A DNA stretch of 40,772 bases from assembly GCF_903946935.1 (NCBI RefSeq), contig NZ_CAJAXH010000144.1, forward strand, positions 1 through 40,772. Reading direction: 5' to 3'. Below, one piece after another: positions 1-40,772 of this stretch. The first letter of the stretch is position 1, and each line of letters begins with the position of its first letter. The translations under genes and the position numbers were made by a program. The stretch comes from an uncultured Thiodictyon sp. GTDB taxonomy: Bacteria > Pseudomonadota > Gammaproteobacteria > Chromatiales > Chromatiaceae. The notes under the pieces are model-generated. The model did no database searches. It was not told the origin of the DNA and saw nothing but the letters and a program-made list of their open reading frames with translations.

Positions 1-178
1 AATCTCAGGTCTTCGATTTGCGTGGGAAGCAAAGGCAGCACAACCGTTTCGGTCTCGGATAACATAGATGCACTTGGTGGGTCGATCTGTTGGGAACATT
101 GCTATTCTAGCAGGGAAACTATTATATGGAAATCGCCTAAGCCGGACTTGCGCGCGGCGTCCAGCACGGCGGCGGCGT
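1..178. other. Left edge of integrative element, no firm gene
   Basis: This stretch lies downstream of the last complete island gene. On the minus strand an ATG at 65-63 opens a frame that runs off the window edge (starts MLSETET), and a second ATG at 99-97 opens another. Neither has a convincing ribosome binding site. A TATAAT hexamer on the minus strand at 126-121 could be a -10 box for a next island gene, but I see no good -35 box. It is listed only to account for the sequence. Confidence 0.2.
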
Positions 179-814
179 TCACGATTTCACCCCGGGCCGC
201 GGCGTCAGGGCGCCGGAAAGCTCGACTTCAAACCGCCAGGGCCGCTTGCCGGTCTTGGGTGATGCAATGACCAACCCCCAAGCGCCCGCGCACGCGCGGT
301 AGCCGGTGGGTAACTCAACGCTTCCAGCGCAATCGGCCAGGTCCACGTCAGGGAATCGCTTGATGTCGTTGCGGTGCCGCTCCTTGGCCCACCACAGGAC
401 GGCCAGCTCGGGATGGGTGAGTAGCTTCTTGGCTCGCAGTGCTGGCAGCGCGGCCAACACCAGCGGCTCAGGATCAACAGGCAGTGCCCAGCGCTCGGCG
501 TAGACCAGCAGGACGGCTACCTGTACCGCGGTCAGTCCGTCCCCGCCCCATGTGTTGCGTGCGGATGCGCTCGGGCGCCAGTACAGGGTATGGACAGGGA
601 TTTGGGCCAGCAGCGCCAAGTCCCTGCACCCGACGTGACCGATGTCGAGGGCATAAAGCAGGTCGTCCACAACATGCACCATCGCCCCGCCGTTCTTGAT
701 GATGTCTGCCGTGTTCGCTGAGACACCCCGCGGGCGTGGCGATGCACCCCGGTCGGCCACTTCCCGGATCGCGCTCCACAGGTGGCGGGCGGCGGTTTCT
801 TTGGCAGGGGTCAC
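179..814 (-). CDS. Hypothetical protein of integrative element
   Basis: A 211-residue protein of unknown function. It starts with GTG, and the start codon overlaps the stop codon of the upstream primase-helicase gene (GTGA at 811-814), so the two are probably translationally coupled. I see no signal peptide, membrane segment or known motif. The middle (about residues 90-150) is rich in Ala, Leu and Trp and looks helical, and the end is basic. Its position directly after a P4-type primase suggests an accessory role in replication or maintenance of the element, but this rests on context only. The reading frame is well supported by the coupling and codon usage; the function is not. Confidence 0.7.
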   Translation of the reverse strand: MTPAKETAARHLWSAIREVADRGASPRPRGVSANTADIIKNGGAMVHVVDDLLYALDIGHVGCRDLALLAQIPVHTLYWRPSASARNTWGGDGLTAVQVAVLLVYAERWALPVDPEPLVLAALPALRAKKLLTHPELAVLWWAKERHRNDIKRFPDVDLADCAGSVELPTGYRACAGAWGLVIASPKTGKRPWRFEVELSGALTPRPGVKS

Positions 815-3800
815 AGGTCCACCTCCGCATAGGCGGTTTCCGTCTCGAAAAGTTGGCTGTCTCTGTTTTTTGCCTGGACACCCTGGACACCCTGGACAGA
901 GCTAGCAACCACGCGGGTTTGTGCCTGTCCAGGTGCCCTATGCCCTACCTGGACAGCCTGGACACAACCGGAATAAACGGGCGGCTTTTCCTGCCCTGTC
1001 CAGGTGTCCTGTCCAGGCTGTCCAGGTTGCATTTCGTCTACCTGGACAGGCTCAGAGCCAGCAACGGCGCGGGTTTGTCCAGGCTGTCCAGGTTGTCCAG
1101 GCGTTTTAGAGAGACAGCCAGCTTTTTTTTCGTCCAGGATGTCCCCGCGAACGGCGTATAGCCGCTGGCGACCCTCTGCGCCTCCGGTGCTGAGTCGTGC
1201 CTTAAGCGATCCGGTCTTTGCATCGTCATTGCAGAACAGGTATCCAGCCGCCCGTAAAACCCGCGCAACCGCGGTCTTATCGTTGCCGGGCGCGGCTTCG
1301 GTCAGTCCGGCGTCGGTGAACATCCAAAGGTCCTCGGCCTTGCTCCGCCACCCTGCACGGTTAGGCACCGGCTCCGGCTCCAGCGTCGGCTGAAACCGGG
1401 CCTCATGCTTCTGAATGAAACCGCGAACGCTGGCGATGATGCGCAAATCGTCGGTTTCGGCGCCTGCTACGAGCCAGGTGCTCACGACTGCGCGGGTCGC
1501 TTCCCGTACATTTTCGGCGGTGGTAGGGATTAACCCGTGGTCGGCTGCAAACTCGCCTGCAAGGCAAATAAGGGCGAAGCGCCGGACGGCGCGCGCAGTC
1601 TCAATCGGTAGGGCCTCATTGGTGAGTGTCGGCATAATGGCCTTGACCTGATCCCGTGCGTAAGCGCGGACCTCGGCAGCCGATCCGAAGCGCTCAATCA
1701 TCACCCGAATAAGCTCAGGTCCAGCCGTCCCGTAATAGCGAGCGCAAGCCGTCTTGATGCCAGACACAACCGCCTCCCGGTCGGCCTCTGGCGCCCCCTT
1801 GGCAATGTCGGTCAACTCCACATCGAGGGCGCGATGCGTCAACCCGCCCTTTACCGTGCGGGTGTGTATTCCGTCCCCGTCCGGGTCGCTCATGCGGGCG
1901 TGAATGGATAGCTCGCCGGTCGATATGGCGATGGTCCGCCAGGCGCGCGGCTCTTTCATTTCGCGGGCGCTATTCAGAGCGGTCTTTCCCTGCCCTCCAG
2001 ATAGCTGGTAGATCAGCGGACGAATGTCCCCGCCCGTGTGCGCCCCCAGCTCATCGAGCACCAAGGGCATATCACTGTGCGCCTCGGCCAGTCCCTCAAG
2101 TCCGTTGCCGGTCAGGTTCCAGCGCCGAACAAAGGTCAGGCTCGGTGCGTCGTTCGGATCGGCAGCACAGCCCCATGGTGACGCGGCCACCTGTCCGAGC
2201 GTGGTCTTGCCGCGGGAAGTCTTACCCCAAAAGTGAATGATGAAGCTGTCGGCGGCCTCAGCGAAGGCCAGGAACGCGGGCGCCAGTCCAGCGCACAGCG
2301 CGAACAGCATAGCCGGGTGCTCGCAGACAGATGCCGCAACGTGGGTATTCCACTCAGCAATCGATCCGCAGGAATGGACGGTCTTGATGGTGGGTGAGAA
2401 CCGTTCGGGCTGAAATACAACCTCTTTTGTCCCGTCGCGTGCTATTACCCGATCAGGCATAACGAACGATAAGGCTCCGGTCTTATCTTCCAACCATCCA
2501 AGCCGCTTTGCAGAAAGGATGCGGTTATCGACCTCCCAGGCGTCCAAGTATTCGAGCATCCGCTTTTCTTTGCCAGGGACTACCCGCAAGCCTTGGGTCG
2601 CCAATTCCCGAGCGAGTGCGGTAGCGTCCTCATGCAGTCGGCTAGCCGGTATTGCCGCGCGCCGCTCCTGTTTGTCGTGGTCCTTGAAGGCGAGCATCAG
2701 CCCCCAATCGCCATGGGGGCCGGTGGTCCGTCCGATAATCCACAGTGCCCCGCAGATGGGGATGTATTCGTTGTCCTTGTCCTTCTCCTTGACCTGAAAT
2801 ACCTTGCTCTTGGTCAAGCTCCACCCGGCGGGGGCTACGATCTTCGCGGGGTTGGCCTCTTGGTCGTCCGGGATGATGTCATCAAGGGATGCGGCGGGGC
2901 CTGTCTCGGGATCTCCAATCCAGCGCGCTTCGGCCTCCACCAACTCAGCGGACCAACTGTCATCTACCGCGTCGGCTGCGTCCCAACCCTTGGGCAGTTC
3001 GTGGGGCTCTCCGGTGCCTGGGTCAACCGCCAGGCTGGCCAGGTCCAGGACATCGACCGAGACAGCGCCGGCAGCAAGGGCCAGCTCCCGCACCGTGCGG
3101 GCATACGTTGCCCCGGGCTCGTCGTGGTCGGGCCAGATGCGGACGTGCCGACCGGCCAGGGGAGACAGGTCCGACTTACCCGGGCTCTGCGACCCGTTCG
3201 ACGTGGTGCAGGTTACCCAGTCAGGCATCAACACGGCTGCGGCATCGGCGGCCTTTTCGCCCTCGCAGACCAGCACCGGGGCATCGGGCCGGGCCGCCAG
3301 CAGGTCCAGATGGTAGAGCGGGCGGGGCACGGCGGGAGCCTTCCAGTTCCAGCGGGTGCCGTCCCAGGTTTGGGGCCGGAACTCCTTACCGCCTTCGGGG
3401 CGGTCGAACCGCAGGACATAGGCCACGGGCCGCCCGTCGGCGTCGCGGTACTCCCAGGTAGCGGACGGCTCACCGAGCTTGCCGGCCGTGGTTGGGCGCA
3501 TCGCCAGCGCCTCAGCCGGTATCGGCGCCAGTACCGCGGGGGTGGACTCCGGGGCCGGTGCCGTTGGCTCGGTGGCCCTGGAGCGGGACTTGGCGGGGGA
3601 CGGCTCGCACTGGACGCCATAACGCTCGGACAGTGCCGCACGGGCTTGGTCCAGGTCCAAGCGGTCATAGGCCATCGCAAAATCAATCACGCTCCCGCCC
3701 TGGGCCCCGCAGCCAAAGCAGTGATAGGCGCCGGTCCTGGCACTCACGGCAAAAGAACCGTCATGGTCGGTATGCAGGGGGCACGGGAAAAGCTGCGACC

Positions 3801-4095
3801 ATCCCTTGTCGTTGACCTTAAGGGTGGGGGCGTGCTCGATCTCCCGCGCGTAAAACGCAAACGGGTCGATGGCGGCCTTGATGGTTCGCGGGGTGGGTGC
3901 GCGGGCAGGGCGCGCGATGGTGGCGGCGGCGGGTTCAGGTAGGGGGACCGTCGTCGGTGTATAATCGCCTTGCTGATTATTTCCTTGCCCCTCGATTGCC
4001 GCGGTCGCCCCCGCGGCTTTCGTTTGTGTGGGGTCTGGATTTTGGGCGAGTTCACCCGTCCCGGCGGTGCCGGGGGTCTTGCTGTAAGTTTCCAT
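811..4095 (-). CDS. P4 alpha-like primase-helicase (CHC2, Toprim, DUF927)
   Basis: A 1094-residue replication protein of the kind found in P4-like satellites and integrative elements. In order it shows a Pro/Ala-rich N-terminus; a CHC2-type primase zinc finger near residues 103-125 (CPLH, then CFGC); a Toprim-like segment with EGEK near 277 and WPDHDEPG near 322; and a DUF927 helicase region from about residue 425, with Walker A GKTSRGKT at about 623 and an acidic LVLDELGAH Walker B-like stretch downstream. It would prime and unwind the excised element. The ATG at 4095 is preceded by AGGGGTG. The last 100 residues are low-complexity (PGQ and VQ repeats) because the DNA there consists of repeated octamers, listed separately. 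The next gene starts inside its stop codon. The family call is firm; autonomous replication of this element is inferred. Confidence 0.88.
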   Translation of the reverse strand: METYSKTPGTAGTGELAQNPDPTQTKAAGATAAIEGQGNNQQGDYTPTTVPLPEPAAATIARPARAPTPRTIKAAIDPFAFYAREIEHAPTLKVNDKGWSQLFPCPLHTDHDGSFAVSARTGAYHCFGCGAQGGSVIDFAMAYDRLDLDQARAALSERYGVQCEPSPAKSRSRATEPTAPAPESTPAVLAPIPAEALAMRPTTAGKLGEPSATWEYRDADGRPVAYVLRFDRPEGGKEFRPQTWDGTRWNWKAPAVPRPLYHLDLLAARPDAPVLVCEGEKAADAAAVLMPDWVTCTTSNGSQSPGKSDLSPLAGRHVRIWPDHDEPGATYARTVRELALAAGAVSVDVLDLASLAVDPGTGEPHELPKGWDAADAVDDSWSAELVEAEARWIGDPETGPAASLDDIIPDDQEANPAKIVAPAGWSLTKSKVFQVKEKDKDNEYIPICGALWIIGRTTGPHGDWGLMLAFKDHDKQERRAAIPASRLHEDATALARELATQGLRVVPGKEKRMLEYLDAWEVDNRILSAKRLGWLEDKTGALSFVMPDRVIARDGTKEVVFQPERFSPTIKTVHSCGSIAEWNTHVAASVCEHPAMLFALCAGLAPAFLAFAEAADSFIIHFWGKTSRGKTTLGQVAASPWGCAADPNDAPSLTFVRRWNLTGNGLEGLAEAHSDMPLVLDELGAHTGGDIRPLIYQLSGGQGKTALNSAREMKEPRAWRTIAISTGELSIHARMSDPDGDGIHTRTVKGGLTHRALDVELTDIAKGAPEADREAVVSGIKTACARYYGTAGPELIRVMIERFGSAAEVRAYARDQVKAIMPTLTNEALPIETARAVRRFALICLAGEFAADHGLIPTTAENVREATRAVVSTWLVAGAETDDLRIIASVRGFIQKHEARFQPTLEPEPVPNRAGWRSKAEDLWMFTDAGLTEAAPGNDKTAVARVLRAAGYLFCNDDAKTGSLKARLSTGGAEGRQRLYAVRGDILDEKKAGCLSKTPGQPGQPGQTRAVAGSEPVQVDEMQPGQPGQDTWTGQEKPPVYSGCVQAVQVGHRAPGQAQTRVVASSVQGVQGVQAKNRDSQLFETETAYAEVDL
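873..1101. repeat. 13 octamers TGTCCAGG/CCTGGACA, possible iterons
   Basis: Perfect copies of CCTGGACA start at 873, 882, 891, 948, 957 and 1041. Perfect copies of the reverse complement TGTCCAGG start at 926, 997, 1010, 1019, 1076, 1085 and 1094. A seven-base partial copy lies at 1132-1138. Copies within a group are spaced by nine bases, so they stay in frame inside the primase gene and encode PGQ or VQ repeats. Octamers in both orientations beside an alpha-like primase recall the P4 origin, where alpha binds octameric iterons (TGTTCACC, as I remember it). Binding here is inferred. A simple coding repeat of no regulatory meaning is the alternative. Confidence 0.6.
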
Positions 4096-4104
4096 GTGTC
4101 ACCC

Positions 4105-4353
4105 CTAAGCCGCAACGGCGGGGGCGTTGGCGTTGCAGGTCCGCACACCGACGGGGCGCGCTGCAATCCAGGCGTCCACCTCGTCAAGGCGCCATGCGAC
4201 GCGGCGCTTGCCGATCTGGATAGGTGCCGGAAAGCCCTCGTCTTTGATCGCGCGATAGATCCCGGTACGGGACTTTTTGACGCGGGCTTCGACCTCAGGG
4301 CGAAGGGCCAGGACCGCAGGGGTGGGGGCGGTGGTGCTGGGGATGGTTTTCAT
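4105..4353 (-). CDS. AlpA-like DNA-binding regulator / excisionase
   Basis: An 82-residue protein with the layout of the AlpA (MerR-like winged helix) family. RTGIYRAIKDEGFPAPIQIGK forms the helix-turn-helix and wing, followed by RRVAWRLDEVDAWIAAR, the conserved end of the domain. In P4-like elements AlpA proteins control integrase expression and excision. I chose the internal ATG at 4353 because the family domain begins soon after it. An upstream ATG at 4437 would add 28 residues with no family character and would begin inside the inverted repeat described at 4416-4455. Only nine bases separate the gene from the primase, so the two are probably one transcription unit. The short Pro/Ala tail is not conserved. 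Confidence 0.8.
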   Translation of the reverse strand: MKTIPSTTAPTPAVLALRPEVEARVKKSRTGIYRAIKDEGFPAPIQIGKRRVAWRLDEVDAWIAARPVGVRTCNANAPAVAA

Positions 4354-4415
4354 CGTGGCGCATATCTCAAAGAGTGTGCGCCGGGTACGGCTGGGCATTC
4401 GGGACTGTACACGCC

Positions 4416-4455
4416 GACAACCAAAGATAGTAACCAAAGGTTGTCAGACTGTCCC
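4416..4455 (-). promoter_or_regulatory. Candidate promoter/operator of alpA-primase operon
   Basis: On the minus strand GGGACA (4455-4450) and TACTAT (4432-4427) are separated by 17 bases, a weak sigma70-like pair about 75 bases upstream of the alpA ATG. A perfect 7-base inverted repeat, GACAACC at 4416-4422 and GGTTGTC at 4439-4445, spans the -10 box and spacer. The decamer GACAACCAAA at 4416-4425 is repeated at 4495-4504. This arrangement suits repression by a dimeric regulator. The promoter hexamers each match only four of six consensus bases, so this is a candidate only. Confidence 0.4.
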
Positions 4456-4576
4456 GAAATGTCCCATACTGAACTTTAGCAATCGCTATCAGCGGACAAC
4501 CAAATTCAGCCGCAACCGGCAGTTCCCCCGGATGCGCACTTGCGAAGGCGCCCACCCGAGCCATGATCGGGAACCC

Positions 4577-4610
4577 GACCCCCTTGAAGCCTGCAAGCTT
4601 CAAGGGGGTC
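4577..4610. repeat. Perfect 14-bp hairpin, alpA-integrase intergenic
   Basis: GACCCCCTTGAAGC at 4577-4590 and its exact reverse complement at 4597-4610 enclose the 6-base loop CTGCAA. A short T-rich stretch (ATTTTC) follows on the plus strand six bases later, so it may act as a weak terminator there, but no strong U-tract exists on either side. It sits in the 349-base gap between integrase and alpA, where arm-type recombinase sites or an origin structure would also be expected. The rest of the gap shows no gene. Confidence 0.7.
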
Positions 4611-4702
4611 ACCTATTTTCCCCGACTGTTTCTTAGTGTACCAGCGGGTCACAGTTGAGGCCCAACCTTTCCCAATTAATGGGGTCAAGTTGGTCAGCAC
4701 AA

Positions 4703-5914
4703 TCACGCGGCCACCTTGCGCAGTTGCACCACGTCGGCGCCGTTCTTCAGCCGGTCCAGGTAGTCACTCCAGCTTTGCATCATCGCCCGGCGTCCCTCCA
4801 GATGGGCGGTGCGGTTGTAGGCCCTGCCCAGCGGGTCACGCACGGCATGGGCAAGTTGTTGCTCTATCCACTCGGGGCGGTAGCCCAAGACCTCATCCAA
4901 GATGGTCCGCGCCATGGCCCGGAAGCCGTGTCCACTCATCTCGTCCTTGCCGATCCCCAAGCGCCGAAGGGCCGCCAGGACGGCGTTATCACTCATCGGT
5001 CGGCCAGCCGTGCGGGCGCTCGGGAACACGAACTCACCCCGGCCGGTCAGGGGGTGCAGTTCGCGCAGGATCGCAACCGCCTGGGAGGATAGCGGGACGA
5101 TGTGCGGATTCTTCTTCTTGGATGCCACATACCGCCATTCGCCCGCGTCCAAGTCGAAGTCTGTCCATCTGGCCGTGCGCAGCTCGCCCGGTCGCACGAA
5201 CACCAGGGGGGCTAACCGCAGGGCGCAGAACACGGGCAGCGTGCCGCTGTAGCCGTCCAGGGCGCGCAGCAGGTCCCCGACCTTGGCGGGCTCAGTGACT
5301 GCGGCAAAGTGGCCTTTCGTCATGGGGGTAAGGGCTCCCCGCAGGTCCCCGGTGGGGTCGCGCTCCGCCCGGCCGGTGGCGACCGCGTAGCGGAATACCT
5401 GCCCACAGGACTGCAAGGCGCGATGGGCGGTTTCCAGAGCTCCGCGGGCCTCAATGCGCCGGACCACGGCCAGCAGGGCGGGGGCGGTAATCTCACCAAT
5501 CGGCCGGGCGCCGATCCAGGGGAACACGTCTACCTCGAACCGTCGGATGATCTTATCGGCATGGGCCGGTGCCCACGTCGGCGAGTTGCGCCCGAACCAC
5601 TCACGGGCGATGGGCTCAAAGCCGTTTTCGTTTCCGGCCTGGCACGCCTTGTGCGACTTGCGTACTGCGCTGGGGTCGATGCCTGCGGAAAGCTGCGCGC
5701 GGGTGGCTTCTCGCAGGTCCCGTGCAGCCTTTAAGCTCACGTCGGGATAGACCCCGAGCGACAAGAGCTTTTCCTTGCCTGCCAGGCGGTACTTGAAGCG
5801 CCACCACTTGCCGCCGGTTGGGTTGACCAATAGATAGAGCCCCCGGCCGTCCGCTAGTTTGTAGGGTTTGGCGGTAGGCTTGGCGGCGCGGATGGTGGCA
5901 TCTGTCAGGGGCAC
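4703..5914 (-). CDS. P4-type tyrosine integrase (DUF4102 arm domain)
   Basis: A 403-residue site-specific recombinase that would integrate and excise the element. The N-terminus (MPLTDATIRAAKPTAKPYKL, then DGRGLYLLV and LGVYPDVSLKAAR) is the DUF4102 arm-binding domain of P4-type integrases. A core-binding domain follows. The catalytic domain shows the Arg of RPGELR (about 241), the Lys in ASKKKNPH, HGFR (about 328), the His of QLAHAV and the nucleophilic Tyr of AYNRT (about 367), so all expected catalytic residues are present. Its start faces the 3' end of a tRNA-Arg gene 160 bases away, the usual place for the attachment site. The element therefore extends leftward from the tRNA. I see no sign of decay. 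Confidence 0.93.
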   Translation of the reverse strand: MPLTDATIRAAKPTAKPYKLADGRGLYLLVNPTGGKWWRFKYRLAGKEKLLSLGVYPDVSLKAARDLREATRAQLSAGIDPSAVRKSHKACQAGNENGFEPIAREWFGRNSPTWAPAHADKIIRRFEVDVFPWIGARPIGEITAPALLAVVRRIEARGALETAHRALQSCGQVFRYAVATGRAERDPTGDLRGALTPMTKGHFAAVTEPAKVGDLLRALDGYSGTLPVFCALRLAPLVFVRPGELRTARWTDFDLDAGEWRYVASKKKNPHIVPLSSQAVAILRELHPLTGRGEFVFPSARTAGRPMSDNAVLAALRRLGIGKDEMSGHGFRAMARTILDEVLGYRPEWIEQQLAHAVRDPLGRAYNRTAHLEGRRAMMQSWSDYLDRLKNGADVVQLRKVAA

Positions 5915-6017
5915 GGGGTAACCCTCCGGGCCGGTGTCCGGGCAACCCCCTCGGTTACCCCCGAATACACCGGGCTCTTATGGGACTACCTTAGACGTTC
6001 TGAGTCCTCAGAGCAAC

Positions 6018-6041
6018 AAAAAAGCCCGCAGTTACGCGAGC
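6018..6041 (-). terminator. Rho-independent terminator after tRNA-Arg
   Basis: On the minus strand GCTCGC, loop GTAACT and GCGGGC form a 6-bp stem (one G-T pair), followed directly by six T residues. It lies 36 bases downstream of the tRNA 3' end, as expected for a tRNA transcript terminator. If the element integrated at the tRNA 3' end, this terminator was either brought in by the element or lies in the attL flank. Confidence 0.65.
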
Positions 6042-6076
6042 TTCGGTACTTCCTGGGACGGTCTGAACCGGCGATG

Positions 6077-6153
<77 letters not shown>

Positions 6154-6307
6154 GGACGGGCGTGACCTGAGGTAAACTCTTGCGGCGGGCCACGCACCGG
6201 GCCGTTAGTGTACCGCATCGCGGAACCACCGAGCGACCGCGACCGTAGCGCCGGCCACCGCGAGCGTCCCCACCACCCACCCCAGCGGCACGCGCCAGGA
6301 ACATCAC

Positions 6308-6721
6308 ATGAAAGCCGTCGGCTATCTCAAGCTCTATCTACTCACCGTCCCGATCTTTCTGGCCATCGATATGGTCTGGCTCGGGTTCGTCTCCCGGGAT
6401 TACTACCAGCAGAAGCTGGGATACATCCTGAGCCCCACCGTCAACTGGCCCCCCGCCATCCTGTTCTACCTGCTGTTCGTGGTCGGGATCATCTATTTCG
6501 CGGTGGCACCGGCCCTGGCCCAGCGCTCTCTCTGGCGGGCGATGGGCAACGGGCTGCTGTTCGGTCTCTTCACCTACATGACCTATGACCTGACCAATCT
6601 GGCTACCCTGCCCAACTGGCCGCTCGACATCGTGCTGATCGACACCCTGTGGGGCATGGGGTTGTGTGCGACCGTGGCGACCCTGAGCTATCTGCTCGGA
6701 CGCTGGCTCAAGGGCGCCTGA
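6308..6721 (+). CDS. DUF2177 family membrane protein
   Basis: A 137-residue integral membrane protein with about four transmembrane helices: 8-28 (LYLLTVPIFLAIDMVWLGFV), 50-70, 80-100 and 112-132. The N-terminal pattern YLKLYLLTVPIFLAIDMVWLG followed by YYQQKLGY is typical of DUF2177, a widespread small membrane family of unknown function. The ATG at 6308 is preceded by AGGA. It is the first chromosomal gene beyond the tRNA and is transcribed away from it. No operon partner is evident; the next gene starts 84 bases later. Confidence 0.85.
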   Translation: MKAVGYLKLYLLTVPIFLAIDMVWLGFVSRDYYQQKLGYILSPTVNWPPAILFYLLFVVGIIYFAVAPALAQRSLWRAMGNGLLFGLFTYMTYDLTNLATLPNWPLDIVLIDTLWGMGLCATVATLSYLLGRWLKGA

Positions 6722-6804
6722 CCGCGCGGGCGTCGCAAGTATTTGCAACCCCGGCAGAGATCCGGGATCATGGGTAACCACCACTGAATGGCGCAGGAAC
6801 GACC

Positions 6805-7872
6805 ATGGCCGAGCCCCGGAGACCCGAAGTCCGCGAGGACCCCTTCGCAGCCGATTTATCGCTTGAAGAGCGCCTGCACGCACTGGAAGCGGCCGGGGGG
6901 GAGCCCCTGTCCGGCCAAGGCGGAATGTCCCAGCGCCTCGCCGAGCAGGCGGCGTTCCTGGAGGCGCTGGCCGCCGAGGTGGCGGCCCAGCGCGAGCGCT
7001 TGCGGGACCAGGAAAAGTCGCTGGTGGAGCGGATCGCCGACGTGGATGACGACCGCCGCCTCAGCAATACCCAATTGCAGCGGGTGTGGCAGTCTGGCCG
7101 CGAGGAGCTCGAGGCCCGGTTGAGCCGCCACGGTCGGGTCACGCTCGTGGCGCTGTTTCTGGCCCTGGCCGGTAGCGGCCTGGTCGCCCTGTATGCGCAC
7201 TGGCGGACACCGGCGGCGGGTCTCGCCGCTGAGGTCGCAACCCTGCGTGAAGACGTGCAGCGGTTGTCCGGCGTCGCGCGGCAGGATACTGAGCTCCAGG
7301 AGCGGTTGGCGGCCATCGCCGCCGCGCTGGGTGAGGTCTCGGGTAGTGCGGCGGACGGCCCGGCCCTGGCCGCCCGGCTGGACCAATTGGCGGCCGAGCA
7401 GCGCCGCCAGGAAAGCGCACTGGCGGCGCTGCAACGCAGCCTCCAACCAGGCGTCGCCGCGACGCCCTCTGGGCCTGCGTCGAGCGCCGCGCCGCCCCCG
7501 GCGACCGCGTCGCAGCCGCTCAAGCCAGTCGCCCCGGAACCGGCCCCGAAAGCGGCCCAGGCCCCGGCCCCGCCGGGTATGCACCAGTTGACCGTCACCG
7601 ACCGCCCCTTCGCCCTGCAACTCAGCGGCGGTCGCAACCGGGACAAGATCCTTGAAATGGCCGCTCGGCCGGACCTGCCAGCCCGGGTTTATGTGTATGA
7701 AGATACCCGCCGGGGGCGCCCCTGGTTCGTGCTGATCCACAGCCTCTATAAGAGCAGGGCGGAGGCCCAGGCAGCCGTCGCGCAGTTACCCCCGAAGGTG
7801 CGTCCCTGGATCCGCTCCCTGCCGTCGGGGGCTCAACTGGAGATGATCCAACCGCGGGCCGGTCGCGACTGA
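6805..7872 (+). CDS. Coiled-coil membrane protein with C-terminal SPOR-like domain
   Basis: A 355-residue inner-membrane protein. Residues 20-85 form an acidic, Ala/Glu/Arg-rich coiled coil (LEALAAEVAAQRERLRDQ). One transmembrane helix follows at about 112-132 (VTLVALFLALAGSGLVALYA). Then come a periplasmic coiled coil (145-210), a Pro/Ala linker (215-255) and a SPOR-like domain at about 265-345 (FALQLSGG, then VYVYEDTRRGRPWFVLIHSLYKSRAEA and PWIRSL). SPOR domains bind denuded septal peptidoglycan, and the layout resembles DamX, so a role at the division site is likely. The ATG is preceded by AGGAA. The gene converges on the SDR gene. Confidence 0.8.
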   Translation: MAEPRRPEVREDPFAADLSLEERLHALEAAGGEPLSGQGGMSQRLAEQAAFLEALAAEVAAQRERLRDQEKSLVERIADVDDDRRLSNTQLQRVWQSGREELEARLSRHGRVTLVALFLALAGSGLVALYAHWRTPAAGLAAEVATLREDVQRLSGVARQDTELQERLAAIAAALGEVSGSAADGPALAARLDQLAAEQRRQESALAALQRSLQPGVAATPSGPASSAAPPPATASQPLKPVAPEPAPKAAQAPAPPGMHQLTVTDRPFALQLSGGRNRDKILEMAARPDLPARVYVYEDTRRGRPWFVLIHSLYKSRAEAQAAVAQLPPKVRPWIRSLPSGAQLEMIQPRAGRD

Positions 7873-7951
7873 GCGGTGGCCGCGTCGCGGCTCAAGCCGC
7901 TTCCACTGGCGCCTTTCGTCTCCTGGGGCGGCTGGTTTGCTGCGATGGCCG

Positions 7952-8662
7952 TTACCAGGGGATCGGCTGGCCGTGTCGGAAGAAGCCGCCGCTGGGGCCG
8001 TCCTCCGGTAGGGTGGCGGCCCAGACGATGCCCGCGGCCCCTTCTTCCACCGACAGCGGTGCGTCCGCGCCGCCCATCGCGGTGCGGGCCCAACCCGGGC
8101 ACACTGAGTTGATCTTGACGCCGGTGTCGCGCAATTCGTCGGCAAAGATGCGCGTCACGGCGTTGAGTGCGACCTTGGACAGCCGGTATCCGGGGCAGCC
8201 CCCGTTCATCTCCTGTAACTGGCCCATGCCGGAGGAGACATTGACCACCCGCCCCCGGCCCTGCATCAGCGGGATCAGGACCTGACAGAGTCGCAGGGGG
8301 GCTAGGGTGTTGGTCTCGATGGAGCGACGTACCGTCTCCGCCTCGGCCTCAAAAATACTGCCCCCGGGCGTCCCCGGGCCGGGGTCCAGGAAGAGGCCGG
8401 CATTGTTGACCAAGACGTCGAGCCGGCCCAGCCCGCGAATGAACTCGGCCAGCGCCTGGATGGACGACTCATCGGTCACGTCCAGCGCGTGGAACGACAC
8501 CGCGTGTCCCTGATTCGCCAAGGACTGGGCGGCGGCCTGGCCTTGCGCCTCCTGCCGGGCGGTGAGGATGACCCGGTAGCCCAAGTCCGCCAGCCGGCGG
8601 CTGGTCTCCAGACCCAGGCCACGATAGGCCCCGGTAACGACGGCGATCGATGGTTCGGACAT
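7952..8662 (-). CDS. SDR family NAD(P)-dependent oxidoreductase
   Basis: A 236-residue classical short-chain dehydrogenase/reductase. It shows the Rossmann nucleotide motif TGAYRGLG near residue 10, the NNAG motif, an active-site Ser in NVSSG, and YRLSK supplying Tyr and Lys. The late segment INSVCPGWARTAMGG is also typical. It resembles carbonyl reductase-like SDRs, but the substrate cannot be read from sequence. I chose the ATG at 8662 (MSEPSIAV) because GAGAG lies at the right distance before it and the Rossmann strand begins directly after. An upstream ATG at 8722 would add 20 uncharacteristic residues. It is monocistronic and divergent from the SNF2 gene. Confidence 0.9.
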   Translation of the reverse strand: MSEPSIAVVTGAYRGLGLETSRRLADLGYRVILTARQEAQGQAAAQSLANQGHAVSFHALDVTDESSIQALAEFIRGLGRLDVLVNNAGLFLDPGPGTPGGSIFEAEAETVRRSIETNTLAPLRLCQVLIPLMQGRGRVVNVSSGMGQLQEMNGGCPGYRLSKVALNAVTRIFADELRDTGVKINSVCPGWARTAMGGADAPLSVEEGAAGIVWAATLPEDGPSGGFFRHGQPIPW

Positions 8663-8860
8663 GCTGGTCTCTCGTGGCTGGTCGGCGGTCGGCGGTAGCC
8701 GACCTGGATGGGTGTCGCACACCCGATTGTGCTCAGGCGCTCAAAACTGGGGCCAAGCGGCGCCGTTCCAAGCCGAATCATTCTGTTTCGCCCATGGGCA
8801 AGCGCCCCGGAACAGGCGACAATGGACGGTCGCTTTTGACGCCTGATCTACTTAAGCCCC

Positions 8861-11800
8861 ATGCCCCGCCCCCTGACCCGAGACGACATCCGCCACGCGA
8901 TCGACCTGAGTTCATTCAACCGGGGTTTAGGCTATTTCCGACAAGGCATGGTGATCGATCTGGCGGAGGAGCGGCGCGACAGCGACGGAATCAGCCTCCA
9001 GACACGGGTGCGCGGCAGTGGCGGGCGCGTCTATCGCCAGTCCATCTTCATCCCTGCGGACCCCGACCGGCGTGACATCACTGGCTCCTGCGGCTGCCCG
9101 GTGGGCTATAACTGCAAGCACGTGGCCGCCGCCTGTCTCGCCTTCGAGGAGCGTGAGCGCCAGTTCCAACCCACCGACGGCAGCGCCGCCACCGACTTTC
9201 TCAAGCGCTGGCTCACCCGGGTGGTCGCGGCCGGCCAGACCCCGGCCACGCTCGCGGACGCGGATCGCCTGATCTATGTGCTCTTGCCGAGCCCCACCGA
9301 CACCCAGGGGATCGTGGTGGAACTGCGGGTCGCCAAGCCACTGCGACGCGGCGGGCTCTCCAAGGGGCGCCTGGCGAACCTCTATAACCTGCTGCACGGG
9401 TTCTCCACCCCTGACTATCTGGTTGCGGTGGACCACGACATCCTGGGCATCCTGCGCGCCGCCGCCGCCGGTCAGTGGATCACCAGCGTGCCGCTCGCCG
9501 GACTGAACGGCCAGTTGGCCCTGTTGCGGATGGTCGAGACCGGGCGCTGCCATTGGCAGGCCAGTGAGGCACCGCCCTTGGGGTTGGGGGCGCCGCGCGA
9601 CCTCCACATCGTCTGGCGGGAGGGCGCCGACGGGCTCCTGAGCCTGGTGCTGGCCGTGACCCCGGCGGCCCGACTGCTGCTGCTGGACCCGCCGTTGTAT
9701 CTGGACGGCACCGAGCACCTGGTGGGCGCGGTGCAGACCCAGGGCCTGGGCGTTGCCCAACTGCGCGAACTCCTGGCCGCCCCGCGCCTGCGTGCGACCC
9801 AGGCGGAGGCCATCGCCCGGACCCTGGTGCTGGAGTTCCCCCAACTGCCCCTGCCGCCCCCGGTGCCGGTGACGGTGGCCGAGGTCGCGGCGGCCCCGGC
9901 CGTCCCCTGGTTGACCCTGATCTGCGAGCCGCTCGCCGACACCGACACCGACCTGTTGAGCCTGGATTTCGACTACGCCGGTCATCGCGTCCCCGGCCTG
10001 CCGGCGGTGTCGCACAGCGTACTGGCCGCCGGCGGCGCGACGGTGCGCATCCACCGCGACCCGGCGGCGGAACAGGCCGCCCTGGACACCCTGGAGGGGC
10101 TGGGTTTCGTCCCGGCCGAGCCCGGTCGCCCGCAGCCGGGCGGTCACCGGCTGCTGCCCGCCGCCGCCAACCCCATCGAGCGCGCCGGGCACTGGTCCGC
10201 ACTGTTGCGCGATGGCCTGCCGGCCCTGGAGGCGGCCGGCTGGCGGGTGGACATCGCCCCGAGCTTCCGGCTGCGCTTCGAGACGGCCGACTGGGACCTG
10301 GAGGTGGACGACGACACGCCGGCCGGGGGTAACGACTGGTTCGGCCTGCGCTTCGACCTGGATCTCGGTGGGCGGCGCGTCCCCCTGCTGCCGATTATCG
10401 CCCCCCTGTTGGAGCTGGGGATCGATGCCGAATTGCCGCAGATCATCAGCCTGCCGCTGGACCCCACGGGGACGGACCCGACGGCGGCCCACCGCTATGT
10501 CGATCTGCCGGCGACGCGTCTGCTGCCCTTCATCGCGATCCTGCGGGAGCTTTTCGACCGGACCCTGACCGGGGCGGACGGGCAGTTGCGGATCTCGCGC
10601 TTCGACGCGGCGGCGCTGGCCGAGCTGGAGGCCCAGGGTTACGCGATCCGCGGGGCCGAGCGGCTGCGCGAACTGGCGCGTCGCCTCAAGGACTTCACCG
10701 GCATCGAGTCGGTCGCCCCGCCCGCCGGGCTGACCGTCGAGCTGCGTCCCTACCAGCGGCGCGGGCTCGACTGGCTCCAGTTCCTGCGCGCCTGGGACCT
10801 GGCCGGTATCCTGGCGGACGACATGGGGCTCGGCAAGACCATCCAGGCCTTGGCGCACCTGCTGCTCGAAAAGGAGGCCGGGCGACTCGACCGACCCGCC
10901 CTGGTGGTCGCCCCGACCAGCCTGATGGGCAACTGGCGACGGGAGGCCGCGCGCTTCACCCCGGGCCTGCGGACCCTGGTGCTACACGGGTCCGATCGGC
11001 ATGGCTCATTCGAGCGCATCCCGGACTATGACCTGGTGCTGACCACCTACCCCTTGTTGTCGCGCGACCAGGAGCACCTGCAGGAACAATCCTTCCACTC
11101 GCTGATCCTCGACGAGGCCCAGTCGGTCAAGAACCCCAAGTCACAGGCCGCGGTGGTGGTGCGCGCACTCCAGGCCGACCATCGACTGTGTCTCACCGGC
11201 ACCCCGATGGAGAACCATCTGGGTGAGCTGTGGACCCAGTTCGATTTTCTGCTGCCCGGTTTCCTGGGCGACCAGGCCAGTTTCAAGCGCCACTGGCGCA
11301 CCCCGATCGAGCAGCACCGGGACCAGGAGCGCCACGCCCGCCTGGCCCGGCGGGTGGCCCCCTTCATGCTGCGTCGACGCAAGCAGGACGTGGCGACCGA
11401 ACTGCCGCCCAAGACCGAGATCGTCAAGAGCGTCACCCTGGGCGAGGCCCAGGCGGCGCTCTATGAGGGCATCCGGCTCTCCATGGAGAAGCGGGTGCGC
11501 GACGCCATCGCCGCCCAGGGCCTGGCGCGCAGCCATATCACCATCCTGGATGCGCTGCTGAAGCTGCGCCAGACCTGCTGCGACCCGCGCCTGCTCAAGC
11601 TGCCGGCCGCCGCCCGGGTCAAGGAGTCCGCCAAGCTGGAGCTCCTGATGGACCTGGTGCCGGAGCAATTGGAGGAGGGCCGGCGCATCCTGTTGTTCTC
11701 CCAGTTCACCAGCATGCTCGCGCTGATCGAGACCGAACTGGACGACCGCGGTATCCCCTATGCCAAGCTCACCGGCCAGACCCGCAAGCGCGACGAGGCC

Positions 11801-12151
11801 ATCGACGCCTTTCGCTCGGGGGCGGTGAGCCTGTTCTTGATCAGCCTCAAGGCGGGTGGCGTCGGGCTCAATCTCACCGAGGCGGACACCGTGATCCTCT
11901 ACGACCCCTGGTGGAACCCGGCGGTCGAGTCCCAGGCGGCGGATCGGGCGCATCGCATCGGCCAGGACAAGCCGGTCTTCGTCTACAAACTGGTGACTGA
12001 GCAGACGGTGGAGGAGCGCATCCTGACCATGCAGGAGCGCAAACGCGCACTGGCCGCCGGGGTCTATCAGGAGTCGTCGGGGGAGCCGGACCTGGGCTTC
12101 AACGGGGCGGACCTCCAGGCCCTGTTCGCGCCCCTGGGGACTACGGACTGA
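8861..12151 (+). CDS. SWIM zinc-finger SNF2-family helicase/ATPase
   Basis: A 1096-residue bacterial SNF2 protein. A SWIM zinc finger is at about residues 78-96 (CGCPVGYNCKHVAAACLAF), followed by a long bacterial SNF2-associated region. The ATPase begins near residue 630 with LRPYQRRGLDWLQFL. Walker A-like DDMGLGKT is near 653, DEAQ near 751 and LTGTPMEN near 775. The second RecA lobe carries ILLFSQFTSML, LISLKAGGVGLNLTEAD and AADRAHRIGQ, the SNF2 motifs V and VI. Such proteins are ATP-driven DNA translocases thought to remodel protein-DNA complexes; the specific role here is unknown. The ATG has only a weak ribosome binding site (TTAAG). Confidence 0.92.
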   Translation: MPRPLTRDDIRHAIDLSSFNRGLGYFRQGMVIDLAEERRDSDGISLQTRVRGSGGRVYRQSIFIPADPDRRDITGSCGCPVGYNCKHVAAACLAFEERERQFQPTDGSAATDFLKRWLTRVVAAGQTPATLADADRLIYVLLPSPTDTQGIVVELRVAKPLRRGGLSKGRLANLYNLLHGFSTPDYLVAVDHDILGILRAAAAGQWITSVPLAGLNGQLALLRMVETGRCHWQASEAPPLGLGAPRDLHIVWREGADGLLSLVLAVTPAARLLLLDPPLYLDGTEHLVGAVQTQGLGVAQLRELLAAPRLRATQAEAIARTLVLEFPQLPLPPPVPVTVAEVAAAPAVPWLTLICEPLADTDTDLLSLDFDYAGHRVPGLPAVSHSVLAAGGATVRIHRDPAAEQAALDTLEGLGFVPAEPGRPQPGGHRLLPAAANPIERAGHWSALLRDGLPALEAAGWRVDIAPSFRLRFETADWDLEVDDDTPAGGNDWFGLRFDLDLGGRRVPLLPIIAPLLELGIDAELPQIISLPLDPTGTDPTAAHRYVDLPATRLLPFIAILRELFDRTLTGADGQLRISRFDAAALAELEAQGYAIRGAERLRELARRLKDFTGIESVAPPAGLTVELRPYQRRGLDWLQFLRAWDLAGILADDMGLGKTIQALAHLLLEKEAGRLDRPALVVAPTSLMGNWRREAARFTPGLRTLVLHGSDRHGSFERIPDYDLVLTTYPLLSRDQEHLQEQSFHSLILDEAQSVKNPKSQAAVVVRALQADHRLCLTGTPMENHLGELWTQFDFLLPGFLGDQASFKRHWRTPIEQHRDQERHARLARRVAPFMLRRRKQDVATELPPKTEIVKSVTLGEAQAALYEGIRLSMEKRVRDAIAAQGLARSHITILDALLKLRQTCCDPRLLKLPAAARVKESAKLELLMDLVPEQLEEGRRILLFSQFTSMLALIETELDDRGIPYAKLTGQTRKRDEAIDAFRSGAVSLFLISLKAGGVGLNLTEADTVILYDPWWNPAVESQAADRAHRIGQDKPVFVYKLVTEQTVEERILTMQERKRALAAGVYQESSGEPDLGFNGADLQALFAPLGTTD

Positions 12152-12399
12152 AGGGGCGGCGAAGATCCCGGACTTGACAAATCCCGCCGCCCGGCGTTGC
12201 GGCCCGGCCGCTTGTGCACACCCGCCGCCGTCGGCAAAAGTCTGACAAAACGGCGCGGCGGCAGCGGATAAGCGCTTGACATTTTACCGTAACCGATTGT
12301 TATTGCTATTTACTTTTCGCTGAAGGCGTCCGGCCCCTAAAGAAAATGAGGTCGGAAATGAGCGACTTGCCGAGGGGGCGCGGGTATTCGTCCACAGAG

Positions 12400-12408
12400 T
12401 TATCCACA
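12400..12408 (+). promoter_or_regulatory. Perfect DnaA box TTATCCACA
   Basis: The nine bases match the consensus DnaA box exactly. A weaker TCGTCCACA lies just upstream at 12388-12396, and an AT-rich run lies about 100 bases upstream. No dnaA, dnaN or mnmG gene is in the window, and one perfect box is not enough to call an origin. Confidence 0.4.
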
Positions 12409-12442
12409 GGTTTTGCGTCTCGGCCCGAGGTCTGGTGTGGTG

Positions 12443-12468
12443 GCCTTGGCGATCTTGGCGTTGGCGCC
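12443..12468 (+). repeat. CTTGGCG-type dispersed repeat arm
   Basis: This reads CCTTGGCGATCTTGGCG followed by TTGGCGCC. It matches the arms at 13136-13163 and 14199-14226 and the reverse complement of 14112-14140, so it is one of four arms of the same dispersed repeat within 1.8 kb. Confidence 0.55.
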
Positions 12469-12483
12469 TGCGCATGGCACTTT

Positions 12484-12605
12484 CTAGCAGCCTGTCGGAC
12501 TTGATGGCGTAACCGATTGATTAAACAGGAAAACGACTTTTTGGCGCAAAAGAGGAAACTCTTTGCATTCAATCGGTTGCATCACTAAGTCCGACAGCCT
12601 GCTAG
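12484..12605. mobile_element. 122-bp MITE-like palindromic element
   Basis: The ends are CTAGCAGCCTGTCGGACTT (12484-12502) and its reverse complement with one mismatch (12587-12605). Inside, AACCGATTGA (12511-12520) pairs perfectly with TCAATCGGTT (12569-12578), and GCAAAAGAG pairs with CTCTTTGC around the centre, so the whole element can fold into one long hairpin. The outer CTAG on both sides could be a 4-base target duplication. There is no coding capacity, so it would depend on a transposase elsewhere. It lies 57 bases upstream of the ogt ATG. Confidence 0.7.
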
Positions 12606-12661
12606 GCCGGCGGTTCTCCGTTACCCTGCACCGGTCGCCGACGCTTCGACCGAGATACCAC

Positions 12662-13123
12662 ATGCAACAGACCGTGCTTGCTACCCCCATGGGCCCCATC
12701 GGTCTGCACTGGACGGGGGAGACCCTGACCGGGGTGGACCTGGAGCCGTTACCCGCGGCGGGCGGCGCCGATGTGGCTCCGCCGACGCTGAGGCGCCAAC
12801 TGGAGGCCTATTTTGCGGACGGCACTGCGGTCTTTGATCTGCCCCTGGAACTGGGTGGTACACCCTTTCAGCGGCGGGTGTGGGCGGCCATCCGTGCCAT
12901 CCCGGCGGGGGCGACCCGCACCTATCGGGATGTGGCTCGCGAGCTGGGCAGCGCGCCGCGGGCCGTGGGGCAGGCGTGCCGGGCCAATCCCTGTCCCATC
13001 GTGGTGCCTTGCCACCGCGTGGTGGCGGAGACTGGATTGGGCGGTTTTGCCGGCGATAGCACTGGGCGCAAGCTGGCGTTCAAGCGTTGGCTGCTGCGGC
13101 ATGAGGGGGTGGCGGTCGACTGA
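12662..13123 (+). CDS. ogt: Methylated-DNA--protein-cysteine methyltransferase
   Basis: A 153-residue suicide repair protein that removes alkyl groups from O6-alkylguanine in DNA. The active-site motif PCHRVV has the acceptor Cys at 117. Upstream are the helix-turn-helix region (FQRRVWAAIRAIPAGATRTY) and the Asn hinge-like segment RANPCPIVVP. The ATG at 12662 is chosen because the family start (MQQTVLATPMGPIGLHW) begins there; a longer frame opening at 12563 would run back through the palindromic element and is not real. The N-terminal domain is short, as in Ogt proteins rather than Ada. The 13-base core before the ATG (CGAGATACC) gives a weak ribosome binding site. Confidence 0.93.
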   Translation: MQQTVLATPMGPIGLHWTGETLTGVDLEPLPAAGGADVAPPTLRRQLEAYFADGTAVFDLPLELGGTPFQRRVWAAIRAIPAGATRTYRDVARELGSAPRAVGQACRANPCPIVVPCHRVVAETGLGGFAGDSTGRKLAFKRWLLRHEGVAVD

Positions 13124-13135
13124 ACCCGATGGTCG

Positions 13136-13163
13136 TTCTTGGCGATCTTGGCGCCTTGGCGTG
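13136..13163 (+). repeat. CTTGGCG-type dispersed repeat arm
   Basis: This is a copy of the repeat arm (TTCTTGGCGATCTTGGCGCC, then TTGGCGTGGG) lying between ogt and xerD. It is nearly identical to the right arm of the element at 14112-14226. Confidence 0.55.
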
Positions 13164-13196
13164 GGCAATTTCCGAGTTTAGGCTGAAGGGGGCGCG

Positions 13197-14093
13197 ATGG
13201 CGGATGACCGGGCGGTGATCGAGGGTTTTGCCGATAATCTCTGGATGGAGCGGGGTTTGAGTCAGAACACGCTGGCGGCCTACCAGTCGGATCTGCGCGC
13301 CTTCGCGCTCTGGATCGAGCGTGAGCGCGGGCACTGCCTGCTCCAGGCCGATCGCCTGGACCTGCTCGATTATCTGGCGGTCCTGTCGGTGGCGGGGCGC
13401 AAACCGCGTTCCGCGGCCCGCCTGCTGTCGTGCCTGCGCCAGTTCTATCAGCACCAGGTGCGCCAGGGCCTGCTCCAGGAGGACCCGAGCGCGCGGGTGG
13501 ATGCCCCCAAATTGGGCCGGCCCTTGCCCAAGAGCCTCACCGAGGCGGAGGTGGAGGCCCTGCTGGCGGCACCGGACCCCGCGGACTCGCGCGGCCATCG
13601 CGACCGCACCATGCTCGAGGTGCTCTATGCCGGGGGGCTGCGGGTGACCGAACTGGTAACCCTCACCTCCGGCCAGGTGAGCCTGACCCAGGGGGTGGTG
13701 CGCGTCACTGGTAAGGGCAGCAAGGAGCGGCTGGTGCCGCTCGGGGAGGACGCCGTGGACTGGCTCGCGCGGTTCGTGCGTGGGCCACGCCAGGACCTGC
13801 TGGGCGGGCGCACCAGCGATTTCCTGTTTCCGACCAGCCGCAGCGACTGCATGACCCGTCAGGCCTTTTGGCAGCTCATCAAGCGTTACGCCATCCAGGC
13901 CGGGGTGGTGAAGCCACTGTCGCCCCACACCCTGAGGCACGCCTTTGCCACCCACTTGTTGAACCATGGGGCGGACCTGCGCGTGGTGCAGATGCTGCTG
14001 GGACACAGCAGCCTGTCGACTACCCAGATATATACACACGTTGCTCGGGAGCGGTTGAAACAACTGCATGCGCGGCACCATCCACGTGGGTGA
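13197..14093 (+). CDS. xerD: Site-specific tyrosine recombinase XerD
   Basis: A 298-residue recombinase that, with XerC, resolves chromosome dimers at dif under FtsK control. Length and catalytic positions match E. coli XerD: Arg in GLRVTEL near 148, Lys in GKGSKERLVP near 172, His244 and Arg247 in SPHTLRHAFATHLLNHGADLR, His in LLGHSSLSTTQ near 270, and nucleophile Tyr279 in QIYTH. The ATG is preceded by AAGGGGG. The dsbC gene follows after yajQ, close to the xerD-dsbC order of other gammaproteobacteria. This is a chromosomal housekeeping recombinase, not an element integrase: it lacks the DUF4102 arm domain. Confidence 0.97.
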   Translation: MADDRAVIEGFADNLWMERGLSQNTLAAYQSDLRAFALWIERERGHCLLQADRLDLLDYLAVLSVAGRKPRSAARLLSCLRQFYQHQVRQGLLQEDPSARVDAPKLGRPLPKSLTEAEVEALLAAPDPADSRGHRDRTMLEVLYAGGLRVTELVTLTSGQVSLTQGVVRVTGKGSKERLVPLGEDAVDWLARFVRGPRQDLLGGRTSDFLFPTSRSDCMTRQAFWQLIKRYAIQAGVVKPLSPHTLRHAFATHLLNHGADLRVVQMLLGHSSLSTTQIYTHVARERLKQLHARHHPRG

Positions 14094-14111
14094 GTTTGGT
14101 CAAGGAACAGG

Positions 14112-14226
14112 TCTCACGCCAAGACGCCAAGACGCCAAGGTTATTGAGCGTTATCAGCGTCCGGCGGTTTATCTGGTGGGGGAGCGCAACGCTTTTTTCT
14201 TGGCGTCGTGGCGCCTTGGCGTGAGA
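14112..14226. repeat. Inverted CGCCAAG repeat element (115 bp)
   Basis: The left arm 14112-14140 (TCTCACGCCAAGACGCCAAG, then ACGCCAAGG) and the right arm 14199-14226 (CTTGGCGTCGTGGCGCCTTG, then GCGTGAGA) are imperfect reverse complements around about 58 bases. Within the middle, AGCG-CAA-CGCT followed by six T (14183-14198) could act as a weak terminator for xerD. Related single arms lie at 12443 and 13136. Confidence 0.6.
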
Positions 14227-14299
14227 AAATGCCCGATCCGGCTTGCCAGCGCCCTTGTTCGGCGTTTAGATATCAAATAGATGTAAGGACTTAACTACA

Positions 14300-14782
14300 A
14301 TGCCCTCGTTTGACATCGTCTCCGAGACCGACCTGCAAGAGGTCCGCAACGCGGTCGATCAAGCCAATCGGGAGACCTCCACCCGTTTCGACTTCAAGGG
14401 TGTCAAGGCCACCTTCGAGCTCGTCGACGGTAAGGTCTTGCTGGTCGCCGAGCAGGAATTCCAACTGCAACAGATGATGGACATCCTGCGCCAGAAGCTC
14501 GTTAAGCGCGCGGTCGACCTCCAGGCCCTGGACCCCCAGGCGCCGGCGATTACGCTCAACGCCGCGCGTCAGGAGGTGTTGCTCAAGCAAGGGGTGGATA
14601 GCGACACCGCCAAGTCCATGGTCAAGCGGGTCAAGGGCAGCAAGCTCAAGGTCCAGGCGCAGATTCAGGGCGACCAGGTCCGGATCGCCGGCAAGAACCG
14701 CGACGACCTCCAGGAGGCCATCGCCCTGTTGCGCGGCGAGGACTGGGGGCTCCCGCTCAAATTCAGCAACTTCCGGGACTGA
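14300..14782 (+). CDS. yajQ: YajQ family nucleotide-binding protein
   Basis: A 160-residue cytoplasmic protein with the full YajQ pattern: MPSFDIVSETDLQEVRNAVDQ at the start, TRFDFKGVKATFEL, and the ending LPLKFSNFRD. The fold is two ferredoxin-like halves, and members bind nucleotides including cyclic di-GMP in some species. The length is normal and the ribosome binding site AAGGA lies well placed before the ATG. It appears monocistronic between xerD and dsbC. Confidence 0.95.
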   Translation: MPSFDIVSETDLQEVRNAVDQANRETSTRFDFKGVKATFELVDGKVLLVAEQEFQLQQMMDILRQKLVKRAVDLQALDPQAPAITLNAARQEVLLKQGVDSDTAKSMVKRVKGSKLKVQAQIQGDQVRIAGKNRDDLQEAIALLRGEDWGLPLKFSNFRD

Positions 14783-14865
14783 GCGCCCCCATCTATCCCA
14801 AGGCACGGGCACGGCGTCGCCGCGTCCCCCATATTCAACCCCTTCCTTGAGACCGAGAAACCATT

Positions 14866-15615
14866 ATGTATTTTCGCCGCTCGCTCGCCGCCGCCACCCT
14901 GATGCTCGTCACCGGTGCCCTTTTTGCCGCTGCCCCCGAGGACGCCACCATCCGCGCGGCCCTGGTCAAGGCCGTCCCAGACATCAAGATCGACAGTATC
15001 CAGCCGTCCCCGATCAAGGGGCTCTACGAGGTGATGGTCGGCAGCGAGATCATGTATGTCACCGCCGATGGCCGTTACTACGTGGATGGCCGCATCGTCG
15101 ACCTCAACAAGCGGGAGGACCTGACCGAGCCGCGCTTGAACGGCGTGCGCAAGCGCCTGTTGGACGGCCTCGGTGAGTCCCAGATGGTCATCTTCGATCC
15201 CCCGGGGGAGACGAAACACACGATCACGGTCTTTACTGATATCGACTGTGGTTATTGCCGCAAGCTCCACAGCCAGATCGCGGACTATGGCAAGGAGGGT
15301 ATCCGCGTACGCTATGTCTTCTTTCCGCGCGCCGGTAAGGGCAGCCCGGCCTACAAGGAGGCAATCTCGGTCTGGTGCGCCGGTGACGCGGCGGCGCGCC
15401 GCACCGCCTTGACCGATGCCAAGGCCGGCAAGCCCATCGCGGAGAAAACCTGTGACAACCCGGTGGATGCCGAGATGGCGTTGGGGGAGAAGCTCGGTGT
15501 GCGCGGCACCCCGGCCATCGTCACCGAAACCGGCGAGATGATCGGCGGTTATGTGGAGCCCACGCGGCTGGCGGCCAAGTTGGCGGGCGACGCCGCGGGC
15601 GCTCCGGCGCGTTGA
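14866..15615 (+). CDS. dsbC: Periplasmic thiol:disulfide isomerase DsbC
   Basis: A 249-residue secreted protein. Residues 1-22 are a signal peptide (MYFRRSLAAATLMLVTGALFAAA). Residues about 25-80 form the DsbC dimerisation domain, and a thioredoxin-like domain follows with the redox motif CGYC at Cys128 and Cys131 (TDIDCGYCRKLHSQI) and the cis-Pro segment GVRGTPAIVTETG. It isomerises wrong disulfides in the periplasm and would be kept reduced by DsbD. Spacing to yajQ is 83 bases. The family call is secure. Confidence 0.95.
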   Translation: MYFRRSLAAATLMLVTGALFAAAPEDATIRAALVKAVPDIKIDSIQPSPIKGLYEVMVGSEIMYVTADGRYYVDGRIVDLNKREDLTEPRLNGVRKRLLDGLGESQMVIFDPPGETKHTITVFTDIDCGYCRKLHSQIADYGKEGIRVRYVFFPRAGKGSPAYKEAISVWCAGDAAARRTALTDAKAGKPIAEKTCDNPVDAEMALGEKLGVRGTPAIVTETGEMIGGYVEPTRLAAKLAGDAAGAPAR

Positions 15616-15722
15616 GCCGCGGCGGGGGGGGCTGCCGAAACCCGGTCCGATAGCGACCGGGAGCGGGTAGCGATCTGGATGCATCCAGGTGGCCATGTCC
15701 TAAAAACCCACGGGCGGGGGCG

Positions 15723-18359
15723 ATGACAGCTTGGTTGAACCGCTTGACCCTAGTTGCCGGCCACTGGATGCCACCGCTACTTGAACGACTGGAGCCTGGA
15801 CGCCGCGCCGCGGCCCTGTGGTCGGCCTTGGCGCTGGCCCTCGCCCTGGCGATCGCCGGACTCTCGGCCGCGGCCCCGACGATCGAGAAGCGACTCGATT
15901 CCGGTCGGCTGACGGCGCGTGGCGGTCAGGGATTCGAGATGGCGCTGGGCTCGCTGGCAGCCGCTCCATTCAGCGTCCCCGGCGACGCGGTCGGCGATAG
16001 CCACGAGCAACAGTCCCGGCTGGAGTTGTTCGAGGATGGCCGCCCCCTGGGTCCGGCACACAGTCTCCACCAGGACGTCGATAGCGTCGGCAGTGGCGCT
16101 TATTCCCATTGGGGCAAGGCGCTGCTGCTGTCCACCTCGGACGGCACCGACCCCCGAGCCAACGGGCGCGAGTACCGTATTCGCGTGCAGGCGGGCGTTC
16201 ATCCCACACTCTGGTGGCTGTTCCTGATTGCCACGGTGGCCGCTGTCTATCTGATCGTGCGCCAGAGCGACCCGCGGCACTTTCGCATCGTTTTCCTCCG
16301 GCTCGATGATGGCTGGGGCTGGTCGGCCGCCTTTGTGATCGCCTGCGTCGCTGCCGCCCTCTTACTGTTGCTCCGCGATTGGGCGACGGCGCGTACCGTC
16401 TCACTCTCGGCCGCCGGGCTCCTGCCATTCAGCGACGCCCTCGGCTATTGGAGCTGCGCCGCCGAGATCGCCGGCACGGGCGACCTCACGCAGCTCGCAG
16501 ACTGGTGCGGAAAACGATTGCCGTACACCACCTTTCTGGCCGCAGCGATGGGGCTGACAAACTGGCATCCGCACCTGATCTACGCGGTCCAAGCGCTGGT
16601 CATCGCCTTGGCGGTGGCCGCTCTGGCCCTGCAGGCGGCACGCCTTACCGGCCTGATCGGGGGTGCGCTGGTCGCGCTGCTGCTGTTGGCGTATGCCAAT
16701 GAACATGCGCTGGGAACGACCATGACCGAGGTGGCTGGACTCACGGCCGGCGCCGCGGGTTTGGCCCTGCTGCTCCAAGGTTCCGAGCGTGCTAGGCCGT
16801 TCGTGCTGGCGGCCGGTCTCGCCCTGTTGAGCATCGCCCAGGTGAGTCGCTCGGGGGCCATGCTGATCCTTCCCTCCGTCTTGCTGTGGACCGTCTTGGT
16901 CGCCCCCCGGTTGGGCCTGCGGCGCTGGAGCGCCACCGGCATGGCCATCCTCGCGCTGTCATCGGGATTCGTCCTACAGCAAGGTCTGGCGCAGTCGCTG
17001 CACGTAAAATCCGGCGCCTCTTTCGGCAATTTCTCGCTGACCCTCTATGGCTTGTCGGTCGGCGGCAAGGGCTGGGCCCAGGCTTATCAAGACTTCCCTG
17101 AGTTATTCAACACGGTTGCCGACTCAAGCCGCAACCCGCAAGCCTCATCGGTGGGACCCGGGGAAGCGCTGCTGGAACACGCGACACCGGTAACGGCCAT
17201 GGCGCCCGCACCACCCCGCCAGATGAAAGTGGCGGGCGCCGGCCGTTCCCCCACCCCGCCCACACCCACGAGGGGGGAGGGAGACTTGGAGCGCGCTCCC
17301 GGCGCGACTTTTACGGTAAAGGACCTGGGCAGCGCCTATACAGCGGTCTACGCCTTGGCCCTCTCCAACATCCGTCGCGCGCCGGACGTATTTCTGGGTG
17401 CATGCCTGCGCGCGCTCGCGTACTACCCCAGATACCTGTTCGACTTTGCTCCCTGGACGCCCCACTCTTGGCAGTATCTTAAGGGGTTGTTAATCTTGGG
17501 GTTGGCTTGGTGTCTGTACCATTGGCGCTCGCCGGTCGGCCTGTTGCTACTGGTCATGATTATCGGTGAGGCAGCGTCTGCGCCGCTGATCATTACTGAC
17601 GGTGGCGTCCGATTATTCGCGGGTTCGATCAGGGTCCGGGTGCTGTTGGCGGCCTTGGGTTTGCGGGTGATCGCGGCGCTGTTGTGGCCGCGCCAAACGG
17701 CATTGGGGAATGCGGTGACGCCGCGGCAGGCGCGGGGTGCGCCCACAGTAGCCGTTACCGCCGGTGCGCTGCTGGTCGGGCTCTCGATATTGCCGGCCAC
17801 GGGGCTGCTGGACTTTGCCCGGCTCCCGGCGGTCACGGCACCGGCCTGCCCCGCGGGCGAGGAGCCAGTGGTCGCTCGCTTCGACCGGGAGTCGCCGACG
17901 CTCGCCTTGGCGATGGACGGGCAGGCGGGCACGATTTTTCCGCTGGTGGTGAGTCAGAAGCGGCTCCTGGCGGGCATGGACGGGCTTTGGTTCGCCGAAG
18001 GCTTCGGGGCGTTAAGACCCGGCGCGACCATGGTGAGCGCCTTTCGTCGCGAGTCGGACAACCTCGCGCATGGGTGCGGGTTGTTCCTGGAGCAACGGCC
18101 TGCCTGGTTGACGCCCGGAACCTTGGTGCGCGCTTGCGTTGCGCCGAACGACTATGTGACTATCGCCGACCGGCCCTACCTGCGAGTGCGCTCGTTGGCG
18201 CCGGTGCAGACTTCGGGTAGCGGCGGTCGTAGCCAAGAGAGCGGCCCCGCCGGCAGTCCTCCTGAACCACGGCGGGCGGAACGGCTTGCGAGTGACGCGG
18301 ACGTGGCGGGGCAGTCGACATTTCGACTCGGAGCCGCACCTGGCGATTCAATAAAATGA
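15723..18359 (+). CDS. Large polytopic membrane protein, possible GT-C type
   Basis: An 878-residue membrane protein that opens the polysaccharide cluster. The order is: a transmembrane helix at about 33-53; a periplasmic beta-like region (60-155); about ten hydrophobic helices between 158 and 440; a hydrophilic stretch (445-540); more helices between about 575 and 700; and a periplasmic tail. The alternation of helices and the acidic loop near SDALGYWSCAAEIAGTGDL resemble GT-C or PMT-type lipid-linked sugar transferases, but I see no decisive motif, so the function is open. Residues about 494-525 look like an inserted palindromic repeat (listed separately). It is followed after 27 bases by the transglutaminase-like gene, so they are probably co-transcribed. 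Confidence 0.75.
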   Translation: MTAWLNRLTLVAGHWMPPLLERLEPGRRAAALWSALALALALAIAGLSAAAPTIEKRLDSGRLTARGGQGFEMALGSLAAAPFSVPGDAVGDSHEQQSRLELFEDGRPLGPAHSLHQDVDSVGSGAYSHWGKALLLSTSDGTDPRANGREYRIRVQAGVHPTLWWLFLIATVAAVYLIVRQSDPRHFRIVFLRLDDGWGWSAAFVIACVAAALLLLLRDWATARTVSLSAAGLLPFSDALGYWSCAAEIAGTGDLTQLADWCGKRLPYTTFLAAAMGLTNWHPHLIYAVQALVIALAVAALALQAARLTGLIGGALVALLLLAYANEHALGTTMTEVAGLTAGAAGLALLLQGSERARPFVLAAGLALLSIAQVSRSGAMLILPSVLLWTVLVAPRLGLRRWSATGMAILALSSGFVLQQGLAQSLHVKSGASFGNFSLTLYGLSVGGKGWAQAYQDFPELFNTVADSSRNPQASSVGPGEALLEHATPVTAMAPAPPRQMKVAGAGRSPTPPTPTRGEGDLERAPGATFTVKDLGSAYTAVYALALSNIRRAPDVFLGACLRALAYYPRYLFDFAPWTPHSWQYLKGLLILGLAWCLYHWRSPVGLLLLVMIIGEAASAPLIITDGGVRLFAGSIRVRVLLAALGLRVIAALLWPRQTALGNAVTPRQARGAPTVAVTAGALLVGLSILPATGLLDFARLPAVTAPACPAGEEPVVARFDRESPTLALAMDGQAGTIFPLVVSQKRLLAGMDGLWFAEGFGALRPGATMVSAFRRESDNLAHGCGLFLEQRPAWLTPGTLVRACVAPNDYVTIADRPYLRVRSLAPVQTSGSGGRSQESGPAGSPPEPRRAERLASDADVAGQSTFRLGAAPGDSIK
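17201..17240. repeat. Palindromic insertion inside coding sequence
   Basis: GGCGCCCGC (17201-17209) and GCGGGCGCC (17232-17240) are perfect reverse complements, and CCCGCCA/TGGCGGG (17215-17221, 17230-17236) offers an alternative hairpin. A C-rich then G-rich stretch follows to about 17280 (encoding SPTPPTPTRGEGD). Its translation is unlike the flanking protein, and the frame is kept, as expected for a small repeat inserted in frame. Confidence 0.5.
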
Positions 18360-18386
18360 TGTTTTGCAACAAAAGAGATCATTGAT

Positions 18387-19616
18387 ATGACAGTGATCGC
18401 TGGCCGGTTATCCGCAAGACACTCGGTCATCGCCGCGGCACTACTTATCGCGGCATTGCTCTTAGTCTATGCGGTCAGCGATCGAAGTAAAGCCGCCAAT
18501 GCCTCCGCGCCACCGGCATTGCGGGGAGATTGGGGCGGGTCGTTCGGTTTTAGCGGAAAAAAGTATCCGATCCTATACAATCATGAGTCGATGTCCTTGC
18601 CTGGGAATGTCAAAAACCATGGATTTTTTCTGCCCACATTTTCGCCTGATCGACCTGAAGTAAATCCCGGGTCGCCGCGTATCGTGGCCGCTGGCGAAAA
18701 CACCCTTGTGTCTTTCGATGTGCCCGGGGAGTATTACCTGATCTTCAGTGAGGTTGCGAAGCTAAAGGTTCTGGTATTGGACCGAGATGCGGCGATTTCA
18801 GCGAACGTACTCAGGTTGTTTGATTTCTTGACGGCAAATCTTGTAGTCACCAATGGTAATGACCGAGACTTTTATGAAAACAGGGAGCAATTCACGGTCG
18901 ATTTTTTTAAGAGCAGCGGCCCGAAGTTATTGTTCTGCGGCCCGACGCTGCTGCTCTTTGAGGCGCTCATAAGGGATCGCTTTAATCTTCCCGCCCGGGA
19001 CGTGAGCTTGACCGGCGTATTCCTGGAGGAGGGGCAGCTTAGGTACTCTACCCACAACGTGCTGGAAATTTTCTTGCCGGATAAGGGGCGCTGGGTGCTG
19101 TTTGACGTGAATAATGGGCTTGTCATAAAATGGCTAGATAGCTTTGAAATCACAGAGAAAATACGGCGGGCATCGAAAACCAAACAGACCATCGCCAAGG
19201 ACGAGTTCGAGTCTATCGATTTCGACTTCCACTATGTGGTCGATGCCAAGCATAGCGTCAACTTCTTTGACCCGCGGAGCGCCTTTGCTCCCGACATGAT
19301 CTCCCAGGAGAGCGTGCGCGCCGGCTGGCCGGGGGTGGCCAAGATGTTCTTAGGCGGGCCCGGGTATTGGGGCGGGCCGCGATTCGGCCACCGGGGATTA
19401 CCGCCGGACTATGAGCTCTATTTAAGTTGGTACCATGAGGACCCGTTTCTATTGACCGCGCAACTGAAATGGCAGGAAAGTTGGGGTGTAAGGGTGCGTC
19501 ACGTTCCACGGCTGGAGCTTAAGCGAATGCTGAACCAAGCGTATGCAAAACAAATTGCCGAAAAGGCCTGGTTGCCTTATCTGCCTCAACCGAATCAAAA
19601 TGCGACTGCCCCTTAA
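18387..19616 (+). CDS. Membrane-anchored transglutaminase-like protein
   Basis: A 409-residue protein with one N-terminal membrane segment (about 13-30, VIAAALLIAALLLVYAV) and the rest outside the cytoplasm. I do not recognise a named family over the full length, but residues 180-245 fit a transglutaminase-like core: Cys184 in FCGPTLLLFEAL, His223 in STHNVLEIF and Asp240 in WVLFDVNNG. The order and spacing (39 and 17 residues) and the preceding LPARDVSLTG strand agree with Cys-His-Asp transglutaminase/protease folds. The rest (Trp- and Tyr-rich, GGPGYWGGPRFG) is unique. It sits between a membrane protein and two glycosyltransferases, so a role in polysaccharide processing or attachment is plausible but inferred. 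Confidence 0.65.
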   Translation: MTVIAGRLSARHSVIAAALLIAALLLVYAVSDRSKAANASAPPALRGDWGGSFGFSGKKYPILYNHESMSLPGNVKNHGFFLPTFSPDRPEVNPGSPRIVAAGENTLVSFDVPGEYYLIFSEVAKLKVLVLDRDAAISANVLRLFDFLTANLVVTNGNDRDFYENREQFTVDFFKSSGPKLLFCGPTLLLFEALIRDRFNLPARDVSLTGVFLEEGQLRYSTHNVLEIFLPDKGRWVLFDVNNGLVIKWLDSFEITEKIRRASKTKQTIAKDEFESIDFDFHYVVDAKHSVNFFDPRSAFAPDMISQESVRAGWPGVAKMFLGGPGYWGGPRFGHRGLPPDYELYLSWYHEDPFLLTAQLKWQESWGVRVRHVPRLELKRMLNQAYAKQIAEKAWLPYLPQPNQNATAP

Positions 19617-19637
19617 CTCAGACCTGGCCTTGACACT

Positions 19638-21509
19638 GTGAGCGCCACTCCCGGCCGGGAAGCGGGGCGCGCACCCTTGGCGTCGGCGAACGATCCACGC
19701 GTTGCCTCCGCGCTGGCCTGGTGCAGCCTTCGGGGCGTGCGCAGGCCGACCGTCGCCGTGCCCTTCACCATGGAGATCGGTGCCGCCCACGCGCTCTTTG
19801 CGTTGCTGGAACAGGGCGAGTTGAGCAGCTTGGTGCTGTCCCCGAGCGACTCGGGGACGGTTCAGGCCGAGGCGGTCGGTGCCTTCACGCCGACCACCTA
19901 CTCTTGGCGTCTGCCGCGCCGCCTGGGGCGTTGCATCCTGTTTATGGGCACCCGCAACGCACTGACCGCGCCGATGATGGCGGCGGCCTTGCGGCGCGGC
20001 GTCCTGTCCATCGTGTACTGGGACGTGAGTCGCTGGCGGCGCTCACTGCTCGCCGTCCTGGCGCTCGATAAGCTCTTCGGTAAGGCGCTGGGTGCGTGCG
20101 AGCGCGTGCAGGTAATGGGACACAGCCCGTGCCGTACCTTCATGGACTGGCTGTATGCCGCGCATATCGGCGGCGGGCTGGCCGCCGCCCCCCTCCTCGC
20201 CAAGGCGCACCTTACACCCGTCGCCTCGCGCATCGTCCTGGCCTGCCCGACCTTGGTGGCCGGGGGCGCCGAACGCCAGATCGTCAACACCGCACTCGGG
20301 CTACGCACGCAGGGGCTGACCGACGTGACCGTCCTGGTAGCCAATCTGCACACCCCGCCAGGCAACGATTTTTTCCTCGCCAGGCTCGAAGCTGGGGGTG
20401 TCGTGGTGAGGGACACTGCCGCCGCAGCCGATGGGCTGCTCGGCTGGGAGCAACTAGCCCATGGTCCCTGGTCCAGCCCCGACGGCGAGGTTGCACTGAG
20501 CCACCTGAAGCGGCTCCCGTCGGCGCTGATTCAAGACGTGGTCGATTTATGTACCCTTTTTATGGATCTGCGCCCGGCGGTGGTGCACTGCTGGCTGGAC
20601 TACAGCAACATCCGGGCCGGCCTCGCGGCCGTGGCGGCCGGGGTGCCACGTGTCATTTTGTCCGGGCGCAATGTCAGCCCGATCCACTTTCCGTACATCC
20701 ATGAGCCCTTCATGCGCGCCGCCTATCGACTCCTGGTCGCACAGCCGGGCGTGCGGCTCATCAATAACAGCCGCGGTGGCGCGGACGACTACGCCGCCTG
20801 GCTCGGGCTGCCGGCCCACCAGATCCGCGTGATCTACAACGGCGCCGATCTCGACGGGTTGCGGCGCGCGACGCCCGCGGCGACCCGCGCCTTGCGGCAG
20901 CGTCATGGCCTCCCCGACCAGGCACCACTGGTGGGTGGCCTGTTCCGTTTCTCGGACGAGAAGCGCCCGTTGCTATGGCTGGAGACGGCCGCGCGGGTGG
21001 CCAAGTCCATTCCCGACGCCTGCTTCCTGGTCTTCGGCGCCGGTCCCCGGCAACCCGACATGGAGCGATTCATCGTCGAGCGCGGGCTTGGGGGACGCGT
21101 CAAACTTGCCCCGCCGACCCCCGATAGTGCCTTGGCCCTCTCGGCGTTCGACCTGTTGCTCCTCACCTCGCAGTGGGAGGGGACGCCGAACGTGGCGCTG
21201 GAGGCCCAAGCGGTCGGGACGCCGGTGGTCGTCTGCGGCGGCGGGGGAGCGCGGGAGGCACTGCACCCGGGGGTCACCGGACTCTATGTCGATGACGGGG
21301 ATGCCGCGAGGCTCGCTGCGGCGGTGTGCGGCTTGCTGGGCAATGCCCTGCGACGGGCGGCGATGACCGCAGCGGCTCCCGGGTTCGTGCGGTCGCGTTT
21401 TTCCATGGGGCGCATGCTGACCGACACGATCGCCAGCTACGGCTTGACCGCGGGAGGCACGCGCGTCTCCGACGCGGCGGCCTCGGGCAACCGTCCGGGC
21501 CGGCCATAA
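19638..21509 (+). CDS. GT4-family glycosyltransferase with N-terminal extension
   Basis: A 623-residue protein starting with GTG. Residues 1-190 are an extra domain of unknown function. From about 195 (SRIVLACPTLVAGGAERQIVNTALGL) it is a GT-B fold GT4 glycosyltransferase: the GGAERQ start, VIYNGADLDGLRRA in the middle, FSDEKRPLLWLETAARV, and the donor-binding segment SQWEGTPNVALEAQAVGTPVV followed by GGAREAL and the E-x7-E-like pattern. It should transfer a nucleotide-linked sugar to a growing lipid-linked glycan at the cytoplasmic face. The next gene is a clear paralogue. The sugar cannot be predicted. Confidence 0.85.
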   Translation: MSATPGREAGRAPLASANDPRVASALAWCSLRGVRRPTVAVPFTMEIGAAHALFALLEQGELSSLVLSPSDSGTVQAEAVGAFTPTTYSWRLPRRLGRCILFMGTRNALTAPMMAAALRRGVLSIVYWDVSRWRRSLLAVLALDKLFGKALGACERVQVMGHSPCRTFMDWLYAAHIGGGLAAAPLLAKAHLTPVASRIVLACPTLVAGGAERQIVNTALGLRTQGLTDVTVLVANLHTPPGNDFFLARLEAGGVVVRDTAAAADGLLGWEQLAHGPWSSPDGEVALSHLKRLPSALIQDVVDLCTLFMDLRPAVVHCWLDYSNIRAGLAAVAAGVPRVILSGRNVSPIHFPYIHEPFMRAAYRLLVAQPGVRLINNSRGGADDYAAWLGLPAHQIRVIYNGADLDGLRRATPAATRALRQRHGLPDQAPLVGGLFRFSDEKRPLLWLETAARVAKSIPDACFLVFGAGPRQPDMERFIVERGLGGRVKLAPPTPDSALALSAFDLLLLTSQWEGTPNVALEAQAVGTPVVVCGGGGAREALHPGVTGLYVDDGDAARLAAAVCGLLGNALRRAAMTAAAPGFVRSRFSMGRMLTDTIASYGLTAGGTRVSDAAASGNRPGRP

Positions 21510-21569
21510 GCCACGCGGGGGATCGCTGCGCAGGGAGCGCCGCAGCGCCGCCGCGCCCTGGTCAGAGGC

Positions 21570-23639
21570 ATGATGTACTTCAATTTTCACTCAGGGTATC
21601 ATGTGCGGGAATTCGCGACTGGCTCAGTAGTTCGCAAGGTCGTCGTCCATCACATCGAGTTGTCCGTGCCAGAGTCTTTAGACGCACCCATCCCGCACCG
21701 AGTTATGCGCGGTAGCGCAGATTTCAAACGTATCCAAAGGGTCCTCGACGGTATCCAGTCCGATGGTGGCCAGGCCGGCTTGGTCGCGGTTGCGTTTCAT
21801 ACCCAACCGTCCCCCGCTACGCTGCGGGAACTGCGCGGCGACCCGCGGATTGGCATCATCCTGACTCCAGACGCGGCGCCTACGCCAGATGCCGCCGTCC
21901 TGCCGTTCGCCAGCGTGGGGCAGCAAACGGACGGGCAGTTGCCGCCGCACTTGGTGCTGCCCCCGGACCTCATCTATGTCGGACCGGCGCAGGACGGTCC
22001 GCGACTGCGGTTGAGCCGTGCCTTACGCCGCGCCGGCACCCGCCGCTTGTGGTTCGTCGCCGCGCCCTGGTCGAGCGGCGACTGGGAGCGCGTGGCCTGG
22101 CTGCGCGCACTCGATTACCGGCTGCGTCAGGCGCCCAAGCTTGCTTGGTCACTCGTCGCGTGGTCGCTGCGTCAGGGGTGGCGCGTCCTGTTCGCCCTCG
22201 GGCGCCGAGTGCTGCCCCCGGCGTGGCTCGAATACCTGGGCGCGTGGCTACAACGCCCGCGGCAGTTCTACCGAGCGGTGCGCGACCGCCATGCCGAACG
22301 CCGGTTTGCGGCGGCCGCCGCTCAAGGGCCGACCCTGGGTGCGGTCCCCCCCGCGTTGCCGCCCGCCGCCTTTGTCGGGGGCCCCGTGGTATTGGTCAAC
22401 AATGCCCTGGCCTGGGGCGGTGTGGAGCGTCAGGTTGTCTATGTGCTCAAAGGGTTGACGCGCGCCGTGCAGCGACCGCTCGCCTTGCGCTGTCTGCGGC
22501 TGCAAGACGGCGACGATTATCGCTTTTTCTTGCCGGCGCTGGCGGGCGAGGCGGTGAGCGTCCGCGACATCCGGGCGGCGGCGTGGGCCGAGGGTCGTCT
22601 CGCGCAAGGACTCTCGGAGCAACAGTTGGTCGGCTTGGCGGCCACCATCGCCGCGTTTCCCGACGACATGCAAACCGAAGTGCGCCGCTTCCTGGCCGAG
22701 TTCCTCGATACGCGCCCGGAGGTGGTCCATGCTTGGCAAGACTCGGCGAGCCTCGCGGCCGGGTATGCGGCTGTGCTCGCGGGCGTACCGCGGGTTATCC
22801 TGTCGAGTCGCAACATGAGACCAAGCAATTTCACCTACTACCGCCCCCACATGGCCCATGCCTACCGGTGTCTGGCCGGTGTGCCCGGGGTGGTTCTGAT
22901 CAACAACAGTGAGGCCGGGGCGGCCGATTATGCCGACTGGCTCGGGGTTGGGCGGGAGCGCTTCGCGGTCAAACGCAACGGCATCGATGCGGCGCTGTTT
23001 CGGCGTCCAGGCGACCCGGAGATCGGCCGGTTCAGGGCCGCGCTGGGGGTCCCGGAGGGTGCCCCGCTGGTCGGTTCGGTGTTCCGTTTGTATGACGAAA
23101 AGCGCCCGCTCCTGTGGGTCGAAATGGCCGCGCTGGTCGCGCGCAGCCACCCCGCGGCCCACTTCGTGGTGTTCGGCACCGGCCCGCTCCAGGCCCGCGC
23201 CCGCGCCTTAGGGAACCGCCGCGGCCTCGGCGAGCGCCTGCATCTGCCCGGCACCACCCAGGAGCCCCAACTGGCCATGAGTGCGATGGATCTCTTCGTG
23301 CTCACGTCCAGCTTCGAGGGCACGCCCAACGTCGTGCTGGAGGCGCAACTCCTGGGCGTGCCGGTGGTCGCGACGGAGGCGGGCGGGACCCGCGAGGCAC
23401 TCGACCAAGGTCGCACCGGCTGGTTGGTGGAACAGCCGACCCCGGCGGCCTTGGCCGAACGCGTGCTGGCGGTGCTCGCGGACCCGACCTGGCGGGAGCG
23501 CGCACGGACCGAGGCCCCGCGCTTCGTGGCCACACGCTTCGGCCTCCAACGTATGATCGATGAGACCCTCGGGCTCTACGGACTGCATTCGGACTTGCCG
23601 GATCCGGCTGGATCGGCCAGTTCCGGGATCGACCGCTGA
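21570..23639 (+). CDS. GT4-family glycosyltransferase, paralogue of previous
   Basis: A 689-residue protein whose C-terminal 420 residues follow the preceding gene closely: GGVERQVVYVLKGL, NNSEAGAADYADWLG, VKRNGIDAALFRR, DEKRPLLWVEMAALVARSHP and SSFEGTPNVVLEAQLLGVPVV. The N-terminal 260 residues differ and hold no recognised motif; they include an Arg/Trp-rich stretch near 165-250. Both enzymes probably arose by duplication and add different residues or linkages to the same glycan. The start at 21570 is uncertain by a few residues, because there is another ATG three bases later and the ribosome binding site is weak. Confidence 0.83.
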   Translation: MMYFNFHSGYHVREFATGSVVRKVVVHHIELSVPESLDAPIPHRVMRGSADFKRIQRVLDGIQSDGGQAGLVAVAFHTQPSPATLRELRGDPRIGIILTPDAAPTPDAAVLPFASVGQQTDGQLPPHLVLPPDLIYVGPAQDGPRLRLSRALRRAGTRRLWFVAAPWSSGDWERVAWLRALDYRLRQAPKLAWSLVAWSLRQGWRVLFALGRRVLPPAWLEYLGAWLQRPRQFYRAVRDRHAERRFAAAAAQGPTLGAVPPALPPAAFVGGPVVLVNNALAWGGVERQVVYVLKGLTRAVQRPLALRCLRLQDGDDYRFFLPALAGEAVSVRDIRAAAWAEGRLAQGLSEQQLVGLAATIAAFPDDMQTEVRRFLAEFLDTRPEVVHAWQDSASLAAGYAAVLAGVPRVILSSRNMRPSNFTYYRPHMAHAYRCLAGVPGVVLINNSEAGAADYADWLGVGRERFAVKRNGIDAALFRRPGDPEIGRFRAALGVPEGAPLVGSVFRLYDEKRPLLWVEMAALVARSHPAAHFVVFGTGPLQARARALGNRRGLGERLHLPGTTQEPQLAMSAMDLFVLTSSFEGTPNVVLEAQLLGVPVVATEAGGTREALDQGRTGWLVEQPTPAALAERVLAVLADPTWRERARTEAPRFVATRFGLQRMIDETLGLYGLHSDLPDPAGSASSGIDR

Positions 23640-23659
23640 TATGGCAACAGAGGCCAGGC

Positions 23660-24424
23660 ATGTTTTCCATCGAGCACCTGCATACCCTTCGCGCCCACGA
23701 GCTCGAACAGATCGTCGCCCAATTCCCCCCGGGAGCTAACATCCTGGAGATCGGTGCCGGGACTGGCGCGCAGGCCCAGGAGCTGTCCAGGCGCGGTTTC
23801 CAGGTCACGGCCATCGACCTGCCTCAGTCCAGGTACAGTGCGGATCGGGTCTATCCCGTGATCGACTACGACGGCCGCTCGCTGCCATGCGCCGACGCGA
23901 GTTTCGACGTGGTGTTCTCATCCAATGTGCTGGAGCACGTACCCGACCTGGCCCCGCTCCAACAGGAGATCAAACGGGTGCTCAAACCCGCCGGCTATTG
24001 CGTCCACGTCCTTCCCACCACGAGTTGGCGCTTCTGGACCTCGCTCGCCGCCTTCGCGGATGCCTGGTCCAGGATCAGGCCCCGGCTGCACGAACTGCTG
24101 CCGCAGCGGTGGCGCCGCGGCGAGGTGAGCCGGCTGCACATTGTGTGGGCCGAGGTTGGGCGAGATGTGCGTGAGCCCTTTACCCCAAAACCCCATGGGG
24201 AGATCGGTAACGCCGTCACTGAACTCTGGACCTTCAGTCGCACCCGGTGGGTGCGCGAGTTCCGCCGGCAGGGTTTCGTGGTCGAGGCGGCGCAACCCAT
24301 GGGGCTCTTCTATACCGGCTATATGGTTTTCGGGGCACGTTGGGACCTGCCGCGGCGCCAGCGCCTGGCGCCCTGGCTGGGGAGCGCCTGCTGCATCTAT
24401 CGTCTGCGACCAGCGATGCGGTAA
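23660..24424 (+). CDS. Class I SAM-dependent methyltransferase
   Basis: A 254-residue enzyme with SAM motif I ILEIGAGTGAQAQEL near residue 29, the acidic end of strand 2 in VTAIDLPQ, the YDGRSLPCADASFDVVFSSNVLEHV block typical of Methyltransf_11, and RVLKPAGYCVHVLPT. It probably methylates a sugar or lipid-linked glycan. The ATG at 23660 is preceded by AGAGG and starts 20 bases after the previous stop, so it belongs to the same operon. The C-terminal third (WDLPRRQRLAPWLGSACCIY) is unlike other methyltransferases here. Confidence 0.88.
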   Translation: MFSIEHLHTLRAHELEQIVAQFPPGANILEIGAGTGAQAQELSRRGFQVTAIDLPQSRYSADRVYPVIDYDGRSLPCADASFDVVFSSNVLEHVPDLAPLQQEIKRVLKPAGYCVHVLPTTSWRFWTSLAAFADAWSRIRPRLHELLPQRWRRGEVSRLHIVWAEVGRDVREPFTPKPHGEIGNAVTELWTFSRTRWVREFRRQGFVVEAAQPMGLFYTGYMVFGARWDLPRRQRLAPWLGSACCIYRLRPAMR

Positions 24425-24469
24425 CGGTCGCCCTCGTCGCGCCAAGACTTAAGGAGTATCTTCAATATT

Positions 24470-26332
24470 ATGTGTGGTATCGCTGGCCTGATCGATCTTG
24501 GCGGCGGGTTCGGACCCGATGGTTTGGCACGCATCGTCACCGCGATGCGCGACACCATGGTCCACCGCGGGCCTGACGCCGCCGGGGTCTGGGTCGATCC
24601 GGACGGCCGCTGCGCCCTGGCACATCGCCGTCTGTCCATCATCGACCTCTCCGCGGACGGCCGTCAGCCGATGGGCAACGCCGACGGCTCGGTGCAGGTC
24701 ACCTTCAACGGTGAAATCTACAACTTCCAGGGGCTGCGCGACGACCTCATCGCCGGCGGCCACCAATTCCACTCGCACACCGATACCGAGGTCATCCCGC
24801 ACCTCTTCGAGTCATTCGATCCCGACCAGGTCAAGCAGTTGGACGGGATGTTTGCCTTCGGTGTCTGGCACCGCGCGACCCGCCGCCTGCTCCTGGCCCG
24901 GGACCCCTTCGGCAAAAAGCCACTGTACTACGCCCAGGGGCCAGGCTGGTTCGCCTTCGCCTCAGAGCTGCAGGCGCTGACGCGGGTCCCGGGATTCGAC
25001 GCCACCATCGACCAGGATGCACTGGCCTATTACCTGCTGCTCCAGTATGTGCCGGCGCCCGTCAGCATCTACCGCTCGGTCCGCAAGCTGCTGCCCGGCT
25101 CCACCCTGGTGGTGACGACCGACACCGACACGATCCGTGTCCATGAGCCGCAACGCTACTTCCGCTTCACGCCCATTGAGCCGCCGGGCCGCGGCGGCCC
25201 CTCGTTCGCCGAGCGCGAGGAGGAGTTACGTCTGCGCGTGCGCGAGGCGGTGCGCAAACGCCTGATGAGCGACGTGCCGCTCGGCGCCTTCCTCTCCGGC
25301 GGGGTGGACTCGGCGCTGGTCGTCGCCATGGTGACGCAAGAACTGGGTCGCCCCTTGAGCACCTTCTCCATCGGCTTTGGCGGGACCACGGAGACCGAAC
25401 ACGAGTATGCCCGCGAGGTCGCGCAGCACCTCGGCACCGATCACCACGAGGCGATCCTGGAGCCCGATGCACTGCAACTCGTCCATGAGATCGCCGACCG
25501 GCTGGACGAACCCAATGGGGACTCCTCCTGCCTGCCGACCTACCTGCTCTCGCGCTATACCCGCGAACACGTCACGGTGGCCCTCTCCGGGGACGGCGGC
25601 GATGAGCTCTTCGGCGGCTACGGACGCTATCGCGACACCATCATGGAGCAGGGCAGCCACCTCCAGCGCCTGGTGCGTACCCTGCGCAACCGGCGCGGCT
25701 ACACCCCGGCGGACGGTTATCTGTCGCCACGCTGGCTGACCTTTCAGCCCGAACAGGTCGGTTCGCTCACCGGCGGGCTGCCCGCCGCCGTCGTGCAGTC
25801 ACTGGCGCAGTGGCGCACCGCGCTCAATGATCCCGCGCAGCCCCTGATGCACCGGATGCGCGCACTCGACGCCGAGACCTACCTGCCCGGGGCGGTCTTG
25901 CCCAAGGTCGACCGGATGAGCATGCAGGTCTCGCTGGAGGTCCGCTGCCCCCTGCTCGACCGGGACCTGGCCGAACTGGCGCAGGGGATGCCCCTGTCAG
26001 CCCTCTGGCAGCCGCCCGCCGAAACCAAGCGCATCCTCAAACAGCTCGCCATCCGCTACCTGCCGGCGGACTGGATGAAGCGGCGCAAGATGGGATTCGG
26101 ACTACCTTCCAGCGCCTGGTCCCAGGAGGCCACGCTCGCGCTCGCCCGCGACCTGCTGCTGGCACCGTCCAGCCAACTCGGCGGGCTGCTTGATGCGGCG
26201 CCGCTCAAGGGGTTGGTGGAGCATCAGGCGCGCCCCGGCGGCTTCTCGGTCTATCAGGTCTGGCCCTTGCTGATCCTGGAACTGTGGCTGCGCCGGGCCG
26301 CCGACCACGCAACCGCGGTTGACACGGCCTGA
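24470..26332 (+). CDS. asnB: AsnB-type glutamine-dependent amidotransferase
   Basis: A 620-residue enzyme of the glutamine-hydrolysing asparagine synthase family. The processed N-terminus MCGIAGLIDLGGG exposes catalytic Cys2 of the class II glutaminase domain (about 1-190, with HRRLSIIDLS and FNGEIYNF). The synthetase domain begins near 215 and has the PP-loop SGGVDSALV near 277. LSGDGGDELFGGYGRY and EVRCPLLDRDLAELAQ follow. Within polysaccharide clusters such proteins often amidate sugar acids or precursors, so true asparagine synthesis is not certain. The start follows an AAGGAG ribosome binding site. Confidence 0.93.
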   Translation: MCGIAGLIDLGGGFGPDGLARIVTAMRDTMVHRGPDAAGVWVDPDGRCALAHRRLSIIDLSADGRQPMGNADGSVQVTFNGEIYNFQGLRDDLIAGGHQFHSHTDTEVIPHLFESFDPDQVKQLDGMFAFGVWHRATRRLLLARDPFGKKPLYYAQGPGWFAFASELQALTRVPGFDATIDQDALAYYLLLQYVPAPVSIYRSVRKLLPGSTLVVTTDTDTIRVHEPQRYFRFTPIEPPGRGGPSFAEREEELRLRVREAVRKRLMSDVPLGAFLSGGVDSALVVAMVTQELGRPLSTFSIGFGGTTETEHEYAREVAQHLGTDHHEAILEPDALQLVHEIADRLDEPNGDSSCLPTYLLSRYTREHVTVALSGDGGDELFGGYGRYRDTIMEQGSHLQRLVRTLRNRRGYTPADGYLSPRWLTFQPEQVGSLTGGLPAAVVQSLAQWRTALNDPAQPLMHRMRALDAETYLPGAVLPKVDRMSMQVSLEVRCPLLDRDLAELAQGMPLSALWQPPAETKRILKQLAIRYLPADWMKRRKMGFGLPSSAWSQEATLALARDLLLAPSSQLGGLLDAAPLKGLVEHQARPGGFSVYQVWPLLILELWLRRAADHATAVDTA

Positions 26333-26560
26333 GTCGGATCGGCCAGACGGTCGGACGAGCGCGCCGCAGCAGAGCCGCACCGGTCACCTGACCCCGCGTA
26401 GCCGGGAACAAGAGGCACCGAACGTGTATATTCCGGTAGACGTTACGTCGCCGCTGATGGCCGCCAAGTCGAGCGCGACGCATCTGCAGGCAAGCGTTCC
26501 ACCATCAAAAAAAAATGACTCTTCCGCAGGCTACCGTTTACACTACTGAGCTTCTAACGC

Positions 26561-27439
26561 GTGAAGACGATTATGGTCCGCGCGTTCCCCAAGCGAGCCC
26601 TGACGTCAATGAATCCTCACCAGGAACACCCTGCGACCGGTCGTGCTTTAGTTTTGAGTCTTTGGCGCAACCGTAGCCTGATCAACCAACTGGTCCGCCG
26701 TGAAGTCATAGGACGCTATCGCGGCTCTCTTCTCGGGGTCGCTTGGTCATTCTTCAATCCCATCCTCATGCTCCTCGTGTACACCTTCGTCTTTTCCGTG
26801 GTGTTCAAGACCCGATGGGGAGTGGCGGAGAGTGCCAGTCATGCGAGTTTTGCCATTATTTTGTTCGTAGGGCTGATTGTGCATGGGCTCTTCGCCGAGG
26901 TTGCCAATCGCGCCCCGCTGCTTATTTTCACTAACGTCAGCTATGTCAAACGCGTTGTCTTTCCGCTCGAAGTATTACCCTGGGTCGCCATGGGGTCGGC
27001 GCTGTTCCATGCCGCGATCAGCCTTACGGTACTACTGCTCGTGCAACTCGTAATTATGGATCAGTTACCCTGGACCCTGATACTATTCCCCGTCATCCTC
27101 GCACCATTGATACTGACGACCATGGGTTTCGCATGGTTCCTTGCGGCGATCGGCGTTTACGTACGCGACATCGCCCAAACCATGGGCATTATTACCAGCG
27201 TGATGTTGTTCATGGCGCCAATTTTCTATCCAATCACTTCGCTTCCGCATCGGATGCAGCTAGTGTTGTATCTCAATCCACTCACTTTCATCATTGAGGA
27301 GGGGCGCAACGTGCTATTATTCGGACGGCTGCCTAACTGGGGCGGCTTGATCGTTTACACCGCCGTAAGCATGGTGACTGCGTGGGCCGGATTTTGGTGG
27401 TTCCAAAAGACACGCAAGGGGTTTGCCGATGTCGTCTGA
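26561..27439 (+). CDS. wzm: Polysaccharide ABC exporter permease (Wzm)
   Basis: A 292-residue inner-membrane permease with six hydrophobic segments, the ABC-2 pattern of Wzm/KpsM/RfbA. The cytoplasmic entry LVRREVIGRYRGSLLGVAWSFFNPILMLLVYTFVFS is the family hallmark, and APIFYPITSLPHRMQ and NPLTFIIEEGRN are conserved late motifs. It forms the channel for undecaprenol-linked glycan. The GTG at 26561 is one possible start; ATG at 26573 and at 26609 (MNPHQEHPATG) are alternatives, and the last fits the family best. The stop overlaps the wzt start by 11 bases, so translation is coupled. The 228-base gap upstream looks less GC-rich and may contain a promoter, but I cannot fix one. Confidence 0.9.
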   Translation: MKTIMVRAFPKRALTSMNPHQEHPATGRALVLSLWRNRSLINQLVRREVIGRYRGSLLGVAWSFFNPILMLLVYTFVFSVVFKTRWGVAESASHASFAIILFVGLIVHGLFAEVANRAPLLIFTNVSYVKRVVFPLEVLPWVAMGSALFHAAISLTVLLLVQLVIMDQLPWTLILFPVILAPLILTTMGFAWFLAAIGVYVRDIAQTMGIITSVMLFMAPIFYPITSLPHRMQLVLYLNPLTFIIEEGRNVLLFGRLPNWGGLIVYTAVSMVTAWAGFWWFQKTRKGFADVV

Positions 27440-28790
27440 ACCGATCGTGATCCGCGTCCAGAACCTGGGTAAGTGTTATCAAATATATGACCGGCCGCAG
27501 GATCGGCTAAAGCAATCCCTGGTGCCGCGTTTACGGGGCCTACTAGGCAAATCAGCCCCTAACTACTACCGCGAGTTTTGGGCACTGCGCGACGTATCCT
27601 TTGAGGTACGCAAGGGGGAGACCGTCGGCATCATCGGTCGCAACGGCTCGGGAAAGTCGACCCTCTTGCAGATCCTCTGCGGGACCCTGAACCCCACGAC
27701 CGGGACCGTGGAGACCACCGGCCGCGTCGCGGCGCTGCTGGAGCTCGGCGCCGGCTTCAATCCCGAGTTCACCGGGCGCGAAAATGTCTATCTGAACGGC
27801 AGCGTGCTGGGTTTGAGCCAGCAGGAGATCGACGAACGCATCGCGGCCATCGCCGCCTTCGCGGATATCGGCGCATTTCTTGACCAGCCGGTGAAGACTT
27901 ATTCCAGCGGAATGTACGTCCGGTTGGCATTTGCCGTCATTGCCCACGTCGATGCAGACATACTGGTCATCGATGAAGCATTGGCGGTGGGTGACGTATT
28001 CTTTGCCCAAAAATGTATGCGGTTCCTGCGCTCATTCATGGCGCATGGTACTGTGATATTCGTAAGTCACGACACGGCCGCCGTGCAGAACCTGTGCCAA
28101 CAGGCCATCTGGATCGACTGCGGTATTATCAAGTTTATCGGCTCGGCAAAGGATGCAGCAACGAGATACCTAGAGGCGATATACGAGTCGCAACAGGGCG
28201 AAAGTAAATTGACCGCCGCGGCGGTTGCGACGACGGAACCCAAGAGCACTCCGAGCCCCCGGGACATGCGGTTGGATTTCCTTAATCAGACGCAGTTCAG
28301 AAACGATATCGAGCTATTCAGTTTCGATCCCGACGCACCAGCGTTCGGCAAAGGTCAGATACGCGTCACATCTGCCGCATTGCTTGATCCAGAGGGCAAG
28401 CCGTATTCTTGGGTGGTCGGTGGCGAAGAGGTCATCCTGGAAATCCGATGTGTGGCACTCACAGCAATCCCTGCGCTGATTGTCGGATTCCTCGTGAAAG
28501 ACCGCCTGGGTCAACCCTTGTTTGGCGACAACACGTATCTGACCTATCGAAACGCCCCGTGTAATCTTGGCCCCGGCGAGAAAATAACAGCGCGTTTTGC
28601 GTTTCGCATGCCGGTCTTGCCGGTTGGAGATTTCAGCGTGACGATAGCGGTGGCCGAAGGTAGCCAGCAAGATCATATCCAACACCAATGGATACACGAC
28701 GCGCTGACTTTCAAGTCGCACACCACCAGCGTCTGCCAGGGCTTAATCGGCATTCCCATGAAGAAAATAGAACTGACTCCTGCAATTTGA
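27429..28790 (+). CDS. wzt: Polysaccharide ABC exporter ATPase with sugar-binding domain (Wzt)
   Basis: A 453-residue ATP-binding component. Walker A GRNGSGKST is near residue 69, the signature YSSGMYVRLAFA near 158, Walker B ILVIDEALAVGD near 178, and the H-loop VSHD follows. From about residue 280 an extra C-terminal domain (beta-sandwich-like, IRVTSAALLDPEGKPYSW ... LGPGEKITARFAF) matches the Wzt_C type, which in some O-antigen systems reads the modified non-reducing end of the chain before export. The true start is the ATG at 27429; an upstream TTG is in the same frame but unlikely. It overlaps wzm, and the large fusion gene begins 38 bases after its stop. Confidence 0.92.
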   Translation: MSSEPIVIRVQNLGKCYQIYDRPQDRLKQSLVPRLRGLLGKSAPNYYREFWALRDVSFEVRKGETVGIIGRNGSGKSTLLQILCGTLNPTTGTVETTGRVAALLELGAGFNPEFTGRENVYLNGSVLGLSQQEIDERIAAIAAFADIGAFLDQPVKTYSSGMYVRLAFAVIAHVDADILVIDEALAVGDVFFAQKCMRFLRSFMAHGTVIFVSHDTAAVQNLCQQAIWIDCGIIKFIGSAKDAATRYLEAIYESQQGESKLTAAAVATTEPKSTPSPRDMRLDFLNQTQFRNDIELFSFDPDAPAFGKGQIRVTSAALLDPEGKPYSWVVGGEEVILEIRCVALTAIPALIVGFLVKDRLGQPLFGDNTYLTYRNAPCNLGPGEKITARFAFRMPVLPVGDFSVTIAVAEGSQQDHIQHQWIHDALTFKSHTTSVCQGLIGIPMKKIELTPAI

Positions 28791-28828
28791 CTTGCACAGA
28801 TACAGACATTCTGAGGCTCTTAACCCCC

Positions 28829-31800
28829 ATGGAATACCCAACACTTGCCCGCGCGGCAATCGTAAGACCTGATCGACTCGGCCGCCCCAGCACATGGAAC
28901 GGCCACGTTCCCTTTGCGATCTGGTTAGTTGAGTCACTTAAGCCAAAGGTCATCGTTGAGCTTGGCACACATTATGGTATTTCCTATTTCAATTTTTGCC
29001 GCGCCGTAAAGGCCGCCGGTTTAACTACAAAATGCTATGCGATAGACACTTGGGAGGGTGATGAACATGCCGGACATTACGGAGAGGCAGTATTTACCGA
29101 TGTTCATCAGCATAACGAGACAAATTATCCCGATATTTCACGCTTGCTGCGAATGAAATTTGATGAGGCGGTCGACTATTTCTCGGATGGATCAATCGAC
29201 CTTTTGCATATTGATGGCCTCCATACCTACGACGCAGTCAAGAATGACTTTGAGCGTTGGCTTCCCAAGCTCACGCCTTCTGCAGTCGTGCTGTTTCATG
29301 ATACCAACGTCAAGGAGCGGGAATTCGGAATTTGGCGGTTCTGGGAGGAACTCGCTCGCAGTTACCCACTCAGCCTCGAATTTGTCCATTCCCATGGCCT
29401 GGGCGTGCTGCAACTCACGCAAGGAAGCGATAGCTTTTACCTGGATTGGCTTGCTCCGGAGTCATTAGACAGGCGGCTGCTGGTCGAGTATTTCAGTGCC
29501 CGAGGAGCCGAGATAGAGCAGCAGTATACCAATCACCGCCTGCTGGCAGAACGCGACGCAACCATTGCCCAGCTTCAGCATCTGCTGGCAGAACGCGACG
29601 CAACCATTGCCCAGCTTCAGCATCTGCTGGCAGAACGCGACGCAACCATTGCCCAGCTTCAGCATCTGCTGGCAGAACGCGACGCAACCATTGCCCAGCC
29701 TCAGCATCAGCTAGCGCAGCGCGACAGACAGATAAATGTACTGCAGCAGGGGTTACGCAAGTGCTGGGAAGAAATCGCGGAACTCAATCAGTCGCTCTCC
29801 GTGTCGAGCGCGGAGATCGCCAGCCTCACCCAACGGGCAACAGAACGCGACTCAATGGCCAGTTCGACCTCTTGGCGAATGACTCGACCGCTGCGCGCAG
29901 CGGTCGGGATTCTACGTGGCGAACCGGCCTACATTGCGAACCTGCGTAACATGCGTAATATGCACAGTCAACCACAGAGCGCAGGGGCGTGTGCGTTGAT
30001 CGAACCGCAGAGCGAGACTCCTGCTGAGGTCACGTTTGAAGCCCCTGCGGGGACCGCGACTGATGCCCCAACCGGCCTGTCGACGGCCCTTCGCATTGTA
30101 TACATCAGTGGTGAGGCACATACACCGGGACACTACTACCGGGTCGTTCGCTATGCCGAGTCGGCAAGCGCTGTGGGTGCCGACGTGACAATGATTCGTA
30201 TTGAAGACAGCGCAGAGCGGATGATCGAAATCGCGACAGCGCAGGTCGTGGTAATCTGGCGCGCCGCCTGGTCGGAGCGAGTCGCCGCTGTGATCGCTAC
30301 GGCACGCCAAGCCGGAGCACGAATCGTCTTTGATGTGGACGATCTGCTGATCGATCCCGAGCTGGCCCGCCGTGAAGTGGTTGATGGCATCCGCAGCCAG
30401 AACTTTGCGGAAGAGCAGGTACGCGAATTGTTTGTTCTGATGCGACGGACCATGATGGAAGCTGATTTATGCACGGTAACCACGGAGGGACTCGCAGCGC
30501 ACATACGTCGAGTCAATATCCCGACCCTCGTCCTGCCGAACGGCTTCGACGAGGCGACCCTGACGATTGCCAGGCTGGCCGCCCGTAGGCGCGCTGCCGC
30601 CCCGAGCGATGGCCTCCTGCGAATCGGCTATGCCAGTGGATCGGCCACCCATCAACACGATTTCGCACTCTGCGCCCCTGCGGTTGCGGAAGCGCTGCGC
30701 TTGCGCCCGCACGCGCGGCTTGTGCTGTTTTGGGATAACGAGTGGCACCGGCCGCTCCTCGACATAAAGGAGTTTCCCGAGCTGTTGGGCCTTGATGACC
30801 AGATCGAATGGCGCGACCGCGTGCCCCTCGATCGCCTGCCGGAGGAGGTCGCACGTTTCGACGTCAATCTCGCCCCACTTGAGGTTGGCAACCTGTTCTG
30901 CGAAGCCAAGAGTGAGCTGAAGTTCTTTGAGGCAGCGCTCTGCGATGTTTGCACCATCGCCTCTCCGACCGAACCCTTCCGGCGTGCCATGCGACATGGA
31001 GAAACCGGCTTTTTGGCCGGTACGGTGAATGAGTGGCGCGAGGCCTTGGCGCAGTTGCTTGACGATTCCGGCCTGCGCTCGCGCATGGCACGGGCGGCAT
31101 ATCGCGATACGCTATGGACCTTCGGGCCGGAACGACGGGCAGAACGGGTGGCGTCAATGTTCGACCACCTCCGCGGCGGACGCGCTGCGGCGCGCGCCTT
31201 CGCTCTCGACCTTCAGGCCGCACGGCAGCCGGCCCCGCTCTTGTCACTGCCAGAATACGAAACCGTTTTCAGGAGCGACCGGCTGGGCCACGCGGAGGCC
31301 ACCGTCATCGTTCCGTTGCACAACTATGCACATTACGTCGAAACTGCGCTCGACTCCGTCGCGCAGCAGACCCTGCGCGACCTTGATCTGATCGTGATCG
31401 ACGACGCCTCGAGCGATGACGGTCTGGGCGTCGCCTGTCGCTGGGCTGAGATCAATTCGGCGCGCTTTAACCGCCTGCTGGTGCTGCGAAATTTATCGAA
31501 CGCCGGCCTCGGACCGACGCGCAACCTTGGCTTCGACGTAGCGGACACCCCCTTCGTCTTGCCGCTTGATGCCGATAACCGACTCCTGCCGGACTGTCTC
31601 ACGCGCTGTTTAGCAACAATCCGCACCGCCCGTGCGGCCTACGCCTATCCAGTGATTCGTCAGTTCGGCGCTGCGCAGGACACCATGGGCGTCGCTTCCT
31701 TCGATCCGTTGCGCCTCATCGCGGCGAATTTCATCGACGCCATGGCCTTGGTCTCCAAGGCGGCCTGGACGCTGATCGGCGGCTACGACAACGTCCGCTA

Positions 31801-32875
31801 CGGATGGGAGGACTACGATTTCTGGTGCCGACTCGCCGAACATGGTCTAACCGGCGAGGCCGTCGGTGGTGACCCGCTCGCGGAGTACCGGGTACATGGG
31901 GCATCAATGTTGCGCACGACCACCGATTCACGGGACAACAAGCGTCGCTTGATTGAGGACTTTGAGCAGCGCCACCCATGGGTCGGTATCATCAACCGGC
32001 CCGCATCGCACGAGTCGCGTGCCGTCCCCGCGAACCCCAACGACGGCGCACGCCTTGCTTCTCTGCTGGAGTTGCTACGTTGCCCGGAAACCAGCCAGCC
32101 GCTGGAATTCGCAGAAAACGGCGGATTGCGCACGGCAGACGGGGCGAGGCATTGGCCCGTACTCGCTGGTCGGCCAATTCTTTTCCCTGGAGTTGAGGCC
32201 CCAAGCGTTCATCCCGCAGACCACATCAGTAACCCGCTACCCCCGCATGTTGTCGACCGTATTCGGGCGACCGATGGCTTAGTGCTGAATCTCTCGGCCG
32301 GCGGCACAGCGGAGCGACTGCCGAACGTGATCGAGGTGGAGGCGGCGATCTTTCGCCATACCGACTTGGTGGCCGACGCCCACCATCTGCCCTTCGCCGA
32401 CCAAGTCTTCGACGGAATCCTCGCACTGAATGCCTTTGAGCACTATGCGGAACCGCAACGTGCCGCCGCAGAGATCCACCGATTACTGAAGCCGGGCGGG
32501 TGGGTGCTGATTCAGACGGCGTTCTTGCAGCCCGCACACGAGACTCCCTGGCATTTCTACAACTGTACGAAGCACGGGCTGCTACATTGGTTTGCAGATT
32601 TCGCAGTCGAGCAGATCCATGTCTCCGAGAACTTCAATCCAGTGTATGCCATCGCCTGGCTGGCGTCGGAGTGCGAATCCGCCTTGCGACTGGATATTTC
32701 CCCCATCGCTGCGGATGGCTTCCAGTCGACGCCGATTGGCGCTCTGGTCGCCGCTTGGCGCGACGCAGGGCAACGCAGCGGTCAGGTCTGGGACAGTTTC
32801 CACAGTTTGTCCCAATCAACCCAAGACGCGATTGCCGCAGGGTTTGAATTCGTCGGACGGAGGGTAGAGAAATGA
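28829..32875 (+). CDS. Fusion: methyltransferase, coiled coil, GT4, GT2, methyltransferase
   Basis: A 1348-residue multidomain enzyme. Residues 1-210 are a class I methyltransferase (VIVELGTHYGISYFNF, LLHIDGLHTYDAVKNDFERWLPKL). Residues 238-350 are a coiled coil whose first part is four 14-residue repeats. About 418-787 is a GT4-like transferase (VYISGEAHTPGHYYRVVRYAE, VLPNGFDEAT, EAKSELKFFEAALC). About 805-1045 is a GT2 transferase (TVIVPLHNYAHYVETALDSV, IVIDDASSDD, DADN, GYGWEDYDFWCRL). About 1075-1122 is a Trm112-like zinc-ribbon remnant (LLELLRCPETSQPLEF), and about 1145-1300 is a second methyltransferase (VADAHHLPFADQVFD, LLKPGGWVLIQ). The ATG at 28829 is chosen because no family sequence precedes it; longer starts overlap wzt. 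The last four bases overlap the next gene. It probably completes or caps the exported chain. Confidence 0.85.
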   Translation: MEYPTLARAAIVRPDRLGRPSTWNGHVPFAIWLVESLKPKVIVELGTHYGISYFNFCRAVKAAGLTTKCYAIDTWEGDEHAGHYGEAVFTDVHQHNETNYPDISRLLRMKFDEAVDYFSDGSIDLLHIDGLHTYDAVKNDFERWLPKLTPSAVVLFHDTNVKEREFGIWRFWEELARSYPLSLEFVHSHGLGVLQLTQGSDSFYLDWLAPESLDRRLLVEYFSARGAEIEQQYTNHRLLAERDATIAQLQHLLAERDATIAQLQHLLAERDATIAQLQHLLAERDATIAQPQHQLAQRDRQINVLQQGLRKCWEEIAELNQSLSVSSAEIASLTQRATERDSMASSTSWRMTRPLRAAVGILRGEPAYIANLRNMRNMHSQPQSAGACALIEPQSETPAEVTFEAPAGTATDAPTGLSTALRIVYISGEAHTPGHYYRVVRYAESASAVGADVTMIRIEDSAERMIEIATAQVVVIWRAAWSERVAAVIATARQAGARIVFDVDDLLIDPELARREVVDGIRSQNFAEEQVRELFVLMRRTMMEADLCTVTTEGLAAHIRRVNIPTLVLPNGFDEATLTIARLAARRRAAAPSDGLLRIGYASGSATHQHDFALCAPAVAEALRLRPHARLVLFWDNEWHRPLLDIKEFPELLGLDDQIEWRDRVPLDRLPEEVARFDVNLAPLEVGNLFCEAKSELKFFEAALCDVCTIASPTEPFRRAMRHGETGFLAGTVNEWREALAQLLDDSGLRSRMARAAYRDTLWTFGPERRAERVASMFDHLRGGRAAARAFALDLQAARQPAPLLSLPEYETVFRSDRLGHAEATVIVPLHNYAHYVETALDSVAQQTLRDLDLIVIDDASSDDGLGVACRWAEINSARFNRLLVLRNLSNAGLGPTRNLGFDVADTPFVLPLDADNRLLPDCLTRCLATIRTARAAYAYPVIRQFGAAQDTMGVASFDPLRLIAANFIDAMALVSKAAWTLIGGYDNVRYGWEDYDFWCRLAEHGLTGEAVGGDPLAEYRVHGASMLRTTTDSRDNKRRLIEDFEQRHPWVGIINRPASHESRAVPANPNDGARLASLLELLRCPETSQPLEFAENGGLRTADGARHWPVLAGRPILFPGVEAPSVHPADHISNPLPPHVVDRIRATDGLVLNLSAGGTAERLPNVIEVEAAIFRHTDLVADAHHLPFADQVFDGILALNAFEHYAEPQRAAAEIHRLLKPGGWVLIQTAFLQPAHETPWHFYNCTKHGLLHWFADFAVEQIHVSENFNPVYAIAWLASECESALRLDISPIAADGFQSTPIGALVAAWRDAGQRSGQVWDSFHSLSQSTQDAIAAGFEFVGRRVEK
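29540..29707 (+). repeat. Four tandem 42-bp repeats coding for coiled coil
   Basis: Units start at 29540, 29582, 29624 and 29666. The first three are identical; the fourth has one T-to-C change that turns Leu to Pro. Each encodes LLAERDATIAQLQH, two heptads with Leu2, Ile9 and Leu12 at hydrophobic positions. A degenerate fifth unit (QLAQRDRQINVLQQ) follows. Near-perfect identity suggests recent expansion or gene conversion, and loss or gain of whole units would keep the frame. Confidence 0.95.
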
Positions 32876-33954
32876 GCGACCGGAGCGAGCAACTTCTATG
32901 CGGGCTAACCAAGACCGATCGAATTATTGAAATTGGGCCGCTGCACGCGCCAATTGCCCCAAAAGCGGAGGGTTGGGCAACGACTGTGGTCGATCACGCG
33001 CCGCGTGAAGAACTGCTTGCGAAATATATGGGGCATGAGCACGTCGATCCAGAACTTATCCAAGAAGTGGATGTCATCTGGTGCGGAGGGACGTTGCATG
33101 ATGCATTCCCCGCCGAAGAGCAAGGCGGCTACCACGCACTCATCGCCAGCCATGTCATCGAACACGTACCCGACGTCATCGGCTTTCTCGACTCGGCCTC
33201 AAGGCTGCTGGATCCACAGCAAGGTGTTGTGGTCCTTGCCATCCCCGATAAACGCTGGTGCTTCGATCTCTTCAAGCCAGTCAGCACCACTGGACAGATG
33301 TTGGCGGCGCATCGCACTCGTTTGGTGCGACATTCTCCCGATAAACTGTTTGACCATGCAGCCTACTCTGCCTCTAACCGTGGTGTCGACTGCTGGGGGC
33401 GGGCTAAGTTGTCCGATGTCCGCTTCTACGTGCGACTGGAAGATGCGAAGTTGGCCTTTGACGCCTGGAGTGACGCTCCCGACGCCCCCTATGTCGACAG
33501 CCACGCGTGGCAGTTCACCCCGTCGAGCTTCGAACTGCTGATCCTCGAGCTCGGCGAGGTTGGAGCGGCGGATTGGCGGATCGATTGGATAGCAGAGCAG
33601 CCAAACGCTGAATTTTCGCTACATCTGCGTCGTGGACGCCAGCGATTCGCCAGCCTGAAAGAGCGTGATGCTCGACGGATCGAACTTCTCAAAGGAATTG
33701 CGCGCGAGTTACGGGAACAGGCCAATTGGCAACTCGAAGACCCGATCGCATCCGATGCCGATGCAGTCGCATCGGATAGTGTTGGTACCGTGCCCGACAG
33801 CAGTGCATCCGTTGTTGCTGCGACCGCCGCACGACTCAACCAAATCGAGGCTGACCTCGGCAGGTTGCACGAGAGCTTACGTCCGGTACATTCCCTGCTG
33901 TCGACACTGCTACCCATGCGACGCATAGTCGCCCGCTTACGCGGTCGCGTTTGA
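32872..33954 (+). CDS. SAM-dependent methyltransferase with C-terminal coiled region
   Basis: A 360-residue protein starting inside the stop codon of the fusion gene (ATGA overlap), with which it must be translated together. Residues 15-140 show a methyltransferase pattern: IIEIGPLHAPIAPKAE, a VDHAP strand, HALIASHVIEHVPDVIGFLDSASRLLDP, and AIPDKRWCFDLF. Motif I is unusual (EIGPLHAP in place of ExGxGxG), as seen in some polysaccharide-cluster methyltransferases. Residues 255-350 are charged and helical, with a predicted coiled coil around RLNQIEADLGRLHESLRP. It may modify the same glycan or partner the preceding fusion protein; this is inferred. Confidence 0.82.
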   Translation: MSDRSEQLLCGLTKTDRIIEIGPLHAPIAPKAEGWATTVVDHAPREELLAKYMGHEHVDPELIQEVDVIWCGGTLHDAFPAEEQGGYHALIASHVIEHVPDVIGFLDSASRLLDPQQGVVVLAIPDKRWCFDLFKPVSTTGQMLAAHRTRLVRHSPDKLFDHAAYSASNRGVDCWGRAKLSDVRFYVRLEDAKLAFDAWSDAPDAPYVDSHAWQFTPSSFELLILELGEVGAADWRIDWIAEQPNAEFSLHLRRGRQRFASLKERDARRIELLKGIARELREQANWQLEDPIASDADAVASDSVGTVPDSSASVVAATAARLNQIEADLGRLHESLRPVHSLLSTLLPMRRIVARLRGRV

Positions 33955-34025
33955 AGTTAACGGCAGACGGACTCCGGGGAGTTCCTGAGCAAAATCGATT
34001 TTGGCAACTAGGTAGCGGAGAACAC

Positions 34026-34748
34026 ATGAACGCAAAAATGAAATTTTACGCAGAAAGACTTTATTTTAGAATCATAGATGGCTTGCATTACCCATTTATT
34101 AGGCGTGGCGCCGATGATCCATATCACGCGGCTTTGAATGAATTTATTTCTCTAACCAAAGGCGTACCCTCCCCATCAATTTTGGAAATAGGGTCAAGAG
34201 ATGTCACTGGCATTACGCGAAAGAACCTTTTCCCTCATTGCGCCGAATATATTGGCTTCGATATATTTGCCGGGAATGGTGTAGATGTCGTTGGTGATGC
34301 CCATAAGATATCCGATCGATTTCCCTTGGGGCATTTTGATTTCGTTTATTCAATATCAGTATTTGAACACCTTTTGTTTCCTTGGAAGGTCGTTCTGGAA
34401 ATCAATAAGGTAGTGAAGGTAGGAGGATATGTGTTTTTGTCAACTCATCCCGTATGGCCAGCACACGAACTGCCTTGGGATTTCTGGCGTTTTCCGCGCA
34501 ACGGCTTTCACGCGCTATTCAACAAGTACACCGGATTTAGGATAGTCTCTCTTACCGAGGGGTTGCCTTGCAAGACTTACTCACTCGTCGATGACGCTGC
34601 AACACGAGGTAATTGTTTCGAGACAATGAATCAAGGGGTTGCATTGATTGCCGAGAAGATAGGTGACTATCGCAGTGACTTATTGAAATGGGATATAGAC
34701 GTGTCTGACGTTGTAGATACTATGTATCCGAGTAAGCGCCCCGGCTAA
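34026..34748 (+). CDS. SAM-dependent methyltransferase, low-GC
   Basis: A 240-residue class I methyltransferase: SILEIGSRDVTGITRKNLFP near residue 50, YIGFDIFAGNGVDVVGDAHKI, FDFVYSISVFEHLLFPWKVVLEINKVVKVGGYVFLSTH, then HELPWDFWRFPRNGFHALF. The last motif resembles HETPWHFYNCTKHGLLHWF of the fusion protein, so the two enzymes are related. The ATG at 34026 follows GGAG at a proper distance; upstream non-ATG starts are unlikely. The gene is visibly richer in A and T than its neighbours, which suggests recent transfer. It ends the plus-strand cluster. Confidence 0.87.
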   Translation: MNAKMKFYAERLYFRIIDGLHYPFIRRGADDPYHAALNEFISLTKGVPSPSILEIGSRDVTGITRKNLFPHCAEYIGFDIFAGNGVDVVGDAHKISDRFPLGHFDFVYSISVFEHLLFPWKVVLEINKVVKVGGYVFLSTHPVWPAHELPWDFWRFPRNGFHALFNKYTGFRIVSLTEGLPCKTYSLVDDAATRGNCFETMNQGVALIAEKIGDYRSDLLKWDIDVSDVVDTMYPSKRPG

Positions 34749-34819
34749 CCAGAGGGTCTAGGGAACCGCTGATTAGTGCCACTCTTTCAGCCGCATCCTC
34801 GTCCGCGAGCGATTTTTTT

Positions 34820-34850
34820 GATAAATTAGGCTGATTTATCGGCTTTTTTT
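34820..34850 (+). terminator. Weak terminator-like hairpin after methyltransferase
   Basis: GATAAAT (34820-34826) and ATTTATC (34834-34840) pair around a 7-base loop and are followed by GGC and seven T residues. The stem is A-T only apart from the outer pair, so it may be weak. It lies 72 bases past the 34748 stop, inside the region also covered by the IS5 relic's tail. Confidence 0.3.
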
Positions 34851-34854
34851 GATG

Positions 34855-35216
34855 ATTGCTGCGCTTCCCGCCTATGTAACAGGTCACGTCGCCGTGCCAG
34901 AGTTCGTCGCGCTTGTCCGCACCGACGTAGCCGGCATCGGCATAGCGCTCCTGCTTCCTGCCGTGCGGCAGGTTCGCGCCGTCTCGGTGACGTAAGCGAC
35001 TTTCGCTACGGTCCAGGTGACGGTGTGCACCAGCCCGGAATCGCCGTCGCCACTCATGTGTGGCGGTCGCCTGGCGCTCCGGCCGGAGTTGGGATAGTAG
35101 TTGGGGGGCCTGCATCGTCAGCAGCAGTGCCCATGCCCACCCGCTCCATCTCCGCCAGGAAGCGACCGGCGCGTACGGTTGCGCTTGGCCAGGTACTCGG
35201 CGTCGGCGAAACTCAT
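34855..35216 (-). pseudogene. IS5-family transposase relic
   Basis: On the minus strand an ATG at 35216 opens MSFADAEYLAKRNRTRR, the typical N-terminus of IS5-group transposases. It continues after a frameshift as RFLAEMERVG. A large internal deletion follows. DSGLVHTVTWTVAKVAYVTETA and then, in another frame, YADAGYVGADKRDEL with a final GKRS represent the C-terminal catalytic part. At least two frameshifts and the missing middle make it non-functional. The rest of the 724-base gap (34749-34854 and 35217-35472) shows no gene. Confidence 0.75.
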
Positions 35217-35472
35217 TTGATGGGGTGTGGCGCGGGCACTCCGGGGCGGGGTGGCTGGCACTATGCAATCATGAAGACGGATCCGTGTCGGCAGTAGAGA
35301 TCATGGGCATGAGGCCCGGTGTAATGACAGCATAAGTTGGATGGAAGGCCCCATGAACCACGCGAGATCCGGTCAGAATTATATCTGGCTCACTATCGAT
35401 TTCCGAGCCTGACTCACTGTAAACTTGGCGTAAGCGCAAACTCAGCCCCAATTGCTTCCACGCCTTACCTAC

Positions 35473-37005
35473 TCACCGCATCTCCACGAGAGTTGGATCA
35501 CTTAGGTTGAAGTCCAAGCATACATTAGTTGAGTCAATATCTAATCGCAGACGGCGAACACTCCCCTTCTCAGTCCATCCCGGTATCGTATGCAAATCAA
35601 TCAGACGCACCCCAGGATCAAGGACAAATTTGACGCTGCGTTCCTCGTCGAAATAGGGCTTTTCGTCGCTTAGCCAAAACAACTGTATCGGCACCTTACC
35701 TGCATTGTCACCGCAACTCAGACCAACGCTCAGAAAAGATGCCTCCCGCGCTAAGATTGGGGCAGCAAGCTCGTACACGACAAATGGATCCGGTCCCGTC
35801 GATCGGTATTCACCAGGCGCGCTTCCGTGGCTAACACCATGCAACTCTACGGGTATCGTCGTGCGGACAAGCGTGAAGCCTGGCCGTTGCTCAATGACGC
35901 TTACCGGCGGATAGGCAGCAAAAAACTTATATCTCGATAAACGCTCTACGACGGTAACAAACACGTAGTCGGGTTTCCATTTTTCGACCAACTCAGCGAA
36001 CCGCCCGCCGGGCTTCAACGCCGCCAACCAATGGAGTTGAAGAGTTTCCGAAAACGTGGCTGCCATCATAGGTGAAAGCGAGACCCCAAATGAGTCGCGT
36101 AGCCACAGCACTCGATTATTGTTGAGGGCACCCACCGAGGAGACCAAGAGTGGTTTATCCGGTGAACCAACTGGGGGATTTCCGCCTCTGCTGATAATTA
36201 CTCCGCTATCAAAATCAGATTGCGTAGTCTCAATCGCCAACTCTGGCGCGACCACGGAAGGCTCTAAATCCTGCAGATAGTCTGCCATTCGCAGAAAATT
36301 CGCAAGGTCGCCACCTTTACGTTGCGCAAACCCTTTTACCTCAATAGCCGAGTCGGTGGGCCAGCGAAGCTCTGGCAATGAACGCCCCACTTCCCGCGCA
36401 AAGGCCCGGAAGGCAATCGCTGCCGCTAGCGAATTCCAGTGATGATCCACATGATAATAAAGTTCGTCCCGGTTGGACGTCTTAGCGGATAGCAATGCGG
36501 GGCGTAGATCGATCCAGCGCTCTGTTCCCGTCCCGGCAAGCAAAGCATCAGTGGCCGTTGGCCTAGCCAGTGAAGGCTTGGCCCAGGCGGGCAAATACTC
36601 TGGATAAATCGTCTCCTTATTCGGTGCGATCATTACTCGAAACAGCCGGACCCCCTTGCCCGCCAACCAGCGTTCCCATGCCAAAGTGGCCGCCCCAATT
36701 CGCTGGCCCGCGTCCACCTCCGCAGGTGTCTGACCACGCCGAGTCACCGTGCGTGATTCCTCATACTGATCCCCCAAGTAGAGCCAGCCCTCGCGACCGA
36801 CGACGACCTGCTCCGGGTCGGTGCTGATACCTATCGGATAAAGAGCCCGACTCAGCCACCGCGACATAAAGTCCATGTTGTAAAGAAACTGTCTTTTCCA
36901 CCAATGTTTTCCATCCAATCCCTGAGTCGACAACACATTGGCGATCGGCACAAGAGTCAGGCAGCATAGAACCACCGACAGCATAATGAAGACGCGTCTT
37001 TTCAA
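35473..37005 (-). CDS. AlgJ/AlgX-like O-acetyltransferase, SGNH hydrolase-like
   Basis: A 510-residue exported or membrane-anchored protein. One hydrophobic segment at about 5-25 (VFIMLSVVLCCLTLVPIANVL) anchors or exports it. The AlgX/AlgJ-like catalytic pattern is present: VDHHWNS with Asp187 and His189, and the nucleophile Ser305 in RDSFGVSL. It would take acetyl groups delivered across the membrane by the MBOAT partner and place them on a polysaccharide in the periplasm. The C-terminal 150 residues are beta-rich and may bind glycan. It is the second gene of a two-gene operon, 11 bases after the MBOAT stop. Composition is less GC-rich than the core genes. Confidence 0.88.
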   Translation of the reverse strand: MKRRVFIMLSVVLCCLTLVPIANVLSTQGLDGKHWWKRQFLYNMDFMSRWLSRALYPIGISTDPEQVVVGREGWLYLGDQYEESRTVTRRGQTPAEVDAGQRIGAATLAWERWLAGKGVRLFRVMIAPNKETIYPEYLPAWAKPSLARPTATDALLAGTGTERWIDLRPALLSAKTSNRDELYYHVDHHWNSLAAAIAFRAFAREVGRSLPELRWPTDSAIEVKGFAQRKGGDLANFLRMADYLQDLEPSVVAPELAIETTQSDFDSGVIISRGGNPPVGSPDKPLLVSSVGALNNNRVLWLRDSFGVSLSPMMAATFSETLQLHWLAALKPGGRFAELVEKWKPDYVFVTVVERLSRYKFFAAYPPVSVIEQRPGFTLVRTTIPVELHGVSHGSAPGEYRSTGPDPFVVYELAAPILAREASFLSVGLSCGDNAGKVPIQLFWLSDEKPYFDEERSVKFVLDPGVRLIDLHTIPGWTEKGSVRRLRLDIDSTNVCLDFNLSDPTLVEMR

Positions 37006-37016
37006 GATAAACAGAC

Positions 37017-38516
37017 TCAGAAATTAAAGTAAAGGAATACGGAACTCGTTTCCGAAAGGGTGAAATACATCGCCATACTGAACAGCAGGCTTCCGAACAA
37101 TACCTTGCCCATACCAAGGTCCCCTTGCGACATTTCAAGTGAATTCTTCTGACGCAAGACCACGAATGCGGCAATGATTGCAAGGTAAGTGATTGTATGC
37201 GGCACGAGGCTGGCCGGCAGGAAACGCAGCAACGTGTCCGACATCCATCCACCCCAAGCCAGCCCGGCAGTGGGAGTCTCAGCTACGGTCTGTCCTAGAG
37301 CGCCACGGATGTCGACCATGCCATGCAACACTCGCATTGCATCGGTCATAGTCTTGGCACGAAAGAACACCCACGCAACATTCACGAACACAAACGTCAT
37401 AGTCCAGGCCAGCAGCAGCGGCATTGGACGCCCAAACCGCTGCCAAAGGCGGTGCACCACAAGCGCGGTACCATGTAGAGCACCCCAGATCACGAACATC
37501 CAGGTCGCACCATGCCAGAGGCCGCCAAGGACAAAAGTGGCGATAAGATTAAGGTATGTACGAAATACAGATGAACGATTACCACCCAATGGGATATAGA
37601 GGTAATCACGGAGGAATTTGCTCAGCGTGATATGCCAACGACGCCAAAAATCCTGAATATTTCGCGCTTTATAGGGAGAGTTAAAATTGATTGGCAGCCA
37701 AATATTGAAGAGCAGCGATGCACCGATCGCCATGTCGCAGTAGCCGCTAAAGTCAAAGTATAACTGAAAGGTATATGAAACACTGGTAGCCCAGGCAGCA
37801 AAAAAACCGAGGGGTTGCCCGCCGTCAAATCCCGCGCTTGCCCATACTGCAAAGGTATCGGCGATGACAACTTTCTTGAATAGCCCAATAGCGAAGATAA
37901 ACAGACCTTTTAGGATATTCGAATAACGTAGCGCTAACGTCCAGCGTGACCCGAACTGCGACATGATGTCACGGTGATGAACAATCGGGCCGGCTATCAA
38001 ATGTGGAAAAAATGTTACGAACAGAGAATAGTTCAGCAAATCATATTCCGCCGTTTCCCCACGATAGCTGTCGACCAGATAAGCGATCTGGGTGAAGGTA
38101 AAAAAACTGATCGCAAGCGGCAATACGATGTGATGAAGAGGGTAACCAGCCCCGAATAGTACATTGATATTCGTAATCAAAAAATCGGTATACTTGTAAT
38201 ACCCAAGAAGCACGAGATTTGCCAAGATGCCTGTCGCCAATACTACTTTTCTGTTCAAATCATGATGGCGCACAGGCAGCGGCCGCAGAATTTCCCGGTA
38301 CCCCTGCGCGAGACCACTGCCGATGGCAAAATTCAATAATATCGACGCCAAGATCAGCGGCACATAACTAACATCCCAATAAGCGTAGAAATACAAGCTG
38401 GCCGCTACTAGCCACACCTTTCCAGCAACAATCATTCTCCTGCCATTTAGCCAAAAATAGACGAAGAACGAGATCGGTAAGAACGCGAGAATGAATTGCC
38501 ATGTACTAAAGAGCAT
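37017..38516 (-). CDS. MBOAT-family O-acyltransferase (AlgI-like)
   Basis: A 499-residue membrane protein with about ten hydrophobic segments. It carries the MBOAT pattern: FDFSGYCDMAIGASLLFNIWLPINFNSPYKARNIQDFWRRWHITLSKFLRDYLYIPLGGNR, then GGLWHGATW with His335 and GALHGTALVVHRLW with His348. It is expected to move acetyl groups across the inner membrane for the AlgJ/AlgX-like protein encoded next. I chose ATG 38516 (MLFSTWQFILAFLPISF), the standard AlgI-type start; an upstream ATG at 38558 would add 14 hydrophilic residues. A MITE sits 71 bases upstream. Confidence 0.92.
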   Translation of the reverse strand: MLFSTWQFILAFLPISFFVYFWLNGRRMIVAGKVWLVAASLYFYAYWDVSYVPLILASILLNFAIGSGLAQGYREILRPLPVRHHDLNRKVVLATGILANLVLLGYYKYTDFLITNINVLFGAGYPLHHIVLPLAISFFTFTQIAYLVDSYRGETAEYDLLNYSLFVTFFPHLIAGPIVHHRDIMSQFGSRWTLALRYSNILKGLFIFAIGLFKKVVIADTFAVWASAGFDGGQPLGFFAAWATSVSYTFQLYFDFSGYCDMAIGASLLFNIWLPINFNSPYKARNIQDFWRRWHITLSKFLRDYLYIPLGGNRSSVFRTYLNLIATFVLGGLWHGATWMFVIWGALHGTALVVHRLWQRFGRPMPLLLAWTMTFVFVNVAWVFFRAKTMTDAMRVLHGMVDIRGALGQTVAETPTAGLAWGGWMSDTLLRFLPASLVPHTITYLAIIAAFVVLRQKNSLEMSQGDLGMGKVLFGSLLFSMAMYFTLSETSSVFLYFNF

Positions 38517-38586
38517 CGTTGCTTGGTACTGATGAAATGAATGGACGGCGTTTGCCAAAACGAAATACGAGTGGGCACTAAAGACA

Positions 38587-38743
38587 ACTGAAGTTTCCGG
38601 CTTTTCCAGGGGGGATACCAGAAAGGCGGGGGTTACGCTGGGTGGATTTTCGAGGGGTTTGCCCAGATCCAGCCAAACCCTGCGAAAACTCCCGGCCCCA
38701 AGTGCCTGGCCTTGGGCGGTTTTCAGAACCCGGAAACTTCAGT
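38587..38743. mobile_element. 157-bp MITE with perfect TIRs and 7-bp target duplication
   Basis: The terminal inverted repeats ACTGAAGTTTCCGG (38587-38600) and CCGGAAACTTCAGT (38730-38743) match over all 14 bases. AAAGACA flanks both sides (38580-38586 and 38744-38750), a clean target duplication. The internal sequence has no functional coding frame. A diverged, truncated copy of its left two-thirds lies at 38880-38980. It is inserted between the MBOAT gene and any upstream promoter. Confidence 0.88.
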
Positions 38744-38772
38744 AAAGACAATTAGGTACGTAACTCAGCGAT

Positions 38773-38793
38773 TTCAACCATTTTATGGTTGAA
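38773..38793. repeat. Perfect 9-bp hairpin TTCAACCAT-TTT-ATGGTTGAA
   Basis: The arms at 38773-38781 and 38785-38793 pair perfectly around three T residues. It lies 23 bases upstream of the MITE and could be an operator or RNA hairpin that originally preceded the MBOAT gene. Confidence 0.6.
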
Positions 38794-38879
38794 TATTACC
38801 GGCTCGACCAAAAAATAGCAAGGCTGCGGCATCACCTGAGACATTTGCGCTGGGGCGGTTTTCGGTAAGTGTCAAGGCA

Positions 38880-38980
38880 GTTGAAGTTTCCGGCTTTTCC
38901 AGGGGGGTACCAGAGGGGCGGGGGGTTACACTGGGGGGATTTTCGAGGGGTTTGCGCAGATCCAGACAAAACTCCCGATG
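38880..38980. repeat. Diverged truncated copy of the MITE
   Basis: From GTTGAAGTTTCCGGCTTTTC onward the sequence follows the intact element at 38587 (CCAGGGGGG, TTTTCGAGGGGTTTGC, AGATCCAG, AAAACTCCCG) with scattered changes, then stops before the right end. GGGCGGTTTTC at 38853-38863 may be a scar of a right end. Confidence 0.75.
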
Positions 38981-39004
38981 GAGGCGGTAGTTTATACCGT
39001 ACAC

Positions 39005-39262
39005 TCAAAGCTGTGTGTAATCGGATAGCTCGAAGCCCTGCGCCCAGCGGCGGGTTTCCCCCAGTCCCTCGAAGGGTTGGCCCGGGAAGCTGGGGCGGCC
39101 TTTTCGTGTACTGAACAGGGGCTCGGAGTGCGGGTTATCGTTGCTCACCGCGGGTCGACTGAAGGAGCGAATGACGCCCAGGCGTTGCAGGGTCGCACCC
39201 TTCACGGGCGCGCCGTTGTCGGAGTGCAGGACCGGGGAGTCGGCGTATGCACTTTCGTGCAG
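39005..39262 (-). pseudogene. IS3-family transposase (OrfB) C-terminal relic
   Basis: The frame gives HESAYADSPVLHSDNG, then KGATLQRLGVIRSFSRPAVSNDNPHSE and PFEGLGETRRWAQGF, clearly the DDE integrase core of IS3-type OrfB (HSDNG holds the second Asp, NPHSE the Glu). A few residues are deleted after KG, the first Asp is missing and the C-terminus shifts frame before the WYN motif. It is a non-functional fragment. Confidence 0.75.
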
Positions 39263-39699
39263 GTGGGCCTTGCAGGTGGGCGGATTTATGATCAAGGCCG
39301 GGACGATGGTACACTGGCGCCAGCAGGTTACGCTAGGGTCCCGAGCGAAAATCTCAGATGAGACGAGTATAGCCAGGATGCGGTGAGGGAGAAACCGCAT
39401 CCGGCGGTCCAGTAAACCCGCCAGCGAGCGACTGGAGGCGCTCTCCGAAATTTGTACAGGTCAGCGAAACCTCGACTTTGGCCAATTTTAGCCTGAAGGG
39501 AGATCCTACGCAGGCTGGGCCAAGCGGATGGCGCGGTAGCGCAAAGTCACCATAAAAGTTGGCGGCAGGCGGTGTCGTCTGAATCCGGCTAAGGGCCAGG
39601 GCGGAGCTTGGTCCGCGGCCCCCCAATCTTTCACGGTAAACACCAGACGTACCCCCTTTGCCTCCGCTGCCGACGGCGATTGTAGATCGTATTGGTGCC
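39263..39699. other. Unrecognised sequence between transposase relics
   Basis: Several overlapping open frames exist on both strands but none has a recognisable domain or ribosome binding site. The stretch is probably composite debris of insertion elements. I support no gene here. Confidence 0.4.
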
Positions 39700-39790
39700 G
39701 CCCGCCTGCCCCCCTGCTGTTTGCGGTGGACGAGACGCTGGAGCGACGCAAGGGGGAGCGCATTGCCGCCAAAGGGAGGCATCGCGCGTT
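39700..39790 (+). pseudogene. IS701-like transposase fragment
   Basis: On the plus strand about 25 codons read APLLFAVDETLERRKGERIA and then AKG, matching the first catalytic Asp block (DET-ERR-G-I-AKG) that I recall from IS701/DDE_5 transposases. Nothing recognisable follows, so only a fragment survives. Confidence 0.45.
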
Positions 39791-39799
39791 GCATCTTTC

Positions 39800-40640
39800 C
39801 GGCCACCCCCGCTACGCCGTCACCAGCGGGGGCAGCTTGGGCGGACGCGGTCTTCGGCGCGCTGGCGCCGGGGCAACGGCATCCGCTGGAGTACCCGCGC
39901 GAACAGCGTTTCGTGGGCACGGCCGAAGAAGCGTTCGGCGGCGGTGTTACCATTCGGCCCGGCGGATATGGAAATTATGCACGGCGCCCAGTGCCGCGAG
40001 CTTACGGTCGCTCAAGCGATGCCGGCCATGATGATGCAGGGACATTTGGCCGTTGCGCCCCTCCACGCTGGAACTGCTGCGCTGGAACAGGTCCGCGCAG
40101 TCGCCAGCGACCTATGCGAGGCGCGCGAGTTCGTCCGCCGTAAGGGTTTGCAGCGGATGATCGGGTTGGCGTAGCGGTTCGAGCAGCTGGCGGCTCAAGG
40201 CGCGCAGCCGGCGGCGCGCTTCGGCGTGGGTGCTACGCGCGGCGACGCGCTCCAGGTAGAGCGCCGGAATCAACTGCGTGAGCAGGGCGAGGTCCAGGGC
40301 GGGCGGCAGATTCAGCGCCTCGACCTTGGCCTCGACAGTTGCGAAGAAAAAGGTAATAGTGGCAATGAACTGGCTGGTCAGGCGCGCGTTGGCAGCTCGA
40401 CCACGTCGGCCAGCTGTTGCAGCCGCGTCCAGACGTCGGCCAAGCGTTGTGCGATGCGCTCCATGGGCTGTGCCTGTCCCTGCTCCAGGTCATAGGGGTG
40501 ATAGAGGATCCCAGCTCACGCACCAGTTCGCGGGCTTCGGCCGGGCGCGCCTGCACCTGCGCGTGGTCGGCTTCGGCCTGCACCACGACCGCCGGGGCGG
40601 CGTCCGCCTGTTTCATCTGGCGGGCCAGGTACAGGCTAGT
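39800..40640 (-). pseudogene. Decayed DUF6399-type transposase
   Basis: Pieces in several frames on the minus strand join into one protein: RQMKQADAAPAVV, HPYDLEQGQAQPMERIAQRL with ADVWTRLQQLADVVELP, then after a frameshift LTSQFIATITFFF and ALNLPPALDLALLTQLIPAL with YLERVAARST. An in-frame stop follows LARLA. The strongest block is SSSVEGRNGQMSLHHHGRHR with LSDRKLAALGAVHNFHIRR, then after a further frameshift TAAERFFGRAHETLF. The order matches the C-terminal half of DUF6399-type transposases as I remember them. At least three frameshifts and one stop make it a pseudogene. The last 130 bases of the window hold no feature I can name. Confidence 0.65.
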
Positions 40641-40772
40641 ACCGCAGGATGAAAATCCTAATACCGTTTCTGAAGAGCGCGTTGTAAGATGCAAACTTCG
40701 TGATCTACTCTGGTTTTTTCGATGCCCTTGCTTCGTCCTGCGCCTGTCCTCGTAACCGATCGCGAGCGTCAA

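Follow-up and report, generated by a model that had tools for sequence, protein, structure and literature searches.

The combination of a chain terminator, a coiled-coil ruler, and a polymerase in one polypeptide has already been described in Klebsiella, in WbbB and O7 ORF6 (PMC11231755). According to the account given there, WbbB of Klebsiella O12 carries all the required enzymes in a single polypeptide, with a beta-Kdo transferase as its terminator. ORF6, which lies in a wzm/wzt cluster and terminates polymerization, is presented in the same source as an N-terminal methyltransferase-kinase, a central coiled coil, and two C-terminal glycosyltransferase (GT) modules, both GT2, with a predicted CBM and a methylphosphate cap. 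WbdD of E. coli O9a, as portrayed in PMC3482155, contains a methyltransferase, a kinase, and a coiled coil but no GT modules (the polymerase, WbdA, is separate), and the capped chain is recognized by Wzt. The MT protein of E. coli O101/O162 is described with a methyltransferase domain and a C-terminal coil only, and O-methylation of the chain is attributed to terminal capping (PMC13168486). In the Wzt of Aquifex aeolicus, where the chain is made of rhamnose/mannose, Trp362 stacks on the 3-O-methyl cap, by the account in PMC9445017.

A fusion of related design occurs in the window considered here (the whole stretch of 40,772 nucleotides analyzed, from an uncultured Thiodictyon sp.). As in WbbB and ORF6, an N-terminal enzyme, with a putative capping role, is followed by a coil and C-terminal GTs within one ORF, and the gene is found with wzm and a wzt predicted to read caps, though in the stretches examined that setting is shared by just one of eight other full-length loci. 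Compared by description rather than by sequence, the protein differs from ORF6 in having no kinase, in pairing GT4 with GT2, and in ending with a Trm112-like methyltransferase; by description, too, it is set apart from the O101/O162 protein. The initial annotation knew of no chain-length system described with this exact architecture; the Klebsiella proteins show that the logic itself is already described. What is new here is the joint exchange of capping and reading parts in Lamprocystis purpurea, a Trp/Arg pattern in the reader domains, and the enrichment of repeat arrays in capping genes.

The fusion protein and its neighborhood

The fusion ORF (28829..32875, + strand, as are all features below) has no internal stop and translates to 1348 amino acids. 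It begins 38 bases after the end of wzt (28790), as initially annotated; an alternative in-frame ATG upstream, at 28688, would give a protein of 1395 amino acids overlapping wzt by 103 bases. The N-terminal O-methyltransferase module, MTN (aa 12-197; 28862..29419), is the proposed chain terminator and matches Methyltransf_24 (PF13578) at aa 43-159 with an E-value of 1.9e-28. The proposed ruler is a continuous helix or coiled coil (aa 213-344; 29465..29860, from AlphaFold2), which contains a tandem array of 42-bp units (14 residues, or two heptads; 29540..29712, 4.1 copies, 98% matches). Next, over 29861..29956, comes a hinge, SSTSWRMTRPLR (aa 345-356), with short helices, and this part may serve as a membrane-proximal anchor; a related motif occurs in 32 of 80 MTN-bearing proteins searched with a regular expression. 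The GT4 module (aa 422-794; 30092..31210) was recognized by our own profiles and by two Pfam profiles whose matches span aa 610-774, while a comparison with PDB gave nothing at 0.01. The GT2 module (aa 817-1053; 31277..31987) was likewise found by our profiles and by Glycos_transf_2 (aa 825-956, E 9.8e-21). The protein ends with MTC, a tail made of a Trm112-like ribbon and a class I methyltransferase (aa 1074-1345; 32048..32863), in which Methyltransf_11 matches aa 1180-1228 (E 2.4e-13).

AlphaFold2 predicts methyltransferase folds for both the N-terminal part and the tail, and among the Foldseek matches listed against PDB, both ends recover methyltransferases or relatives of that fold. The module set initially read from the letters of this protein is thereby borne out by Pfam and by predicted structure. 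For MTN, the 50 matches listed fit the cation-dependent O-methyltransferase fold of the SafC/TrmR/TomG type (E 8e-10 to 4e-8, 10-17% identity), with an Rv0187-like protein also among the relatives. Alignment of 15 MTN sequences shows 26 invariant columns, and conserved Asp/His columns suggest dependence on a metal. The best PDB match by sequence is 6g7d (E 2.5e-5), presumably MeT1, the methylmannose 1-O-methyltransferase of mycobacteria. The C-terminal part, searched as a profile, matches the Trm112-like UPF0434 structures 2pk7, 2jr6, and 2js4, and since a single invariant Cys is left across 14 aligned sequences, the label "remnant" given initially to the ribbon is a fair one. The analogy with WbdD is a loose one: a long coil does follow the enzyme, but the modeled helix starts at aa 213, shortly past a methyltransferase that resembles the cation-dependent type, and no kinase profile was found in the fusion protein (Pfam, E 0.01), which rules out membership in the WbdD family.

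Upstream of the fusion lie Wzm, an ABC-2 permease (26561..27439; PF01061, E 7.5e-25), and Wzt (27423..28790), with an ATPase domain (PF00005 and our own profiles, aa 8-251) and a C-terminal domain predicted to read caps (aa 296-451; PF14524, Wzt_C, E 8.2e-34). Farther upstream are two more GT4-containing proteins (19638-21509 and 21570-23639), a methyltransferase (23660-24424), and an asparagine-synthase-like amidotransferase (24470-26332), all identified by Pfam. Downstream are two methyltransferases, MT360 (32872..33954; PF13489) and MT265 (33951..34748; PF13489/PF08241), the former found also downstream of the GT4-GT2 gene in L003, L023, L024, L035, and L053. As a counterpoint to capping, the tail, MT360, MT265, and MTN itself could methylate internally.

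Occurrence of the architecture

The sequence comes from a draft assembly in 321 contigs and the coil carries near-identical repeats, so one might ask whether chance or misassembly produced the fused ORF. This is scarcely credible. One genome scan yielded 134 confirmed loci, 80 of which were kept, and in eight of these (L023, L024, L025, L026, L027, L035, L077, and L080) our profiles find the identical module order; a relative on a Roseomonas plasmid covers 87% of the query. Because the order recurs, the fusion itself is no artefact of assembly, nor is its architecture unique. The number of 42-bp repeats is a separate matter, and it could be misassembled.

The order recurs, but a Wzt of the Wzt_C type is present in the examined stretch of just one of the other eight (L024), some of those stretches stopping at contig ends. 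A neighboring Wzt of this kind does not generally go with the complete architecture. MTN is present in 63 of the 80 genome-contig loci, and 19 of the 63 have a Wzt_C-type Wzt in the examined stretch (L053 is counted solely through a separate copy of MTN). Five MTN loci have an ATPase without Wzt_C, and MTN is found as well in capsule loci of E. coli whose small ATPase has no annotated Wzt_C domain. Since MTN occurs without Wzt_C exporters, reading by Wzt_C is not required for its function. Three loci among the relatives (L172-L174) have a sulfotransferase, coil, and GT4; no Wzt_C-type Wzt appears in their examined stretches, and L173 has ATPases without Wzt_C.

The pocket of the reader domain

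The C-terminal domain of the window's Wzt matches the A. aeolicus Wzt structures 8dky, 6o14, and 7k2t. By alignment, it has the same residues at all four positions of the methyl pocket (L300, T346, A348, and W362; PMC9445017), Trp423 (28689..28691) being the counterpart of Trp362, whereas the His350 reported for A. aeolicus is Ala in the window. In its C-terminal PF14524 domain and its pocket, as far as sequence tells, the transporter is a CBD-dependent (Wzt_C) O-antigen exporter with a pocket of the A. aeolicus methyl-cap type. A four-residue pocket common to all methyl types was considered and rejected, as only the window and L059 keep all four among the labeled rows.

The position of the stacking Trp362 holds Trp in 37 of the 38 labeled Wzts beside four classes of methyltransferase, and Arg in all five Wzts beside PF13469 sulfotransferases. 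It is Arg also in 2r5o, presumably the methyl-phosphate reader of E. coli O9a. The Trp count becomes 37 of 39 if L024 is included: its reader has Tyr, and it was left unlabeled, with two candidate methyltransferases, MTN and another whose gene directly follows wzt, before the fusion. Met in L212 (MTK), Tyr in class c9 (methyltransferase, L138 scanned), and Leu in class c10 (FkbM-like, L132 scanned) likewise count against a Trp/Arg reading of the cap, as does L128, an Arg type in which a methyltransferase gene is the first after wzt. Class c7 has Arg readers that lie beside the sulfotransferase clade, yet Pfam finds a methyltransferase in two of its three members, the two scanned, so there is no clean division of Wzt_C into methyl and non-methyl types. 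Class c7 resembles 2r5o (E 1.6e-23), and its cap is possibly methyl phosphate. Of the Wzts without a class, L129 (known from an ORF list only), L203, and L116 (which runs off the contig end) have Trp and L229 has Arg; no clear capping enzyme was found near L129, L203, or L229.

A natural exchange in Lamprocystis purpurea

In Lamprocystis purpurea, of the same genus, Wzm, the front of Wzt, and the GT4-GT2-tail portion are conserved relative to the window (identities of 78-79% for Wzm, 67% for GT4, 67% for GT2, 72% for the tail, and 68% for MT360). Between them lies a foreign contiguous stretch comprising the late ATPase domain, the reader domain, and the N-terminal capping module, which here is a sulfotransferase in place of MTN. 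Identity falls to 24% for the N-terminal module and 24% for the C-terminal part of Wzt, as against 71% for MTN and 62% for that part of Wzt when the window is compared with L107. The breakpoint is inside wzt, near aa 154: informative sites are window-like in 22 of 28 cases before it and in 14 of 129 after it (permutation p 0.0005). This suggests that the module that caps and the exporter domain that reads can be exchanged as a pair, even when the newcomer adds sulfate. The only PDB match to the sulfotransferase module is an irrelevant designed protein. A weaker mosaic signal is seen in the L. purpurea wzm, with p 0.0015 when the window is taken as parent and 0.06 when L107 is, and the exchange may therefore have comprised more than one piece.

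A proposed model for chain termination

The initial proposal, that a single polypeptide beside a cap-reading Wzt may unite capping enzyme and ruler with the transferases that build the chain, gains from the exchange in L. purpurea and from the pattern of reader residues. The 1348-residue protein is probably a terminator, ruler, and polymerase for an ABC-exported surface glycan, likely an O antigen, although catalysis, the O-methyl cap, termination, ruler function, and the glycan's identity are what we infer. At the face of the membrane, a chain linked to undecaprenyl would be lengthened by GT4 and GT2, and the coil would keep MTN at a distance, so that only a chain long enough would reach it. 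MTN would then O-methylate the terminal sugar at the non-reducing end (at position 3, to judge from A. aeolicus) and so stop growth, and the neighboring Wzt would recognize the methylated end through its C-domain and initiate export. For the C-terminal methyltransferase, the most likely substrate is a chain sugar or an adaptor sugar.

Perhaps, instead, MTN methylates the repeat unit, the coil is a scaffold for enzymes, length is set elsewhere, and the sulfotransferase of the relatives sulfates repeats rather than ends. The several methyltransferases within the cluster would fit this, as would the MTN genes in E. coli capsule loci and in loci without a recognized Wzt_C exporter in the examined stretch, and there are ABC transporters that export sulfated capsules (in Cobetia, as described in PMC11766843). 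Internal modification is nonetheless improbable: MTN lies on the far side of the coil, as do the terminators of the systems characterized in PMC11231755, L. purpurea replaced MTN together with the cap reader, and the window's Wzt has kept the methyl-cap pocket.

Covariation of reader and capping module

Trees were made after excluding Wzts with an ATPase-domain score of at most 318 bits on our own profile, which left 42 of 76 in the first set; the joint set kept 63, 11 of them without a class. On a careful tree of Wzt_C (52 rows), the capping class changes 11 times, where the minimum is 8 and the mean after shuffling 29.3 (none of 200 as low), a result that near-copies help. The tree of the whole ATPase domain clusters the classes about equally (12 changes), and in the first set the count was 6 for each, so the idea that Wzt_C alone tracks the capping class had to be given up. 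The two domains were separated by the mosaic analysis only.

The covariation might then reflect mere linkage, neighboring DNA being exchanged together with no matching of reader to cap. The exchanged stretch is indeed contiguous, the ATPase domain clusters by class too, and the Arg-type readers form one clade; moreover, L024 pairs MTN with Tyr, and in L128 a Methyltransf_24 gene directly follows the Arg-type Wzt. Linkage alone is still rather unlikely. Coupling weakens with distance from the reader, the first 135 residues of the ATPase domain requiring 16 changes and the remainder 13 (53 rows, quick trees, minimum 9), as against 11 for Wzt_C. Trp persists across four unlike classes of methyltransferase, and Arg accompanies sulfotransferases, not only those of PF13469 but in L128 also a PF03567 fusion encoded by the second gene.

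A fuller reading, put forward tentatively and with somewhat less than an even chance of holding in all its parts, is that the cap reader, encoded by the 3' part of wzt, and the cap writer with the ruler, encoded by the 5' part of the gene that follows, form a cassette exchanged as one piece, while the exporter on one side and the polymerase on the other are conserved. A single residue of the pocket would tell the cap, Trp standing for neutral methyl ethers and Arg for anionic caps; sulfotransferases, of two families, would be chain terminators of a class not yet reported, one that makes sulfate caps; and the ruler would evolve by gain and loss of repeat units that preserve its phase. If writer and reader are truly paired, cap chemistry could be read from a genome by one reader residue and the neighboring domain, making part of the O-antigen end group predictable from sequence, and the list of end signals for export (methyl, methyl phosphate, and Kdo) would be extended by sulfate. 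L. purpurea offers a natural domain-swap experiment on the matching of exporter and cap.

Repeats in the coil

The coil of the window's protein contains four near-identical 42-bp repeats, and tandem arrays are more common in capping genes (16 of 109) than in controls not restricted to coiled-coil genes (26 of 1900; Fisher p 1e-10). Coiled coils in general tolerate units of 7a+11b residues. It is quite possible, if not the favored view, that the repeats have no meaning for a ruler and that slippage simply duplicates units in coiled-coil genes: units of 7a+11b fit any coiled coil, and of the 26 control genes that have arrays, 14 show them too. The enrichment in capping genes speaks against this, though a general effect of coiled coils is compatible with it. 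As for the proposed ruler, coil length varies among close relatives, by 21, 42, or 72 residues, and indels of 1, 4, and 25 residues are seen too. Two closely related genomes have three copies and one copy, respectively, of a 36-residue coil unit, and such near-identical units provide a natural length series for direct testing of the ruler model.

Anatomy of the fusion protein

The reading frame at 28829-32875 (+) is open through all 1348 codons and starts 38 bases 3' of the wzt stop, which bears out the single 1348-residue protein of the initial annotation. Pfam finds Methyltransf_24 at the N-terminus (MTN, the proposed writer of the cap), GT4 and GT2 profiles in mid-protein, ending with Methyltransf_11 at the C-terminus. 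In the gene directly 5' it finds ABC_tran and Wzt_C (the cap-reading domain, or reader), and in the next gene 5' ABC2_membrane. Profile comparison of the C-terminal part with PDB returns Trm112-like proteins, among them 2pk7 and 2jr6, as well as class I methyltransferases. An AlphaFold2 model of residues 1-425 (mean pLDDT 79) shows a methyltransferase fold and, after it, a single 132-residue helix (213-344), and its best Foldseek rows are O-methyltransferases, e.g., 3ntv, SafC, TrmR and TomG; for the C-terminal part, the model (mean pLDDT 82) has matches in AtmM, RlmA(I) and the Trm112-Hvo_0019 complex. Since domain profiles and predicted folds agree, the module anatomy first read from the DNA is correct, including the methyltransferase identity of both ends, each of which is predicted to take a methyltransferase fold.

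By its architecture, the protein belongs to the terminators with a coiled-coil ruler, through which chains are terminated (PMC11231755). The same paper has O12 WbbB performing all steps in one polypeptide and O7 ORF6 combining a methyltransferase-kinase, a predicted CBM, a coil and two GT modules; WbdD is described in PMC3482155. The initial annotation knew of no described chain-length system with this exact architecture. The kind is described, and the window protein is set apart within it by an N-terminus free of a kinase, by its GT4-GT2 pair and by an added second methyltransferase with a Trm112-like ribbon (MTC). Probably, the protein builds and measures a glycan and caps it with an O-methyl group, which the adjacent Wzt reads.

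Very likely, the DNA comes from a purple sulfur bacterium in the family Chromatiaceae. Upstream in the cluster, the reading frames at 15723-18359 (878 aa) and 18387-19616 (409 aa) have no Pfam match at E 0.1. Beyond the cluster, an SNF2 helicase with a SWIM finger (8861-12151) and a tyrosine recombinase (13197-14093) lie upstream, and a pair of genes of the O-acetylation type, one AlgX-like and one MBOAT, is convergent to it (35473-38558, minus strand).

Occurrence and an exchangeable N-terminus

A single scan of genomes yielded 134 confirmed relatives, and 80 loci were kept. The domain order of the window protein, MTN-GT4-GT2-MTC, is present in full in 8 of the 80 (Siccirubricoccus, Variovorax, MAGs). 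A GT4-GT2 pair within one reading frame is found in 34/80, 11 of the 34 in a locus without MTN. A relative on a Roseomonas plasmid aligns in two segments that together cover 87% of the query. Where the part ahead of the GT4-GT2 core was inspected, in a subset of loci, it was another or a divergent methyltransferase in five (L037, L042, L043, L056, L057), a sulfotransferase in Lamprocystis purpurea (L053) and Kiritimatiellae L055 (the latter by our own profile), and nothing recognizable in L004 and L040. Because differing N-terminal parts stand on this core, the N-terminus is an exchangeable module.

Replacement of the proposed writer and reader in L. purpurea

Between the window and L. purpurea, of the same genus, identity is 79% for Wzm, 70% for the Wzt ATPase domain, 67% for both GT4 and GT2, 72% for the C-terminal methyltransferase and 68% for MT360, the methyltransferase encoded 3' of the fusion. 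In place of MTN, however, the L. purpurea fusion has a sulfotransferase (PF13469, E 1e-6), and the part of Wzt 3' of the ATPase domain is only 24% identical. In L107, a control from the same family that keeps MTN (71%), that part is 62% identical to the window. Another family member, L213, begins the gene after wzt with a sulfotransferase 49% identical to that of L. purpurea, and their Wzt_C domains share 61%, whereas in this comparison L. purpurea Wzm is 78% identical to the window and 70% to L213.

Sliding identity puts the switch of parentage inside wzt of L. purpurea. The maximum chi-square breakpoint falls near residue 154 of the Wzt reading frame as called (2000 permutations, p 0.0005), with window-like informative sites making up 22/28 before it and 14/129 after it; with L107 as the other parent it lies at residue 179 (p also 0.0005). 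In trees, L. purpurea is nearest the window over the first 135 ATPase-domain residues (86%) and nearest L213 over the remainder (82%). Window-like similarity returns near residue 350 of the fusion, at the hinge after the coil. The simplest reading is the exchange of a single cassette that runs from the late ATPase domain through the reader and a 19-base gap to the writer and coil. Two observations call for caution about a single cassette: wzm of L. purpurea gives a mosaic signal too, though a less strong one (p 0.0015, or 0.06 with L107), and a downstream copy of MTN is retained as part of an MTN-WsaF protein of 747 residues. This MTN copy, fused to the WsaF-like transferase at L053 14391-16634 in the same operon as the sulfotransferase-bearing fusion, is degenerate, having lost near-invariant G50, H80, D129, H132, D140 and D158 (window numbering).

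A wider idea of writer-reader cassettes, sulfate caps included, is tentative, somewhat nearer doubtful than probable. The literature searched, mostly outside subscription papers and seen in part, yielded no sulfotransferase chain terminator with a Wzt/Wzm O-antigen. Aeromonas salmonicida carries, between its wzt and wbbB, a small gene with a sulfotransferase domain, but no such residue was found in its O-antigen structure (PMC4483657), a cyanobacterial review mentions sulfotransferases solely as modifiers (PMC4390846), and the Cobetia capsule combines sulfation with a kps-type exporter, no sulfate terminator being described (PMC11766843).

Capping classes and the reader residue

Surveys for Wzt_C matched 85/194 genomes of the family and 62/275 of the class; flanks were taken for part of the matches. 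N-termini encoded by the first one or two genes at most 1500 bases 3' of wzt, named loci included, were clustered. Besides MTN, recurrent classes are MTH (Methyltransf_23, Pfam on 1/8 members), MTK (weak Methyltransf_24, 1/4), MTF (Methyltransf_11, 1/5), ST (Sulfotransfer_3 in 4/5 by Pfam; L198 by our own profile and 93% identity to L196), the methyltransferases c7 and c9, FkbM-like c10, and c11, an N-terminus without family assignment. Of the 21 MTN rows, 14 have MTN in the gene directly after wzt; one gene intervenes in L065, L070, L073, L085, L087 and L107, and in L090 MTN is upstream. Over 52 labelled rows, the Wzt_C tree requires 11 class changes (minimum 8; shuffled mean 29.3) and the whole ATPase-domain tree 12 (shuffled mean 29.5), in each case with 0/200 shuffles so low, near-copies among the rows favoring class clustering. 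ST forms one starred clade on both trees.

In the Aquifex aeolicus Wzt, a pocket of Leu300, Thr346, Ala348 and Trp362 holds the 3-O-methyl of the cap; Trp362 stacks on the methyl, and with Leu in its place the isolated domain essentially no longer binds LPS (PMC9445017). The eight columns named there were inspected across 63 Wzts. At Trp362, Trp accompanies MTN (21/21), MTH (8/8), MTF (5/5) and MTK (3/4, the remaining one Met); Arg accompanies ST (5/5), c7 (3/3) and c11 (2/2), Tyr c9 (2/2) and Leu c10 (2/2). The 11 unlabelled rows have 3 Trp, 3 Arg and 5 other residues. One of them, L024 (7854-13822), has a full-length fusion behind a Wzt_C-type Wzt with Tyr for Trp, its MTN lying 735 bases 3' of wzt with another methyltransferase gene between; counting it as MTN lowers Trp beside the four methyltransferase classes to 37/39. 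Among labelled rows, all four pocket residues are kept in the window and L059 only, other MTN rows keeping 2 or 3.

The structure 2r5o, which we take to be the E. coli O9a Wzt C-domain, has Arg at the Trp362 place when aligned with c7 (E 1.6e-23) and L. purpurea (E 2e-4). The O9a cap is a methyl-phosphate (PMC3482155). The three unlabelled Arg-type loci were inspected after the Trp/Arg view had formed. L128 has Methyltransf_24 in the first gene after wzt, Sulfotransfer_2 (PF03567, E 7e-25, aa 25-255) with weak coiled-coil matches and GT4 in the second (6148-8460), and an APS kinase gene further downstream (1495-2100, E 3.7e-70); L125 has a short gene with a sub-threshold sulfotransferase match (E 0.1), and L229 no clear capping enzyme. 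Phylogeny is the main caveat: on the Wzt_C tree a single starred clade holds the 10 labelled Arg-type rows, so Arg may have a single origin. What the argument from the reader residue relies on is that dissimilar writer families have the same type of reader. The genome of the window has two further Wzt_C proteins (C222:4532-4930, C140:4663-4980), whose C-domains score low on the window-type profile.

Repeats in the coil

The coil of the window contains a 42-bp unit in 4.1 copies (98%), i.e., 14 residues or two heptads. With a TRF score of at least 90, a period of at least 18 and at least 80% matches, arrays were found among 2009 genes of the compared loci in 16/109 capping genes vs 26/1900 others (Fisher p 1e-10), several of these 26 being post-wzt coil genes, or a GT4-GT2 fusion (L056), unclassed as capping. 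Per 100 kb of coding sequence, 5.1 capping and 1.0 other genes have arrays. In 16/16 capping arrays vs 14/26 others, the length of the best unit in residues can be composed of 7s and 11s, as can 55% of all lengths between 6 and 60.

Between close relatives, coils differ by whole units. L196 and L198 differ by 72 residues, two 36-residue units (936/1001 aligned residues identical); two Bacteroidota records differ by 21 residues, the rest of the coil being 100% identical; E. coli MTN-coil proteins differ by 42 residues (88% identical); and further differences are of 25, 4+7+4 and 1 residues. Titles and listings in the literature searched offered no report of repeat-number variation in coil rulers. 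A capping-gene coil at L112 4869-7502 has 117-bp units (4.2 copies, 96% matches), and heptad-type arrays occur in post-wzt coil genes outside the assigned classes (L181, L183, L191, L211, L215, L216, L217, L223).

MTN-coil proteins are also encoded in E. coli capsule-type loci (L163 8869-11598; L164 8869-11442; L166 5896-8634) with an export protein, permease, ATPase and KpsE-like protein, two beside gspL/yghD and one on a plasmid. Seven proteins of this type have 857-912 aa, with 531-576 residues from methyltransferase to hinge, and DNA relatives of the L163 gene occur in 51/5426 E. coli genomes.
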